Of a DNA stretch of 64,000 nt, positions 1 to 64,000 are shown one piece after another (the first letter of the stretch is position 1; each line of letters starts with the position of its first letter). The notes beneath the pieces are model-generated. The model searched no databases and was not told the DNA's origin. It worked only from the letters and a program-made list of their open reading frames with translations. Source of the DNA: Liolophura sinensis (taxonomy: Eukaryota > Mollusca > Polyplacophora > Chitonida > Chitonidae); contig NC_088300.1 in the NCBI RefSeq assembly GCF_032854445.1, positions 38,966,458 through 39,030,457 of the forward strand. Direction: 5' to 3'. The position numbers and the translations under genes were made by a program.

Positions 1-573
1 GCTGATAGGAACCAGAAAACAGGCAGAGAACTTCGGCTACAGGTAAGAGGAAAACCAAAAGGGGTTGATCTAGGTCAATTTTGAACATGATGTAACAGGT
101 TTGGGCGTCGCGAGTTTGGGCGCCCTAATGATGAATCCAAAGAAAATAAAATACATGTAAAAAGATTTAAGATCATAAGTACAAATGTTTAATCCTTGAG
201 CTACCAGCTGAAAACTTTATCTGTCATGTATGAATTGGAAAAAAACCACTAACCAAAGGTGGTTGTGCGATGCGATGCCAATCAGTTTGATCTCCAAGAA
301 TATACACTGTACTATCACATCTTATTAGGTTCTGTTTGAATCTGTGGGGTAAACAGAACTCTTTAAAGAAAACCCAGTCAAAACACAAGCTCTGTGTGAG
401 GTCAGCAAGCGTATGAATCCCATCTCCGTTGTTGTGTGCTGTGACCGAGCATGTGCGGTGACATATTAACAAAAATGACTAGGAAAAATTTTACGGACGA
501 AGAAATGGGGACCGTCAATCAAGAGACCAGTGGTTTCTTACAGTAACATCCAGCAGGATTGGAAATGTAAATT
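1..573. other. Intergenic, nothing recognised
   Basis: AT-rich sequence with only short random open frames. No repeat, RNA or splice-supported exon was seen. Confidence 0.5.
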
Positions 574-2383
574 ATGCAAAGAATACACTACTACAGGGGA
601 TTAAACATGGAAGTGTGCTATTTAGAAAATGATAGTGAAAGGAAACATAACGAGTCAAATAACCAAGACTTCCAAAGCCATAAAGTAACTGAGAAAGCCC
701 AAAATCAGAGAGGTATGGAAACATTAATCAAAACCACATACTTTATTTCTAGAAAAAAATGGGCTATGAAACAGAATTTTTGTAAAATGTTTGTGAAGTG
801 TGTTGCCAACTTACCAGAGGAAGACTTGCAGTGGCACTGTCATTCTAGTGCCAAAAACACAACATCTGTCCTCTACAAGTATGGAGGAATTTTGGATTCT
901 ATTAACTGCTGCTGGGAGGCTGATCTTTTCGCAACCTAACCTGCTCTTCTGGTTTTACTCTTTTAGCAGAGAAGAATATGGATGAAAAAGACCACAGACA
1001 CACAGACCACAATTTTTGTTCAATATGTTGACAAAGTAACCCACAAAGTTTGTGAGGAATATTTAGCAATTGTGGTAATGAAAGTAGACAAATCGGCAGC
1101 ATCTCTCTTCAATGAGGTGATGGCGGTTTTGGCCCAAGAAGGTCTAAATTCGACATAAATAAGATTTGCGGGGTTTGATTGGACTAACGTTATGAGCGGG
1201 GGAAAATCCGGCCTAAAAAGTAGAATCAGACATTGATCCCCCATGCAATTTATCAGAACTGTTGAAACCATAAATTGGTATAAATTTGGTATTCGTTCAC
1301 CGTATGAAGAAGTTTCCATTATTGCAACAGTTTTACTGGACGTGTGGAAAACCTTCAAGTAATGAACTATCAAATTTGTTGTTTTTTTAAGAGTTACAGG
1401 CAACATTAGGGCTTTACACCAAAATTAAAATTTTGAAAGCATGCGCCACTGGATGCCTTAGTGATAGAGAAGCCTGTGTCAGAATCATTTCACGGAGGGG
1501 TTGTCCTCAGGACGCTCCGGACACTTGAGGCAGAAGTAAAAGGTTGTAGAGATCAACAAATAGAAGTGTGCCCGATGATCTTGCTATTAGCTGACATCTT
1601 AGTCGCAATCAATCAGTTCTCCAAGTTTCTTCAGCAAAATCATCTGGATTTCACATCTATTCCAATTCGTTTTGAAAATCTGAAAAAGACCCTTTCAGAT
1701 CTGTGTACCAAGTGTCGATCAGGGACAGTATTTTTCCCAGGCACAGAAGGAGGAGTTGGAAAAGGCAGTAGTAGTATACAACCCTGTTGTTAGACAGTTC
1801 AGTGTGCTTAACCCATCACTATCGCTTCATATTTGTGACAGACTTGCAAACACTTGCATTCCCTAAGAGGCTTTTATCAGAACACACCAACTGACTCAAA
1901 CACAGAGGAGACCAACACATCTTACCCGATCGTCTACAAGAAACAAGCCATGGCAGAGAGGGCTGACTTTCTTGAAGAGTTTGGTACAGCTTTTGAATTA
2001 TGCAGCAAGGATCTTCACAAGGAAGTCACGCAAATGTTAAAAGAGAAAAAAACTTAAGCACTCTAAATCCAGTGACTACATTGATAGTCTTCTCATGTGT
2101 ACCAGTACATTTGTGCTTTTGGGAGCCTGACAACAACAAAACACTGCCTGTAATTTTTGGACTGGCCTTACTCCTTCTACCCTCTATTACCAATGTGGAA
2201 AGGGGTTTTTGTCATGAACTTAGCAGCAGTCTGTTGAGAGCCTCCCTCATCCGAGTAAATTTGAACAGATTGATGAGAATTAACTTGAATGGTCGAGACA
2301 ATCTTGTTGGATTCAAATGTCAAGAGAGATGCTCAAAAGTGGGTGTCAGTCAAGGACAGAAGAACCATTTCAGACTAGCAGAT
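574..2383 (+). pseudogene. hAT-type (ZNF862-like) transposase relic
   Basis: A broken transposase-like coding region in several plus-strand frames. Successive pieces resemble the ZNF862-like group of hAT-derived proteins, compared from memory. About 700-840 reads LIKTTYFISRKKWAMKQNF. About 1014-1160 reads through VTHKVCEEYLAIV. About 1461-1790 has EVCPMILLLADILVAINQFS. Near 2185-2210 is LPSITNVERGF, which matches the Leu-Pro...Glu-Arg-Gly-Phe block of the hAT C-terminal dimerisation domain. In-frame stops and frame changes lie near 937, 1158, 1230 and 1360, so no full protein can be made. The zinc-finger N-terminus is not visible. A SINE interrupts the 3' part just downstream. It is either an old transposon copy or a dead duplicate of a domesticated gene; family assignment is fairly sure, subfamily less so. 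Confidence 0.7.
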
Positions 2384-2396
2384 TCAAGTCAATGCC

Positions 2397-2729
2397 CGCT
2401 TTGGGACCGGTTGATCCAGGATCAATCCTTGATCAAGTCACACCTAAAACTTTAAAAGAGGAAGTTGTAACTTCCTCGCTTGGCTTTCACCATGAAGGGG
2501 ATGGTGCAACGACTGGTTGACCCTTATCAGTATAATGGCTCGGGCGGGACGGCTTACTTGCCTTCGGTAAGTCGTCTCAGTGAAGTAGCACTAAATAAAA
2601 GAGCGGTGAAAATCCGTCCTGCAACAAGGAGGCACATTACAAGTACATGCACCCTATGGATTCCTTCGTTGTCATATGACTGAAAAATTGTTGAGTATGA
2701 CATTAAACCCCAAGCACTCACTCACTCAC
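2397..2729 (+). mobile_element. tRNA-derived SINE, family 1, copy a
   Basis: A 333-bp element flanked by a perfect 13-bp target-site duplication, TCAAGTCAATGCC, at 2384-2396 and 2730-2742. It begins inside the tRNA-like head (5' truncated; GATCAATCC is B-box-like), continues through a conserved body (AAAGAGGAAGTTGTAACTTC; CAGTATAATGGCTCGG) and ends in TTGAGTATGACATTAAACCC plus (ACTC)n. It sits in the hAT relic. Related copies are at 11231, 14045 and 36614. Confidence 0.85.
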
Positions 2730-2742
2730 TCAAGTCAATGCC

Positions 2743-3829
2743 AAGTACCAAGGAGGTGAAAAACCAGTAACTGTACACACATGTAACTGTAATACTGAAC
2801 CATCCAAACAACAGCAATCACTGAAACTCACTTTGAGTTGTGAATATTGTTGTTCATACAATGATAACAATAAAAACTACACAAATATGGATAATTAAAT
2901 GTTTTCATTTTTGTGCATTATGACACATTTATTACAAAACTTTTGATAAAATATACAAGAATTAATCAAAAAGTAATCACATAATTTGTAAACAGTTTGC
3001 TTTACAACAAAATGCGAAATTGATTTTAAGATTGTCAGGCAGTAGAATAAGATAGTCTTTGTACTTTTTTCTTTACAGAAGTGCAGCATTGTCTGAAGCA
3101 AACTCAGTGATGGAATAGATAAAAATGTCAGGAATATAGTTGATGTATAATATGTACTCTGAAATTGCTTAAATCTATTCAAGATGAAATTCCAGAGTAT
3201 GTAAAAAATCTGACTGCTGGTGGCCATAGGCCCCCAGACCCCAAATAAACTTTTTTTTTCCTCGCTGTGCGTGGTATGTGTTCCTAAACTTTTGAGCTAG
3301 GTCTGTCCCTGGCTAATAAGCATGTTTTAATTGAAAAAGTTTAGTTTATTTTTTTTTTAATATTTGATGTACAGCTACATGTGTGCAATAACAATAGCAT
3401 GTGATTCGTGGGAAATGCACTGGTAATTTGATTATGGTAATAGGCTGTTAGACTTTAGAACTTGCAAAAGTCAGCCACATATAGTTTTGGGTATGATCTA
3501 TTTTTGTTTAGCATCCAGTCTCCACATAGTACTGGTTAGCGAAGAATCTGATATCAGGTTTTGAAAACAGCCTGTTTTTAGTCCATTTGTTGGAATAGGG
3601 TGAACAGTTTCCGCCTTGTAAGGGCTGATAAAGGGTGTCCAGTTGGGGATGTTTTCAACTTCAGGTGTCCATTTTGACAGGTGAATGGCTAGCTGTCTAT
3701 CCCTAAGATTGCCCCCCCCCCCCCCCCCCCCCCCCACACACACACATACACACATGTATTAGGGGAATTAGATGAATGAGCAGAGAAGTTAGGTTGATAT
3801 GATTGTCTGTCATTTAGAATAAGTGGTGG
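2743..3829. other. Intergenic with poly-C/CA microsatellite
   Basis: AT-rich sequence with no supported gene. A run of C followed by CA repeats lies at about 3713-3747; the glycine-rich open frame on the minus strand there is an artefact of the homopolymer. Confidence 0.5.
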
Positions 3830-4012
3830 TTTGCACCAAGTTCGCTGTCTGATGTGGAAAGGTTTGGCAGCAACCTACAGATGTTCGTGGGTTTACCCCA
3901 GGTTCTGCCCAGTTTCCTCCCACCATAATGTAAACTCGTATACCGTCATGTAAGTGAAACTGAAATATTGTTGTGTATGGTGTGAAAACACCAATGATAT
4001 ATAGAAATAAAC
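3830..4012 (+). mobile_element. SINE family 2, old copy
   Basis: A diverged copy lacking its tRNA head. It carries GGAAAGGTTTGGCAGCAACC, a TTTACCCCAGGTTCTGCCC block, CACCATAATG and the tail GTGTGAAAACACCAATGA, the same order as in the full copy at 20852. Confidence 0.65.
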
Positions 4013-4737
4013 TATTCAGTACATGTAGTATGGAGTGCAACACAAAACACACGTCAAGAAAATAAAGAGCCCTTTTTTGTTTTTTTCAGGCTGGAGTTAC
4101 ATGGCCATAAACGCCGGCTGACATGGGAAGCAACTCCGCGAAGTATTCATGATGGTGTGCAATCAGCTATCATGAGCAGTGACTGTCTTGTGTTTGACAC
4201 TAATATAGCCCAGCTTTTCGCCGATCATGGAAACCTGGGAATAAATGTGACCATATTTATGTACCCCTAGCATCTTACGAGCTGAGATAATTAGTGCTGG
4301 TATTACCTACAGGGCTCGTGGAAGGAAGTGACTGTGGCAGGCTTTGTTCTGGGACAAACCTTTCAATAGCCTTGTATTGTTATAGATGCTTCTTAACCTC
4401 CAGCTTTGAAAATATCCTGATTTTCATTGGTGTATGTACTTTTGTTTTTATAGAGTGCTGAAATTCAGCAAAGATTGAGATTTCATGATCAGCTCCTGTA
4501 CAGAGTTAAGGCACAGTTAGTGCTTGATATAAACAGCTGTATCACAGTGGTCGTACATGTAAATCCCCTTGTGCCGTGAACATATCAGCCAAAGTATACC
4601 CATGAGGTATCACACAGGATTGCCAGATGTACCAAGTGGTGTTTCTCCAAGTGGTTGTATGTGAGTTTGGTCTAGAACTCCACTCTGGTTTAGCATATAC
4701 TGACAGTACACAAGCCAGTACATGTTTTCTACCCATA
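4013..4737. other. Intergenic, nothing recognised
   Basis: No supported exon or repeat. Weak similarity to the neighbouring minisatellite unit begins near 4690. Confidence 0.4.
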
Positions 4738-6730
4738 GTGACAGTAATCCAGTGTCTGTATGTCTACTTGGCAGTCAGACCTGACAGACAGTGAGAGTGT
4801 ACCAGTGCCTGTATGTCTACATGAGAATCAGACCTGACACACAGTGGCAGTATACCAATACCTGTATGTCTACATGAGAATCAGACCTGACACACAGTGA
4901 CAGTATATCAGTACCTGTATGTCTACATGAGAATCAGACCTGACACACAGTGACAGTATATCAGTACCTGTATGTCTACATGAGAATCAGACCTGACACA
5001 CAGTGACAGTATACCAGTACCTGTATGTCTACATGAGAATCAGACCTGACACACAGTGACAGTATACCAGTACCTGCATGTCTACATGAGAATCAGACCT
5101 GACACACAGTGACAGTATATCAGTACCTGTATGTCTACATGACAATCAGACCTGACACACAGCAGCAGTATATCAGTACCTGTATGTCTACATGAGAATC
5201 AGACCTGACACACAGTGACAGTATACCAGTACCTGTATGTCTACATGAGAATCAGACCTGACACACAGTGACAGTATATCAGTACCTGTATGTCTACATG
5301 AGAATCAGACCTGACACACAGCAGCAGTATATCAGTACCTGTATGTCTGCATGAGAGTCAGACCTGACACACAGTGACAGTATATCAGTACCTGTATGTC
5401 TACATGAGAGTCAGACCTAACACATTGACAGTGTACCAGTACCTGTATGTCTACATGAGAATCAGGCCTGACACACAGTGACAGTATATCAGTACCTGTA
5501 TGTCTACATGAGAGTCAGACCTAACACAGTGAAAGTAATCCAGTACCTGTATGTCTACATGAGAATCAGACCTGACACACTGACGGTATAGTGACAGTAC
5601 CTGTATGTCTACATGAGAATCAGTCCTGACAGACAGTGACAGTATATCAGTACCTGTATGTCTACATGAGAGTCAGACCTGACACACAGTGACAGTATAT
5701 CAGTACCTGTATGTCTGCATGAGAGTCAGACCTGACACACACTGACAGTATATCAGTACCTGTATGTCTACATGAGAATCAGACCTGACACACAGTGACA
5801 GTATACCAGTACCTGCATGTCTACATGAGAATCAGACCTGACACACAGTGACAGTATATCAGTACCTGTATGTCTACATGAGAATCAGACCTGACACACA
5901 GTGACAGTATACCAGTACCTGCATGTCTGCATGAGAATCAGACCTGACACACAGTGACAGTATACCAGTACCTGCATGTCTACATGAGAATCAGACCTGA
6001 CACACAGTGACAGTATACCAGTACCTGCATGTCTACATGAGAATCAGACCTGACACACAGTGACAGTATACCAGTACCTGTATGTCTACATGAGAATCAG
6101 ATCTAACACATTGACAGTGTACCAGTACCTGTATGTCTGCATGAGAATCAGACCTGACACACAGTGACAGTATACCAGTATCTGTATGTCTGCATGAGAA
6201 TCAGACCTGACACACAGTGACAGTATACCAGTACCTGTATGTCTACATGAGAATCAGACCTGACACACAGTGACAGTATACCAGTACCTGTATGTCTACA
6301 TGAGAATCAGACCTGACACACAGTGACAGTATACCAGTACCTGCATGTCTGCATGAGAATCAGACCTGACACACAGTGACAGTATACCAGTACCTGCATG
6401 TCTACATGAGAATCAGACCTGACACACAGTGACAGTATACCAGTACCTGCATGTCTACATGAGAATCAGACCTGACACACAGTGACAGTATACCAGTACC
6501 TGTATGTCTACATGAGAATCAGATCTAACACATTGACAGTGTACCAGTACCTGTATGTCTACATGAGAATCAGACCTGACACACAGTGACAGTATGCCAG
6601 TATCTGTATGTCTGCATGAGAATCAGACCTGACACACAGTGACAGTATACCAGTACCTGTATGTCTACATGCGAGTCTGACCTGACACACAGCGACAGAA
6701 TATCAAAACCTGTATTTCTAAATGTAAATC
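4738..6730. repeat. 53-bp minisatellite array, about 37 copies
   Basis: Head-to-tail copies of a 53-bp unit, for example CCTGTATGTCTACATGAGAA followed by TCAGACCTGACACACAGTGA and CAGTATATCAGTA. Units differ by recurring substitutions (TGTATG/TGCATG, CTACAT/CTGCAT) and some are shortened. The first and last units are diverged. A 422-bp offset links two multi-unit blocks (see findings). There are no spacers, so it is not a CRISPR array. Confidence 0.95.
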
Positions 6731-9727
6731 AAGTCACAGGTATAAACCTCACGATTGGTTCAAGAAACATTGTCCAGAGCTTGTCCAGACCACATCAGTA
6801 AATGTGGATGAATCCTATGTCATGTTTGCTTTTCTCGTGCTGGGAGTGTAGAGAGCCGAACATGTACGGCAGCCTAAAGGCTTAATCTATTGCTTTTAAT
6901 ATTAGAAACAATGTTGAGTTATTTCCAAGGACCATGATAGGCAAAGCGCCATCTGGTGGTGTCTTGGGAAGATAGCTCAGTGATAAGGCCCTCCCTTAGA
7001 CAGCATCTACATGGTGCTGTACTTACATGGGGCCATAGCTCAGTATTGTTTCTCAGTAGTGGGGCATTTTCTTAGTGCTTAATGAGAGCTGTCTTTGACA
7101 TAAACATTCACTTTGTATAAATCATTTTGGTTGTTAGATGAATGTTGATAGAGTATCATTTTCTTGTTGTTCACAAAGATCATACCAACATATTGTAGTT
7201 TATTCCGTGAAAGTGACAGAAAACATCTGGCTGCATTTCCCTGTTTACTCAGCCAGAAACCAGTGAGTCTTTGTCTTACCAAATAAGCTGTTAATATTGT
7301 CAAAATGTATATATATTTATGGCTTATGGTTTTATCACATTTATATCATTTGTTATATAATGAAACAAAAACAAAGTCTGTGAAAGCTGATTGTGCATGC
7401 TTTTAGTATTATGATTGCTGTATATGATGTACATAATCAAGGTGTTCGGGTTTGTAATGGTAAGCTTCATTGAGCTGCTGAACTCAATGACGTGGAAAAT
7501 AATTGCTTATCAAAACAAAGCTCAGGTACAATGTACATATGTACAAATTGAGTTAGGTATTTGCCCGGGTTTGTGATGACGTGGCAGTGTAGAGGTATAT
7601 GCGCTTGTATATAGGTGTATGGTTGTTTTAACCAAGTGAACCAACTCTTGCATCAAAGATCGTTTTATCTTCAGAAAAACCTTTGGCTTACGAGTTAGTT
7701 TCATTCGAGCCTTCTTCCCACGTGTTCAATGTTATGACATGTGCATTCATTGCTAAACTTCCCCGTGAAGTATTGAAACAGTTTGTAAACTACATGTGTT
7801 TGTTCATATGTGCTCTTTTATGTTTCAATATTCGATATTTGTGTCAGTGCTCAGAGACAAAAAAAAAATGTATTATTGAATATGAAACACCTGTGATTCA
7901 TATGATATAATTAAGCTTGAGAGCGTATGCTTACGTGAAAAAAAAATTCAATTTCACGCCTAGTAACTGCCTCCTAATTACCTACTGGCTAACTAGTTTT
8001 GAAACAGTACTCTTAGCCTGTCAGCCGTTGACCTAATCAAACTTTTGCTCCAAATTTTATACTTATTTGTGTAAATCACGCGACGACTAAAGCCGGGGGC
8101 ATAAGACGGGCTTTGAGCAGATAAAAGTAGCTTGGGTCTAAGTAGTGTACTCTGTTTTTCATTCCTGTCTTTTGGGGCAGACTAGTAGAGTAGTACTCAT
8201 GGAGTATTTTCGGATCACTATTCTCGTGTTATCCAACATAAAAACAAGGTTTCATATGTCATAATTTAGTATGACTGTTCGCGAACAATGTTTTTACTCC
8301 CCATTTCTCTCCGATTGAAACAAGAACGATAATAAAACGATCGCGGTGAAGAGGCAGGAAGTGTTGTCAGAAAATACAAAAATTGTGTAAGCCATTGTTT
8401 CTAAAATACTTTATACACGTTCATTCTGTCCAGATTGTGCACACTGTCGTTCTAATCAAACAGCTGAAACAATGTTATTGATGAACGCTGGTGAAGTAGT
8501 TTCGCGCGAGAACACCAGTGGTTAGGCTAAGCTTACGTTCAACGTACATGCTTCAAAGGTCAAGCTTGTCTAGTGGTGGCAGTGATGTAAAGGAAGCGTA
8601 GAGCGGCCCATACGCTGTAATTAGGTTATTAAGATCAACATCATTACACGTACATGGATGCAAGTCCTGATTCTTTACATGTATACATGCATGTCTAAAA
8701 AAAATTGGCAGTGTGGTATATTCCTGATCAATTTATGTTCCACAAAATGCCTACCTCTCAAGCTTGTCCGAAAAATGAGTCAAATAGCTGGATAAGCCAT
8801 TCAGGAGAATCGATGAAAACGTCTGCTTTATTTAGACACTTGTTTTTATCCAAGTATGGTTTGAAATGTGACTGCACGGGGAGGTATGTCACGTACCTGC
8901 AGAAATGGTGAGATTTTGATGACTATATAACCGCTCAGACTCGTGAAATTTTCTTGAGCAAAAACAGTGTAAAACAGTAAATGAGTGCATGCCGAAATAA
9001 ATAAATGTATACCTCCTCCTGTTTCTGATGAGGGTCAGCTGTGTTTTTTAACTGGGGACATTGGTAGAGATCCCTTTTTGGTCCCGAATCACAAACTTTG
9101 TCTCCGTTATTTCCATTTAATCTCGACATTAAGTTTCATACTGTGTTCTGTTACACTGTAAATGTAGTACTGGGTGGGAATTTTTGTACCATTACGTCGT
9201 TAGTTAATTCTACACCCTCGAGTTTTCATATTTATTTCAACTAACCCAGTAGATCTCTACTTTACGATTGCATACTTTACATGCACCGTGACCATCATTA
9301 TTCGTGCTAGGGACAAACTTTAGGATGGGTTGTTTTTAATAGTTCGTCAGTACCAGTATTATGTCATTACAGTTTCATCATCAGTATAATATGTTTTCTT
9401 ATCTTTAATTGTACTAACGCTTCTTATAATTTTGTGAACAAAAACGAGTCACTGCATGAAAAGCATCAGCGATTGAGAAGCAGGTAACATATTTGAAGTA
9501 AAAAAAAGCAGTAAGTTTAAAAACCATGCAAGACTGGCCTATAATATTATTCCTTTTATATAAATATGTATCTACGTTCATTTTTAACTGTAATAGGAGT
9601 ATGTATGGGAGTAAAATGGTCTAAATGTAAATCTAAATTTCAGCTGACTTCAAACATAGTTCAGGGTCATGTAGGCATTACCAGTACATCAGTTCAATGT
9701 TATACAGCCTTGTCACATTTTTCAGTT
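6731..9727. other. Intergenic, nothing recognised
   Basis: About 3 kb of AT-rich sequence with short unsupported open frames (for example 7683-7910 and 8705-8911). No splice-supported exon, RNA gene or clear repeat was found. Confidence 0.4.
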
Positions 9728-9927
9728 NNNNNNNNNNNNNNNNNNNNNNNNNNNNNNNNNNNNNNNNNNNNNNNNNNNNNNNNNNNNNNNNNNNNNNNNN
9801 NNNNNNNNNNNNNNNNNNNNNNNNNNNNNNNNNNNNNNNNNNNNNNNNNNNNNNNNNNNNNNNNNNNNNNNNNNNNNNNNNNNNNNNNNNNNNNNNNNNN
9901 NNNNNNNNNNNNNNNNNNNNNNNNNNN
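9728..9927. other. Assembly gap (200 N)
   Basis: Exactly 200 N. The 14 bases on its left (9714-9727) and right (9928-9941) are identical: CACATTTTTCAGTT. Two contigs probably overlap here, so the true gap may be zero or negative. Open frames reading across the N run are meaningless. Confidence 0.98.
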
Positions 9928-11215
9928 CACATTTTTCAGTTAGACTTGTTAATATTCTTTTTCAGCACACGTTTGATAGCCTGGGAACAGCTGTTTCTGT
10001 TTATAGCACACAAGCAGGTCATTTTATACATGTATGCACATGTAATTTCATCACTTTTGTTGTGAATGCCTATAAAGTCTTTATAAATTGCTACATCTCA
10101 CCAAAGGTTGCAAAGGATGTACCGTTTAAGTATATCTCAGGGATCGGTTGGCGATGTTCCCATCTTTGCTTCCACATTATTTCCGAAATTTAGGCTGGGA
10201 AGAATGAAACAAGTATATGCGTTTAACATTTGCCTATAGCGTAGTCCATTTACATACATATTGGCTTGGCCACATCATTCACACTGACATTATAGATTCT
10301 AAAACATGTTTAGACATCCTGACTTACGTTTCACAATATTTAGTGATAACTTGTTTCATGAAATACCTATTTTCTTGAAGTTAAATAAGTGTAGAAAATA
10401 TCTACAAAAAATAAAGCATTTTCGAACCATGTTGAAAGAGTACTGGAAATCCTTCGATGGTTATGTTCAGTGTCGGGTTTTTATCTCGCTTATTGTCCAC
10501 GAGTAGCGTGTGAAGATAATGCTGTCGTCGTATATTGTTTTGACTTCATTGTACATGAACATGTTCTGAGTGTGTGGGTATGTTTCTACAAGTTATAGGC
10601 TTAGGCTGCAGGGTGCATTTGCGCGAAAATTTAATGGACCATCGTGCTGAAAATATCCCTTGTGTTACACGTGTAAATGGCCGTTATCTGCATGTGAACG
10701 TTAATTATTTATCCTTTGGTGCAAAATGATGCCAAATTATCAGTATCTTCTCCTCTAGGGCAAAGTGACCAAACCAATGCCTTCTGGATTCGGCTGAAAT
10801 GTTTCTGGATGCCACACCCTTAATCCATTTATTGTCTAATTGTATCGATTCTTCGTGAGGGGTCAAACTGCCTCCCAAGTTAAACCATTAATTTCTCTAC
10901 ATATTTCTTTGTTCAGCCAGAGTGTTATTCATTTAAAGTTTGTTATATAAATGTGCCATTAAGAGAGAAAGGCGCCTTGAAAGGAAAGCCTTAAGGGAAC
11001 ACAGCACCAGAGCAAGGGTCGGCATGAAAAACATCAGCCGAAATCACAAGCAAAACTTAATAGATGTGAACACACATCTCGTTCTTATCTCTTGGGAAAG
11101 ATATGGAGGGTATATACATGTAGTCGGGCAAGCATCGTATCTCAGAAACAGTCCTGATGGTAATGCCAAACATTTTTGCTCAGTACCTTTCGTGGTGATG
11201 CGTATAGCGATGTAG
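9928..11215. other. Intergenic, nothing recognised
   Basis: AT-rich sequence; open frames at 10306-10506 and 10940-11215 resemble nothing known to me and lack splice or repeat support. Confidence 0.4.
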
Positions 11216-11230
11216 CTCAAACTGCACTGA

Positions 11231-11573
11231 CCAGCCTGGTAGAGCGTCCGCTTCGGGAGCGGTAGATCCAGGCTCAATCCTTGGTCGAGTCACACCTAAG
11301 ACTTTAAAAGAGGAAGTTGTAACTTCCTCGCTTGGCGTTCAGCATGAAGGAGATAGTACAACAACTGATTGACCCGTATCAGTATAATGGCTTGGGCGGG
11401 GCGGTTTACTTGCCTTCGGTATGTCGTCTTAGTGAAGCAGCATTAGATAATAGAGGGGTAGAAATCCGTTCTGCAACAAGGAGGCACATTACAAACTCCC
11501 TAAGGATTCTTTGTCGTCATATGACTGAAAAATTGTTGAGTATGACGTTAAACCCCAAGCACTCACTCATTCA
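11231..11573 (+). mobile_element. tRNA-derived SINE, family 1, copy b
   Basis: A longer copy that keeps more of the tRNA-like head (TGGTAGAGCGTCCGCTTCGG, then GATCCAGGCTCAATCC) before the shared body and the (ACTC)n tail. It is flanked by a 15-bp target-site duplication with one mismatch, CTCAAACTGCACTGA at 11216-11230 and CTCAAACTGTACTGA at 11574-11588. The anticodon-arm-like CCGCTTCGGGAGCGG resembles tRNA-Pro(CGG); that parentage is inference. Confidence 0.85.
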
Positions 11574-11681
11574 CTCAAACTGTACTGAGAAAATTCGTGT
11601 GTTTGGCATACTCAGAGTGTTTCATATTTCATATGCGAAGGAAAGCTGTGTTCGATTTCCACCCGCGTTTTATCAGGTGTG

Positions 11682-11872
11682 AGCGACTGAAATGCATTTA
11701 AAACATTGGATTATATGGTGACCACTTTTGGACCAGTTTTATCTGGCCAATTTAAATAATTCAACAGAAGACCATCGGTTCATTTGTCTTGTGTTATTTG
11801 GTATGGAAGGTGTGGCCGTTTGTCAGTCAAATGTATAACTCAATCAACACGATGTCCCCAACCGTATTCGTT
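11682..11872 (+). repeat. Direct repeat, copy 1 of 2
   Basis: A segment of about 190 bp starting AGCGACTGAAATGCATTTAA and ending near CCCCAACCGTATTCG. It recurs with few differences at 12118-12312 in the same orientation. Confidence 0.9.
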
Positions 11873-12117
11873 TCCATAATTATTTACAGTAATTGCCACA
11901 AACCTTATTCAGTGACAAAAGACAATAAACTTGGGAAGGGAATAAGGGGACACTGAACCGGAACAGGTGTGAATTATCGGACATTTCGCCTTAAAGGCAC
12001 AGAAAAAACTAAAAAGAAGTATGCATCAGATGAAAGACCGTTAAACACTGCCCAGGATGAAGAGTTTGTTTGTTTTTTTGGTGGGGGGGGGGGGGGGGGG
12101 GGGAGGTGAGTTTTCTA
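11873..12117. other. Spacer between direct repeats, poly-G tract
   Basis: Unique sequence between the two direct repeats, ending in a long G run at about 12082-12103. No gene seen. Confidence 0.5.
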
Positions 12118-12312
12118 AGCGACTGAAATGCATTTAAAACATTGGATTATATAGTGACCAGTTTTGGACCAGTTTTATCTGGCCAATTTAAATAATTCAA
12201 CAGAAGACCATTGATTCATTTGTCTTGTGTTATTTGATATGGAAGGTGAGGCCGTTTGTCAGCCAAACGTATAACTCAATCAACTAACGATGTCCCCAAC
12301 CGTATTTCGTTT
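12118..12312 (+). repeat. Direct repeat, copy 2 of 2
   Basis: Second copy of the ~190-bp segment, with scattered substitutions and small insertions relative to 11682-11872. Confidence 0.9.
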
Positions 12313-14033
12313 TAGTGACGTCACAGAAGTTTTTGCTTCTTAACACCCATAAAACTGCTACATTTCATTATTCAAAATGCATATACATATAGATCTTTGA
12401 ATGCATTTGCCAATTTGCAACAATTTGTCAGGCCAAAAGTATGGATGTGACGTCATTGATACCTTTTTTGGTCATAACAGACCGATGTATAATCTGATCT
12501 TAACACCATTATACTCGATTACAAAAATTCTGAAAAAAAGAAAGAAAAAAAAAACTATTTTTATGGACAGGTTTTAATGGTCTTTCATCTGGTATATACT
12601 TCGCTTTAGTGTTATCCTTGATTGTAAGATCACTAATTGGAGATATTTCTCCAATATCAAGTGCCTAGATTAACAGTGTGTCTTTGAAACAATAACCACT
12701 GTGTCTTTGAAACAGTATGAAGAATATTTTTGAAAAACTTTGCCAGCACCACACCCGTGCATCTCTCTCTCAGTTCCATTTCGACCATAAGTGCAACAAT
12801 GACTGGTGTCATATTTATTGACTTACCGCAAAAACTGTTCTTCATGACTGAACTAAACTGCAACAAAACTGGTAAGCGGGATAAGTTTCTATAACCACTG
12901 TGGAAGCTCCTCGACCAACGACAAATTTTTGAATTTTGAAGTTACAAGGATGTAGTTAGATATAATTTGTCTCGCCTGGGATTAAGAGACGGAGAGATAT
13001 GAAACTTTGCTGTCAGAGCCCACGATGTTCGACTCGCCACTGTTGTAGCCCGGGCAGTGGCGCCACAAAGTCTGTGCAGCGCACGGCAAGCAAGGATATG
13101 TCTAGACTGCTTCGGGAACTATCGTTGTCTGCCGGAGTTAGCCGATGTCATATCCGACAGACCTGATGAATATAGTCAATACGCCTGTTGCCATATAGTG
13201 CCCGCTAGGTTACGGTCAAATCGCCCGCCGCTGTTCGCTTCTTCAAATGCATGGAACAGTATGACTTCCGGTACAAACAGATAATTGTGTGAAATTATAC
13301 GCTATTCTATAAGGACAACATAGAAGCTAGAGACCACGTGATTTCCCCCGGGTAGGTGAAGAAAAACAGGGTAGGTGAAGAAATTCGTCCCGCAAACTGT
13401 TATGTAGGAAAATGCCTACTGTCTACTGGTAGAAAAGGTTGAAGATTTACAGTATACACGTCATCTTAAATTTTAATTTTATATCTCGCGGACTCCATAT
13501 TGAACAAAGACTATATCATATAAAGCCAATTTTAAACCCTGTTTTCTTCCACCATAATGTTGGCTGCCGTCATGTAAGTGCAGTATTCTTGAATATGGCG
13601 TAAAACGTCAATGAAATAAATTTTAAAAATTGTTTGCATGTTTTTCACTGGCCGAAGGCTTTTGGCCTATGCATTACCTATTTGCTATCATTTATGGTAA
13701 TTTTTTTTATCTTGATTCGTGTTCATAATTCTAAAAACCTTGCTGCATGCATCTGGATTTTCTTTGACCGATATGTTTTGTTGCGCGGAAGAATATTTTA
13801 CTTATGACGATTCTCTTCACAATTATTAAATGTGAGCGTCAGATGAATTGGTTCTGATCATATAGAAAGAAGATAGCACATTAAAAAGTCCATGTCACTT
13901 AGAATGGGTACTCATTCCATTGAGATGTCTGAGGAGTTATGGTCATTTCACTAAATTAGAGAATGGCTTCGACATTTCTTTTAATAAGAAACCAGCCCCT
14001 TGATGCCACACACAGCATTACATGCGTCTTGTT
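12313..14033. other. Intergenic with SINE family 2 fragment
   Basis: No supported gene. About 13546-13628 (plus) is a 3' fragment of SINE family 2: CACCATAATGTTGGCTGCCG, then TTCTTGAATATGGCGTAAAA. A short GC-richer open frame at 13057-13284 was not recognised. Confidence 0.5.
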
Positions 14034-14044
14034 GCCGAAAAAGA

Positions 14045-14371
14045 GTGAGTGAGTGAGTGCTTGGGGTTTAACGTCGTACTCAACAATTTTTCAGTCATAT
14101 GACGACAAAGGAATCATTAGGGTGCATGCACGTGTAATGCGCCTCCTTGTTGCAGGACGGATTTCCACCGCTCTTTTATTTAGTGCTGCATCACTGAGAC
14201 GACTTACCGAAGGCAAGTAAGCTGCCCCGCCGAGCCATTATACTGATACGGGTCAACCAGTCGTTGCCACTATCCCCTTCATGCTGAACGCCAAGCGAGG
14301 AAGTTACAACTTCCTCTTTTAAAGTCTTAGGTGTGACTCGACCAAGGATTGATCCTGGATCTACCGGTCCC
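14045..14371 (-). mobile_element. tRNA-derived SINE, family 1, copy c
   Basis: A minus-strand copy with an 11-bp target-site duplication, GCCGAAAAAGA, at 14034-14044 and 14372-14382. Read on the minus strand it starts GGGACCGGTAGATCCAGGAT (5' truncated in the tRNA head), runs through the common body and ends in TTGAGTACGACGTTAAACCC and (CACT)n. Confidence 0.88.
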
Positions 14372-14382
14372 GCCGAAAAAGA

Positions 14383-15602
14383 TATCTAAAATTTAAATAG
14401 TTCTATTACTGAACATCTGTTGGACTGCACACTGGAATCAGAAATTACAGCAAAACAGCCGACTTCATACAGCTGTTCACATTTTAACAGAAAAGAATGA
14501 TAACAAAGAAAGTATTTTTTTTAGTTAATTTGATGGAATTGAGGATAAAGAACCCGAGTCCATAGACGTAAAATTATTTACATGGCACTTGCAATCCGTA
14601 ATATACGAGATTTTAGTTACTGACTAGTCAGGTGACTGAATTTTGGAGTCGTCTTGGTCAGTTCATCGAGCGAACAGATCAGACAGCATTACAGTTATTA
14701 AGTGCGATTTCCGTAACGGTTTTTTTTCCACTTGTGTCGAAGGTAGCGCTACCAAACTTTAACTTTACACGCACATCAGTATAATAAAAGTGGTACGAGA
14801 GTTCAATGTCTAAACAAAACAAAATCTGAGTCGTCTTTTAAACTTTAAAGGTTTAGGGTGAAAACTAAAAGCATGAAGAAAAATTTGAAAATTCTATTTT
14901 TTTTAAAACTGAAAAAAAGTGCAGCAAATTTTAGTCATACAAACACATATTTATTATATGTACATTTTCCGAAATCACGTTGATTAAAAGTCGGCGTTGT
15001 TCAGGCTTGGGGTGGATTGATGTTTCGTTGAATAAACCTGAAAAATGCCCCGTCGGCCAGATGAAGCCGACGTTCGAGAAGACGCCATTTTGACGATAAT
15101 CTCGATCATACCATAGGAAACGAAGAATTAATTTCGGCGGTAAATACCCGTCAAATTTATGAAGCTGAATTAATATGTAAGCGAACGTCTCTTAATCCAG
15201 GTCATGCTGACCTTAAATCTGGTTTAATTTGTTCATTAGATCTGAAAACTCCAGGTTTTCATGTATGTCTGACATAAGCAATTTGCTCTTTGGGGCCAGT
15301 TTGGAGAAAATGCGTTTAAATACTTGTACTCGGTGACACGTTATATGAACTTTAATAGTGACAGTGTCTTGCTATATGGCTAACAGGTGGCTATATGGCT
15401 GCAGCCCACCCGTAACTAGGTTGTCTACCTTCCATCCTTCAGTACATTGTAGTTCTGTGTTTCGCAGGAGCATTGTGACCAAAACATTTTCCTTGCTATG
15501 TGTGTATATAGTTTGATGTGCTGGATGGTCTAAACTGATAGCTTCCCGAATAATTCGGATAGGTCGCTTATTATATTTTCTTTCCTTTTTTATTCTTTAA
15601 TT
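14383..15602. other. Intergenic, nothing recognised
   Basis: AT-rich, without a supported exon or repeat. Confidence 0.4.
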
Positions 15603-15810
15603 GATGTTTTACGCCGTAATATTTTACTTATACGACGGCGGACAGCATTATGATGGGAGGAAACCTGGCCCGGAGGAAAGCCACGACCATCCGTTGCTGC
15701 CAGACCTTCCCACGTACGGGGTGGAGCAGCCAGCATGAGCTGGACTTGAGCTCACAGCGACCGCATTATCGAAAGGACCCCTGTGTCATTGCGCCGCTGG
15801 AGGTTGCGAT
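15603..15810 (-). mobile_element. SINE family 2, minus copy
   Basis: On the plus strand it reads TGATGTTTTACGCCGTAATA, then CAGCATTATGATGGGAGGAA, CCAGACCTTCCCACGTACGG and CCAGCATGAGCTGGACTTGA. This is the reverse complement of the tail, centre and B-box area of the full copy at 20852. Confidence 0.85.
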
Positions 15811-18141
15811 AGGTTTCCACTAGTATTATATTAATCCTCAACTAAGACGTGAAGCGGGGATTTCATTATTTGTAGCGTCCATGGCTTCTACTGTTCGTTA
15901 CTATAAGTAGTTGATTTTGCTTGTAGGACCTGTTTTCTGTTTAAGCCCATGTGTTACGGTTGTAACTGGGCCATTGCTGCGGCTGTCATTGCATCGCCCT
16001 GATGATTGATTTGATAGAGTTTTAACGCCCTACTCAAAACGTTTGCACTTGCAGGATTGCGTGCACTTTATCGGTAGAGGAAACCGGAGTAAACCACTGT
16101 CATTTGGCACGCTACTGACGGACTTTAAAACGATCGCTTTCCACCAATTTTTTGTCACCCAAAGCCCAATGAGCATTGAGTGCAGAGAAATTTCCCCATC
16201 CCCTGTCACAGGCTATGTTTGGACCCGTACTCCGTGTATTCTTGCGATTTAAAGACAACATTGTGAAATGATTGTTAGGTGTATAGTTTGTTCGACAATG
16301 ATCAGATTTTCCCATAAAATGTCAAAATTCCATTGGCATTAGACTAATACATAAAGTGACGCGGTAGATTCGGTTGAATGAGGAACATTTGGACTCTCTT
16401 AAACAATTAGCTTTTCGTTTATTGTAATACGTAGAAACTACAATGTTGCATATTAACAAAATCTCAGAGGAAACCTTGCGAGGGTTTTTGTCAATATCGG
16501 TGGATGGTATAGGCTATTTGGCGTGAAACTGCACCTTTGCGGACAGCCCGCTAACAATGGAAGGGTTGCAGGCTTGGTTGGATCGTGGTCATCTCATTGA
16601 TGGGTCTGGGATTATCGCCTGGTCGGTGCACACGATATTCTGACGATTCCTGCACGAGACGCTCCTTCCCCTTGAGATCTGAGGGACAGGTTAATTTTCC
16701 AGAATAGAAATGAGATATGGCTTACAGGAGCGCCCGCGAGATCTTGACGGCAGTCGGTAATGCATCCATCTACACATCCTACCAAAACGCAGGCCCGAAA
16801 GTGCAGTTCTTTACCCAAGAGTGGTAATGGAGTGAAAGCTAGTGATTTGTTATGTCGATGTCAGGGAGTGCTCTTCTGGCCCAAATCAGCACTTTTGCCT
16901 CGCATCTATACCGCTCAGTGACGGTCGAACAAATCTCACAAAAGCTCCACTGTGGGAATTAGATAGTATATCCACAGACATGCTGACCATCCTTTCTTTC
17001 CGAGCGGCGCCATTTGTGATGAAATGGAACTAGAATTCTGGACACCAGACACATCGTCTGCGTCTGGCCCACCTACTCTAGTGCTACTAACACCTAGTCA
17101 TTGCAACCATCGGCCCGATCCTCGACGGGAATGACCGGTCCGGAAAACTAGACAGTTCTAAAAGCACTTGATGCAGTACTTTAAATCTAAACCAGATGAC
17201 CCCTAGCGGAACCGTCTACCGCCCTCCGTGACATCCGGGTACGGCGCATGCTCACGACCCGTAAATGCGATGTATATATATATATATACGATGTAGGGTA
17301 CATAGGCAACATATTAACACTCCATGTTTACAGATTTTACTTGTAACTAAACATATCGCATCATGTACCCGTAACCTACACACTGAACCCAAGTTCCGCA
17401 TAATGTCCTTCTTTAAATTATTGGTGAATATAGCTCAAACCAAGGGAATACAAGAACAGTACTTCATTCATAAATTTAGATATGAACTTAACAGAGAAAA
17501 CACCGGGAGATAATCTCTCCGAATGGATAATCCCCTGGGCAAGTTCAAATTTTATATATTATATGTAATTTGTAACTAGGACTGATCACTACGGCTTAAT
17601 CTACCTGCATGTAAAACTAGTAAACTAAATCAACAAGTTGATTTTGTCATTTTCTGAGGTGGAGAAATGATAGAATAAAAAACAAATAAGCCTACATATA
17701 TACGTACATCTACATATACACACACAAACATTGTACGCTAAATATCTATCCCCGTTGCAAAACCAGTACATAGTTCGTGCATCATGTGAACATCATCGAT
17801 GACGAGGTCATACGAACTATGGTACACGTACATTGTCCAATAAAATAAAGGCGCCGTTTGGCGAGTGATCTCATCTCTATCCGGAGGATGGTAGCGTAAC
17901 ATACTTCGGGACGCGAAGGAAGGCGGGATGGGAAATGAGAGCATAATTTATGTGTGCGTCCCACCACGTCAGCTGTTGGCAAATGCCACCGTGATATGGA
18001 AATTACACCTATTAGCTATACGCCTTTGCCTGTTGTTTTAAATAAAGGCCCGGAACAATACACGTCCACAGATGCTGTAGGCAGTGTGACAGAACGAAGT
18101 TCATGTACATACGGCGCGGATTTGGCAGTAAAACAGTGACA
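15811..18141. other. Intergenic / upstream region of the Hint gene
   Basis: No supported upstream gene. The last ~300 bases probably include the promoter and 5' leader of the Hint gene, but no core promoter can be assigned. A 61-codon upstream open frame at 17954-18139 ends two bases before the Hint start codon; whether it is transcribed is unknown. Confidence 0.35.
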
Positions 18142-18193
18142 ATGATGTGGAGTATGTTTATCCTCGTAATACTGTCCGCGTGTATGGTTCAAG
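18142..18193 (+). CDS. Hint gene exon 1 (signal peptide)
   Basis: Starts at ATGATG with A at -3 and encodes the hydrophobic leader MMWSMFILVILSACMVQ. It ends CAAG|GTAAGTG in phase 1, a strong donor. The second Met could also serve as the start. Confidence 0.85.
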
Positions 18194-21100
18194 GTAAGTG
18201 GGGTTGTTTGTTACCTATTGACATTTGTTGATATTGCTAAGGGTATAGCCGTGTTGATGTGTTAAGTGATGCAGATGTTCAAGTACATTTGTTCCATATT
18301 GAAAGTTGAGTATTTTCGGTTGTTTTTAGTATTGATTGATAGTTGTGTAACTGTAAATTGGGTGGTCAGCGTTATGGGTAAAGCAAAGAGGAGTGCCCCG
18401 GGAAACTACCTGTCTTTGGCAAGTTACTGATAATCTCCATACAGGCATGAACACCATACTGTTAACAAGGAAGTTATTGGCGAACAGAGACTGCGCAAGG
18501 AGTCACACAAGCGTCGTGCTTGTATTGTCACCGAGGCCCCACAAACGGCCAGGGAGTGTTTCTTTTATTTGTTACATCTGGCTTAGCACATCAATGACTG
18601 TGTTTCGTTTGAAACACAATTTGTCATAAAATTGCAATTTATAATGATTATGGCTTGTTGTAATACATTATTGCAAATAACATTCACTAAGAATGTCAAT
18701 CATGGCTGCAATTTACATCTCCCACAGTGACCTTTTTTGTAATAACGTATTGTATTCATATAGATGCTATTCATTCTGTCATCATGCCTAAATGGTAAAT
18801 GTAATAACTAAGCATAACGACAAAAGCACTCATAAAAGTATATATGTCACAAATTCTGTTACTATACATAGTTTTACATGTTAGGTCTTATACAATTTGT
18901 AATGACGCAATTTTTTTTATAACTTTACAAAAAATACTGTTAGGGTTTGTGATGTTTACTGTTAGAAAGCAAGGTGTTTACTGAGTTCACTGTGAACATG
19001 CACAATGCTTCAAAACTACAAATAACGTTTGATTACATCGAAATTGAAAAGAAAATATGTGGGTCTATTAACCACGTGCAGGTATTCATCAAAATATATA
19101 TTTCCACTTGATTTTTATTTATTATATACCTACTAGTTTTATTATTATGGTGTCAAGGTTTTTTTAAGGGTAATTTTCACATGTGTTTTGATGGTCGGGT
19201 ATGTTTCATTTCATCATGACATTACTTTAAAACTTGCATCTTTTGATTCATTTGTTTGGGCAAACTCGTTCGCTTACATTCTATTATTGGTGAATTGCCT
19301 GCAGATTCAGAATGTACGCATAATACATGTATTTAACAGGGGTGATAATTAAGGGGTGAGAATGTGTCAAAGAATAAAGCATCAAGGCAAGGTATATCCA
19401 CATTGTCGTCTATTATACAAAGAATAAAGCATCAAGGCCAGGTATTTCCACACTTTCGCCTAGTATACAAAGAATAAAGCATCGAGGCACAGTATATCCA
19501 CACTTTCGTCTATTATACAAAGAATAAAGCATCGAGGCACAGTATATCCACACTTTCTTCTAGTATATAAAGAATAAAGCATCAAGACACAGAATATCCA
19601 CACCTTCGTCTATTATACAAAGAATAAAGCATCGAGGCACAGTATATCCACACTTTCGTCTATTATACAGAGAATAAGCATCAAGGCACAGAATATCCAC
19701 ACTTTCGTCTATTATACAAAGAATAAAGCATCGAGGCACAGAATATCCACACTTTCGTCTATTATACAGAGAATAAGCATCAAGGCACAGAATATCCACA
19801 CTTTCGTCTATTATACAAAGAATAAAGCATCTAGGCACAGAATATCCACACTTTCGTCTATTATACAAAGATGAGCATCAAGGCACAGAATATCCACAGT
19901 TTCGTCTAGTATAACAAGAATAAAGCATCGAGGCACAGTATATCCACACTTTCGTCTATTATACAAAGAATAAAGCATCTAGGCACAGTATATCCACACT
20001 TTCGTCTATTATACAAAAAGTTTTGGGCATGTTGTTTCAAACAAGCCATTTAATTCATCAAATGGTGTTTAACGCCATACTCCAGGAATTTTTACGAATG
20101 AAATGTCGATGGGTGCACTCCAAAAATCAACCTGTTCATTTCAACAGTAAGTCTGTTTGAGTAATGCTAGAATGTATTCTGCTATTGTAACAGATTATTC
20201 TGTTAAATATAACACATGTATTCTAGTAGTCCAACACAAAGATTCTATTGAACTAATAGAATATTATGTTGAATATAACACAGTATTATGTTATAGTAAC
20301 AAAATACATTCTAGCATCACTCATACAACGGACTATCTGTTAAAATTAACCGATTCATTTTTTGAGTGTGGAAGAAACCATAGTGGCTAGGTTATCTTTC
20401 GGCAAGTCAGTGACGAATTTTGCCTCATGCGTCGTTGACAGCTCATCGCCACCAAATTTCCACAAACGGTGAAAGGGGAATCTGTTCCTTGTTCCTTGTT
20501 CAACACCATTGCATACAAACCAAGCACCAGTAGACAATTACATATTTGCATCTGTTCTCAAGGCGGCCATAGCGCCTGTTAATATGGTGTTGTTCAGATA
20601 ATGGCGATGCTAAGCAGTTAAGTAGTAAGTAGTTCACACTAACATACTTACTTTGAAGACACGACAAACTGCTGCAAAAGAGCTCCATGACGCCTAAAGA
20701 GGGTACCTAATTTATTTTAGTTTAAGCACTGGGGTGAGTCAGATGAAAGCAACTTAATAAAAAAGAATATGTACATCAAGCAGAATACAAAATGATGATG
20801 CGTCACTCCGGTGTCAGATACCATTAAACATTTGATCTTACAGTGGTTAAAGGGGCCTCCGTGGCTCAGTTGGTTAGCGCGCTAGCGCAGCGTAATGACC
20901 CAGGAGTCTCTTATCAATGCGGTCGCTGTGAGTTCAAGTCCAGCTCATGCTGGCTTCCTCTCCGGCCGTACGTGGGAAGGTCTGGCAACAACTTGCGGAT
21001 GGTCTGGGGTTTCCCCCAAGCTCTGCGCCCATCATAATGCTGGCGGCCGTGGTGTTAGTGAAATATTCTTGAGTACGGCGTAAAACACCAATCAAATAAA

Positions 21101-21561
21101 TAAATATATAAATAAATTTATTCAGTGAGCGACGTTTCGGTATAGAAAATAATGCCGCTATCAAGTATAAAGATCAATTAGTGACAGTGCTAAGAAATTA
21201 GTGACAAGAGAGAATTCAATTTACTGAAAGGCTGTAGGCTACCAGGATGGTGGGTAGAGTATCTGCTACGTAAGTAGCATATCTGGGATTGCATAATTTT
21301 ATTTTCATATTTCATATTGAGTCATTTCCATGACATTAAAATTGGAAACATTAGTAAAATCCAGATTGGGACTGAGCGTAAGAGGAAGTGACTTCGGTAT
21401 GTCGTTCCAGTGAGGCAGCTAACATATTAGCTTTATGTCCAGCCTGCTACAAAGAAACATGAACGTGCTATAACCGAAATATTATGCTAAACAACCTTAA
21501 ACTTGAAGAAAACAAAGAAAGCTATCTATACTGTATGTCATGCATAACGTATATACGTATA

Positions 21562-21638
<77 letters not shown>

Positions 21639-24600
21639 ATATATATAAAGAATGTTTATAGGACCGTATATATCCATATTTAATGTATGCATCAATCATT
21701 TAAAGACTATATCCCCAAGCAGGGGCCTCAAGATAGGAGCCTATTTTATATTGGAGTTGAAAATTTGCTTTTATACATGCGTCACGGCCGAGATTTCCGC
21801 TGTAATTTGTTAACCGGCCTTCGATCCAGATGGCTCTATACCTGAATTGATCATGAACGTATATGTCAGTCACAATTACAAACTGCCAAGCGCATAATTA
21901 ACATATCTTAGATAATAGCAGCTGCGGACTAGACTTTGTGTCTGGCTCATGAGTAATCAGGTCCAGTGTCTGCAGACGTTTGTCTCGCGTATGTCTGACC
22001 TTTACAATATAAATGCATCTATTCATTTTGTAACATTTCACACAGAACTGTTGTCATATGCATATCCTTTGTCATTTTTTTTTGCCCAGGAAAGCTTTCA
22101 TGTGAAAAAACGTGGAAGTGACATAGTTTTGGTGAAGGAGGATTATGAGCTTACGGTATGTATTTATTTATTGATTTGATTGGTGTTTTACGCCGTACTC
22201 AAGAATATTTCACTTATACAACGGCGGCCAGCATTATGGTGGGTGGAAACCGGGCACAGCCCAGGGGAAACCCACGATCATCTGCAGGTTGCTGCAGACC
22301 TTCCCACTTACGGCTTACGGTATGTACGATGTGAACTTGTGAGTATGTTAACTCTTTCACTGAATCTTACTAAACCCCATCAAAAATGAAACATGCCGGT
22401 TGTTCATCTATGATATCCAGATTTCTACGCCCTGGGCATACGTCAAATAGAAGCAGGTAAGAAACGGAAAGATGCCATGTATGTTTCAGACTTTGTATAT
22501 ACCAATAACCGGAACATGTACAGTAAACTTTCCTAGAAAAAATATCGTCATCTGAACATTTACCAATTGATAATCAACATTTCCCCAGGAAAAATGTTTT
22601 TGTGGAACTGATCTGGCTAAAGAGACGTTCACAGCTTTGTTCAGTATATATTTATCGTACACCTTCTGTATGCAATATATCAAACAAAGAATACTGGCAG
22701 TACGAGAAGACTAAATTCGACGCAGACATGTAACCTAGCACAAAAATCCCTTGGCATGAGACGCTCCTAACGTTAAGCCTGTTTTGTAATTGCAGTAAAA
22801 CGAGCCTTATCGTTTGAACATCTGTAAAGAGTAATAATTGTGAGCGAAACTATGTAGGAAATAGTGGCGATAACAGTAAAACGTTGTACACTGCATTGCG
22901 ATCAGATATTTTTCTGAGCTGGGACTGACTGACGACAAAGAACTGTGGTAGGTCGACAATTGTTCAGGCAATTGACTTATTAGTGGTTCTGGGGTGCGTA
23001 TCCTCCGGCAAACCCTCTTTTATACAACATGAGCTTGTGTAGTGAAATCGTCCTACTGAATTAGTTCTCACTTTTCCCAGATTGGTGATCACTACATCTC
23101 AACTATTTATCGTTCAATGTGTCCTGTCTACATACATTTATCCCATAAATGTTCATTTTTCCTGGTAATAAAGGCATGACATATCGTTTTGATATGCACC
23201 ACGTGTACTATAAATTCCGACATTTTGATTGGTCCGTGTATCTTTTCATTCATCAATCGACCAATCAAAGTTACAACTCGGCTGTACAGGCACCTCCTTT
23301 TTTTACAACTTTTTCTTGTCTTCTGCAAAATGTCAACATCGCTGACTTTCGACCAGGAGATACCTTAAAAATTGACAAAAAAAGGAAGCGCGTGACAAGA
23401 GATAATCGAAACAATGAGGAAATCCTCGGCATTGACTACGAAATAGAGCTATTGCCACGAAGGCTAAGTAATGGCACCGGTATTTGGCGGTCCCATATTG
23501 GGTGGTGTCTTTCACGTGCATGTTCATTACAATCATGAAGCTTCTCAAACCACAATGTGTTTGTCTTATGAATCGTCATCCGAATCTTCACAAGAACACT
23601 AGCTGATGTCCTAATCATAATTAGCCGTTACAATTCTGTAGATTGTTTCGCTTGTTCAACCTTCGTTAAGTTAAACTGTCGGTTGTTTCTTGGAATTTGT
23701 CTAGTTTTAGACAGTAGTTCTTTCTGTAGTAAAATGTAATATTCTTGTTATAAATATTAACGTATTGAACGATATATTGTATAAGGCAAAACTTTGACAT
23801 GTCTGTGTATAAAACATTTATGTAAATAAATTTTGTCTGTGCTATATTATTCTCTGCCATGTACTTGTTGCTTACTGATGACGCTTCACTTGACGTATAT
23901 ATGTGATATCACTACGCGCTTAGACGTCGGGCAATTTCCGAAAAGTTTAAAACTCGAGTAGTAGTTTTTCATTTGTTCCGAGCAATTTGTTCATTTGTGA
24001 TATTTAACAGTTTAACTGGATCAGTTTAACGGTAACTGATCCATAAATCAGCCTTGGGTGAAAATATATGTGAAGCACTGTGAGAAATCAAAGTACAGGC
24101 ATGGAGATCATTTCAATCTGATAATATCAAATTTGTCATGATTGTAGGTATCGTTTTCGCACGTTTTTTATTCTTAATGTCTTTTTAATCATTTAATTGC
24201 TATGTATTAATATTTTTTGGAAACGCAATACTCATTTGCTTTGTCAGGTAAAGCTGATGTTTTCTGTTGCAAACAGCATGAACCAGTGTCACACGGGGTT
24301 AAGGAGTCATGTGACTGTCGATGCCGGAAGCTTCACTCCAGTGAAGACTGGAAATGCTGCCGGTGTGTATGGACTGACGAGGTTTGTTTCCCTGGTGACG
24401 CGCACGTGCAGCTTCCATCTGGGCACTCAATCCCTATGTCTGCCCTCAAAGTCGGCCAGAAAGTGTTGACGGGTAAGGCACACATTTACGACATGCACAA
24501 TTCAACTACATATCTTTGTATCAGCACATTTCAGACAAAAGAACAAAGAATAGTACGAAGAACAATTTGGACAAGCCTGACTACCAAAACATGGTGAACA

Positions 24601-27600
24601 AGCGGTTCACCTGCCCACGACGGCGACCTGAACATGCCGTAGACATAAGCATGCACAGCGACGACGTAAGCAGGGTGACAACGTGAACACTATGAAGACG
24701 TGAACACTGTGACGACGTGAGTACGGCGATGACGTGAGTACGGCGATGACGTGAACACTGTGACGGACGTGAGTGCGGTGACGACTTGGGCACGGTGACA
24801 ACGTGAACACGATGACAACTTGAGCACGGTGTAGACCTTAACACGCTTAGCGACCTATAACAAGCTGGCGAATTGAACAAAATAGAAACAGTCAATCGAT
24901 TTTATTCTAAAGGTACAAATTTCATAGATGTGAACAGTCACTCGAGTTTATTCAAAAGTTATAAATTTTATGAATGTGAACAGTCAGTCTAGTGTGTTGA
25001 AACACCTTCGTACGAAATACAGTTTGTCCCATATCGTTTCGACGAGACTGAACTGGTATCGTTGGTTCTCTTTCTCTCAGACAGAAGCATTATCTGTAAG
25101 AATGTGTGTACCTATAAGGCTGTGTATGTCAATGGTGGCAAGGTGATATATGTTTGCCTAGAACTACAGCACGTCTCCCGTGGCCTGGACACAGATTATT
25201 CAGTGACAAACCAGAGACAACGCATCAGCGCCCGCAAGGCAACTAACTAGTCAGAACACGTTATATTACCATGAGATCAATCTTAAGTTTGGAGTATTCG
25301 GCCATGATTCTCTTCATTTGTCATATTGATGCAAATAATATTTCTTTAAATAAAACAATTGATATCTGTGGGAAATTATGTGATAAATGGAACGACAAAT
25401 GAGGAAAACTCATCGTAAAACGATCTAAAATAACACTGTGTCCCCCGTATCTGAAGACAAGGGTGCCAAAAATAACTGTTAAACGTGTTCTATTTCGCGA
25501 GTGTACATTAAGTCTGTGCGACAGGCAATCCGGAATGAGACGGAAGAATGTTTCACTGTTTCTAATACGCAGCTCTCACGCAAGTCACATGCATTTACTG
25601 AATCAATTCATACTCGACTTTTCTCTACACGTATTAACCGCTCACATACTTGAAATCTCTTGCAGAGTTGATTTAGACCCTCTGCTAAAATCTGCCACTG
25701 TCTGTTGTGAAGACAAATGGTCATATACACCTATCCTTCCTTGCTGCTTTGAGTGTCAGATCGAGTCGTGAATTTACTCGGTTGTGATCAACATATCGTT
25801 GGAAATATAAATACGTGCCCATTATGTATCGTAGAAAATATGAATACGTGCCCGTTATGTATCGTGGGAAAAATAAATGCGTACGCATTATGTATAGTAA
25901 GGAATATAAATACGTGCCCATTATGTATCGTAGGAAATATAAATACGTGCCCATTATGTAGCGTAGGAAATATAAATACGTGCCCATTATGTAGCGTAGG
26001 AAATATAAATGCGTGCCCATTGTTTATCAAGTTGATATATTCTGACTGTTCCACCAGTTTAAGAGGCCTTTCTATATATTATGTGACAGCTTCGCAGTAT
26101 CGCCAACTGTACTGAACTTCATGAGGTTTATTCGATATGATGTATATGCTTTGTTGACAGTGAATGAGGACGGAACGCCTAGCTACACGGAAGTGTTGAC
26201 TTTTCTTAAGCGTCATCCACGGACTGACGCTGTGTACTGGAATATCAGGACAGACAAGTCCAACATACGCATGACGCCACGTCATATTGTCTTCACATCC
26301 GCGTCAAACGACACGGCCACAAGGCAACCCAGGTAACAAATAATCGCCCATTATTATGGCTCTGGTAAATTTCTCTTCCTCTCATTGGAGTACAGTACGA
26401 CGTATGGGTTTCAGCAATTCATGTTATTATACCTCATAGGGCTATTCTCCGTTTCCATTGGTCAAGAGACGGTCACATGATATTCTGCAAAACATGTACA
26501 ACGATCACGCGCCCAAGGAATGCAACGTCACGTTCACAAAGTAATATTCCACGTTCACTAGGCAAAGTCCAACGAGCTCGTGCTAATAGTCAACGATCAT
26601 GTGCGTTTATTCCGCGGCAGTTATCTCCCTTTGTTCGCTCTCCGATGGCATATCATTATGAGCAATAGTCAGCTCTTGCCAAGTGATATTCAATATCACT
26701 TTTCTCGAGCTGGCAATTCCTCATATCCCATCACACATTATGCACTATCTGTATAATGTTGCACTCACTAGTGACTTCGTCTGTGCAACAAATGCCCTGT
26801 ACCACACTAAACCGATAGAGGACATCCCGCTACCTCGCTATCTCGAATACGGGGCGAGGTAACGAGATAGCGCAGAGAGGTAGCGAAGTAGCGATGTAAG
26901 CCAGCGAGGTAGTGAGACTAACATGACGAGGTAGCGAAATTAACATAATCTCGCTACCTCGCTTCCTCGATCAAGTCAAAAGTCAAAATCTCCGAGCCTG
27001 TTCTCAAAAATCTCAAAGCCGACATAGATTAGCCCACCTATACGAATGATCCAGCCGTTGAAATTTTAAATCGAGGAGCCATACTGACAGTCGTCATATT
27101 TCATAATCAAACCGCCGGCAAGTTACGTGCTGGCGATTCCAAAAATGAAGAGTACTCTTGTCAAGGCATTTTGTTGTCAGCACTCTATATTAAAACTCGA
27201 ACTTTGCCGAAAGTTAGAATTCAAAACATGGCGCACGTTTTTTTTTTTTTTTTATTTATTTTTTTTTTTTTGTTTTTTTTTCCCACGTTAACGTGTTTTT
27301 CTCAAAGTTGGATGTTTTAGCGACTCAGCTCACATCATACTAATGAACGGGCTTAAGGTTTCCTGTTGACATATATAGACGGCTGTCTAGGGCTGTCCAT
27401 GCCAAGTACAGCTCTACCCGATTTGGCTCCACCGAGTGAAATAATCTACTATTTTTAACAGAAAGTCTGTGTGTCTGTGTGATGCTAGAATGAATTCTGT
27501 TATTATAACATAATACTCTCATATTCAGTATGATATCCTGCTAGTTCAGTACCACCTTTACGTTGAATTAATATATATGTATTCAACACAATATCCTGAT

Positions 27601-30389
27601 ATAATAACAGAATACATTCTAGCTTTCTAACAAACTTTGTTAAAATTACCAGAATAATTTTTTGACAATACACAAGTTGCATTCACAGGATACGTTTCGG
27701 AGAGAGACCGTTTCTTTATCTTGTATTGGACCGCTCAGGCTGAATTGTTCAGACAATGCGGTTCACTATAAGCCCTGAACAACGAGGCCGCGAGTTCGAA
27801 TTCAGTTTTCGCTTGTTCGGCTGTGGCCTTACGTTACCAAGTTGCGACAGGTCAGCAGGTGCGTTGGATATCTCCGGGGACCAAAGCGGTAAAACTCATA
27901 AATGAACTATTAACCTACACTATATATGTCACAAAACAGCAATCAAATATATAAATGAAGATATATTCCTTTCTTTAAGATTCGCTCATGACGTTTCGGT
28001 TGGGGATTACCTCTTCAGTGCCAGCTCATCCAACATCACTTCATCGAAAGTCCTGGAAATCACCAGTCAAATTATGACAGGTACATTTAATTGATATTCA
28101 AGAGTGTATTTCAAGAGTGGAGTGCACCAAAGTGAACATTTTTACCATACTTTGTAATCTATTTCGAGTTAGTGAAGCATTCATCAATGATTTTACACGA
28201 ATTTCCTCGTGCACCACCATCGTCGGTCGGATAGTTCAATCACCACCTGTCTTTTGTTGAATGGATTGTTATAGCATATAGAATATATCATATTTTGCTC
28301 ATGCTGGCTTCTTTTCCGGTCGTACGTGTGAAGGTCTGTCAGCAACTTGTGGATGTTCATGAGTTTCCCCCGGGTTCTGCCCGGTTGCCCCCTACCATAA
28401 TGCTAGCCGCCGCCGTATAAGTGAAATATTCTTGAGTTCGGCGTAAAACACCAATCACATAAATAAAATAAAAATCATATTATTTTCAAATCGTAACAAA
28501 TCTCGTGGGACAGAGGGAGTATATTATGGAGATGTGGAGAAAAAGGCAGGAACAAATTACTATCTAGTCAGGATTTTAAAATACACAAATGCGTAAACAC
28601 AAGTGCGCGGAGAGTGCTGAGATCTCGGATGATGTAATCTAGAAAACTTCATGGGCAATTTTATTTCGTTTTGCGCCAGAAGAATACGTTAGTAACAGTC
28701 TACTTAAGAAAACATCATGCATCCAATTTACACTTGCACCATTTCACAATTCGATCAGCTTTTCAAACAGTTTAATGGAGAATGACTTCCGGTGTCGCGG
28801 AACATCTAAAACTTTCCACAAAAATATTCCCACCCTCAAACCACGAAGCTACAAGTCGGTGTCACATGTGTACAGAGAAAAATCTTCGTAAAACTTACGG
28901 AAAGCATTTTCTAATCTCTACTTGCCCTATACCATTTAGAGATGGGGACTTAAATAGGTGGACTGCTAACGCCACTGACTGTCAAACCAGCAATCACGTA
29001 ATGCTTAAGCAGGAGTCGTAATGATACTAGCACGCTCCTCAGTGAGTCATATCACGAGGCCACTCAAGGAGGCTGTACAAATTGTGAACAAATTCTACAG
29101 CTTCATTTAAGGTGGTGCGTAGGGCAAAATTTAGGTGTCCTACAACAACAAGAATATTGTCTCTGTGCATAATTTGTTGGTTTCGGTGTCAAAGTGGGAG
29201 TTTTGTGCCGCAGAAGATATGCATATACCCCTGCTGTCATTTTTGATACACAAGCTGAGATAGTTAAGTAAATGAAAAAGACAATAGTTTACACGCGGGG
29301 CATCCGTCAGAATTAAAAAAAAAGCAAACATAAAATAACCGTGGAAATTTTTGAAAACTGATTTATTTCACAATTAATTTGCTCTTGCCTGTTGCAGATG
29401 AAAAGTCTCCCACCGATGGTCACACCTTAAGATATTTATATACATATTCGTCGATAATCATAATGGGGGTGGGTAATGGTGATTAAGACATTTGTCTCAC
29501 AATCGTTAGAATAGACAAAGTGTGGGTTCAATCCCGTCCCCCAGGAGGGACCTTGGTGACAATAAGTGGTTGACACAGTCGAACCTTTGTTGAGTGTGAT
29601 AAGCATAGCTGAACATCACACGTGGGAATAAATGTCTCTCAGTGACTTGGCAAGATGTCGGTCGTTTACCCCAGGCACTTCGACTTTTTACATTCATAAA
29701 AATGACATTCATGGAACAGCTGTTTTTCTAGAGTGTCCAGATGACATTGTTTTTCAAATTTTTACAACACTGTGGCTTTTTTATGCTTAATTAAAAAAAG
29801 AAATCTTATCACATTGAGAATATACACAACATACATGTATACGAAAAATGAGTCAGATGTACCTAATTAGATTGCTAAGACAGTAACTTGGAGTAAAATG
29901 TTGTGTAGATGGTATATATCCATTGTCATTAAGTGTTGTAAATTAATGTATCCTAGTTGTGGTTTGGGGGAAATCGGGATTCATGCTTAGTATCAGAAAT
30001 TTCCTAAACTAATGATATGGTGCCATGGGGAAATACATAATGCTTGCTTTGGCGCATTGTCTGGTTTTATGTTTCTGTTTTATATTTTTGGCTTAGGTGT
30101 ATACGTTCCCCTGACGGAGACTGGTACTTTGGTTGTTGACGAACTACTGGCGTCCTGCTACTCGTCCGTAGACCATTACATTGCACATGCATTCGTTACC
30201 CCGATTCGGTGGTTTCCGTCTTTGTTCCGATTTCACGGAGAGGATTATGGGATGCCCGGGTATGTCTCCTTCATGAAGTGGCTGGCACATAAGATCCTTC
30301 CATCGACTTATCAGGGTCGGTATGGACAGAAGAAAAGCGGTGGAGAATTAACATTTACTGGGGCGCACTTTATGAGTTTGGATTTATGA
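18142..30389 (+). CDS. Secreted Hedgehog-type Hint autoprocessing protein, no Hedge domain
   Basis: Five exons join at GT/AG sites with consistent phase: 18142-18193, 24248-24472, 26161-26332, 27980-28080 and 30097-30389. Together they give 843 nt, 280 residues. Residues 1-17 form a signal peptide (MMWSMFILVILSACMVQ). Residues 18-63 are a short segment with eight cysteines (24, 25, 39, 41, 43, 54, 55, 57). The Hint domain starts at Cys64 (CFPGDAHVQL), the expected nucleophile. Thr131-x-x-His134 (MTPRH) and Cys204 in LLASCYSSV match the Hedgehog catalytic residues. Residues 222-280 resemble the C-terminal adduct-recognition region only weakly. Known Hint domains cut before the Cys via a thioester; Hedgehog then adds cholesterol. 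Here Lys109 replaces the Asp at Hint position 46. No Hedge domain was found, even in the 6-kb first intron. It is a hog-like lineage gene rather than the hedgehog orthologue. Confidence 0.9.
19371..20025. repeat. 50-bp tandem repeat, about 13 copies
   Basis: Unit near AGAATAAAGCATCAAGGCAC followed by AGTATATCCACACTTTCGTC and TATTATACAA. It lies in intron 1 of the Hint gene. The long open frame on the minus strand here (19560-19868) is the repeat itself. Confidence 0.95.
20139..20350. mobile_element. Palindromic MITE-like element, copy 1
   Basis: Imperfect inverted repeats: ATGCTAGAATGTATTCTGCT on the left and TACATTCTAGCATCACTCAT on the right. The ends are TCAACAGTAAGTCTG and CTATCTGTTAAAATT, and the centre is AT-rich. 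There is no coding capacity. A related element lies at 27453-27648. Located in Hint intron 1. Confidence 0.7.
20852..21110 (+). mobile_element. tRNA-derived SINE, family 2, full-length copy
   Basis: Starts GGGGCCTCCGTGGCTCAGTT (A-box-like TGGCTCAGTTGG). B-box-like GAGTTCAAGTCC lies near 20931. It continues with GGCCGTACGTGGGAAGGTCT, a TTTCCCCC block and CATCATAATGCTGG, and ends GAGTACGGCGTAAAACACCA then (AAAT)n. It is the reference copy for the other members in the window. No clear target-site duplication was seen. Confidence 0.88.
21550..21647. repeat. (TA)n microsatellite
   Basis: Nearly pure TA repeat in intron 1 of the Hint gene. Confidence 0.97.
22170..22315 (-). mobile_element. SINE family 2, minus copy
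   Basis: Plus-strand text TTGGTGTTTTACGCCGTACT, AAGAATATTTCACTTATACA, GCATTATGGTGGGTGGAAAC and CAGACCTTCCCACTTACGG is the reverse complement of the 3' two thirds of the family 2 SINE. It is in Hint intron 1 and lacks the tRNA head. Confidence 0.85.
24248..24472 (+). CDS. Hint gene exon 2 (Cys-rich segment and Hint start)
   Basis: Acceptor CATTTGCTTTGTCAG| before GTAAAGCTG, donor ACGG|GTAAGG, phase 1 at both ends, 225 nt. It encodes the eight-cysteine segment and the Hint start CFPGDAHVQLPSGHSIPMSA with the following LKVGQKVLT. Confidence 0.9.
24655..24850. repeat. Degenerate ~17-18-bp tandem repeat in intron 2
   Basis: Repeats of the type GTGACGACGTGAACACT, with several TGACGTGA sites between 24728 and 24765. 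Open frames on the minus strand rich in Ser/His/Arg are products of this repeat. Confidence 0.75.
24895..25000. repeat. Two-copy ~60-bp repeat in intron 2
   Basis: GTGAACAGTCACTCGAGTTT and GTGAACAGTCAGTCTAGTGT begin related downstream copies; TTTATTC plus a TATAAATTT-like stretch recurs between them. Confidence 0.6.
25795..26030. repeat. 33-bp tandem repeat, about 7 copies
   Basis: Unit GGAAATATAAATACGTGCCC then ATTATGTATCGTA. A length divisible by three leaves open frames on both strands; neither is supported as a gene. In Hint intron 2. Confidence 0.9.
26161..26332 (+). CDS. Hint gene exon 3 (Thr-x-x-His block)
   Basis: Acceptor TTTGTTGACAG| and donor CCCAG|GTAACA, 172 nt, phase 1 in and 2 out. 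It encodes SYTEVLTFLKRHPRTD, then MTPRHIVFTSASND. The Lys of FLKR stands at the Hedgehog cholesterol-activating Asp position. Confidence 0.9.
26825..26970. repeat. GAGGTAGCGA foldback/low-complexity block
   Basis: CGCTACCTCGCTATCTCG near 26829 pairs with CGAGATAGCG...GAGGTAGCG downstream. The decamer GAGGTAGCGA and relatives recur several times, and another inverted copy lies near 26950. In Hint intron 3. Confidence 0.7.
27241..27282. repeat. Poly-T tract
   Basis: A long, slightly interrupted T run, possibly an A-tail of a minus-strand insertion; no body was recognised. Confidence 0.7.
27453..27648. mobile_element. Palindromic MITE-like element, copy 2
   Basis: Ends TTTTTAACAGAAAGTCTGTG and, inverted, GTAATTTTAACAAAGTTTGT. 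Inner inverted repeats are ATGCTAGAATGAATTCTGTT and AACAGAATACATTCTAGC. It matches copy 1 at 20139-20350. In Hint intron 3; noncoding. Confidence 0.7.
27980..28080 (+). CDS. Hint gene exon 4
   Basis: Acceptor CCTTTCTTTAAG|, donor ACAG|GTACAT, 101 nt, phase 2 in and 1 out. It encodes FAHDVSVGDYLFSAS and SSKVLEITSQIM, the expected Hint strand block (VxVGDYL) and the following beta segment. Confidence 0.85.
28297..28465 (+). mobile_element. SINE family 2, 5'-truncated copy
   Basis: Starts GCTCATGCTGGCTTCTTTTC and ends GAGTTCGGCGTAAAACACCA then ATAAATAAA. In Hint intron 4. Confidence 0.85.
29465..29543 (+). mobile_element. tRNA-like head of a SINE or tRNA pseudogene
   Basis: About 79 nt with A-box-like TGGTGATTAAGA and B-box GGGTTCAATCCC. 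The ends GGGGG and CCCCC can pair. The rest of the acceptor stem is mismatched, so a working tRNA is unlikely. Following sequence to about 29710 may be the SINE body. In Hint intron 4. Confidence 0.45.
30097..30389 (+). CDS. Hint gene exon 5 (Ser-Cys-Tyr block and C-terminus)
   Basis: Acceptor TTTTTGGCTTAG|, 97 codons to TGA. It encodes PLTETGTLVVDELLASCYSS and AHAFVTPIRW, the most Hedgehog-like stretch, then a ~59-residue C-terminal tail. Confidence 0.92.
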
Positions 30390-30501
30390 ACACCGTGTGA
30401 AAATGGACATACGGAATACCCGAATCGTGATGCTTTTGTGTCTGGTCTCAATGTCTGCTGAATTTATCTTTTTTTTTACATAATATGTGGAATAATCTGT
30501 A

Positions 30502-30507
30502 AATAAA
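30502..30507 (+). promoter_or_regulatory. Polyadenylation signal of the Hint gene
   Basis: AATAAA 113 bases after the stop codon, in AT-rich sequence; the position suits a short 3' UTR. The cleavage site is not known. Confidence 0.55.
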
Positions 30508-32082
30508 TTATTTGATATAAGTTTTATGCTTTGTTGTTTGAAAACATTTTTGAATAATTTACGCCTGTGACCGTGAAATATCACTACGCCACATACAGTT
30601 TCAGCGCACTTTTTTCTCGCTTGTAAGACGTCAAGCACTCGAAAATTACAGTAAAATATTTATCAAAAAAATGTTAATTGGAACATATTTAGAATACACT
30701 AATCGTGCTAATTAACTGCATACCTGATTGTTTTCTTGTGATTTTGATGGTTATCATTTCTCCAGGATGCATTGATTTATTATTCATTATTTATATGAAT
30801 GTTGCTTAACCTCATATTCAAGAATTGTTCACTTATACGATGGCGGGCAGTTTTTATGGGTGGAGGAAACCGGACTGCCAGACATATAAACCCCCTGCTT
30901 TTTACTGGTTACTCATGAACTTTCTCACGTGTGATGTACAGATATTGCTCACCATATTGGTGAAAGGCAAATAGTTAGCCTGCACAAACGGCAAGATAAA
31001 CCGTCTAACATTTAATGTCACCAAGGCCCCAGTGAAACAGTGAAGGCGGGAGAATCTGAAAATTTCCGTTTCACAGCCAGACTCGAACCCGCAACGCATG
31101 TGTCCTAGCAATGCGCCTTTAGTTACGGTCAGGAACATATAAAACATGCGAGCTGTTCTAGAGGGGGAAACATGAAGGCCTAAATGTCAAAATAATAGAT
31201 TTGGTTAAATGTAAAACTTACCTTATAAGTATAGTCAATTGACCTATATTATATGCTCAAAGAAGCTTTTTTATTTTGGAAACAGGGATCAGTGTATGGC
31301 AGTACAAGTTAATGTATTGTTGTCTGGGGTCGGGTTTGTATATCATGTTATAACAGGGCATACTCTATTATATACTGGGATGCCGATGCACCGAGATCAG
31401 TGCAATTACGTAGCTGCTACGTAACACATGTTAGTGTATTAATGAGAACGTCAGTTTACGGAAGCACAGGTTAGTGTATGAAAGGATCAAGAGCCAAATA
31501 AGTGTATTTTGAACAAGTTTTATTGCATTGAATCGCATATGCTGCTGTATTGAATACTGAGTGGAATTTCATGTTTAGTAGAAAATTTAGGCGTATTCTA
31601 GCATATGGTAGTGCATTCTTGGACGGGTTGTACATGCACGTGTTTTTATTTTTTGTTGTTTTTTTTGTCAACATCGCCAAATGTATTGTTGGGCGGGTTA
31701 GGTTTTAGGTTTATGGTTTATTCATACTTAGAGCTAAAAGCCCACTTTAATACATGCTGATAACAAGGGGTAACAGCAGCGCATAATACATATGTGTAGT
31801 GACAGGCACACACAGGTTACAGTACGTGGTACTAGATTGGAATGAAGTTGAAATTTGAAGGATGGTGTAAAGTAACTAAAAAATATGAGGTCATCATAAA
31901 GATTCATGGCTCGAAGAAAACAAGAATATTTCCGAAGTTAACACAGGCCGGGAAGTCACACCTTGTCGTAAGGTAAGAGCAGGAGAAATAAACTTGTCCT
32001 GTCCTACACGGCAAAGTATGTCACCAACTGAGTGAAAAACAATTGTGTAAAAAAAATTAAATCAGTAGCTCGATCTGAGTAT
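30508..32082. other. Intergenic with old SINE pieces
   Basis: About 30796-30885 is a minus-strand 3' fragment of SINE family 2 (CATATTCAAGAATTGTTCAC, GGCGGGCAG). About 31000-31140 on the minus strand has B-box-like GGGTTCGAGTCT and may be another tRNA-derived head. No gene seen. Confidence 0.45.
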
Positions 32083-32283
32083 TTATTTATTTATTTATTT
32101 GATTGGTGTTTTAGGCGTACTCAAGAATATTTCACTTATACCACGGCGGCCAGCATTATGGTGGGTGGAAACTTACGGCCGGAGAGGAAGCCAGCATGAG
32201 CTGGACTTGAACTCACAGCAACCACATTGGTGAGAGGCTCCTGGGTTATAACACTGTGCTAGTGCGCTAACTAACTGAGTTAG
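32083..32283 (-). mobile_element. SINE family 2, minus copy
   Basis: Plus-strand text runs (TTTA)n, TTGATTGGTGTTTTAGGCGT, ACTCAAGAATATTTCACTTA, GGCCAGCATTATGGTGGGTG and CCAGCATGAGCTGGACTTGA, ending in an A-box-like CTAACTGAGTTAG region. The centre is partly deleted. Confidence 0.85.
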
Positions 32284-32528
32284 AGATAATAAAGGATCTA
32301 TACAGAGACATATAGTGACATGGTTTTTAGAAGAGAATTGCATCCCCACTTCTTGTGAAAACCTAACACTATAACCTTGTCTATACTCTGTTTCTTTTAA
32401 CCAGCCGCCTATATTCAGCTATCTGAAAAGTTAGTCAAGAACACAGCTTGCACTTAAAAATTATCATAAGCATGTCATAGAAAGCTGCGCCTTAAAACAT
32501 AATCATAAGCATAATTATATTAAGGCTT

Positions 32529-33140
32529 AGCACTTCCACATAGCCAAAAGAATAAACAGAACCATAACAAAGCCTAGGGCGTAACGCAGATGAGCACTTC
32601 AACATAGCCAAAAGAATAAACATAACCATAACAAAGCTTAGGGCGTAACGCAGCTGAGCACTTCAACATAGACAAGAGCATAAACATAACCATAACAAAG
32701 CCTATGGCGTAACGCAGCTGAGCACTTCAACATAGAAAAGAGCATAAACATAACCATAACAAAGCCTATGGCGTAACGCAGCTGAGCACTTCAACATAGC
32801 CAAAAGAATAAACATAACCATAACAAAGCTTAGCGCTTAAGTATATAAAAGAGCATAACCAAACCAAAACTGAACATTTTATCGTAACAACAAGCATGAG
32901 TATTAACCATAAAAAAACTTAACAATTAAACATGACCATATGCATAACCGTAGCAAGCTCTTGAACTTAAACATAGCCAGCTCTACACTTAAACAAAACC
33001 ACAGGCATAAATATAACCACAACAAAGTTTATCACTTCAACATAACAATAAGCATAAACATAACCATAAAAGCTAAGCACGTAAACATAACAATAGGCAT
33101 AACCATATTAAAACTCAGCACATAAACATAAGCTTAAGAG
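32529..33140. repeat. 64-bp tandem repeat grading into diverged units
   Basis: Five good copies from 32529 to 32850 of a 64-bp unit (GCACTTCAACATAGCCAAAA, GAATAAACATAACCATAACA, AAGC...GGCGTAACGCAGCTGA). Diverged CATAACCATAACAAAG-type units follow to about 33140. Confidence 0.9.
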
Positions 33141-34000
33141 TCTGACCGTTGCAAGTCGCTGTACGTATGTATGTGTAAGAATACCGTGGAAATGGGTAAG
33201 CCATTTGAAATGACACGTTTTTATTTACGTCTTTCACAGTATTAAGTATATGTGAAAAAAGAGGGAAATTTGAAGAGCTGCCTTACCTTATATTGTCTTT
33301 ATCGCCTCTTTGTTTAGAATTAAGATCGTGACTACTGCAGAAGCAACAATGGCAAACTGGTCTAGGAGTAATATATTCTTACCGTTGTTAATCTTTATCT
33401 CACTGCTATAAGTGTAACGGAGATTAATGTATTTTTGTTAAAATATGTAGAACAGATGGTCGTTGGATTATTGACTTTTCCCCCAGATCATTGATATGGT
33501 GTTACTCTTCACGAAGACTCCTTTGATGTAAGCCTAAAATCCAGTGGGTTGTCAAGGTGGTGGGCTCAACGCTTGCGTTGACATATAGCATCAAACATGG
33601 TTTTTCTACATTACATGTCCACACAACTTTCCAAACTGTATGCTTCAAAAATGTTGTGTTTTTCGAGATTTAAGGGCGACCAGCGTTATGATGGAAGAAA
33701 CCAGGTTGAACAGGTCGGCTGGAAGAGCTTCGGTCTGTGGTTTTAATGTCATTGTATGTTAAATGTAATGACAACTCAGCATTTTGAATATTTCTTGACC
33801 AGTGATGTCTAATAAATTGCAATGAAAAGCACTGCATTTTTACATGAACAGTTAGAATAAAAACCTGACTGAGGTAAACTGAGAAGAGGCTGTTTTTCAC
33901 CTGTGACCATTTGCCAGTTATCACACTTTACACTGTATGCTGTACGTCTTTAATTATATTGATGCCGCTTTACGTTGATCAGTGAAATCGCACAATAGAA
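33141..34000. other. Intergenic, nothing firm
   Basis: No supported exon. A short piece near 33659-33710 (GGCGACCAGCGTTATGATGG) may be a remnant of SINE family 2. Confidence 0.4.
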
Positions 34001-35990
34001 TCCATTTGACTTTGCAGTGTCTTCGCGCATAATTAGTGGGATCACAAAATGGGATCAGCTGGTTTTGCAGTGTCTTTACGCCTGACCAATACTATTGCAG
34101 GCTGGAATCCACCTGATTTTGCTGTGTCTTTACGCCTGACTATGGAGATCCCAGACAAGAATCCAGCTGGTTTTAATGACGCATGACCGTCTAACCAGCA
34201 AGATCCCAGTCTAAAACCCAACTGTTAATTACGACTCAGCATGGAGATCCCAGACAAGAATGCAGCTGGTTTTAATGACACATGACCGCCTAACCAGTAA
34301 GATGGCAGTCTAAAACCGAACTGTTAATTACGACTGACTATGGAAATCCAAGACAAGAATCCAGCTGGTTTTAATGACACATGACCGTCTAACCAATAAG
34401 ATCGCAGTTTAAAACCCAATTGTTAATTACAACTGACCATTGAGACCCCAGACAAGAATCCAGCTGGTTTTGATGCCACATTATCGTCTAACCAGTAAGA
34501 TGGCAGTCTAAAACCCAACTGTTAATTACGACTGAGCATGGAGATCCCAGACAAGAATGCAGCTGGTTTTAATGACACATGACCGTCTAACCAGTAAGAT
34601 CGTAGTCTAAACCCAACTGTTAATTACGACCGACCATGGAGATCCCAGACAAGAATCCAGCTGGTTTTAATAACGCATGACCGTCTAACCAGTAAGATCG
34701 CAGTCTAAAACCCAACTGTTAATTACGACTGAGCATGGAGATCCCAGACAAGAATGCAGCTGGTTTTAATGACACATGACCGTCTAACCAGTAAGATCGT
34801 AGTCTAAACCCAACTGTTAATTACGACCGACCATTGAGATCCCAGACAAGAATCCAGCTGGTTTTAATAACGCATGACCGTCTAACCAGTAAGATGGCAG
34901 TTTAAAACCCAACTGTTAATTACGACTGACCATGGATATCCCAGACAAGAATGCAGCTGGTTTTAATGACACATGACCGTCTAACCAGTAAGATGGCAGT
35001 CTAAAACCCAACTGTTAATTACGACTGACCATGGATATCCCAGACAAGAATGCAGCTGGTTTTAATGACACATGACCGTCTAACCAATAAGATCGCAGTT
35101 TAAAACCCAATTGTTAATTACAACTGACCATTGAGACCCCAGACAAGAATCCAGCTGGTTTAAATGACACATGACCGTCTAACCAATAAGATGACAGTCT
35201 AAAACCCAACTGTTAATTACGACTGACTATGGAAATCCAAGACAAGAATCCAGCTGGTTTTGATGCCACATTACTGTCTAACCAGTAAGATCGCAGTCTA
35301 AAACCCAACTGTAGATCCCAGACAAGGAGATGGAGATCCCAGACAAGAATCCAGCTTGTTTTGATGCCACATTATCGTCTAACTAGTAAGATCGCAGTCT
35401 AAAACCCAACTGTTAATTACGACTGACCATGGAGATCCCAGACAAGAATCCAGCTGGTTTTGATGCCACATTATCGTCTAACCAGTAAGATGGCAGTCTA
35501 AAACCCAACTGTTAATTACGACTGACCATGGATATCCCAGACAAGAATGCAGCTGGTTTTAATGACACATGACCGTCTAACCAGTAAGATGGCAGTCTAA
35601 AACCCAACTGTTAATTACGACTGAGCATGGAGATCCCAGACAAGAATGCAGCTGGTTTTAATGACACATGACCGTCTAACCAGTAAGATCGTAGTCTAAA
35701 CCCAACTGTTAATTACGACTGAGCATGGAGATCCCAGACAAGAATGCAGCTGGTTTTAATGACACATGACCGTCTAACCAGTAAGATGGCAGTCTAAAAC
35801 CCAACTGTTAATTACGACTGACCATGGAGATCCCAGACAAGAATGCAGCTGGTTTTAATGACACATGACCGTCTAACCAGTAAGATGGCAGTCTAAACCC
35901 AACTGTTAATTACGACCGACCATTGAGATCACAGCCATGAATCCTGCTTGTTTTGCTGCCAATAAGATCATAGACTAGAATCACTCAGTT
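34001..35990. repeat. 99-bp tandem array, about 19 copies
   Basis: Unit includes GGAGATCCCAGACAAGAATC, CAGCTGGTTTTAATGACACA, TGACCGTCTAACCAGTAAGA and CCCAACTGTTAATTACGACT. Units from 34001 to 34150 and at the right end are diverged. Variant types recur, for example GATCGTAGTCTAAACCC near 34600, 34798 and 35688. Confidence 0.93.
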
Positions 35991-36613
35991 TGATCGCTGT
36001 GAGTTTTTCAGCTCATGATGACGACCTTTCAAAACCAACTGGATTGTAGTCTGTGATGCTACTGGTCGGGCGTAAAGCGACATCAAAACCTACTGGAGTC
36101 TAGTCTGTGATGCTACTGGTCAGGTGTAAAGCGTGAACAAACGAAGCAAAAATTAAACAACCTTTTTTTTTTCTCCGTCACTACGCATTTACTTGTCAAA
36201 TATCAACAGATGAGCGCGCCTCTGAGAATATCCATGCAAATTCCCAGTTATAGCAATTTTTGCTATAATCAAAATCAAAGTCTTGATCAATATAATCAAA
36301 GTCAATCAATTTTGTTTTAGCCTACATGTTTCCCGAATGTTTTATTAGTTTTCGTATAAATTTGTCTGTGTAACAAATGTTGTATTGTTTGTTTATTCGC
36401 GTGATTTTATTGCCGTCTGTGTTAATGAATTTGATTAACAAGTGGGATGAACACCTGTGAGAACCCCCTTGCTTTGAAGGTAAGAGTTAAAAGATAAGGG
36501 CAACATGGCAGTTCATTAATATTAAGTAGCTTTTACACATTTATCTCCCCTTCCACAAACATGACCCGCCTCCGGTTATGTTGAGTGTCTCGAGTGTGGC
36601 CAACATTTATTCA
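35991..36613. other. Spacer with a two-copy 60-bp repeat
   Basis: About 36030-36135 holds two copies of a unit containing TAGTCTGTGATGCTACTGGT followed by CGGGCGTAAAGCG or CAGGTGTAAAGCG. The remainder is AT-rich and featureless. 36604-36613 is the target-site duplication of the next SINE. Confidence 0.6.
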
Positions 36614-36914
36614 ACAGTGAGTGATTCGGTGCTTAGGGTTTAACATCGTTCTTAACAATGTTTAGTCATAAGACTACGAAAGAGTTCTTAGGGTGCATGT
36701 ACGTGTAATGTGCCTCCTTGTTGCAGGACAGATTTCCACCGCTCTTCTATCTAGAGCTGCTTCATTGAGATGACTTACCGAAGGCAAGTAAGACACCCCA
36801 CCAGAGCCATTATACTGATACGGGTCGCCAAGCGAGTAGGCTACAATTTCCTCTTTTATAGTCTTAGGTGTGACCCGAAGCGGACGCTCTAACAACTGAG
36901 CCATTCGGGCCGGT
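36614..36914 (-). mobile_element. tRNA-derived SINE, family 1, copy d
   Basis: A minus-strand copy with a 10-bp target-site duplication, CATTTATTCA, at 36604-36613 and 36915-36924. Read on the minus strand it begins GGCCCGAATGGCTCAGTTGT, TAGAGCGTCCGCTTCGGG, the most complete tRNA head in the window. An internal deletion removes the B-box part. It ends with the common tail. Confidence 0.87.
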
Positions 36915-36924
36915 CATTTATTCA

Positions 36925-38472
36925 CGAGGATTACCTTGACGTTGTTGCAGTTTGTGTGATGACTATCAATTTTATTTCCTCAACGCATTCAAGATCTCTT
37001 TGAGTTATTAATTAGTTAATATATGTTTTATATAGTTTCCATGCCTATCAGTCAAATTCCTATGCTATAAGTCAAGCCTCACCATGTTATGTTCGACTAC
37101 GCACTTGCACCGAGGCCTGCATTTCAATATGCATATTGCAGGGGCTGATACTTCGTGCACTGTAGCTGTGGTCTGTAGAGGATATAAATAGGACAGCATA
37201 ATGCCGCAGAAAACATACATGAAAACATACACACAAAATCTATTTTCTTCCTACATGATTTATCTAAAGGCTATCTTCTAATGAGGAATGAACAACAGCC
37301 AAAGTGCTGGCCTTTGCCATACGTATACAGTACTGGTATAATTATTGTGCAACTCGCGCGTTATGGAGTTAAAGATGAGGCTATCTGTGATATAGTTATT
37401 CTTGAAAATACACTGAAATAAAAGAAGCTTTTTTGCCAATTGAAAAACTGTATATTTTTCTTTTTTTTGTTTGTTTAAGTAGTGTTTAACGCCGAACCGA
37501 TACACTGCAAATATTAACGACACATGACGTGTATTTAGAGAAATACGCATGAACACAGGCGTCTTATCCACAAACGCGTTACGTCTACGTGCGACTATAC
37601 ACACATATGTTTTTGTTAAAACATTTTATAACAATGACATGTTCAGTAAATCATTTCCACGTTTTCTCCAACACATTGGTGTTTTATAGAAAACATGTGA
37701 CAGGTCTACAATATAGCCGTCTTTATTTTAACACGTACATGCCTATCAGTTTTTCTGTGTGCTCAAAAACATCGAACTTACAATTTCGATGACGTCAGCC
37801 AGCATCATGGTGAGACGAAACTGCGAAACCCATGGGCATCCTCCGGTTCAGAAAGTATACATGTATCAGTGTAGACTGTAGCTAGGCCCAATTTTCTGTC
37901 TTCTTTTATATGTACATGTATATATAAAAACCTACAAACGTGATATACATAAATATGTATACTCCAGGAAAGGACAAAGGGGCATATAGTTAACGGTGGG
38001 ATAGGAGTTTTATGATTATATTCATTACCGGTATTCCAAGGGATTGGTCTATATATATGCCTTATATGTACATCATGACACTGGATATATTTATTATACC
38101 AGCATCCGTGAAGTGTATTTGAATTAAAATACTTAAACCAATTTATCATACTTGACGTGCACATATTGGCCCCATTAAATTTATAATATCTAGATGTACA
38201 CATAGTATAATCATATCTAGGTGTACACATAGTATAATCATATATGGCGTGTGCATCTAATTAATGTCTCACATATATAGTGTACATTTAAACAATTTAT
38301 TATATCTAGTTGTACACATAGTATAATTATATATGAGGTGTGCATTTAATTAATGTCTCATATATATAGTGTACATTTAAACAGTTTATTATATCTGATA
38401 ATTTATTTATCATACACCTACGTATAGTTATGCACAATGGTAAACTGTATCAAAATAACCAGTTATTCCAAG
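36925..38472. other. Intergenic with AT-rich local repeats
   Basis: No supported gene. About 38180-38400 contains imperfect repeats of TATCTAGGTGTACACATAGT, with ATAATCATAT, and a related pair around GTGTGCATTTAATTAATGTC. Confidence 0.5.
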
Positions 38473-38730
38473 GGGCATCACTGGCGCGGTGGTTAGCGTG
38501 CTAGCGCAGCACAATGGTACAGAAACCTCTCACTAAAATGCTATCGCGGTGAGTTCAATGTCGAGCTCATGCTGGCTTTCTCTCGTGTGTGGAAAGGTTG
38601 GCCAGCAGCCTGTACACGGTCCTGAGTTTCCCCCGGGCATTGCCTGATTTCCCCTCACAACAATGCTGGCTGTCTTTGTATAAGCGAAATATTCTTGAGC
38701 ACGGAGTGAAACACCAATCAAATAAATATA
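38473..38730 (+). mobile_element. SINE family 2, near full-length copy
   Basis: Starts GGGGCATCACTGGCGCGGTG and GTTAGCGTGCTAGCGCAGC (A-box region). B-box-like GAGTTCAATGTC follows, then GCTCATGCTGGC and TTGAGCACGGAGTGAAACAC, then (AAATA)n. Confidence 0.85.
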
Positions 38731-39257
38731 TAAAATAACTCATTATTCTGTGCACCAGATAATGAGTCACTAAATACTCCTATATAGCCGATATATCATA
38801 TCTGAGGTGTACTCAATTAATCATGATTGAGATGGGTATTGTACATCTAGTTTATCATACCTAATGTGTATATATCTCATAAATTTCATACCTAAGGTAC
38901 ACAGTGTACATGTAACAATTTATCAGACCAGAAGTGTAAATCCGATCAAATGATAGTACCTGGGGTGTACAGGTAATCACTTTCTCATACTGGGGTGTAC
39001 GTGTTATGAATTTATCATATTTGGCTGAGTACATCTTATATTTCTGTAATCCAAAGCCACTAAATACTCATTATTATAGCGTATATTATAGTAGTGATCA
39101 CGTTCATGAGCGGGGAAAACGAATATTCATGTAAAAGTTGTCACCATAGATACATATATACATGATATTCCTACAGTGTTCTATAAACTAGCATATAATT
39201 TATTTATATTTTTTTATTTATTTAACTGATTCTTTGTGTGTACTAAATTCTACATGT
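38731..39257. other. Intergenic, AT-rich
   Basis: Loose repetition of GGTGTACA plus TTTATCATA phrases; no gene. Confidence 0.4.
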
Positions 39258-39775
39258 AAGAAGGTATGGGCTACAGGGAGATGTGTACATGTATAGGCAA
39301 AAAGTTATGGGCTACATCGAGCTGTGTGTATATGCTATACGCAGGTAGGTAAGGGCTTCAGCGAGGTGTGTATATGCTATACGCAGGTAGGTAAGGGCTA
39401 CACGGAGATGTGTATATGCTAAAGGTAGGAGGGTGTGGGCTACAGGGAGGTGTGTATATGATTATGTTATAAGCAGTTAGATAAGGGCTACAGAGAGATA
39501 TGTATATGCTATAGGTAGGAGGGTGTTCGCTACAGGGAGGTGTGTATATGTTGTAGGCAGGTAGGCAAGGGCTACAGGGAGATGTGTATATGCTATAGGT
39601 AGGAGGGCGTGGGCTTCAGGGAGGTGTGTATATGCTATACACAGGTAGGTAAGGGCTACAGGGAGATGTGTATATGCTATAGACAGTTAGGTAAGGGCTA
39701 CATGGAAGTGTGTATATGATATAGGCAGGTAGGTATAAGGGCTACAGGGAGGTGTGCATATCTGTATATAGAGGT
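39258..39775. repeat. ~43-bp tandem repeat, about 12 copies
   Basis: Unit near AGGTAGGTAAGGGCTACAGG then GAGATGTGTATATGCTATA, with spacing varying from about 40 to 48 bp. Confidence 0.88.
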
Positions 39776-40043
39776 TTGTTCAAGAGGGCATCCATACAAT
39801 GAATAAGGCAACATTTGAGAGAAACATAGATAGCAATCAACGATTTATCAGCATGTGTAAACACGACGGTAAATGACTTAAGATAACGCCGAAAAGCTGT
39901 AATATGCAATATGATGACTTGTAATTATACTTACTGACTCATTAGTTTATTTGGTATTTGAAGTATATTTGATACTTGGTGAACGATGCATCATATTTTC
40001 GAATATCCTTGAAGACATCAACATTTATTCTCGATAATGAAGC

Positions 40044-40074
<31 letters not shown>

Positions 40075-41295
40075 GAACTAATCCTAGCTTATGACAATAG
40101 ATGGAAACGTGCGTAATTGTTTGGGGCGTTTTATTCAAATCATTCACCAGATAATTTTTACACGTGTTTCTGACAATAAGGATATTTTGAAACTCTCAAC
40201 TGCCCAGGACATACCTGAGAGGTATACACGGTGTTTATTTACAACGCTCAACATGCCTTTCATAGGAGACCCTTTAATTTTACCCTAAACAGTACATAGT
40301 ATTGTACCTGCATATGGCGGCTTGCAATTGTCGAGAATAAATTTAAATATCAGGAAATGTGATTTATACAAAAGACTTATGTTCAGCACACATCATGTAG
40401 GTACAAAGAACTTGTAGAAGAGCGTTCGTAGATAGTAATATACTGTCAATTACGTCATGAAACTGTTATACCAATTGTATATAATTTGTAGCTTCCATAT
40501 TTCAGTTTGTTTTCGGGGAAAATCAGTTTATTGGATCCATGATTGCACTTAACTAGAAAACAAAACTTACATTATACTGAACTGGCGTTGATATAGTATC
40601 CTTATATTGAGTAGGTATAAAGATCAGGGCCATTCTTACTGTTTTGTCTTCATCGTTCATATTATTTGACGCTCGTCTCATTCTAACAGGACATCGATAC
40701 TGATAAAGCGAACAGTGGATATACACGTATTACTAGTACAGGCATTTATAGTCGTTCTTCTGAAATATTATGAGCTTTCTACACTGATTAAAGGAAATCC
40801 CCAGCGCCTGTAATTTCAGACTAAATATTTCCTGCAAGATTTATGGTGTGTTGGTCAACAAAGTGCATTTAAAAAACAGTGAAGCTGGACCGTCTGCCTG
40901 TCTTCCGCGCAGTCCTGGCTTGGTTGTTCTGTCAGAATTATTTTCTTCAGGTTTGAGGATTTGTAAGTCATATTAACAGTATAAATAGTAAAGCTTCACA
41001 GATAATCTGATAAAATTACAATTAACAAAGAAGTTTGGAATGTGAGAAACATAAGCATGAAGTAATGGTAGTGTGGATTGTCTTGGGCATATAGTGATGG
41101 ATTAGAAATACGTCTCTCGGTTATGTTTCCGGTAACTCCAGTTTTGTTGTGCCTAAATACCACTAATGTGCCACGATTAACCCATTCTGCTAGATTGCGA
41201 AAGTCAAAAATCCAGCTTGAAGGATTTACCGAGAATACGCCTACATTGCCCGCTTTTAATCTTGCAAATATTCTGTCTCTGAGAATGGGTTTGTT
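39776..41295. other. 3' flank of the CBM14 gene
   Basis: AT-rich. A (CAAT)n run lies at about 40046-40074. A minus-strand AATAAA at 40532-40527 could serve as the polyadenylation signal of the CBM14 gene, about 0.76 kb past its stop. Confidence 0.4.
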
Positions 41296-41396
41296 CTATA
41301 CACATGAACAAGACCCAGGATCGAACTCCAAACCTCCTGCACAGCTCATTAACACGCCATTCTTCCTATATTGCATTTCTCCAACTGCTGTACATG
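41296..41396 (-). CDS. CBM14 gene last exon
   Basis: Acceptor TCTTTTCTTGTTTCACAG|, then 33 codons to TAG: CTAVGEMQYRKNGVLMSC and CAGGLEFDPGSCSCV. The four-cysteine motif is like the short C-terminal modules I recall from mollusc chitin-binding matrix proteins. Confidence 0.82.
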
Positions 41397-43528
41397 CTGT
41401 GAAACAAGAAAAGAGAAACATCAGTTAAATCTAAAACACATAGACTATAATCAGATGCACATACATCAGAAACCCTGATACTGCGGGCTATATGCTGGAA
41501 TTGTCCCGCTTATCATATCTGCATTGATAAAGAATTTACCAAAGCTGCACACTCATCGTGGTCTTATGACTGAAAAATTGTTAGAACAACAACATTAAAC
41601 CCCAAGCATATATACAAACCAAAGCTGCACTAAATTCCCAATTCGTGGTTCGCATTTAAAGCTAAGGAATCTTTATCCGAGAAAACTCACAGTAAGTAAC
41701 AGATTGGTGTGATACCATAGAATTAGGGGAACGTTAACAACGGAATTAAAAGATCCTTTGGCATGCATGTGGAGAAGTCTTTAAGGCGATCCGTCCATAT
41801 GGTGTTGTGGTTGTTCCAGATGCAGTTACATGGGAACATTACGTATTCCACAAAACTATGGTAATACATGTATGTGTATATACTTACTGACAGCCTCTCC
41901 TCCATTCCCCACACTGAGGGGACCTCCCAGGATACCTGCGTCCCTCAGATCCGCCAGGTAGTCCATGAGCTCCCCAGGGGGCAGGTTGACGCCCGTGTGG
42001 GTGCAGGAACCACTAACATCCTGGTGGCACTGGTTGGTCGTATTACTGAACAAATATCCGGGCGGACACTCGGCATACTGAGCTCCACCACCCTCACACT
42101 CAAAATACCCGAAACAGGTGTTCGGATCAGCCACAAACATTGTGGTGGCTCCGTTGCAGGGGCCTGGAAAACAAGAAATATCAACACTACAGTACAACAA
42201 GCGCAATCACTGCACGACTGCCTGGGGGTATCAAGTGTTCTCAGCTCTCGTAAAGAATAACATAAGGTTATAGTGGGCTGCGGTCCCATGGGTAGCGGAT
42301 GAACATTCACAAATATCAAAGTGCCAATACATTGACCCGTCAGATTAGAGAGCAACACAGGAACAACACGAAGAGCAGCGCAATCAGTTGAGTCTAAAAA
42401 TTCTTAAAGCTTTAGAGTATCTACTCAATTAACATACAAACTTCGGGATGCAGACAACCCAGCGAGAAGTGGATTCGAACTCCAGATTTAATTGATGAAA
42501 CGTTTGTCATTTCAAATAGCACAGCCACTCAGTCGGCAAGGCCCCAATATAATTCTCATTCCTTGCATCAAAATGAGGCCTCGTTCGTATAGAAAAGTTT
42601 TCAGTGTCGATGTGTTTCTAACAGTGTATATAACAAGCTCTAAGAATATCTAACAGGGATAAAATAAGCTTGGTATGTACACAAAGCCGTCAATTTAGTT
42701 TTCGCTGCTCAAATGTGGGAGAAAAATCCGTATATATGTTACTAGTATAGAAACTGGAACGCAGTCAAATCATTCCAAAATCTAATCTTTATGTGTGATC
42801 AGAGAACTTGTTGGGTCACGACTTATTTTCGACCGCAATTAAATGTATTCAAAACTTAAATTCATGCGTATGTATACATAATCCAGAATGTTAAGTGATG
42901 TAAACTCATTTAACCATTCCCGATTCCTTCGTTGACGCTACATTCAAATCACTCTGGCTTTGGTTTTATTATCTCGGTTGGTTTTATTTCGAATATATGT
43001 ATGCAAGAAACACAAAACTTTACAATGCGCCTTTATACAGGTTATACAGGTTCAACAGTGATGCAAAATATTATATAGCCCAAGGATCATTCGTTGTTTT
43101 CTGTCTGTCGTTTCAATGTCGTCAATGTCAGGCGGATGTGACGAACTGATGCTCAGGCTAGATGCTATGAAACAATCTGTTGAACAGGAATAAATTTTAT
43201 TCTCTGAACTGAAAATAACTCCAGGCTGAAAAGAACTATATGGAAAATATATAAGAAGTCAAATATATATGCCAACGTAGAATCATAAATGAGCGGCAAG
43301 TTCACTTACTCCATGGGCAGAAGTCGCCATCCGGCAGCGCACATACGCCTGTGGCATTAGAGAACCACTGCCTGCCTGGGCATTTGCTGGGGGTAGCGAC
43401 GATTTGGCCTGTGGAGTTGTCACAGTTCACATATGTACCGCAGTTGTCATCCAGAGGACCGAAGCCCGTTGTAGTGACGATGAATTCATTTCGATAAAAT
43501 GCATCTTCGCAGCCTTCTAGGTACAGCG
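41296..43528 (-). CDS. Chitin-binding (CBM14) protein, 3' three exons; 5' end unresolved
   Basis: Three minus-strand exons, 43528-43310, 42163-41888 and 41396-41296, join in phase 1 throughout and end at TAG. The first encodes a peritrophin-A/CBM14 domain with cysteine spacing x5, x13, x12, x7 for the last five Cys (NCGTYVNC, KCPGRQWF, CALPDGDFC). The second encodes another with spacing x13, x5, x9, x12, x7 (CNGATTMFVADPNTCFGYFE) plus a ~40-residue linker. The third ends in C-x16-C-x10-C-x-C. CBM14 domains bind chitin in peritrophic matrix, egg and shell proteins; this one is presumably extracellular. No start codon or signal peptide lies next to exon 1. The incoming phase fits the mucin exon at 51692, or unseen exons. 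A shell-matrix role is only a guess. Confidence 0.85.
41563..41610 (+). mobile_element. SINE family 1 tail fragment
   Basis: TCTTATGACTGAAAAATTGT and ACATTAAACCCCAAGCATA match the 3' tail of family 1. It lies in the last intron of the CBM14 gene. Confidence 0.6.
41888..42163 (-). CDS. CBM14 gene exon, second CBM14 domain
   Basis: Acceptor TTTCTTGTTTTCCAG|, donor GCTGTCA|GTAAGT, 276 nt, phase 1 in and out. It contains a complete six-cysteine CBM14 domain ending in CHQDVSGSC. A linker, PPGELMDYLADLRDAGILGG, follows. Confidence 0.9.
42443..42545 (-). mobile_element. tRNA-like SINE head
   Basis: Minus strand reads GGGGCCTTGCCGACTGAGTG and later B-box GAGTTCGAATCC. The long spacing resembles a Ser/Leu-type tRNA. 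The 3' acceptor strand does not pair, so this is a pseudogene or SINE head, in a CBM14 gene intron. Confidence 0.4.
43310..43528 (-). CDS. CBM14 gene exon, first CBM14 domain
   Basis: Acceptor TTATAAATTTCAG|, donor CCATGGA|GTAAGT, 219 nt, phase 1 in and out. All six cysteines of the domain are present, from LYLEGCEDAFYRNEF to DGDFCPW. Confidence 0.88.
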
Positions 43529-44458
43529 CTGAAATTTATAACATGGCCAAATGTCTTTCTCTGAAAACTATGTACTTCCAAAGGTCTAGCTTTCTGTATA
43601 ATTTGACGCCATTGTATTAGGTGGAATCTACACAGCTGTTAATTCACGCCTTGTAGAATCATTCCACAACGGACAATGTAAGTCGCGTGCACTTGATATT
43701 ATGGCAACTCGGCCTTATTTCGCATGGACAAATGGCAACTAGCAGAAGCACTAGTGAAAGCAAACTGGCTGTTAAGTCGTCCAATACCTGCTCTCCGCAT
43801 GTATAAGCCCCATCCATGTTGTACAAGCCATGCATCATACGCAAAACACCAAAACACCATACATCAGCAAATAATCGACAATTGAGTTAAGCCTACTATA
43901 CAGGGGTGGGGAGTTTATCTATAACCACGCATAGATTTCGGAGGCCAGTGAGTACATGCGCCATTTTAGATTTGTATAGATGATGTGTACATGTAAATCG
44001 ATACACATTCATCTATGATTCACGTTCATGTTGTCAAACAGCACCAAAACAAATAAATAAACAAATAAACGAATAAATAAACTGATATCAGCTTCAGACG
44101 GAACGTTGTTTTTGGGCTTTGCCGCCTGCCCAATCGTATAAGCAGTCATTACAGTTATAACGGTTCCTTGTCTAACTGACTACCAGTATTAAACTTATAC
44201 ATGTTAAAGTATAAAGAATATCAGTGCGTGGCGAAATCCGTTTGAACTGTTTAATGACCTCGATATATAACCCATTGGATACATCGAGAGACAAGCAAAA
44301 TATGGCCACAAAGATTAAAAAAACAAGCCAGAACCCGTGCAGTGTATTTGAAACCTTCAGTGAAATCGAGAGGCTCACTATGACCTCTCATATCTGTTTC
44401 ATGTAGTGGATGATATATATTCTTTGTGAACTCTTTAGTAAAGTTTAGAGTACAACAT
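43529..44458. other. Upstream of the CBM14 exons, nothing firm
   Basis: A minus-strand frame at 43659-43844 has a hydrophobic LTASLLSLVLLLVAI run. Its only donor-like site (GAGCAG|GTATTG) is out of phase with the 43528 exon, so it was not accepted as the signal exon. Confidence 0.35.
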
Positions 44459-44625
44459 GCGGTCGCTGTGAGCTCAAGTCCAGCTCACGCTGGCTTCCTC
44501 TCCGGCCGTACGTGGGAAAGCCTGCAGCAACCTGCGGATGGTCACGCCCATCATAATGCTGGCAGCCGTCGTATAAGGGAAATATTCTTGAGTACGGCGT
44601 AAAACACCAATCAAATAAATGAATA
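44459..44625 (+). mobile_element. SINE family 2, 5'-truncated copy
   Basis: GCGGTCGCTGTGAGCTCAAG, CGGCCGTACGTGGGAAAGCC, CCCATCATAATGCTGG, then TTGAGTACGGCGTAAAACAC and an AAATAAATG tail. Confidence 0.88.
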
Positions 44626-45360
44626 GAATACAACAGATGTAACAGAGCAACAAATCAGTACATTCGATACAGGCACAATGAATAGCAAGCCAATGGACTT
44701 AGTTACAACTGCAGAAGCACAGCCTTAGTTAGACATAGCCTATATGTCAAAACTTACTTTATGATGGCATACTATCTACTGTCACTTTAGAATAATGCCA
44801 TTGATGAATAAATAAGTAAATTAAAGAAATTAAATATAAATCAAAGTTGCTGTTGTTTGACAAGTTTGAGTGACACGGCAAAGTTATTACTCAAAATACC
44901 ATTCCAATCTGATTCCAGTAGGAAGATATATTTCCACAACACAAATTTGAAGTCTGTGAAGATTGTAATGATATTGGCTTTAATCTGTTAGGTGATCACG
45001 TGAAGGCATTTACTGCATTATATGACAAACGAATGCAGCATCATGGCCGGAAAAGAACATTTGTCTTGAGAGTTCAGAGGTCAGGAACGAGCACTCATAA
45101 TTCTGCACGTGTTTTTGCCCAAGTTATCCTCTCATCACGAAACACAAATTTATTAAAGTGATCAAAGTAGTTTTTCATTATTTAACTGTATACAATGGAT
45201 TACGCTTAAATTTGTCAAACCCATGAACGAAATGTAAGCAGTCTTGCTTCAAAACATCCATTTATATTAGGACTATGCGTATACGTACACGACATCATAT
45301 CACTGGTATGTACACAAGTAGTAGGTTTATGTCACATGAATAGTCTATATACAAGTCGTT
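44626..45360. other. Intergenic or intronic, nothing recognised
   Basis: AT-rich, no exon or repeat identified. Confidence 0.4.
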
Positions 45361-45690
45361 AGACCCGGGATCAAATCCGGGGTCGGGTCATACCAAAGAC
45401 TTCAAAAAATGGTACTTGTTATTGCCTTGTTTGGGGCGCTCAGCGCTGAGAGATTAGAGCAAGGAAACATGACTGGCTGGCCCCGTGTCAGTATAACGTG
45501 ACTGGGCAGGGTGTCATGTCCGTTGCCTTCGACATGATACTTCCGTGGCGGCAGTACTTGGCGGCATGGACTCGCTCTGACAAATGAAGACACACTATAT
45601 GTACATACAGCTAATGACTCCTCGTTGTCATATAGATGAAAGTTTTAGAGTATGACGTAAAACGCACGCACGCACACACACACACTCACA
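45361..45690 (+). mobile_element. SINE family 3 (relative of family 1), copy a
   Basis: Starts in a B-box-like GGGATCAAATCC, then GGTCGGGTCATACCAAAGAC, a central GAGAGATTAGAGCAAGGAAA and CCCCGTGTCAGTATAACGTG. It ends TTTTAGAGTATGACGTAAAA and (CGCA)n/(CACA)n. Head and tail follow family 1 but the centre differs. Confidence 0.75.
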
Positions 45691-46550
45691 CATACATACA
45701 TATATACATTTGTATGGATAAATGCCTCTAGTCTCACCGCTTGGTGTCGATGAATTCTCAACTTCAACTAGTTAACAGCTTTGAGTCATCTTTTAAAGAA
45801 CAACTTAAAAAATGAACAAAAACTGATTTATCAAAGGAAGAGTTTAAGTTAGTCGTGTCCCTTAGGCGAAGTGGCCATGCCAAGCCCCTGGTATAGATCT
45901 ATGTACAGTGTTTTAAATAGCATCAGGCTCTCACTGAACTTTGACAAGAAATACTCACGACATTGGTTTGTCATTAAGTCCGAAACAATACTTAATTGTA
46001 CACGCTTCAAGCGGCCCAAAGCTCTGAATATTTATTTCAGTTTGGACCCTATCGAATGATGAACGTTGCACTAGTGTCCATGTTTGGGCAGTGAGTTATG
46101 TTGAAGACGACTTAATGTGTTGATATGATACCCCGATACATGTGTACCTTGTGGGAGTGACGAAACATAAGACAACAAACAATGTTGTCACGTGTAGCAT
46201 TTTGTAATACGTGCGGTGTAATGATGTCTTAATGAAGGGAAAAGGTCACGCAATTAAGTCAGCATCAGAGAGACAGACCACAGAATTCGCTATCTGAGAA
46301 TACTTTAACAGATGTGTTTTGGATTTTTCTTTTCAATGAATTAAATTCAGTCAAACGTTTGGAATGTACTAATATGGGCTTGGAGGGTCATGAAGATAAC
46401 ACTCCTATAATATTTGCTGGTGCACGTAAAATCGATTCTGACATTAAATACTTATTTTAGTGTAAGAGACACAATATTGGTATGGTCCATTACAACCTAC
46501 CCTATCACCAAAGCTGACTGCATTTAACTGAGTGAAAGTACAAAAAAAAA

Positions 46551-46673
46551 CTTGCGGATACCTGCGACTCCCCCCCGCCCCACCTCGGATCTGCCCCGTT
46601 TCCTCCAAGCATAATGCTGACCGCTGTCGTATGAGTGAAATATAAGCATAAAGCATCAATCAAATAAATAAAT
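46551..46673 (+). mobile_element. SINE family 2, 3' fragment
   Basis: CTTGCGGATACCTGCGACTC, CCGTTTCCTCCAAGCATAAT, GCTGACCGCTGTCGTATGAG, then AAGCATCAATCAAATAAATA. Confidence 0.8.
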
Positions 46674-49218
46674 CAGTGAAAAAAATAAGCTACAAATAAT
46701 CTAAACTTAGATAAACTTAGACCTCTCCTGTATGACACCAATGAAGCTAATACGTTCAGCTTAATACGTAACGTATTGAAGAAGTGAAGTCCCCAACGAT
46801 GCCCTCCCCCTCCCAACTCCAGACATTGTGCTTTACATGTATGTAAAACCTCAGCTCAATGCACGCAGCACTTTTTTGCGAGACTAGCCCGAAAATTTAC
46901 CTTAACATTCATTATAATATTCAATAGACTAAGTCATTAATTTTGTAACTAACGGTTATTAATTTGCACTCGCTCATGAACAGTGGAACATCCCCCCTCG
47001 TGTTAGTGTGCTTTACGCTTATGCCAAAGAAATCAGCTCAGAACATGCAGTACTTTTAGAGATACCACTCTGACGCTCGGGGTGTAACAATAAGCCACGC
47101 CTGTACTTTGTAAGGTGAGCTCAAAATAAGGAAAACTGTTTTAAATATAGTTTTTGATGTTCTTTTTACTGGTGCTTACTTCAGTTTTACGGGGCCTCTT
47201 CACTTAAGATTTTGCACTACAGTGTGAACGTATTTGTATTACCACAAAGCCTGAGTAAGAAACTGTGTTACAGTCGTACAATCGTGTAACGCAGAGAAAC
47301 CTTACAACTGCAGACAGCGAGTGTGCCGTCATCGTCATGCGCAGATTCAGCTGTAGAACAGGTTGTAGGCTTAATATAATTATAGAAGTACAGCATAGAG
47401 TGTAAAACCACAGCAGCGACGAGAGTGAGATAGCTGACAAATGGCCACACGTAACCCGTGATATACGGCCTCATCTCAATTTACCCCAGTCAGGGTTTTA
47501 TTGAAAGTGTTCGGGTAAATACATAAATAGTAGCAAATCACACGCCTCTAGCATCACCGCTAAAGAGGATTTAGGTTAAAAAATGCAGTGATGTCAGTTG
47601 CAATTGATTAGACGTCGCTGGCCTAGAACTACTCGAAATGTGTTGTCATCACATTTAGCATACAACAGCATTAAAACAATGCAAACAGGAACCAGACCTA
47701 GGAGATCCTTAGCACACTAGCAGAATCCTGGTTTATATAGGAATACAATATAATTAATGGTGCACAGCATAGAGAGCTAAACCAGAGAAGCGACGACAGT
47801 AATTTAATTAGCCACCACTAAGTTAAACAGCCAGGGGACGTAAATCTATGGAGAGCGACATTGTTGCAATCGTTTGAATGCATGGTTTAATTGTTTGTAG
47901 TAACAGAAAAACCAGTTCATCGCGTTACTTGGATGAACGGATAGGTCAGAGAACAGTTGTATCGACATAGAAGAATTAACCTGCCTGGACAAAGACATTA
48001 AATTCACAACCACAAATATAAGGAGCATTCGTTACGGGTTAATCCAGTATGAGCGACACCAAAATGCATACAGAGAGTTTATAAATAACCTTCACGCAAC
48101 CAGATTTCAAATCCACTATGGCCTCTGGGAATAATGGGAAGATCTTCCGCCACGCATACATGAGTCCCAGGATTTGTACCTTTTGGTCTGTCACTTGGAT
48201 ATGTCACACGTTTTTCGCACAGGTACATACCCAAGCATCGCAGGGTAATAGCACATCCTGATAAGGTTTTTACATATCTTGGTATTGACGATTTGGTAAG
48301 AGAAAACCTATACATGATCAAAACTACTGACCAGAGGAAAGACACACACCACAAATGTGTAAGTCATACATTTAATACGTTTCCGTGATATATAGATGAG
48401 TAACGATAAGAATACATTCGACTAAATTCATGATTTGCTGGAGTTTGTTGACTAACAGTCAAAGTGTAAATATAACTTCCCTGGATTCTCAGCACCAAAC
48501 TCCCGGTAGTACTCAATGAAAAGGTTGCACATGTATACAGCACTAAATATGACCAAACACTTACCATCATCAATCTGTAAGTTGATACTACTGGTCCGTT
48601 AAAATCTATACATATCATATAAGATCTCGAACTTCCAAGTCTGCATGATGCATATAAAACATTGCGTGTAAATGAAAACTAAGTTAATGGATGGTGGCAA
48701 AAAATGTTGAGAACGCTTATGTGGACCGTTGATACAACATGCAAATTCTGATGCAACCGTCCCCCTTACTCTTCTGCATTTGTTGGGAGATCTATAAGAA
48801 GAATTCCTCAATGACAAAGAATCCTGAGAAAAATAGGTTGTAGAAGCCAAGGAGAAAAAATACAATATCAATGAGCACAAGATTTGTATAGTCACAAGAA
48901 TGATGAAATAAATGCATCATACAAAGTTTCTTTCACTAAACACTTCAGTGTGATTGTTCAGGGAGTAGTTTGGAAACGTCATTCTTCCTACTTAAATGTA
49001 CAAATTAAATGCACGTTAGTCAAACTTTGCCCCAAACCAACATTTTGTATGATCTCCGATTACAATAGTGATAAAACAACGCATGCTGTGAAAAAAAATT
49101 AACTGTTGAAAATACACAATAAACTCCAAGAACGCAAAAAGAAACAGTTAATTTTTTGTACAAAAATCTGTATGTAGATTTAGGGAGAAGACATGATTTT
49201 GTTCGTCCAGTTACCGTT
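46674..49218. other. Intergenic or intronic, one weak exon candidate
   Basis: No firm gene. A 91-codon minus-strand frame at 48354-48079 is open and cysteine-containing (see findings) but unsupported by good splice sites. Neither SINE nor tandem repeat was noted. Confidence 0.35.
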
Positions 49219-49493
49219 TCAGCGCCATGATAGCGGAATGTCGCGTCTTAGCGCCAGCTGGTGGTTTAAAGAGCGCCTGCGTGCCGGGAGGGGCGCGGCC
49301 GCGGCGGGTGATGAGAATCTATTAGATCTGGTGAGCACACAGATACCGCAGAGAATAACAGCAAAACCAAAGAATGAGGTGGCGACAATGGCAGACGCAG
49401 TCTGCAAGGGGTGATCCGCAAATGAGAGGACTGACTCGCCCACCTTCACCATAGGTTTTCCGGGGCCACGCGCTCGCCCTCCAAGTACTGAGT
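49219..49493 (-). CDS. Mucin gene exon 2 (membrane anchor)
   Basis: Acceptor TTTCTTTTCCCCTCAG|, open for 91 codons to TGA. One hydrophobic helix is followed by VLTRSNRF and a tail with ARRR, matching the positive-inside rule. Confidence 0.75.
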
Positions 49494-51765
49494 CTGAGGG
49501 GAAAAGAAACAAACGGAAATTGGTCACTTAAATCATTCTGTTGGTGGGATTGCATCGGATATTTGGTCAGTATAAAGCTAAAGCTATAAATTGCATTCCT
49601 AAACGTCTATCAGTTTTGTGCAGTTTGGTATTTTATGAACTGCCCATTTGGGGTTTATCTGCGCATGAGAGGAAATCCTTATGGGGTGAGGGGTCAACAC
49701 AGAGGTTAAGACGGGCGCGTATATCACCACGGACTGATTGCAATAAAGTATCGTGAGACCTGGGCGATGCCTCCGCGGACATCACTCCACAGTGGTTCCA
49801 AGCTGAAGTCGAAGAAATTCAAAAGCGACCCTAAATGTATCGCTTCCAAACACGACGGGCGCGGGAATGTTTCTAAAAAAAGCACAAATAGAATGGGTTT
49901 GTTGATGAAAACGGCAATCGAGTGAAATATACAATGGTATGCACAAAAACAATGTAGTAATAATGAATTTGTATAAATAATTTGTCAATCTATCGGATTC
50001 AATAAAACGAAAAAAATCTCTTGTCACATTTGACATGCTGGTGAGCAATGATAATTAGTCCGGTCATTGGTGCGCACATTATTAACACAATCTCTTACAG
50101 GCCTTCCAAGTACCAGTGCTAGTGTTAGGATCCCATGTTAATTAAGTCCAATATCATCAACGAAATAAATCAAAAGGGATTAAGATCGATTATTAATTAT
50201 GCATATACTTTACCGTTAACCCATACATAAATATAACTTCATTTATAACTGGAATGTTCGTCACGACTACAGAATTGACAACAACATTAGGCTCAACCCT
50301 ACGTGATTTGGCGCAATGACCGTTAAAATAACACGTATAATCATATGTATAAATCATGTACTTGTATAAGCTACATTTGTCACCCGTGTACACAAGGCTT
50401 ATGCTGTTTCAGGGGAAATATTGTTGAGATTTTCCATACACTTTTCGTGGTAAGAGCTTTCAAGTTCTTCAACCTTCACATCTAAATTTCTTTTAATTTG
50501 TAGTCCACGCATTCGTGAAAACTGTGAACATGGTGTATAAGGAAGGAATCTTGCGACAACAGCAAAAGAACAGTGCGGCCCTTTTATAATTGGGTAAGGT
50601 AATTGTGCCAAATGTTAAATCATTCGGCATATGGTATGACTTTTAACTTTGATTCGTATTAAGTCGATATACGATGGCCATGTCAAATGTTTGGGTCGTT
50701 GTCTTAACGAAGCCAAGAGAAAGTCATTCAGTTGTGACAGTAAATATTCTACCTTTCAACATACCGTTGATAGATACTCAAAGATTAAAATACCTACATG
50801 ATGTGAGTGTCCAATATGGCGCTTTCTATCAGACACATTGTGGTCGTCATGTAATTTAATTTCACTGATGAAAGATATTTTATACTTTTAATTTATACAT
50901 GGTCTTCATTTCGGTCAATGGAAATAAAAGTAATTTGTTGAATAATGAACATGCAAATATGACAGTATTAAAGATATTAATATGAGTTAGATCAAGGCAG
51001 AGTTTAGTGTTTAGTCAATCACATTTCAGCAGTTAAATAGCAATAGAAGTGCTACACCTGATAATATGGTTCAATATCTGATCATTACATGAAAGCGATA
51101 TACCAGCAGATTACATAAAATCATAAATTCTTCATTCTTATGTACCTTTGTGTTAATAAATACTAGCTATACCCAAATATAACAAATCTCACGCAATCCA
51201 TTGATCTCAGCCCAGGAAAGATTTGTTAAAAACTGGATATTTCAACTCTGGCAACTATAAAATTCTCGACAATTACTTGTGTGATGGTAACCACGACAAG
51301 AATTTCTTCGATAACTCAATATATAAATTTAGCCTACTTTATTTTCCGCTACCAAAAGTACGGAAACATATGAGTCTGTTTTGCCTTTTTTTGAGTCGAT
51401 CTGGATGTTGTGAGATCGTAATACAAAGGCGTGATCCAAATGATGTCCGTAAGCGAGTAGCTTATGCTTCTAATTTCGACAACAAATAGTGCCAACAGCA
51501 CTATACATGCATATCCTTGTGCTCTGGGATATATGTATAAATTTATCAGATTTAATTGCGAAACTTATCAGACTCGACTATATACATGCATTTATCAATT
51601 ATCAGTCATTTGTTGTTAAAGCTTTCCAACATTGTGTTTCTAAAATATCATTTACATTAAACGAAATGAGGCGCCAGAGCTGTGATCTTACCTTGTAGCG
51701 GCGTCAATGTAGTAGTTGGAGCCGGTGTTGTTGTCGTGGTTGACGTCGTCGTTGTTGGCTCTGGC

Positions 51766-51796
<31 letters not shown>

Positions 51797-52625
51797 GCGC
51801 GGGTGTTGTTGTCGTTGTGGTTGGTGCCGACGTCGTGGTAGGCACTGTAGCTATTTTCCTGCTAGTTGTGCTTGTTGCTGGTTGAGTATTGGGAACATCA
51901 ACGGCCTGAGCGCGGGACGCCATCTTCTTGCCTGTGGTGAAGGGTGCTGGTAGTTCCGGAGAGTTGACCGTGTAACCCTCAAATAAGTTGACGGTTCCAC
52001 CCACAATGGTAACCGTACTGTCATTACTATTAACGATCCCTGGGTTCTCTCGTAGATTAAGAGTCCCTATTCTCCTATTGCTTGCACTTTGTGCGGGACC
52101 AGTTCGGATGCCATAAGCAGCTTGTCTACCCGACGCTGCGAAAACTGGCGCAGGGATTCTGTTAATCCGTGCGCCCACCACATTAACAACACCTCCGATG
52201 GCGTTTACCATGCCGCCGGCTATGTTCACTATACCCCCTGTTACTTCTAACGCGCCTTGTCCGTGTTGGTAAATTGGAGAGTTGGTAGGCTGAGCCGGTG
52301 GCTGTTGTTGTTGCTGTTGTGGAAGGTTTACCACTCCAAATAAGTCCACCCTCTCTGTTGGAGGGCTCACTTGCCTGACATTTGACGTTGACTGCAGACC
52401 AATGGGTGGCCCACCATTGGGTACTGGGGGCCCTGGGTGTACCAGGCGTGCAGGGGGTGCGGGTACGGCATTGCGGGCTGCCAGCAGGGGATCAGCGCTG
52501 CCTATTACGGGTGGGGGGTGGTGCCCACCCGGATGGTGATCAGCAGCACCATGGAGGACATGGCGACGACTTCGAGGGAAGGCTTCACACAATCCCAGAG
52601 CAAGCAGGAGGTGAAACAGTATCAT
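49219..52625 (-). CDS. Mucin-like type I membrane protein
   Basis: Two coding exons, 52625-51692 and 49493-49219, join in phase 1 to give 402 residues. The start ATG is the first codon after an acceptor (TCTTTTCATTTGTTGCAG|ATG), so a noncoding first exon lies upstream. Residues 1-15 are a signal peptide (MILFHLLLALGLCEA), followed by a furin-like RSRR. Next come a His/Pro-rich stretch (22-75), a Gln run (103-108) and repeats of the type GG-x-VN (129-155). A Thr/Pro tract (about 260-310) is typical of O-glycosylated mucin stalks. Exon 2 supplies one membrane segment (about 343-366, ASAIVATSFFGFAVILCGIC) and a basic cytoplasmic tail. It was not matched to a named family. Function unknown; probably a cell-surface or extracellular-matrix protein. 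Confidence 0.78.
51692..52625 (-). CDS. Mucin gene exon 1 (signal peptide, repeats, Thr-rich tract)
   Basis: 934 nt, donor CTACAAG|GTAAGA, phase 1 out. Composition is biased throughout (Pro, Gly, His, then Thr) and there is no cysteine after the signal peptide. The plus-strand Val-rich frame at 51682-51885 is the antisense of the Thr codons. Confidence 0.85.
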
Positions 52626-53894
52626 CTGCAACAAATGAAAAGATAGCTCTGACTTCTCGATCACGTTGTCAGGTAATCATTAACTCATCAACATGCATGT
52701 TGGGCGTTATAGACAGACATATCCTAGCACCGCCCCCCTCCACCCCCCCCCCCCAAAAAACATACAAAGTATCACAGTACACAGACGATCTGAATATACA
52801 TACAGTCTCTACAGGAACTGGTGTATAAGTATACATATGATATAATTCAAGTAGTAAATGCTAAGCATGAAACCTTAAGTTCCCTAACGTTAACGTGTCA
52901 AATTCTATTTCGCTTTGGGAACAAGGCCATGCTAGGCCGACTGCATTTAATTATAGCAATTAAACCGTATGACTTCGTTCATGCAATCTAATGTCTGGGA
53001 CAATCGCCTGATCACGTGCTCTTCTTGTAACGACTGACACGATCTGTCAAAACAAAATAAATTACTTACCTGCACAAATTATTTATAAATATGTCTAATT
53101 TACGACTGTTAAGCGCCACGAAAACTTCCCCGTAATTACGCTAGGACACGAGTATAGTCCGACAGTATTTGGGTCCTTAACAGAAGTTGATAGACACCTG
53201 AATAAGGATATGGTTTTTATTGACAATGATCATGAGCTTTGGGAAAAGCTCCTTTTGTTTTTATTGCATTGACCTGTTAGTTGCAACTCCTTTAACGATT
53301 ATCTTACCATCCGCTGTAAAGAATGGTCTACGACTCATTTAAGATGCACCAGGGTTGGATTGTTTGCCATTTCCAATGCACGCAGATATAAAATACACAA
53401 CCCCTGTTATACAGTACCTGACTTCTGGACTGTGGGCTTTAATATGAACCATCAAAATGACTGAGTAAAGTCTATTTTGAAACTAGAACGTCGAACCTGC
53501 ATATATAAAGGTATAGGTTTACCTACATGTATCCATACATGACATGAACATTTTGTTGGATGTACAAAACTTCATACTAAATTTATCTGTATTGTCTTAC
53601 ATGAATAATTGTTTTAGATTATAATTCAGGCTCTTTCAAATAGACCACACTTATTGGAGAACCTGTGCTGTCTACATTTCAACTTAAAACTTACACGTTA
53701 ACAATTGAACAATTTAAATGGCTTCTTAAAGTACAGATCGAACTGTGGACGCCTGGGCCCAGGTTCACAAAGTGGCGTACGACATTTATTTATCGTACAT
53801 TTGCCCTACGATACTAGTACTTTGCACATCACTATTACCGTACCGTTGTCCTATATGTACTATTATGGTATATGCACAACATCTTTGTGAAACC
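52626..53894. other. Upstream of the mucin gene
   Basis: Probably holds the 5' UTR exon and promoter of the mucin gene, but neither can be placed. A C run lies at about 52741-52754. Confidence 0.35.
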
Positions 53895-54115
53895 TAGACC
53901 CGGTCTCAAACCCGGGTCTGGTTATACCAAAGGCTTGTGGTATGTATTGTTGCTTCTTACTTATTGGCCCTCAGCACTGAGAGGTTGGAGCAAGGAAACA
54001 ACATTGGTTGGCTCGTAGTCAGTATAATGACGTGATAGGGTGTCATGTCTAGTGTTTTCAGCACACACTTAACTGAACTAAAAAAGTGTTAAGTTCGACG
54101 TAAAACCCAAAACAT
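53895..54115 (+). mobile_element. SINE family 3, copy b
   Basis: CCCGGTCTCAAACCCGGGTC, TGGTTATACCAAAGGCTTG, GAGAGGTTGGAGCAAGGAAA, GTCAGTATAATGACGTG and the tail AGTGTTAAGTTCGACGTAAA match copy a at 45361. Confidence 0.72.
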
Positions 54116-55294
54116 ACATCCGCAGTAGACTTGTACGCGAAACGTCAAGACAATATACTGTTTACTTTGGTGATCGTGGACTTCGTGTCTGTTCGTGTGG
54201 AATAATTGTTTCAGATGTATGGCATGAGCTAACCGAGCCGGAATGTTTCGTTTTTAAGTCTGTTTTATGTATTTATTTATTTAGAAATTGATTTACTCCC
54301 ATTAAGATCTTGTTTTCTAATAAATGCATTCGGCGACACAGTCATCTTTATAATTGGCTTTTATGATGCAAGTCCTTTTTCCTGTCGTTAACTGTTTAGT
54401 TTATAAAATCTGTGACTGATGTGATCATGTTATATGTAATGTCTAAAATATAACGCGTGTTTGTGTGGGTAAAACATTTGGTTATCCAAAAACAACTGCG
54501 CATTTTAGATCTCAGATGGAAAGTGATTTCAATAAAGCTGGCGAGTGAGTGCGATCACTCGCACCCTCCTTTGTGCATATCACATGCCCCACTAGCTTAG
54601 CAGGACTGCCATTGTCCGTGTTCCCATATTATCAAGCTCATACTCAGGAAAGCACCACGTATTGTTTTAACAGTCTTTGCAGTGTTCTGTATGTAATTTT
54701 ACACGACGTGCCTTCTGTGTCTTACAGTTCTATTCTTAGAAAAACTATTCCTACGTGGGCGTGGGTCACGCTTTCGATTTATTAGTGTGCAAGCGCAAAA
54801 GGTTGACCAACTGTATTGCGCTTTACAAATGTAAATTCAGGAAATGCGGGTACATGTAGTTGGCCTAACTGTAAGATGAATATTTGTAATATATACTCAA
54901 TTTCTGTAGATGACTTTGTAGATTGACTGTTTCTGCACCAAGAATTAGATGTTATTTGGCTTGTGGGTATACCTACTGTATATAATATGTAAACAGTGCA
55001 ATAAAACATTGTATATATAAGACTCGCGAACAGAGCTTGCTAATTGTCATCTGAATAATATCACAGGCAAACAACTGTAACGGCGACTCATTAATATCGG
55101 CCTCATTAACATCTCCTCTGATTAAAAATCAATTATGTACCGTCAAGTGGATGAACGAATAATTTAATGAAGAACTCGAGTAGCAAGAGAGACTCGTGTA
55201 CGTGCAAACACTATATATCTAGTCACTTGCGAGAAAACATGATGACATGCCACTATCTCTATGGTAGCAAGCTAAATTATTGCCCTGTAGGATG
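54116..55294. other. Intergenic, nothing recognised
   Basis: AT-rich with short unsupported open frames (54549-54785). Confidence 0.4.
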
Positions 55295-56110
55295 CATTCA
55301 GTTTTTGTGACACCTCACCTTTTGTTTAATGTCTGGAGTGGACTCATTTACACTCATACCTCCCTGTTATGTATAAATATCCGGAATCGACGCACTTACG
55401 GTGATATCTCAAAAAAATTCAGTGTCCGGAGTAGACTCAGTTTCCGTGATATATCACTCGTTTAGAGATAACGCAGTTTACGTGATACATTACCATGTTT
55501 TATTGTGTGAACTTGGCTCAGATTATCTCAATTGACAGATCGTGTCATTCGTTACAAGAAGAGCACGTGATCAGGCGATTGTCTGGATTTGACTCAGTTT
55601 GCCTTTTGTTAAATGTCAATGTCCATTTAGCGCTATACCCCATTTCTTCGTAAAACTTAGCTTAACAGTTACCTGTTTAAGATACTTTCCGTGGTATCTC
55701 ATTGTTTTATTGGTCTGGAGTCGACTCCATTTCTGTGATACATCACTACGTTTAGTGAATCAACTTTTTGCTGTGATACCTCCTTATATCTAATTGTGTG
55801 TAGCATATATGACTCTTTTTTCGTGATGCCGCACAATGTCTTATACTGACATATCTGGAGTTGACTCAGTTTCCGTAAAAGTGCACTACGTCTGACTGTC
55901 TGGAGTGACGTCAGACAACCACACTTATCTTCTGTATTTGAATCAGTTCTTTAATATCGCACCATGTACAACTGTCCGGAATCGAGTTTTTGTCATATGT
56001 TATTGCCTGGATTCGACTCGGTTTACGCGATACTGCACTGTGTGTTATTGTCTGGAATAGACTCAGTTTTCGCGATATTGCTCCATGTATAACTATCTGG
56101 TCTATATGTT
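55295..56110. repeat. Degenerate ~45-bp tandem repeat
   Basis: Recurring phrases TGTCTGGAGTCGACTCAGTT, TCCGTGATA and CACTACGTTTA at roughly 43-50-bp spacing, much diverged. At least ten copies can be followed. Confidence 0.75.
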
Positions 56111-57720
56111 ATTGGCTGGAGTGTGATTGACTGATGTCGACCCAGATTCTCCAGTATCTGAAAGATGTGTCATGCTGCCATTTGACGCATTTAACCATGG
56201 TGGTATCTGTACGACATAACACTAGTGAACAGCTTTGTACACGTTTGTCTTCGTACACCTGCAGAGTACATCTGATGGACACATGCCTATGACCTCTGCT
56301 GAACTTATGTAAACGCATTTAATTCATATATAATCTCCACACCAAATCTTACCGAACACTATTTCTGTTAAACATGAGCGAAAACTTGTTAGTCTTGAGA
56401 TCATATATAATGGCTTTTATTTAGTACTGAACTGAATGCCCACGTCTGTTCTGTATTTGGGTACTAGTATCTTTCGTTTGTATTGTCCATGTGTTAATGC
56501 GATCACGAGTATGTGGATCAAGCTTATTCACCATTGTACAACGTTGGTGGTTTTTTGGGGCAAAACCGGCACAAAAAATAATAATAGGGCCATTTTTCAC
56601 AAGTGCCATAACTTGTCAAGCATGGAGGTTTTTATCTAAAGCGGACAATGTGTCCAGTTATTCAACAGTAACAACAGTGTCTAGCTATTCAACAGTAATT
56701 TTAGTTAATGCAAATCCTGTGGGTTTAGAACGGAAGTCAAACGTATTCAACTTGTGATCAAGAGTATTCACTTTTGTGATCAAGAGTATTCACTTTTATG
56801 ATCAAGGGTATTCACCCTATGACAGTCGTTCTAAAAGAAAGTGAAACAAGCTACAGAAATTCTTCGGTGGTCACACAGGTATTAACAGGATGTAAACGTA
56901 AAATTATGAAAAATAATGATCTTTGATAATGCAAAACTATTCTTCATTTGGATATGGATAGGTTAAGATGATATCAGTCATATGTCCATCTATGTGCTCC
57001 CAGCGAAATATCAGTATCTTCAGTACCGGTAAGGGGAAGGAATTGTTTGAACTAGTGCTGTGTAACGCAGTCTTACTTTCACTCTGAAGAGTTCATTTAA
57101 TTGACGTTTCACGCTGTATTCAAGAATACGGAATATGTATGAAACACGGAATGTAGAAATTTCTCTGTTCGATACTGTGGTTAAAGCAAAACCTCAAGCA
57201 CCCCCTCCCCCTCTCAACACCACCTTCCCACTCACACAGACTCGCCGTGGAATGATATCAATAATAATACCGTTAATTAACTGTCGCATGAAATTAAACA
57301 TCGTGGTTTTCAATTGGCGAGTCAAGATCAATGAATGTTATCGTTATCCACTTACTGAAGCCAGGGTGCCTGGGTTTTTTTTCAAGCGGTCAGTCTACAC
57401 GGAAATAGGACACGATTTGCATGATAGACTTATATAGATAAACCACTCACGCATTAGTGAGCTAGATGATTATATCTTCCATTCAAAAAGAGGTTATCCA
57501 CAATTTCCACAGTCAACATTTATGAACGCTGAAATATAAATGTACTCGAGCCGATTACCATGACAAGACTTTTTTGCAGGCATGAATATTCCAGCAATTG
57601 TCATGACAAGGCAACTGATTTATTCTAACTTTTAGGCCTATTCCACTGGTTTAGTGTTGAACCCTAACGGACGGCGGGTGCCTTAAATGGTGGACCGAAA
57701 TACTGAATAACGGAAACCTA
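56111..57720. other. Intergenic, nothing firm
   Basis: Short local repeats near 56640-56700 (TTCAACAGTAA) and 56758-56815 (GATCAAGAGTATTCACTTTT). About 57098-57125 may be a scrap of the SINE family 2 tail. No gene. Confidence 0.4.
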
Positions 57721-60010
57721 AAGGACTACTTACAGCATGATAAACAGAAATACTACTGGCGAACGGATTAGAGTGGTAGTGGGGGATGGTGGGGGGGGGG
57801 GGGGGGGTCTGGCACCTTCTGCATGGTGAACGAAAATACTACTGATGAACGGATTGGAATTCTGGGGGGAACGGGACTTACTGCATGATTAACGGAAATA
57901 CTACTGATGAACGGATTGGAATTGTGGGGGAGCGGGACTTACTGCATGGTTAACGGAAATACTACTGATGAACGGATTGGAATTGTGGGGGGAGCGGGAC
58001 TTACTGCATGATTAACGGAAATACTACTGATGAACGGGTTGGATTTGTGAGGGAACGGGACTTACTGCATGATTAACGGGAATACTACTGATGAACGGAT
58101 TGGAATTGTGGGGGAGCGGGACTTACTGCATGATTAACGGAAATACTACTGATGACCGGATTAGAATTGTGGGAGAGCGGGACTTACTGCATGATTAACG
58201 GGAATACTACTGATGAACGGATTGGAATTGTAGGGGAGCGGGACTTACTGCATGATTAACGGAAATACTACTGATGACCGGATTAGAATTGTGGGAGAGC
58301 GGGACTTACTGCATGATTAACGGGAATACTACTGATGAACGGATTGGAATTGTAGGGGAGCGGGACTTACTGCATGATTAACGGAAATACTACTGATGAC
58401 CGGATTAGAACTGTGGGAGAGCGGGACTTACTGCATGATTAACGGAAATACTGCTGATGAACGGATTAGAATTGTGGGCGAGCGGGACTTACTGCATGAT
58501 TAACGGAAATACTACTGATGAACGGATTGGAATTGTAGGGGAGCGGGACTTACTGCATGATTAACGGAAATACTACTGATGAACGGATTAGAATTGTGGG
58601 AGAGCGGGACTTACTGCATGATTAACGGAAATACTACTGATGACCGGATTAGAATTGTGGGGCAGTGGGACTTACTGCATGATTAACGGAAATACTACTG
58701 ATGAACGGATTGGAATTTTGGGGGAGTGGGACTTACTACATGATTAACGGAAATACTACTGATGAACGATTGGAATTGTGGGGGAGTGGGACTTATTACA
58801 TGATTAACGGAAATACTACTGATGAACGATTAGAATTGTGGGAGAGCGGGACTTACTGCATGATTAACGGAAATACTACTGATGAACGTATTGGAATTGT
58901 AGGGGAGCGGGACTTACTGCATGATTAACGGAAATACTACTGATGACCGGATTAGAACTGTGGGAGAGCGGGACTTACTGCATGATTAACGGAAATACTG
59001 CTGATGAACGGATTAGAATTGTGGGCGAGCGGGACTTACTGCATGATTAACGGAAATACTACTGATGAACGGATTGGAATTGTAGGGGAGCGGGACTTAC
59101 TGCATGATTAACGGAAATACTACTGATGAACGGATTAGAATTGTGGGAGAGCGGGACTTACTGCATGATTAACGGAAATACTACTGATGACCGGATTAGA
59201 ATTGTGGGGCAGTGGGACTTACTGCATGATTAACGGAAATACTACTGATGAACGGATTGGAATTGTGGGGGAGTGGGACTTACTACATGATTAACGGAAA
59301 TACTACTGATGAACGATTGGAATTGTGGGGGAGTGGGACTTATTACATGATTAACGGAAATACTACTGATGAACGGATTAGAATTGTGGGGGAGTGGGAC
59401 TTACTACATGATTAACGGAAATACTACTGATGAACGATTGGAATTGTGGGGGAGTGGGACTTATTACATGATTAACGGAAATACTACTGATGAACGATTG
59501 GAATTGTGGGGGAGTGGGACTTATTACATGATTAACGGAAATACTACTGATGAACGGATTAGAATTGTGGGGGAGTGGGACTTACTACATGATTAACGGA
59601 AATACTACTGATGAACGATTGGAATTGTGGGGGAGTGGGACTTATTACATGATTAACGGAAATACTACTGATGAACGGATTAGAATTGTGGGAGAGCGGG
59701 ACTTACTGCATGATTAACGGAAATACTACTGATGACCGGATTAGAACTGTGGGAGAGCGGGACTTACTGCATGATTAACGGAAATACTACTGATGAACGG
59801 ATTAGAATTGTGGGGGAGTGGGACTTACTACATGATTAACGGAAATACTACTGATGAACGATTGGAATTGTGGGGGAGTGGGACTTATTACATGATTAAC
59901 GGAAATACTACTGATGAACGGATTAGAATTGTGGGAGAGCGGGACTTACTGCATGATTAACGGAAATACTACTGATGAACGTATTGGAATTGTGGGGGAG
60001 TGGGACTTGA
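57721..60010. repeat. ~61-bp minisatellite, about 37 copies
   Basis: Unit GGAATTGTGGGGGAGCGGGA, CTTACTGCATGATTAACGGA, AATACTACTGATGAACGGATT. A G run (about 57781-57807) interrupts the start. 60-bp variants missing one G of ACGGATT are read as open frames of 75 codons; these are not genes. A higher-order block repeats at a 547-bp offset. Confidence 0.96.
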
Positions 60011-60194
60011 TTAACGCTGCAGTTGTGAATTTGTGTTTTAATGTTTCCTTCGTTTTTATTTCAAATACTGATTGATGTCTAGATGTGTTTTGTCTATAAG
60101 ACAGCATCTCTACGAAGCAGGCCCGATGTTACAACTCCAAATAAAATAACACACCTCGCTTCAGTATGAGTGGCAACTATGCCATTTTAATTTG

Positions 60195-60430
60195 TGGCCA
60201 CTGGGGCTAGAGTGCCAGCGCGACGCAATGACCCAGCAGCCTCTGACCAATGCTGTCCTTGTGATTTCAGTCCAGCTCACGTACGTGGGAAGGTCTGACA
60301 TCAACCTGCGGATGGCCGTGGGTTTCCCCCCGGGCTCTGCCCGGTTTCCTCTCACCATAATGTTGGCCGCCGTCGTATAAGTGAAATATCCTTGAGTACG
60401 GCGTAAAACACTAATCAAATAAATAAATAA
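60195..60430 (+). mobile_element. SINE family 2 copy
   Basis: GCTAGAGTGCCAGCGCGACG, CAATGACCCAGCAGCCTCTG, B-box-like ATTTCAGTCC, ACGTGGGAAGGTCTGACATC, CACCATAATGTTGGCCGCCG, then TTGAGTACGGCGTAAAACAC and (AAAT)n. Confidence 0.87.
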
Positions 60431-61792
60431 TCTAATTTAATGAGAAAAACTCGGATTTTCAAATCGAGATGGAACAAGTAGAAACGACATTATTTAGCTA
60501 TTTAAAACTAAGTGTGTTGGACAGCCATCAGGGTCTAATTTCTTCAAAACCCAAACGATATGGGATTACACGTACCGGTAAGGCCTTGGTCCTGCTTCTT
60601 CGTGAAAACTTAGTACAGCCCGTTTGATTTTATTTCTGACTACATTTTCAGCAATGTAGAATATAGCTTAAATATTAAAATAGTCGATACTTTTAAATGT
60701 ATGCATGACCTATGTATGTACATATATGGTTCAAATCATGTTTTGATATAACTATTGCTATTATTTATGAAGGTCAGCTGTTACAAATACAGACAAGATT
60801 TATGAGAATAATGTGAATAAATAGAAAAACTAAAATACACATAGTACTGTTTTATGTATACCGGTACCTTTTATCTCCTTTTCCGTGTACACTTTTACTG
60901 TGTATTGTAAAAGCGGCTTACTGTAACAAGTAGTACTGCGGTTTACATCAGATTCGAACACAAAAACCAGTTAAGGACACAACTGATATCCGAAAGTTAC
61001 CGAAAATTAGGTTTTATGTCTTAATTACGTAAAAGTATTTCAAATATCCTTTACTGATTTCCTGTCTAAGTTGTCAGAAAAGTGTTATACAAATATAATT
61101 TATGTACGATGTCATGCTATAGGCACTGATATTACGGGCGTAGACATTCTCAGACGTCACAAAGGGAGGCACTGGAGTTGTTGTGGGTAATATAAGCAAA
61201 ACTTAGTGTGTGAATGAAACAGCTGCACGTCGTGTTAATTCACGCTGTCTGACGACCTCCATTAACAAGCCAATTAGATCAATCAGTGATTACCTAATGA
61301 CTTAATTACGTCATAGCATTGTATAGAACAAAGTGATCTACAAAATGTGACAAGCGCTAGTTTATCATAGTGGTTTAACATAATTAATAATAAATTTATA
61401 TACGTTTATTTCGGGTAGGCTTAAGTAGATACTATGTAGTAAATGTTAGGCAAAATTTACAATGTTGGCCATTCGATTGCATCCTGAAAATACATTTACC
61501 GCCACTGAAAACACAATGGTATATGTATAGTGTACATATATATAACCCATGTATGTACGGCGAATCATTTGTGTCCTCCAAAAAGAGTATAGGCGTTGAA
61601 TTAACGACAACCTATATATATATATATATACATACAACACTTTAAGCGACAAGTCAAACATGCAGGCATATGATGTTAACAGGAATACAGAAAATAATAT
61701 TATTCTATTTTGACCGGCCTAGATCCTCTAAAACTCTTACAAATGGTTGCATAGGCCCCTTAATTCTTAAATATTCAGTGATGATAATTTGC

Positions 61793-61796
<4 letters not shown>
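60431..61796. other. Intergenic, nothing recognised
   Basis: AT-rich; no exon, RNA or element identified beyond a short (TA)n at about 61613-61630. Confidence 0.4.

Positions 61797-61879
<83 letters not shown>
61797..61879. repeat. (TA)n microsatellite
   Basis: Pure TA repeat; the Ile/Tyr-alternating open frame across it is an artefact. Confidence 0.97.
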
Positions 61880-61882
<3 letters not shown>

Positions 61883-62607
61883 TCGAGGAAGCAATCTACC
61901 TACCGTGAGTTCAGCAGAAGAGTAGTTCTATATCCTAAAATGACACGATATAAAAGAAAACCTGTATAGCCGCTAGTTCGTGGAGACAAACACGCGTTTT
62001 CATTGCAGAACTGTGATGTGTCATCTGCTTGTATCGTATCAAGACTAACCTATGTAGTATTCAAATGATGGGACACACACACACACAGAAGGTTGAGGTT
62101 AAGCTACCGTCAGATAAAATTATAATGATTATGATAATCTCATTTATTCCCATCTGCGAGTACAGACTATGTATCGTATCTCACGTACCGGTAATGCATA
62201 TACACGCACACATACGACAGTAGTCGTGTAGCCATAAATAGTAACAAACGGGTGCCAAATTTAGCCAAACTAAAGAAACTACTATATGATACGAGTGAAA
62301 ATACGATTGTGTCTTTATTATACAGTCAGCGTCCGCTGTTTTTTGTTTTTGTTTTTTTTTCTCTCGCCACAATCAAGTTGTCAAAACGACGTACAATACG
62401 TGACTTTGTTAATGTAAGAAGGCCTTGTGGAAATGGAAGAAAAACGAAAAAGCTAAGGCGCATTTGTCCGCACATCATAATTGACGTACTGCAGAGGCTT
62501 GAGAAATGACAAGAAAAACGGACGTTTATTCCGTATTAGTTAAAATCATGTTTTCGGAAATCGTTGGCATTCCATACAGAACAATTACACACAAGTACAC
62601 AGTTGAA

Positions 62608-62608
<1 letters not shown>
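61880..62608. other. Intergenic between TA repeats
   Basis: No supported gene; a short (AC)n lies near 62072-62085. The Lys/Arg-rich frame ending at 62509 is unsupported. Confidence 0.4.

Positions 62609-62680
<72 letters not shown>
62609..62680. repeat. (TA)n microsatellite
   Basis: Pure TA repeat. Confidence 0.97.
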
Positions 62681-62682
<2 letters not shown>

Positions 62683-62902
62683 TGAAATACTCTTGCGTTA
62701 TGCGTATTCTGATCAAATAAAATTAAACTATTTCTTGTAAAGTATAGCCTTTGATCATTTCTTTCTCCTAAAAATTATGCTTGATTCTCTGTTAAATCAA
62801 TACTCACAGCTCGAAACACACGGTAGATTTAATAGCACAGTTATCTTCATGTGGCACAAGACATGAAGAACACATATATGATTTCAAATCAATGAACATG
62901 AT

Positions 62903-63082
62903 GGCTTCTTCTACGGTCGTACAGTGACGGTACGTGGGAAGGTCTGTCAGTAATTTGTCGTGAGTTTAACCCCAAACCAAGTTTAATCGGCCAGGTTTAA
63001 TCAACCTATAATGCTGACCGCCGTGGTATATGTGGAATATTGGTAAGTAACGCGTTAAACTCCAATAAAATAAATAAATCAA
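62903..63082 (+). mobile_element. SINE family 2, diverged copy
   Basis: GGTACGTGGGAAGGTCTGTC, AGTAATTTGTCGTGAGTTTA, CCTATAATGCTGACCGCCGT, then CGCGTTAAACTCCAATAAAA and TAAATAAATC. Confidence 0.78.
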
Positions 63083-64000
63083 TCAGTAAAAAAATGAAGA
63101 GTATATGCCACAATACAGGATAGCTTTTCGTAATAAAGCAAACATACATTTGCAACATATGCTAAAATGCCCCCCCCCCCCCCCCCCCCCACCACCATGG
63201 GATGTTCAGTCTTGCATTTAGGCCGTCCGTTAGTTAAATGACGCATGTTAAAAGATAGCATGTTATAAAATTTGACGACCGATCGACCGACTGACGGGCA
63301 GACAGACATAACCACCTTCTTACATAGTGTTACTTTGTATAGCAACTTGCAACCAGCAGTTTCATGCTCTTTCAGTTAAAAATACATGTTCCGTTGGTTT
63401 ATTTATTTGATTGATGTTTTACGCCGTACACAAGAATATCTTGATATACAAGCATACAAAATGCAACTTCTCTAAATTCTTATTTCCTAACGCCATAAGT
63501 TAATGAAGAACTGCATAACCATGTATCATGCCGGGCTGGTAATCGAGTGTACTATTTAAATTTCGAGTATTTCACAATACATGATGTAACGGTTTCTCAC
63601 ACGGCCTTAACGATCACATCCACATTGAGCTTGCGTTTGATTATTAGAAACAAGAGCTCTCGGTTCTATGGTTCACGCGAACCAAACCTTTTGTGAAACA
63701 TGAGCGCAACATCCTCATAAATAAAGTCACATTAAGCAATCATCATTGTACTTATGCACCAATAGAGCAGTCAAACTGGATACGCAATGTGTTCTCACGA
63801 CCTCGAAACAGCGACCTTTGTTTAAGTACATCGACATAACTGATTGACATTCACTAATATCTGTTTTATTCCTCGATTTTTTGCTCTGTTAATTGCTTAA
63901 GTTTTATCATTGACAGGAACTGCCATATGCATGATATTGATATATACAAGTAATATTGTTATCAGAGAGAGAGAGAGAGAGAGAAAAGAGAGTGCTCTGT
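63083..64000. other. Intergenic with small repeats
   Basis: Poly-C at about 63171-63190. A minus-strand tail fragment of SINE family 2 lies at about 63399-63450 (TTGATGTTTTACGCCGTACA). (GA)n lies at about 63965-63985. No gene. Confidence 0.5.

Follow-up and report, generated by a model that had tools for sequence, protein, structure and literature searches.

Gene structure

The window, by which we mean the whole stretch of 64,000 nucleotides analyzed here, comes from the genome of the chiton Liolophura and contains a gene of five exons on the plus strand (Table 1). Joined, the exons comprise 843 nt and encode 280 residues and a stop codon with no internal stops, and the four introns fall in phases 1, 1, 2, and 1, confirming the unbroken phase described in a first-pass annotation of this DNA. 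The same annotation had called the splice sites strong. Scored with consensus matrices and ranked on the plus strand of the window (4087 GT and 3597 AG sites), the four donors lie within the best 0.02, 0.56, 2.18, and 3.87% and the four acceptors within the best 0.47, 2.09, 4.87, and 0.89%; the description fits some sites, including the donor of exon 1, but the others are moderate. A chance open reading frame or pseudogene is ruled out by 280 open codons across five exons together with the Pfam Hint match described below. An Rfam scan of the whole window at gathering thresholds returned no matches.

Table 1. Coordinates in the window of the gene model and the downstream polyadenylation signal.
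Feature	Position	Strand	Content	Support
Exon 1 (predicted)	18142..18193	+	Putative start codon, then a hydrophobic signal peptide (MMWSMFILVILSACMVQ); donor AAG/GTAAGT in phase 1	Donor is best of 4087 GT sites; most hydrophobic compatible first-exon candidate
Exon 2 (24248-24472), first part	24248..24384	+	End of Gly18 codon, Lys19-Val63: 45 residues, eight Cys	Acceptor in top 0.47%
Exon 2, second part	24385..24472	+	Catalytic Cys64, Hint motif A (CFPGDA)	
Exon 3	26161..26332	+	Hint core; Lys109 where Drosophila has D303; TPRH (Thr131, His134)	
Exon 4	27980..28080	+	Hint core	
Exon 5	30097..30389	+	SCY (Cys204), sterol-recognition-like region with H-P-R (His214, Pro219, Arg221), PGY replacing HWY, stop codon	
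Polyadenylation signal AATAAA	30502..30507	+		

The least secure part of the model is exon 1, which is predicted from splice score, phase, and hydrophobicity. The N-terminus it would supply is hydrophobic, with plausible signal-peptide cleavage, judged by eye, after Gly18. Between positions 8,000 and 24,247, a scan for phase-compatible exons running from an ATG to a donor, with minimums of 7 bits for the donor and 10 residues in length, gave 10 candidates. Ranked by hydrophobic stretch, the first four are versions of exon 1 that begin at different ATGs, the in-frame one furthest from the annotated start lying at 18103; the exact translation start is therefore only putative.

It follows from the way exon 1 was chosen that the true mRNA might use another first exon or acceptor, or contain added exons, and so encode a different N-terminal part. 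Within intron 1, no single phase-1/1 exon is found at 5.5 and 5.9 bits, cut-offs that the annotated sites pass, although six phase-compatible single exons of 9–31 residues appear when the threshold is loosened to 4 bits. The open frame preceding exon 2 has no ATG. Within the first part of exon 2, every other in-phase acceptor scores 0.9 bits or less, although an out-of-phase site at 24277 reaches 6.7 bits. Since the donor of exon 1 is also the best in the window, we regard a misannotated 5′ end as quite improbable. The more specific possibility of a hidden exon for Hedge or another domain was rejected, because intron 1 holds no domain-sized in-phase single exon and the three matches in the genome to the Hedge profile (PF01085) all lie on another scaffold, here called C1. 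The Hedge exon inside intron 1 that the first-pass annotation had named as a possible refutation is therefore unlikely. Pfam at E 0.1 finds nothing in a 129-residue frame of this intron (23149-23538).

The Hog domain and its active site

The Hedgehog-type Hint domain proposed in the first-pass annotation is borne out by profile search: residues 61–231 match Pfam Hint (PF01079) at 1.7e-44, scoring 152.4 bits where the cut-off is 29.7. The match to the NCBIfam intein N-terminal model begins precisely at residue 64, at 15 bits and so below its 24.5-bit cut-off. All four rows of the alignment share Cys1 and TxxH, and the three rows that extend as far as SCY share that motif too. Judged from its sequence, the window gene is a Hog-class protein, with a complete predicted Hog domain (Hint plus a sterol-recognition-like region) distributed over four exons.

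Features of Hedgehog proper are absent from this protein. There is no Hedge (HH_signal) domain; Lys109 takes the place of Drosophila D303, Val63 stands at the −1 position where Hedgehog has Gly, and PGY aligns with the HWY motif, so that of HWY only the Tyr is retained, together with the H-P-R of the first sterol-region helix. These three substitutions had gone unremarked in the first-pass annotation. Given all three, the classical Hedgehog chemistry, in which cleavage is coupled to cholesterol addition, is not expected.

Hint and Hedge loci elsewhere in the genome

A Hint search of the Liolophura genome at E 0.001 finds two loci, the window gene and a true hedgehog (C1:76379419-76395620), and a search at E 10 with the window protein less its signal peptide finds the same two; in both searches, scoring went by exon and was confined to the best candidates (4 and 6), which means that divergent loci may escape. 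Among the candidates scored, a gene-family expansion is ruled out. The two genes share the Hint and sterol-recognition regions, Cys1, TxxH, SCY, and H-P-R. The hedgehog on C1 has in addition its Hedge exons, the G/C junction, Asp at 303, HWY, and a Hog domain in one open frame, whereas the window gene is without these features and has its Hog domain split over four exons. Their Hog domains are identical at 57/199 aligned positions (28.6%), compared with 71/166 (42.8%) between the C1 hedgehog and that of Drosophila. This difference, with that in exon number, rules out a recent copy of hedgehog.

Such divergence raises the alternative that the Hint domain is enzymatically useless and that the uncut protein, secreted or retained, has a structural or receptor-binding role as a two-part molecule. 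The residues at D303, at Gly(−1), and at two of the three HWY positions are altered while the hedgehog of the same genome conserves them, and identity is low to both Hedgehogs compared (44/162, 27.2%, in the second case). Yet Cys1, the Thr, the His, and SCY are all kept at less than 30% identity, which is hard to account for unless selection acts on the cut, and we consider a dead domain unlikely.

The cysteine-rich N-terminal segment

The gene model supports a tiny cysteine-rich part ahead of the Hint domain, as first proposed. The eight cysteines of the original description stand; its length of 46 residues counts Gly18-Val63 and becomes 45 (Lys19-Val63) if cleavage follows Gly18, the position chosen by eye. 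The cysteines are spaced CC-x13-CxCxC-x10-CCxC, and the GC content of the first part of exon 2 is 0.496, against 0.366 in intron 1. Cysteine density by itself is without significance: among the 10,711 open 45-codon segments of the window, five places have at least eight cysteines, namely the exon 2 segment, one tandem repeat, two places opposite a repetitive frame, and one ordinary segment (17658, minus strand).

The following searches did not place this region in a known family of disulphide-rich peptides. The 63-residue N-terminal part matches no Pfam family at E up to 1, and the 45-residue segment matches no PDB sequence at E up to 10. Its single-sequence fold prediction is of low confidence (pLDDT 65.9), and a Foldseek search with this weak model gave 250 matches when E was allowed to reach 10, and none at 0.001. 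Pattern searches of viral contigs gave 16 and 220 pattern matches, among which no relative was confirmed. A peptide of about 45 residues with four disulphides would have a predicted monoisotopic mass of 5260.25 as the free acid; the corresponding values are 5317.27 if Gly18 is included and 5628.60 for a cholesteryl ester.

Proposed processing

We tentatively favor the reading that the gene encodes a secreted Hog-class precursor from which a soluble peptide of about 45 residues, unlipidated and with four disulphides, is freed without the use of a sterol. The signal peptide would be removed after Gly18, and the eight cysteines of residues 19–63 would pair into four disulphides. The Hint domain, through Cys64, Thr131, and His134, would convert the Val63-Cys64 peptide bond to a thioester; water or a small thiol, rather than cholesterol, would then most likely attack this thioester and set the peptide free. 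From the motifs retained we infer self-cleavage; that the thioester would be resolved without cholesterol is suggested by the replacement of the restraining and cholesterol-activating Asp by Lys109 and by the reading of HWY as PGY. One feature counts against this scheme: with inteins as a guide, Val at −1 is expected to slow thioester formation.

Published mutants make cleavage without sterol the most likely behavior of such a domain. D303A is reported to lose full cholesteroylation while still being cleaved with DTT, the mutants D303A, N, R, and E are all cut more efficiently by DTT, and D303 is proposed to guard against premature cleavage and hydrolysis (PMC9163320); the D303 mutants we draw on are A, N, R, E, and H, and D303K is not among them. 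In zebrafish and Xenopus domains, D46A is described as blocking cholesterolysis and making thiolysis 2–6 fold faster (PMC13060885, preprint). Within the HWY motif, H433A gave no cholesteroylated product in vitro, and Y435A likewise abolished cholesteroylation (PMC7242414). This last result cuts the other way, since the Tyr of HWY is kept here along with H-P-R, and some sterol contact may persist. Moreover, loss of the Asp need not yield efficient release, as the N-terminal part of Sonic Hedgehog with no usable sterol, as in D46A, is reported to be kept in the cell and degraded (PMC13060885).

The retained Tyr and H-P-R also bear on a second alternative, that the cut still joins the short peptide, at its C-terminus, to a sterol or other lipid-like alcohol, making the domain a lipid-tagging device with Lys for Asp. 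The base swap D303H, which retains and broadens activity (PMC9163320), is in its favor, and cholesterol addition by the Hog domains in Hedgehog-related proteins of C. elegans was described as unclear in 2008 (PMC2362128). On the other hand, Lys is improbable as a general base for a sterol hydroxyl, the −1 residue is Val and not the Gly of Hedgehog, and D303 and H433, where mutation to Ala removes cholesterol activity (in vitro for H433A), are both changed here. We therefore think lipid tagging rather improbable.

If sterol-free cleavage is true, Hog domains include general peptide-release devices. The broader proposal, that an animal Hog domain uncoupled from sterol transfer could serve as a built-in, protease-free cutter freeing a soluble disulphide-rich signaling or defense peptide, is possible but doubtful. 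The gene offers a clean test of cholesterol addition by Hog domains, with Asp changed to Lys here and retained in the hedgehog on C1, and its N-terminal part is small enough for chemical synthesis and mass-spectrometric detection.

Relationship to known Hog proteins

The first-pass annotation knew of no Hog protein of this architecture, a claim weakened by the Short-hog genes listed for nematodes (Enoplea) in 2008, in which a Hog domain follows a very short N-terminus; the predicted N-terminal peptides are of 34 residues in Ts Xhog3, 15 in XC Shog1, and 25 in XC Shog2 (Buerglin 2008, PMC2362128). Because short N-termini before Hog domains already carry this name, the window gene is a variant and not a new class, an unusual version of a known class of protein. 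As in Short-hog, Hedge is absent and Hog is preceded by a peptide some tens of residues long, a likeness of layout that does not imply common descent. The window gene differs in belonging to another phylum and in its 45 residues with eight cysteines, the N-termini being compared by described length. In Ts Xhog3, the K and L motifs are described as Hh-type and the extra nematode Cys pair as missing. Cysteine-containing N-termini are reported to be common among nematode Hog proteins, and in the Enop, Qua, Wart, and Ground hogs, as predicted here, Hog follows other secreted, often Cys-containing N-termini (PMC2362128); in contrast, the N-terminal part of the window protein matches no Pfam family at the threshold given above.

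Among the literature matches listed (titles and abstract openings), no molluscan protein of this architecture is described, although one may still be in print. The Lophohog family of Lottia and Capitella consists of lophotrochozoan Hog proteins without Hedge that are said to carry a unique N-terminal domain (PMC5103448, PMC9695228). The chiton Acanthochitona crinita is reported to transcribe one Hh-related gene, placed near Lophohog members (PMC5103448). The window gene likewise lacks Hedge and is the one non-Hh Hint gene found in the Liolophura genome; compared by the description of the family, orthology of the window gene to Lophohog is plausible.

Structure of the gene

The five-exon gene model proposed in the first-pass annotation was confirmed: the exons join in phase (intron phases 1, 1, 2 and 1) into 843 nt encoding 280 residues, with no internal stop. 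The Pfam Hint model matches residues 61–231 of the product (E-value 1.7e-44), and a PDB sequence search matches it to Hedgehog proteins, Sonic and Drosophila (7e2i, 3.4e-16; 6td6, 1.8e-12; 1at0, 5.8e-11). Because the Hint match spans exons 2 to 5, the joins among these exons are backed by homology. For exon 1 the evidence is its donor, which ranks first among 4087 GT sites, together with its hydrophobic coding sequence and its phase. Upstream of exon 2 the open frame contains no ATG, so a further exon is needed there; among 10 phase-compatible first-exon candidates in 8,000–24,247 (10 residues or longer, with a donor of 7 bits or more), the top four by hydrophobicity are alternative ATGs of exon 1 itself. 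A run of 200 N occupies 9728–9927 of the window, presumably an assembly gap.

The cysteine-rich segment

Residues 19–63 carry eight cysteines with the spacing CC-x13-CxCxC-x10-CCxC, a computed pI of 6.96 and a computed monoisotopic mass of 5260.25, assuming four disulphides. The segment has no match in Pfam, among PDB sequences, or by Foldseek at E 0.001, and AlphaFold, given the single sequence, places the cysteines on three strands with low confidence (pLDDT 65.9, pTM 0.38). The cysteine count alone is within chance for the window, where five places hold at least eight. That the stretch is coding is supported by its sharing an exon and frame with Hint motif A, by a strong acceptor to which no in-phase alternative scores above 0.9 bits, and by its GC content (0.496, vs 0.366 in intron 1). 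Against it stands an out-of-phase acceptor at 24277 (6.7 bits), whose use with a different first exon would shorten the segment.

Hint genes in the genome

Searching the genome (609,464,459 bases, 632 contigs) with Hint at E 0.001 returned three matches at two loci, the window and scaffold C1 (96,433,062 bases); the protein without its signal peptide, at E 10, gave five matches at the same two. All three Hedge-domain matches in the genome lie on C1, 5.6 to 15.5 kb before its Hint, which identifies that locus as hedgehog. The window gene is thus the sole non-hedgehog Hint gene visible to these searches. The two also differ in structure: the Hog domain of Liolophura hedgehog occupies a single open frame (1480–2190 of L001, the stretch carrying it), whereas that of the window gene is spread over four exons, with three introns inside the domain.

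Catalytic and sterol-region residues

We aligned the window protein with three others: Liolophura Hh, Drosophila Hh and a Sonic Hedgehog fragment. All four rows share Cys1, Thr326 and His329, and Cys400 is unchanged in the three rows extending that far. The window protein has Lys at position 303 (Drosophila numbering), where each of the other three has Asp. The first-pass annotation missed this replacement of the Asp that activates cholesterol. Position -1 is Val, vs Gly in both other rows covering it; if the domain behaves like inteins, Val here would slow the first step. The first helix of the sterol-recognition region retains its His, Pro and Arg, and the place of F377 is taken by Val. PGY aligns with HWY of Liolophura Hh, retaining the Tyr.

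Published mutants bear on these states. Cleavage by DTT rises in D303A, D303N, D303R and D303E, and full cholesteroylation is lost in D303A (PMC9163320); D303R is the nearest to the Lys seen here, D303K being unreported in passages of the cited work. In vertebrate domains, D46A blocks cholesterolysis and accelerates thiolysis (PMC13060885, preprint). Sonic Hedgehog H433A and Y435A show no cholesteroylation in vitro, and H374, F377 and R381 are required in cells (PMC7242414). From these mutants and the residue states, sterol transfer by the window protein appears unlikely and sterol-independent cleavage possible. Release of a ~45-residue disulphide-rich peptide by Hint self-cleavage, as earlier proposed, is plausible; efficient release should not be assumed, since cells retain and degrade Sonic Hedgehog that carries D46A (PMC13060885, preprint).

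Other features of the window

The CBM_14 frame probably represents one exon of a gene for a secreted protein that binds chitin, and the 339-residue frame may be part of a mucin-like matrix protein. The 61-base array coincides with strong GC skew (0.247 across 56001–60000).

Features of the window outside the coding exons of the Hint gene
Feature	Position	Strand	Basis
Open frame, chitin-binding Peritrophin-A domain (CBM_14)	41856–42206	-	Pfam, 3.5e-8
339-residue open frame, signal-peptide-like stretch near start, Thr-rich tail	51657–52676	-	By eye; Pfam match sub-threshold
Large tandem array, 53-base unit	4737–6731		
Large tandem array, 99-base unit	34130–35954		
Large tandem array, 61-base unit	57819–60008		
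Smaller tandem arrays, introns 1 and 2 of the Hint gene	19368–20017, 24698–24829, 25794–26028		

Relationship to known Hog proteins

Short N-termini have precedent. Buerglin (2008) lists 'Short-hog' genes, gives N-terminal peptides predicted at 34, 15 and 25 residues for Trichinella and Xiphinema, and describes N-termini of limited conservation, many with conserved cysteines (PMC2362128). Lophohog is a lophotrochozoan family, and a developmental-stage library of the chiton A. crinita holds one Hh-related gene close to it (PMC5103448), of which the window gene may be an orthologue. Given the Short-hog and Lophohog precedents, we regard the window gene as a variant within the known Hog class rather than a new class.
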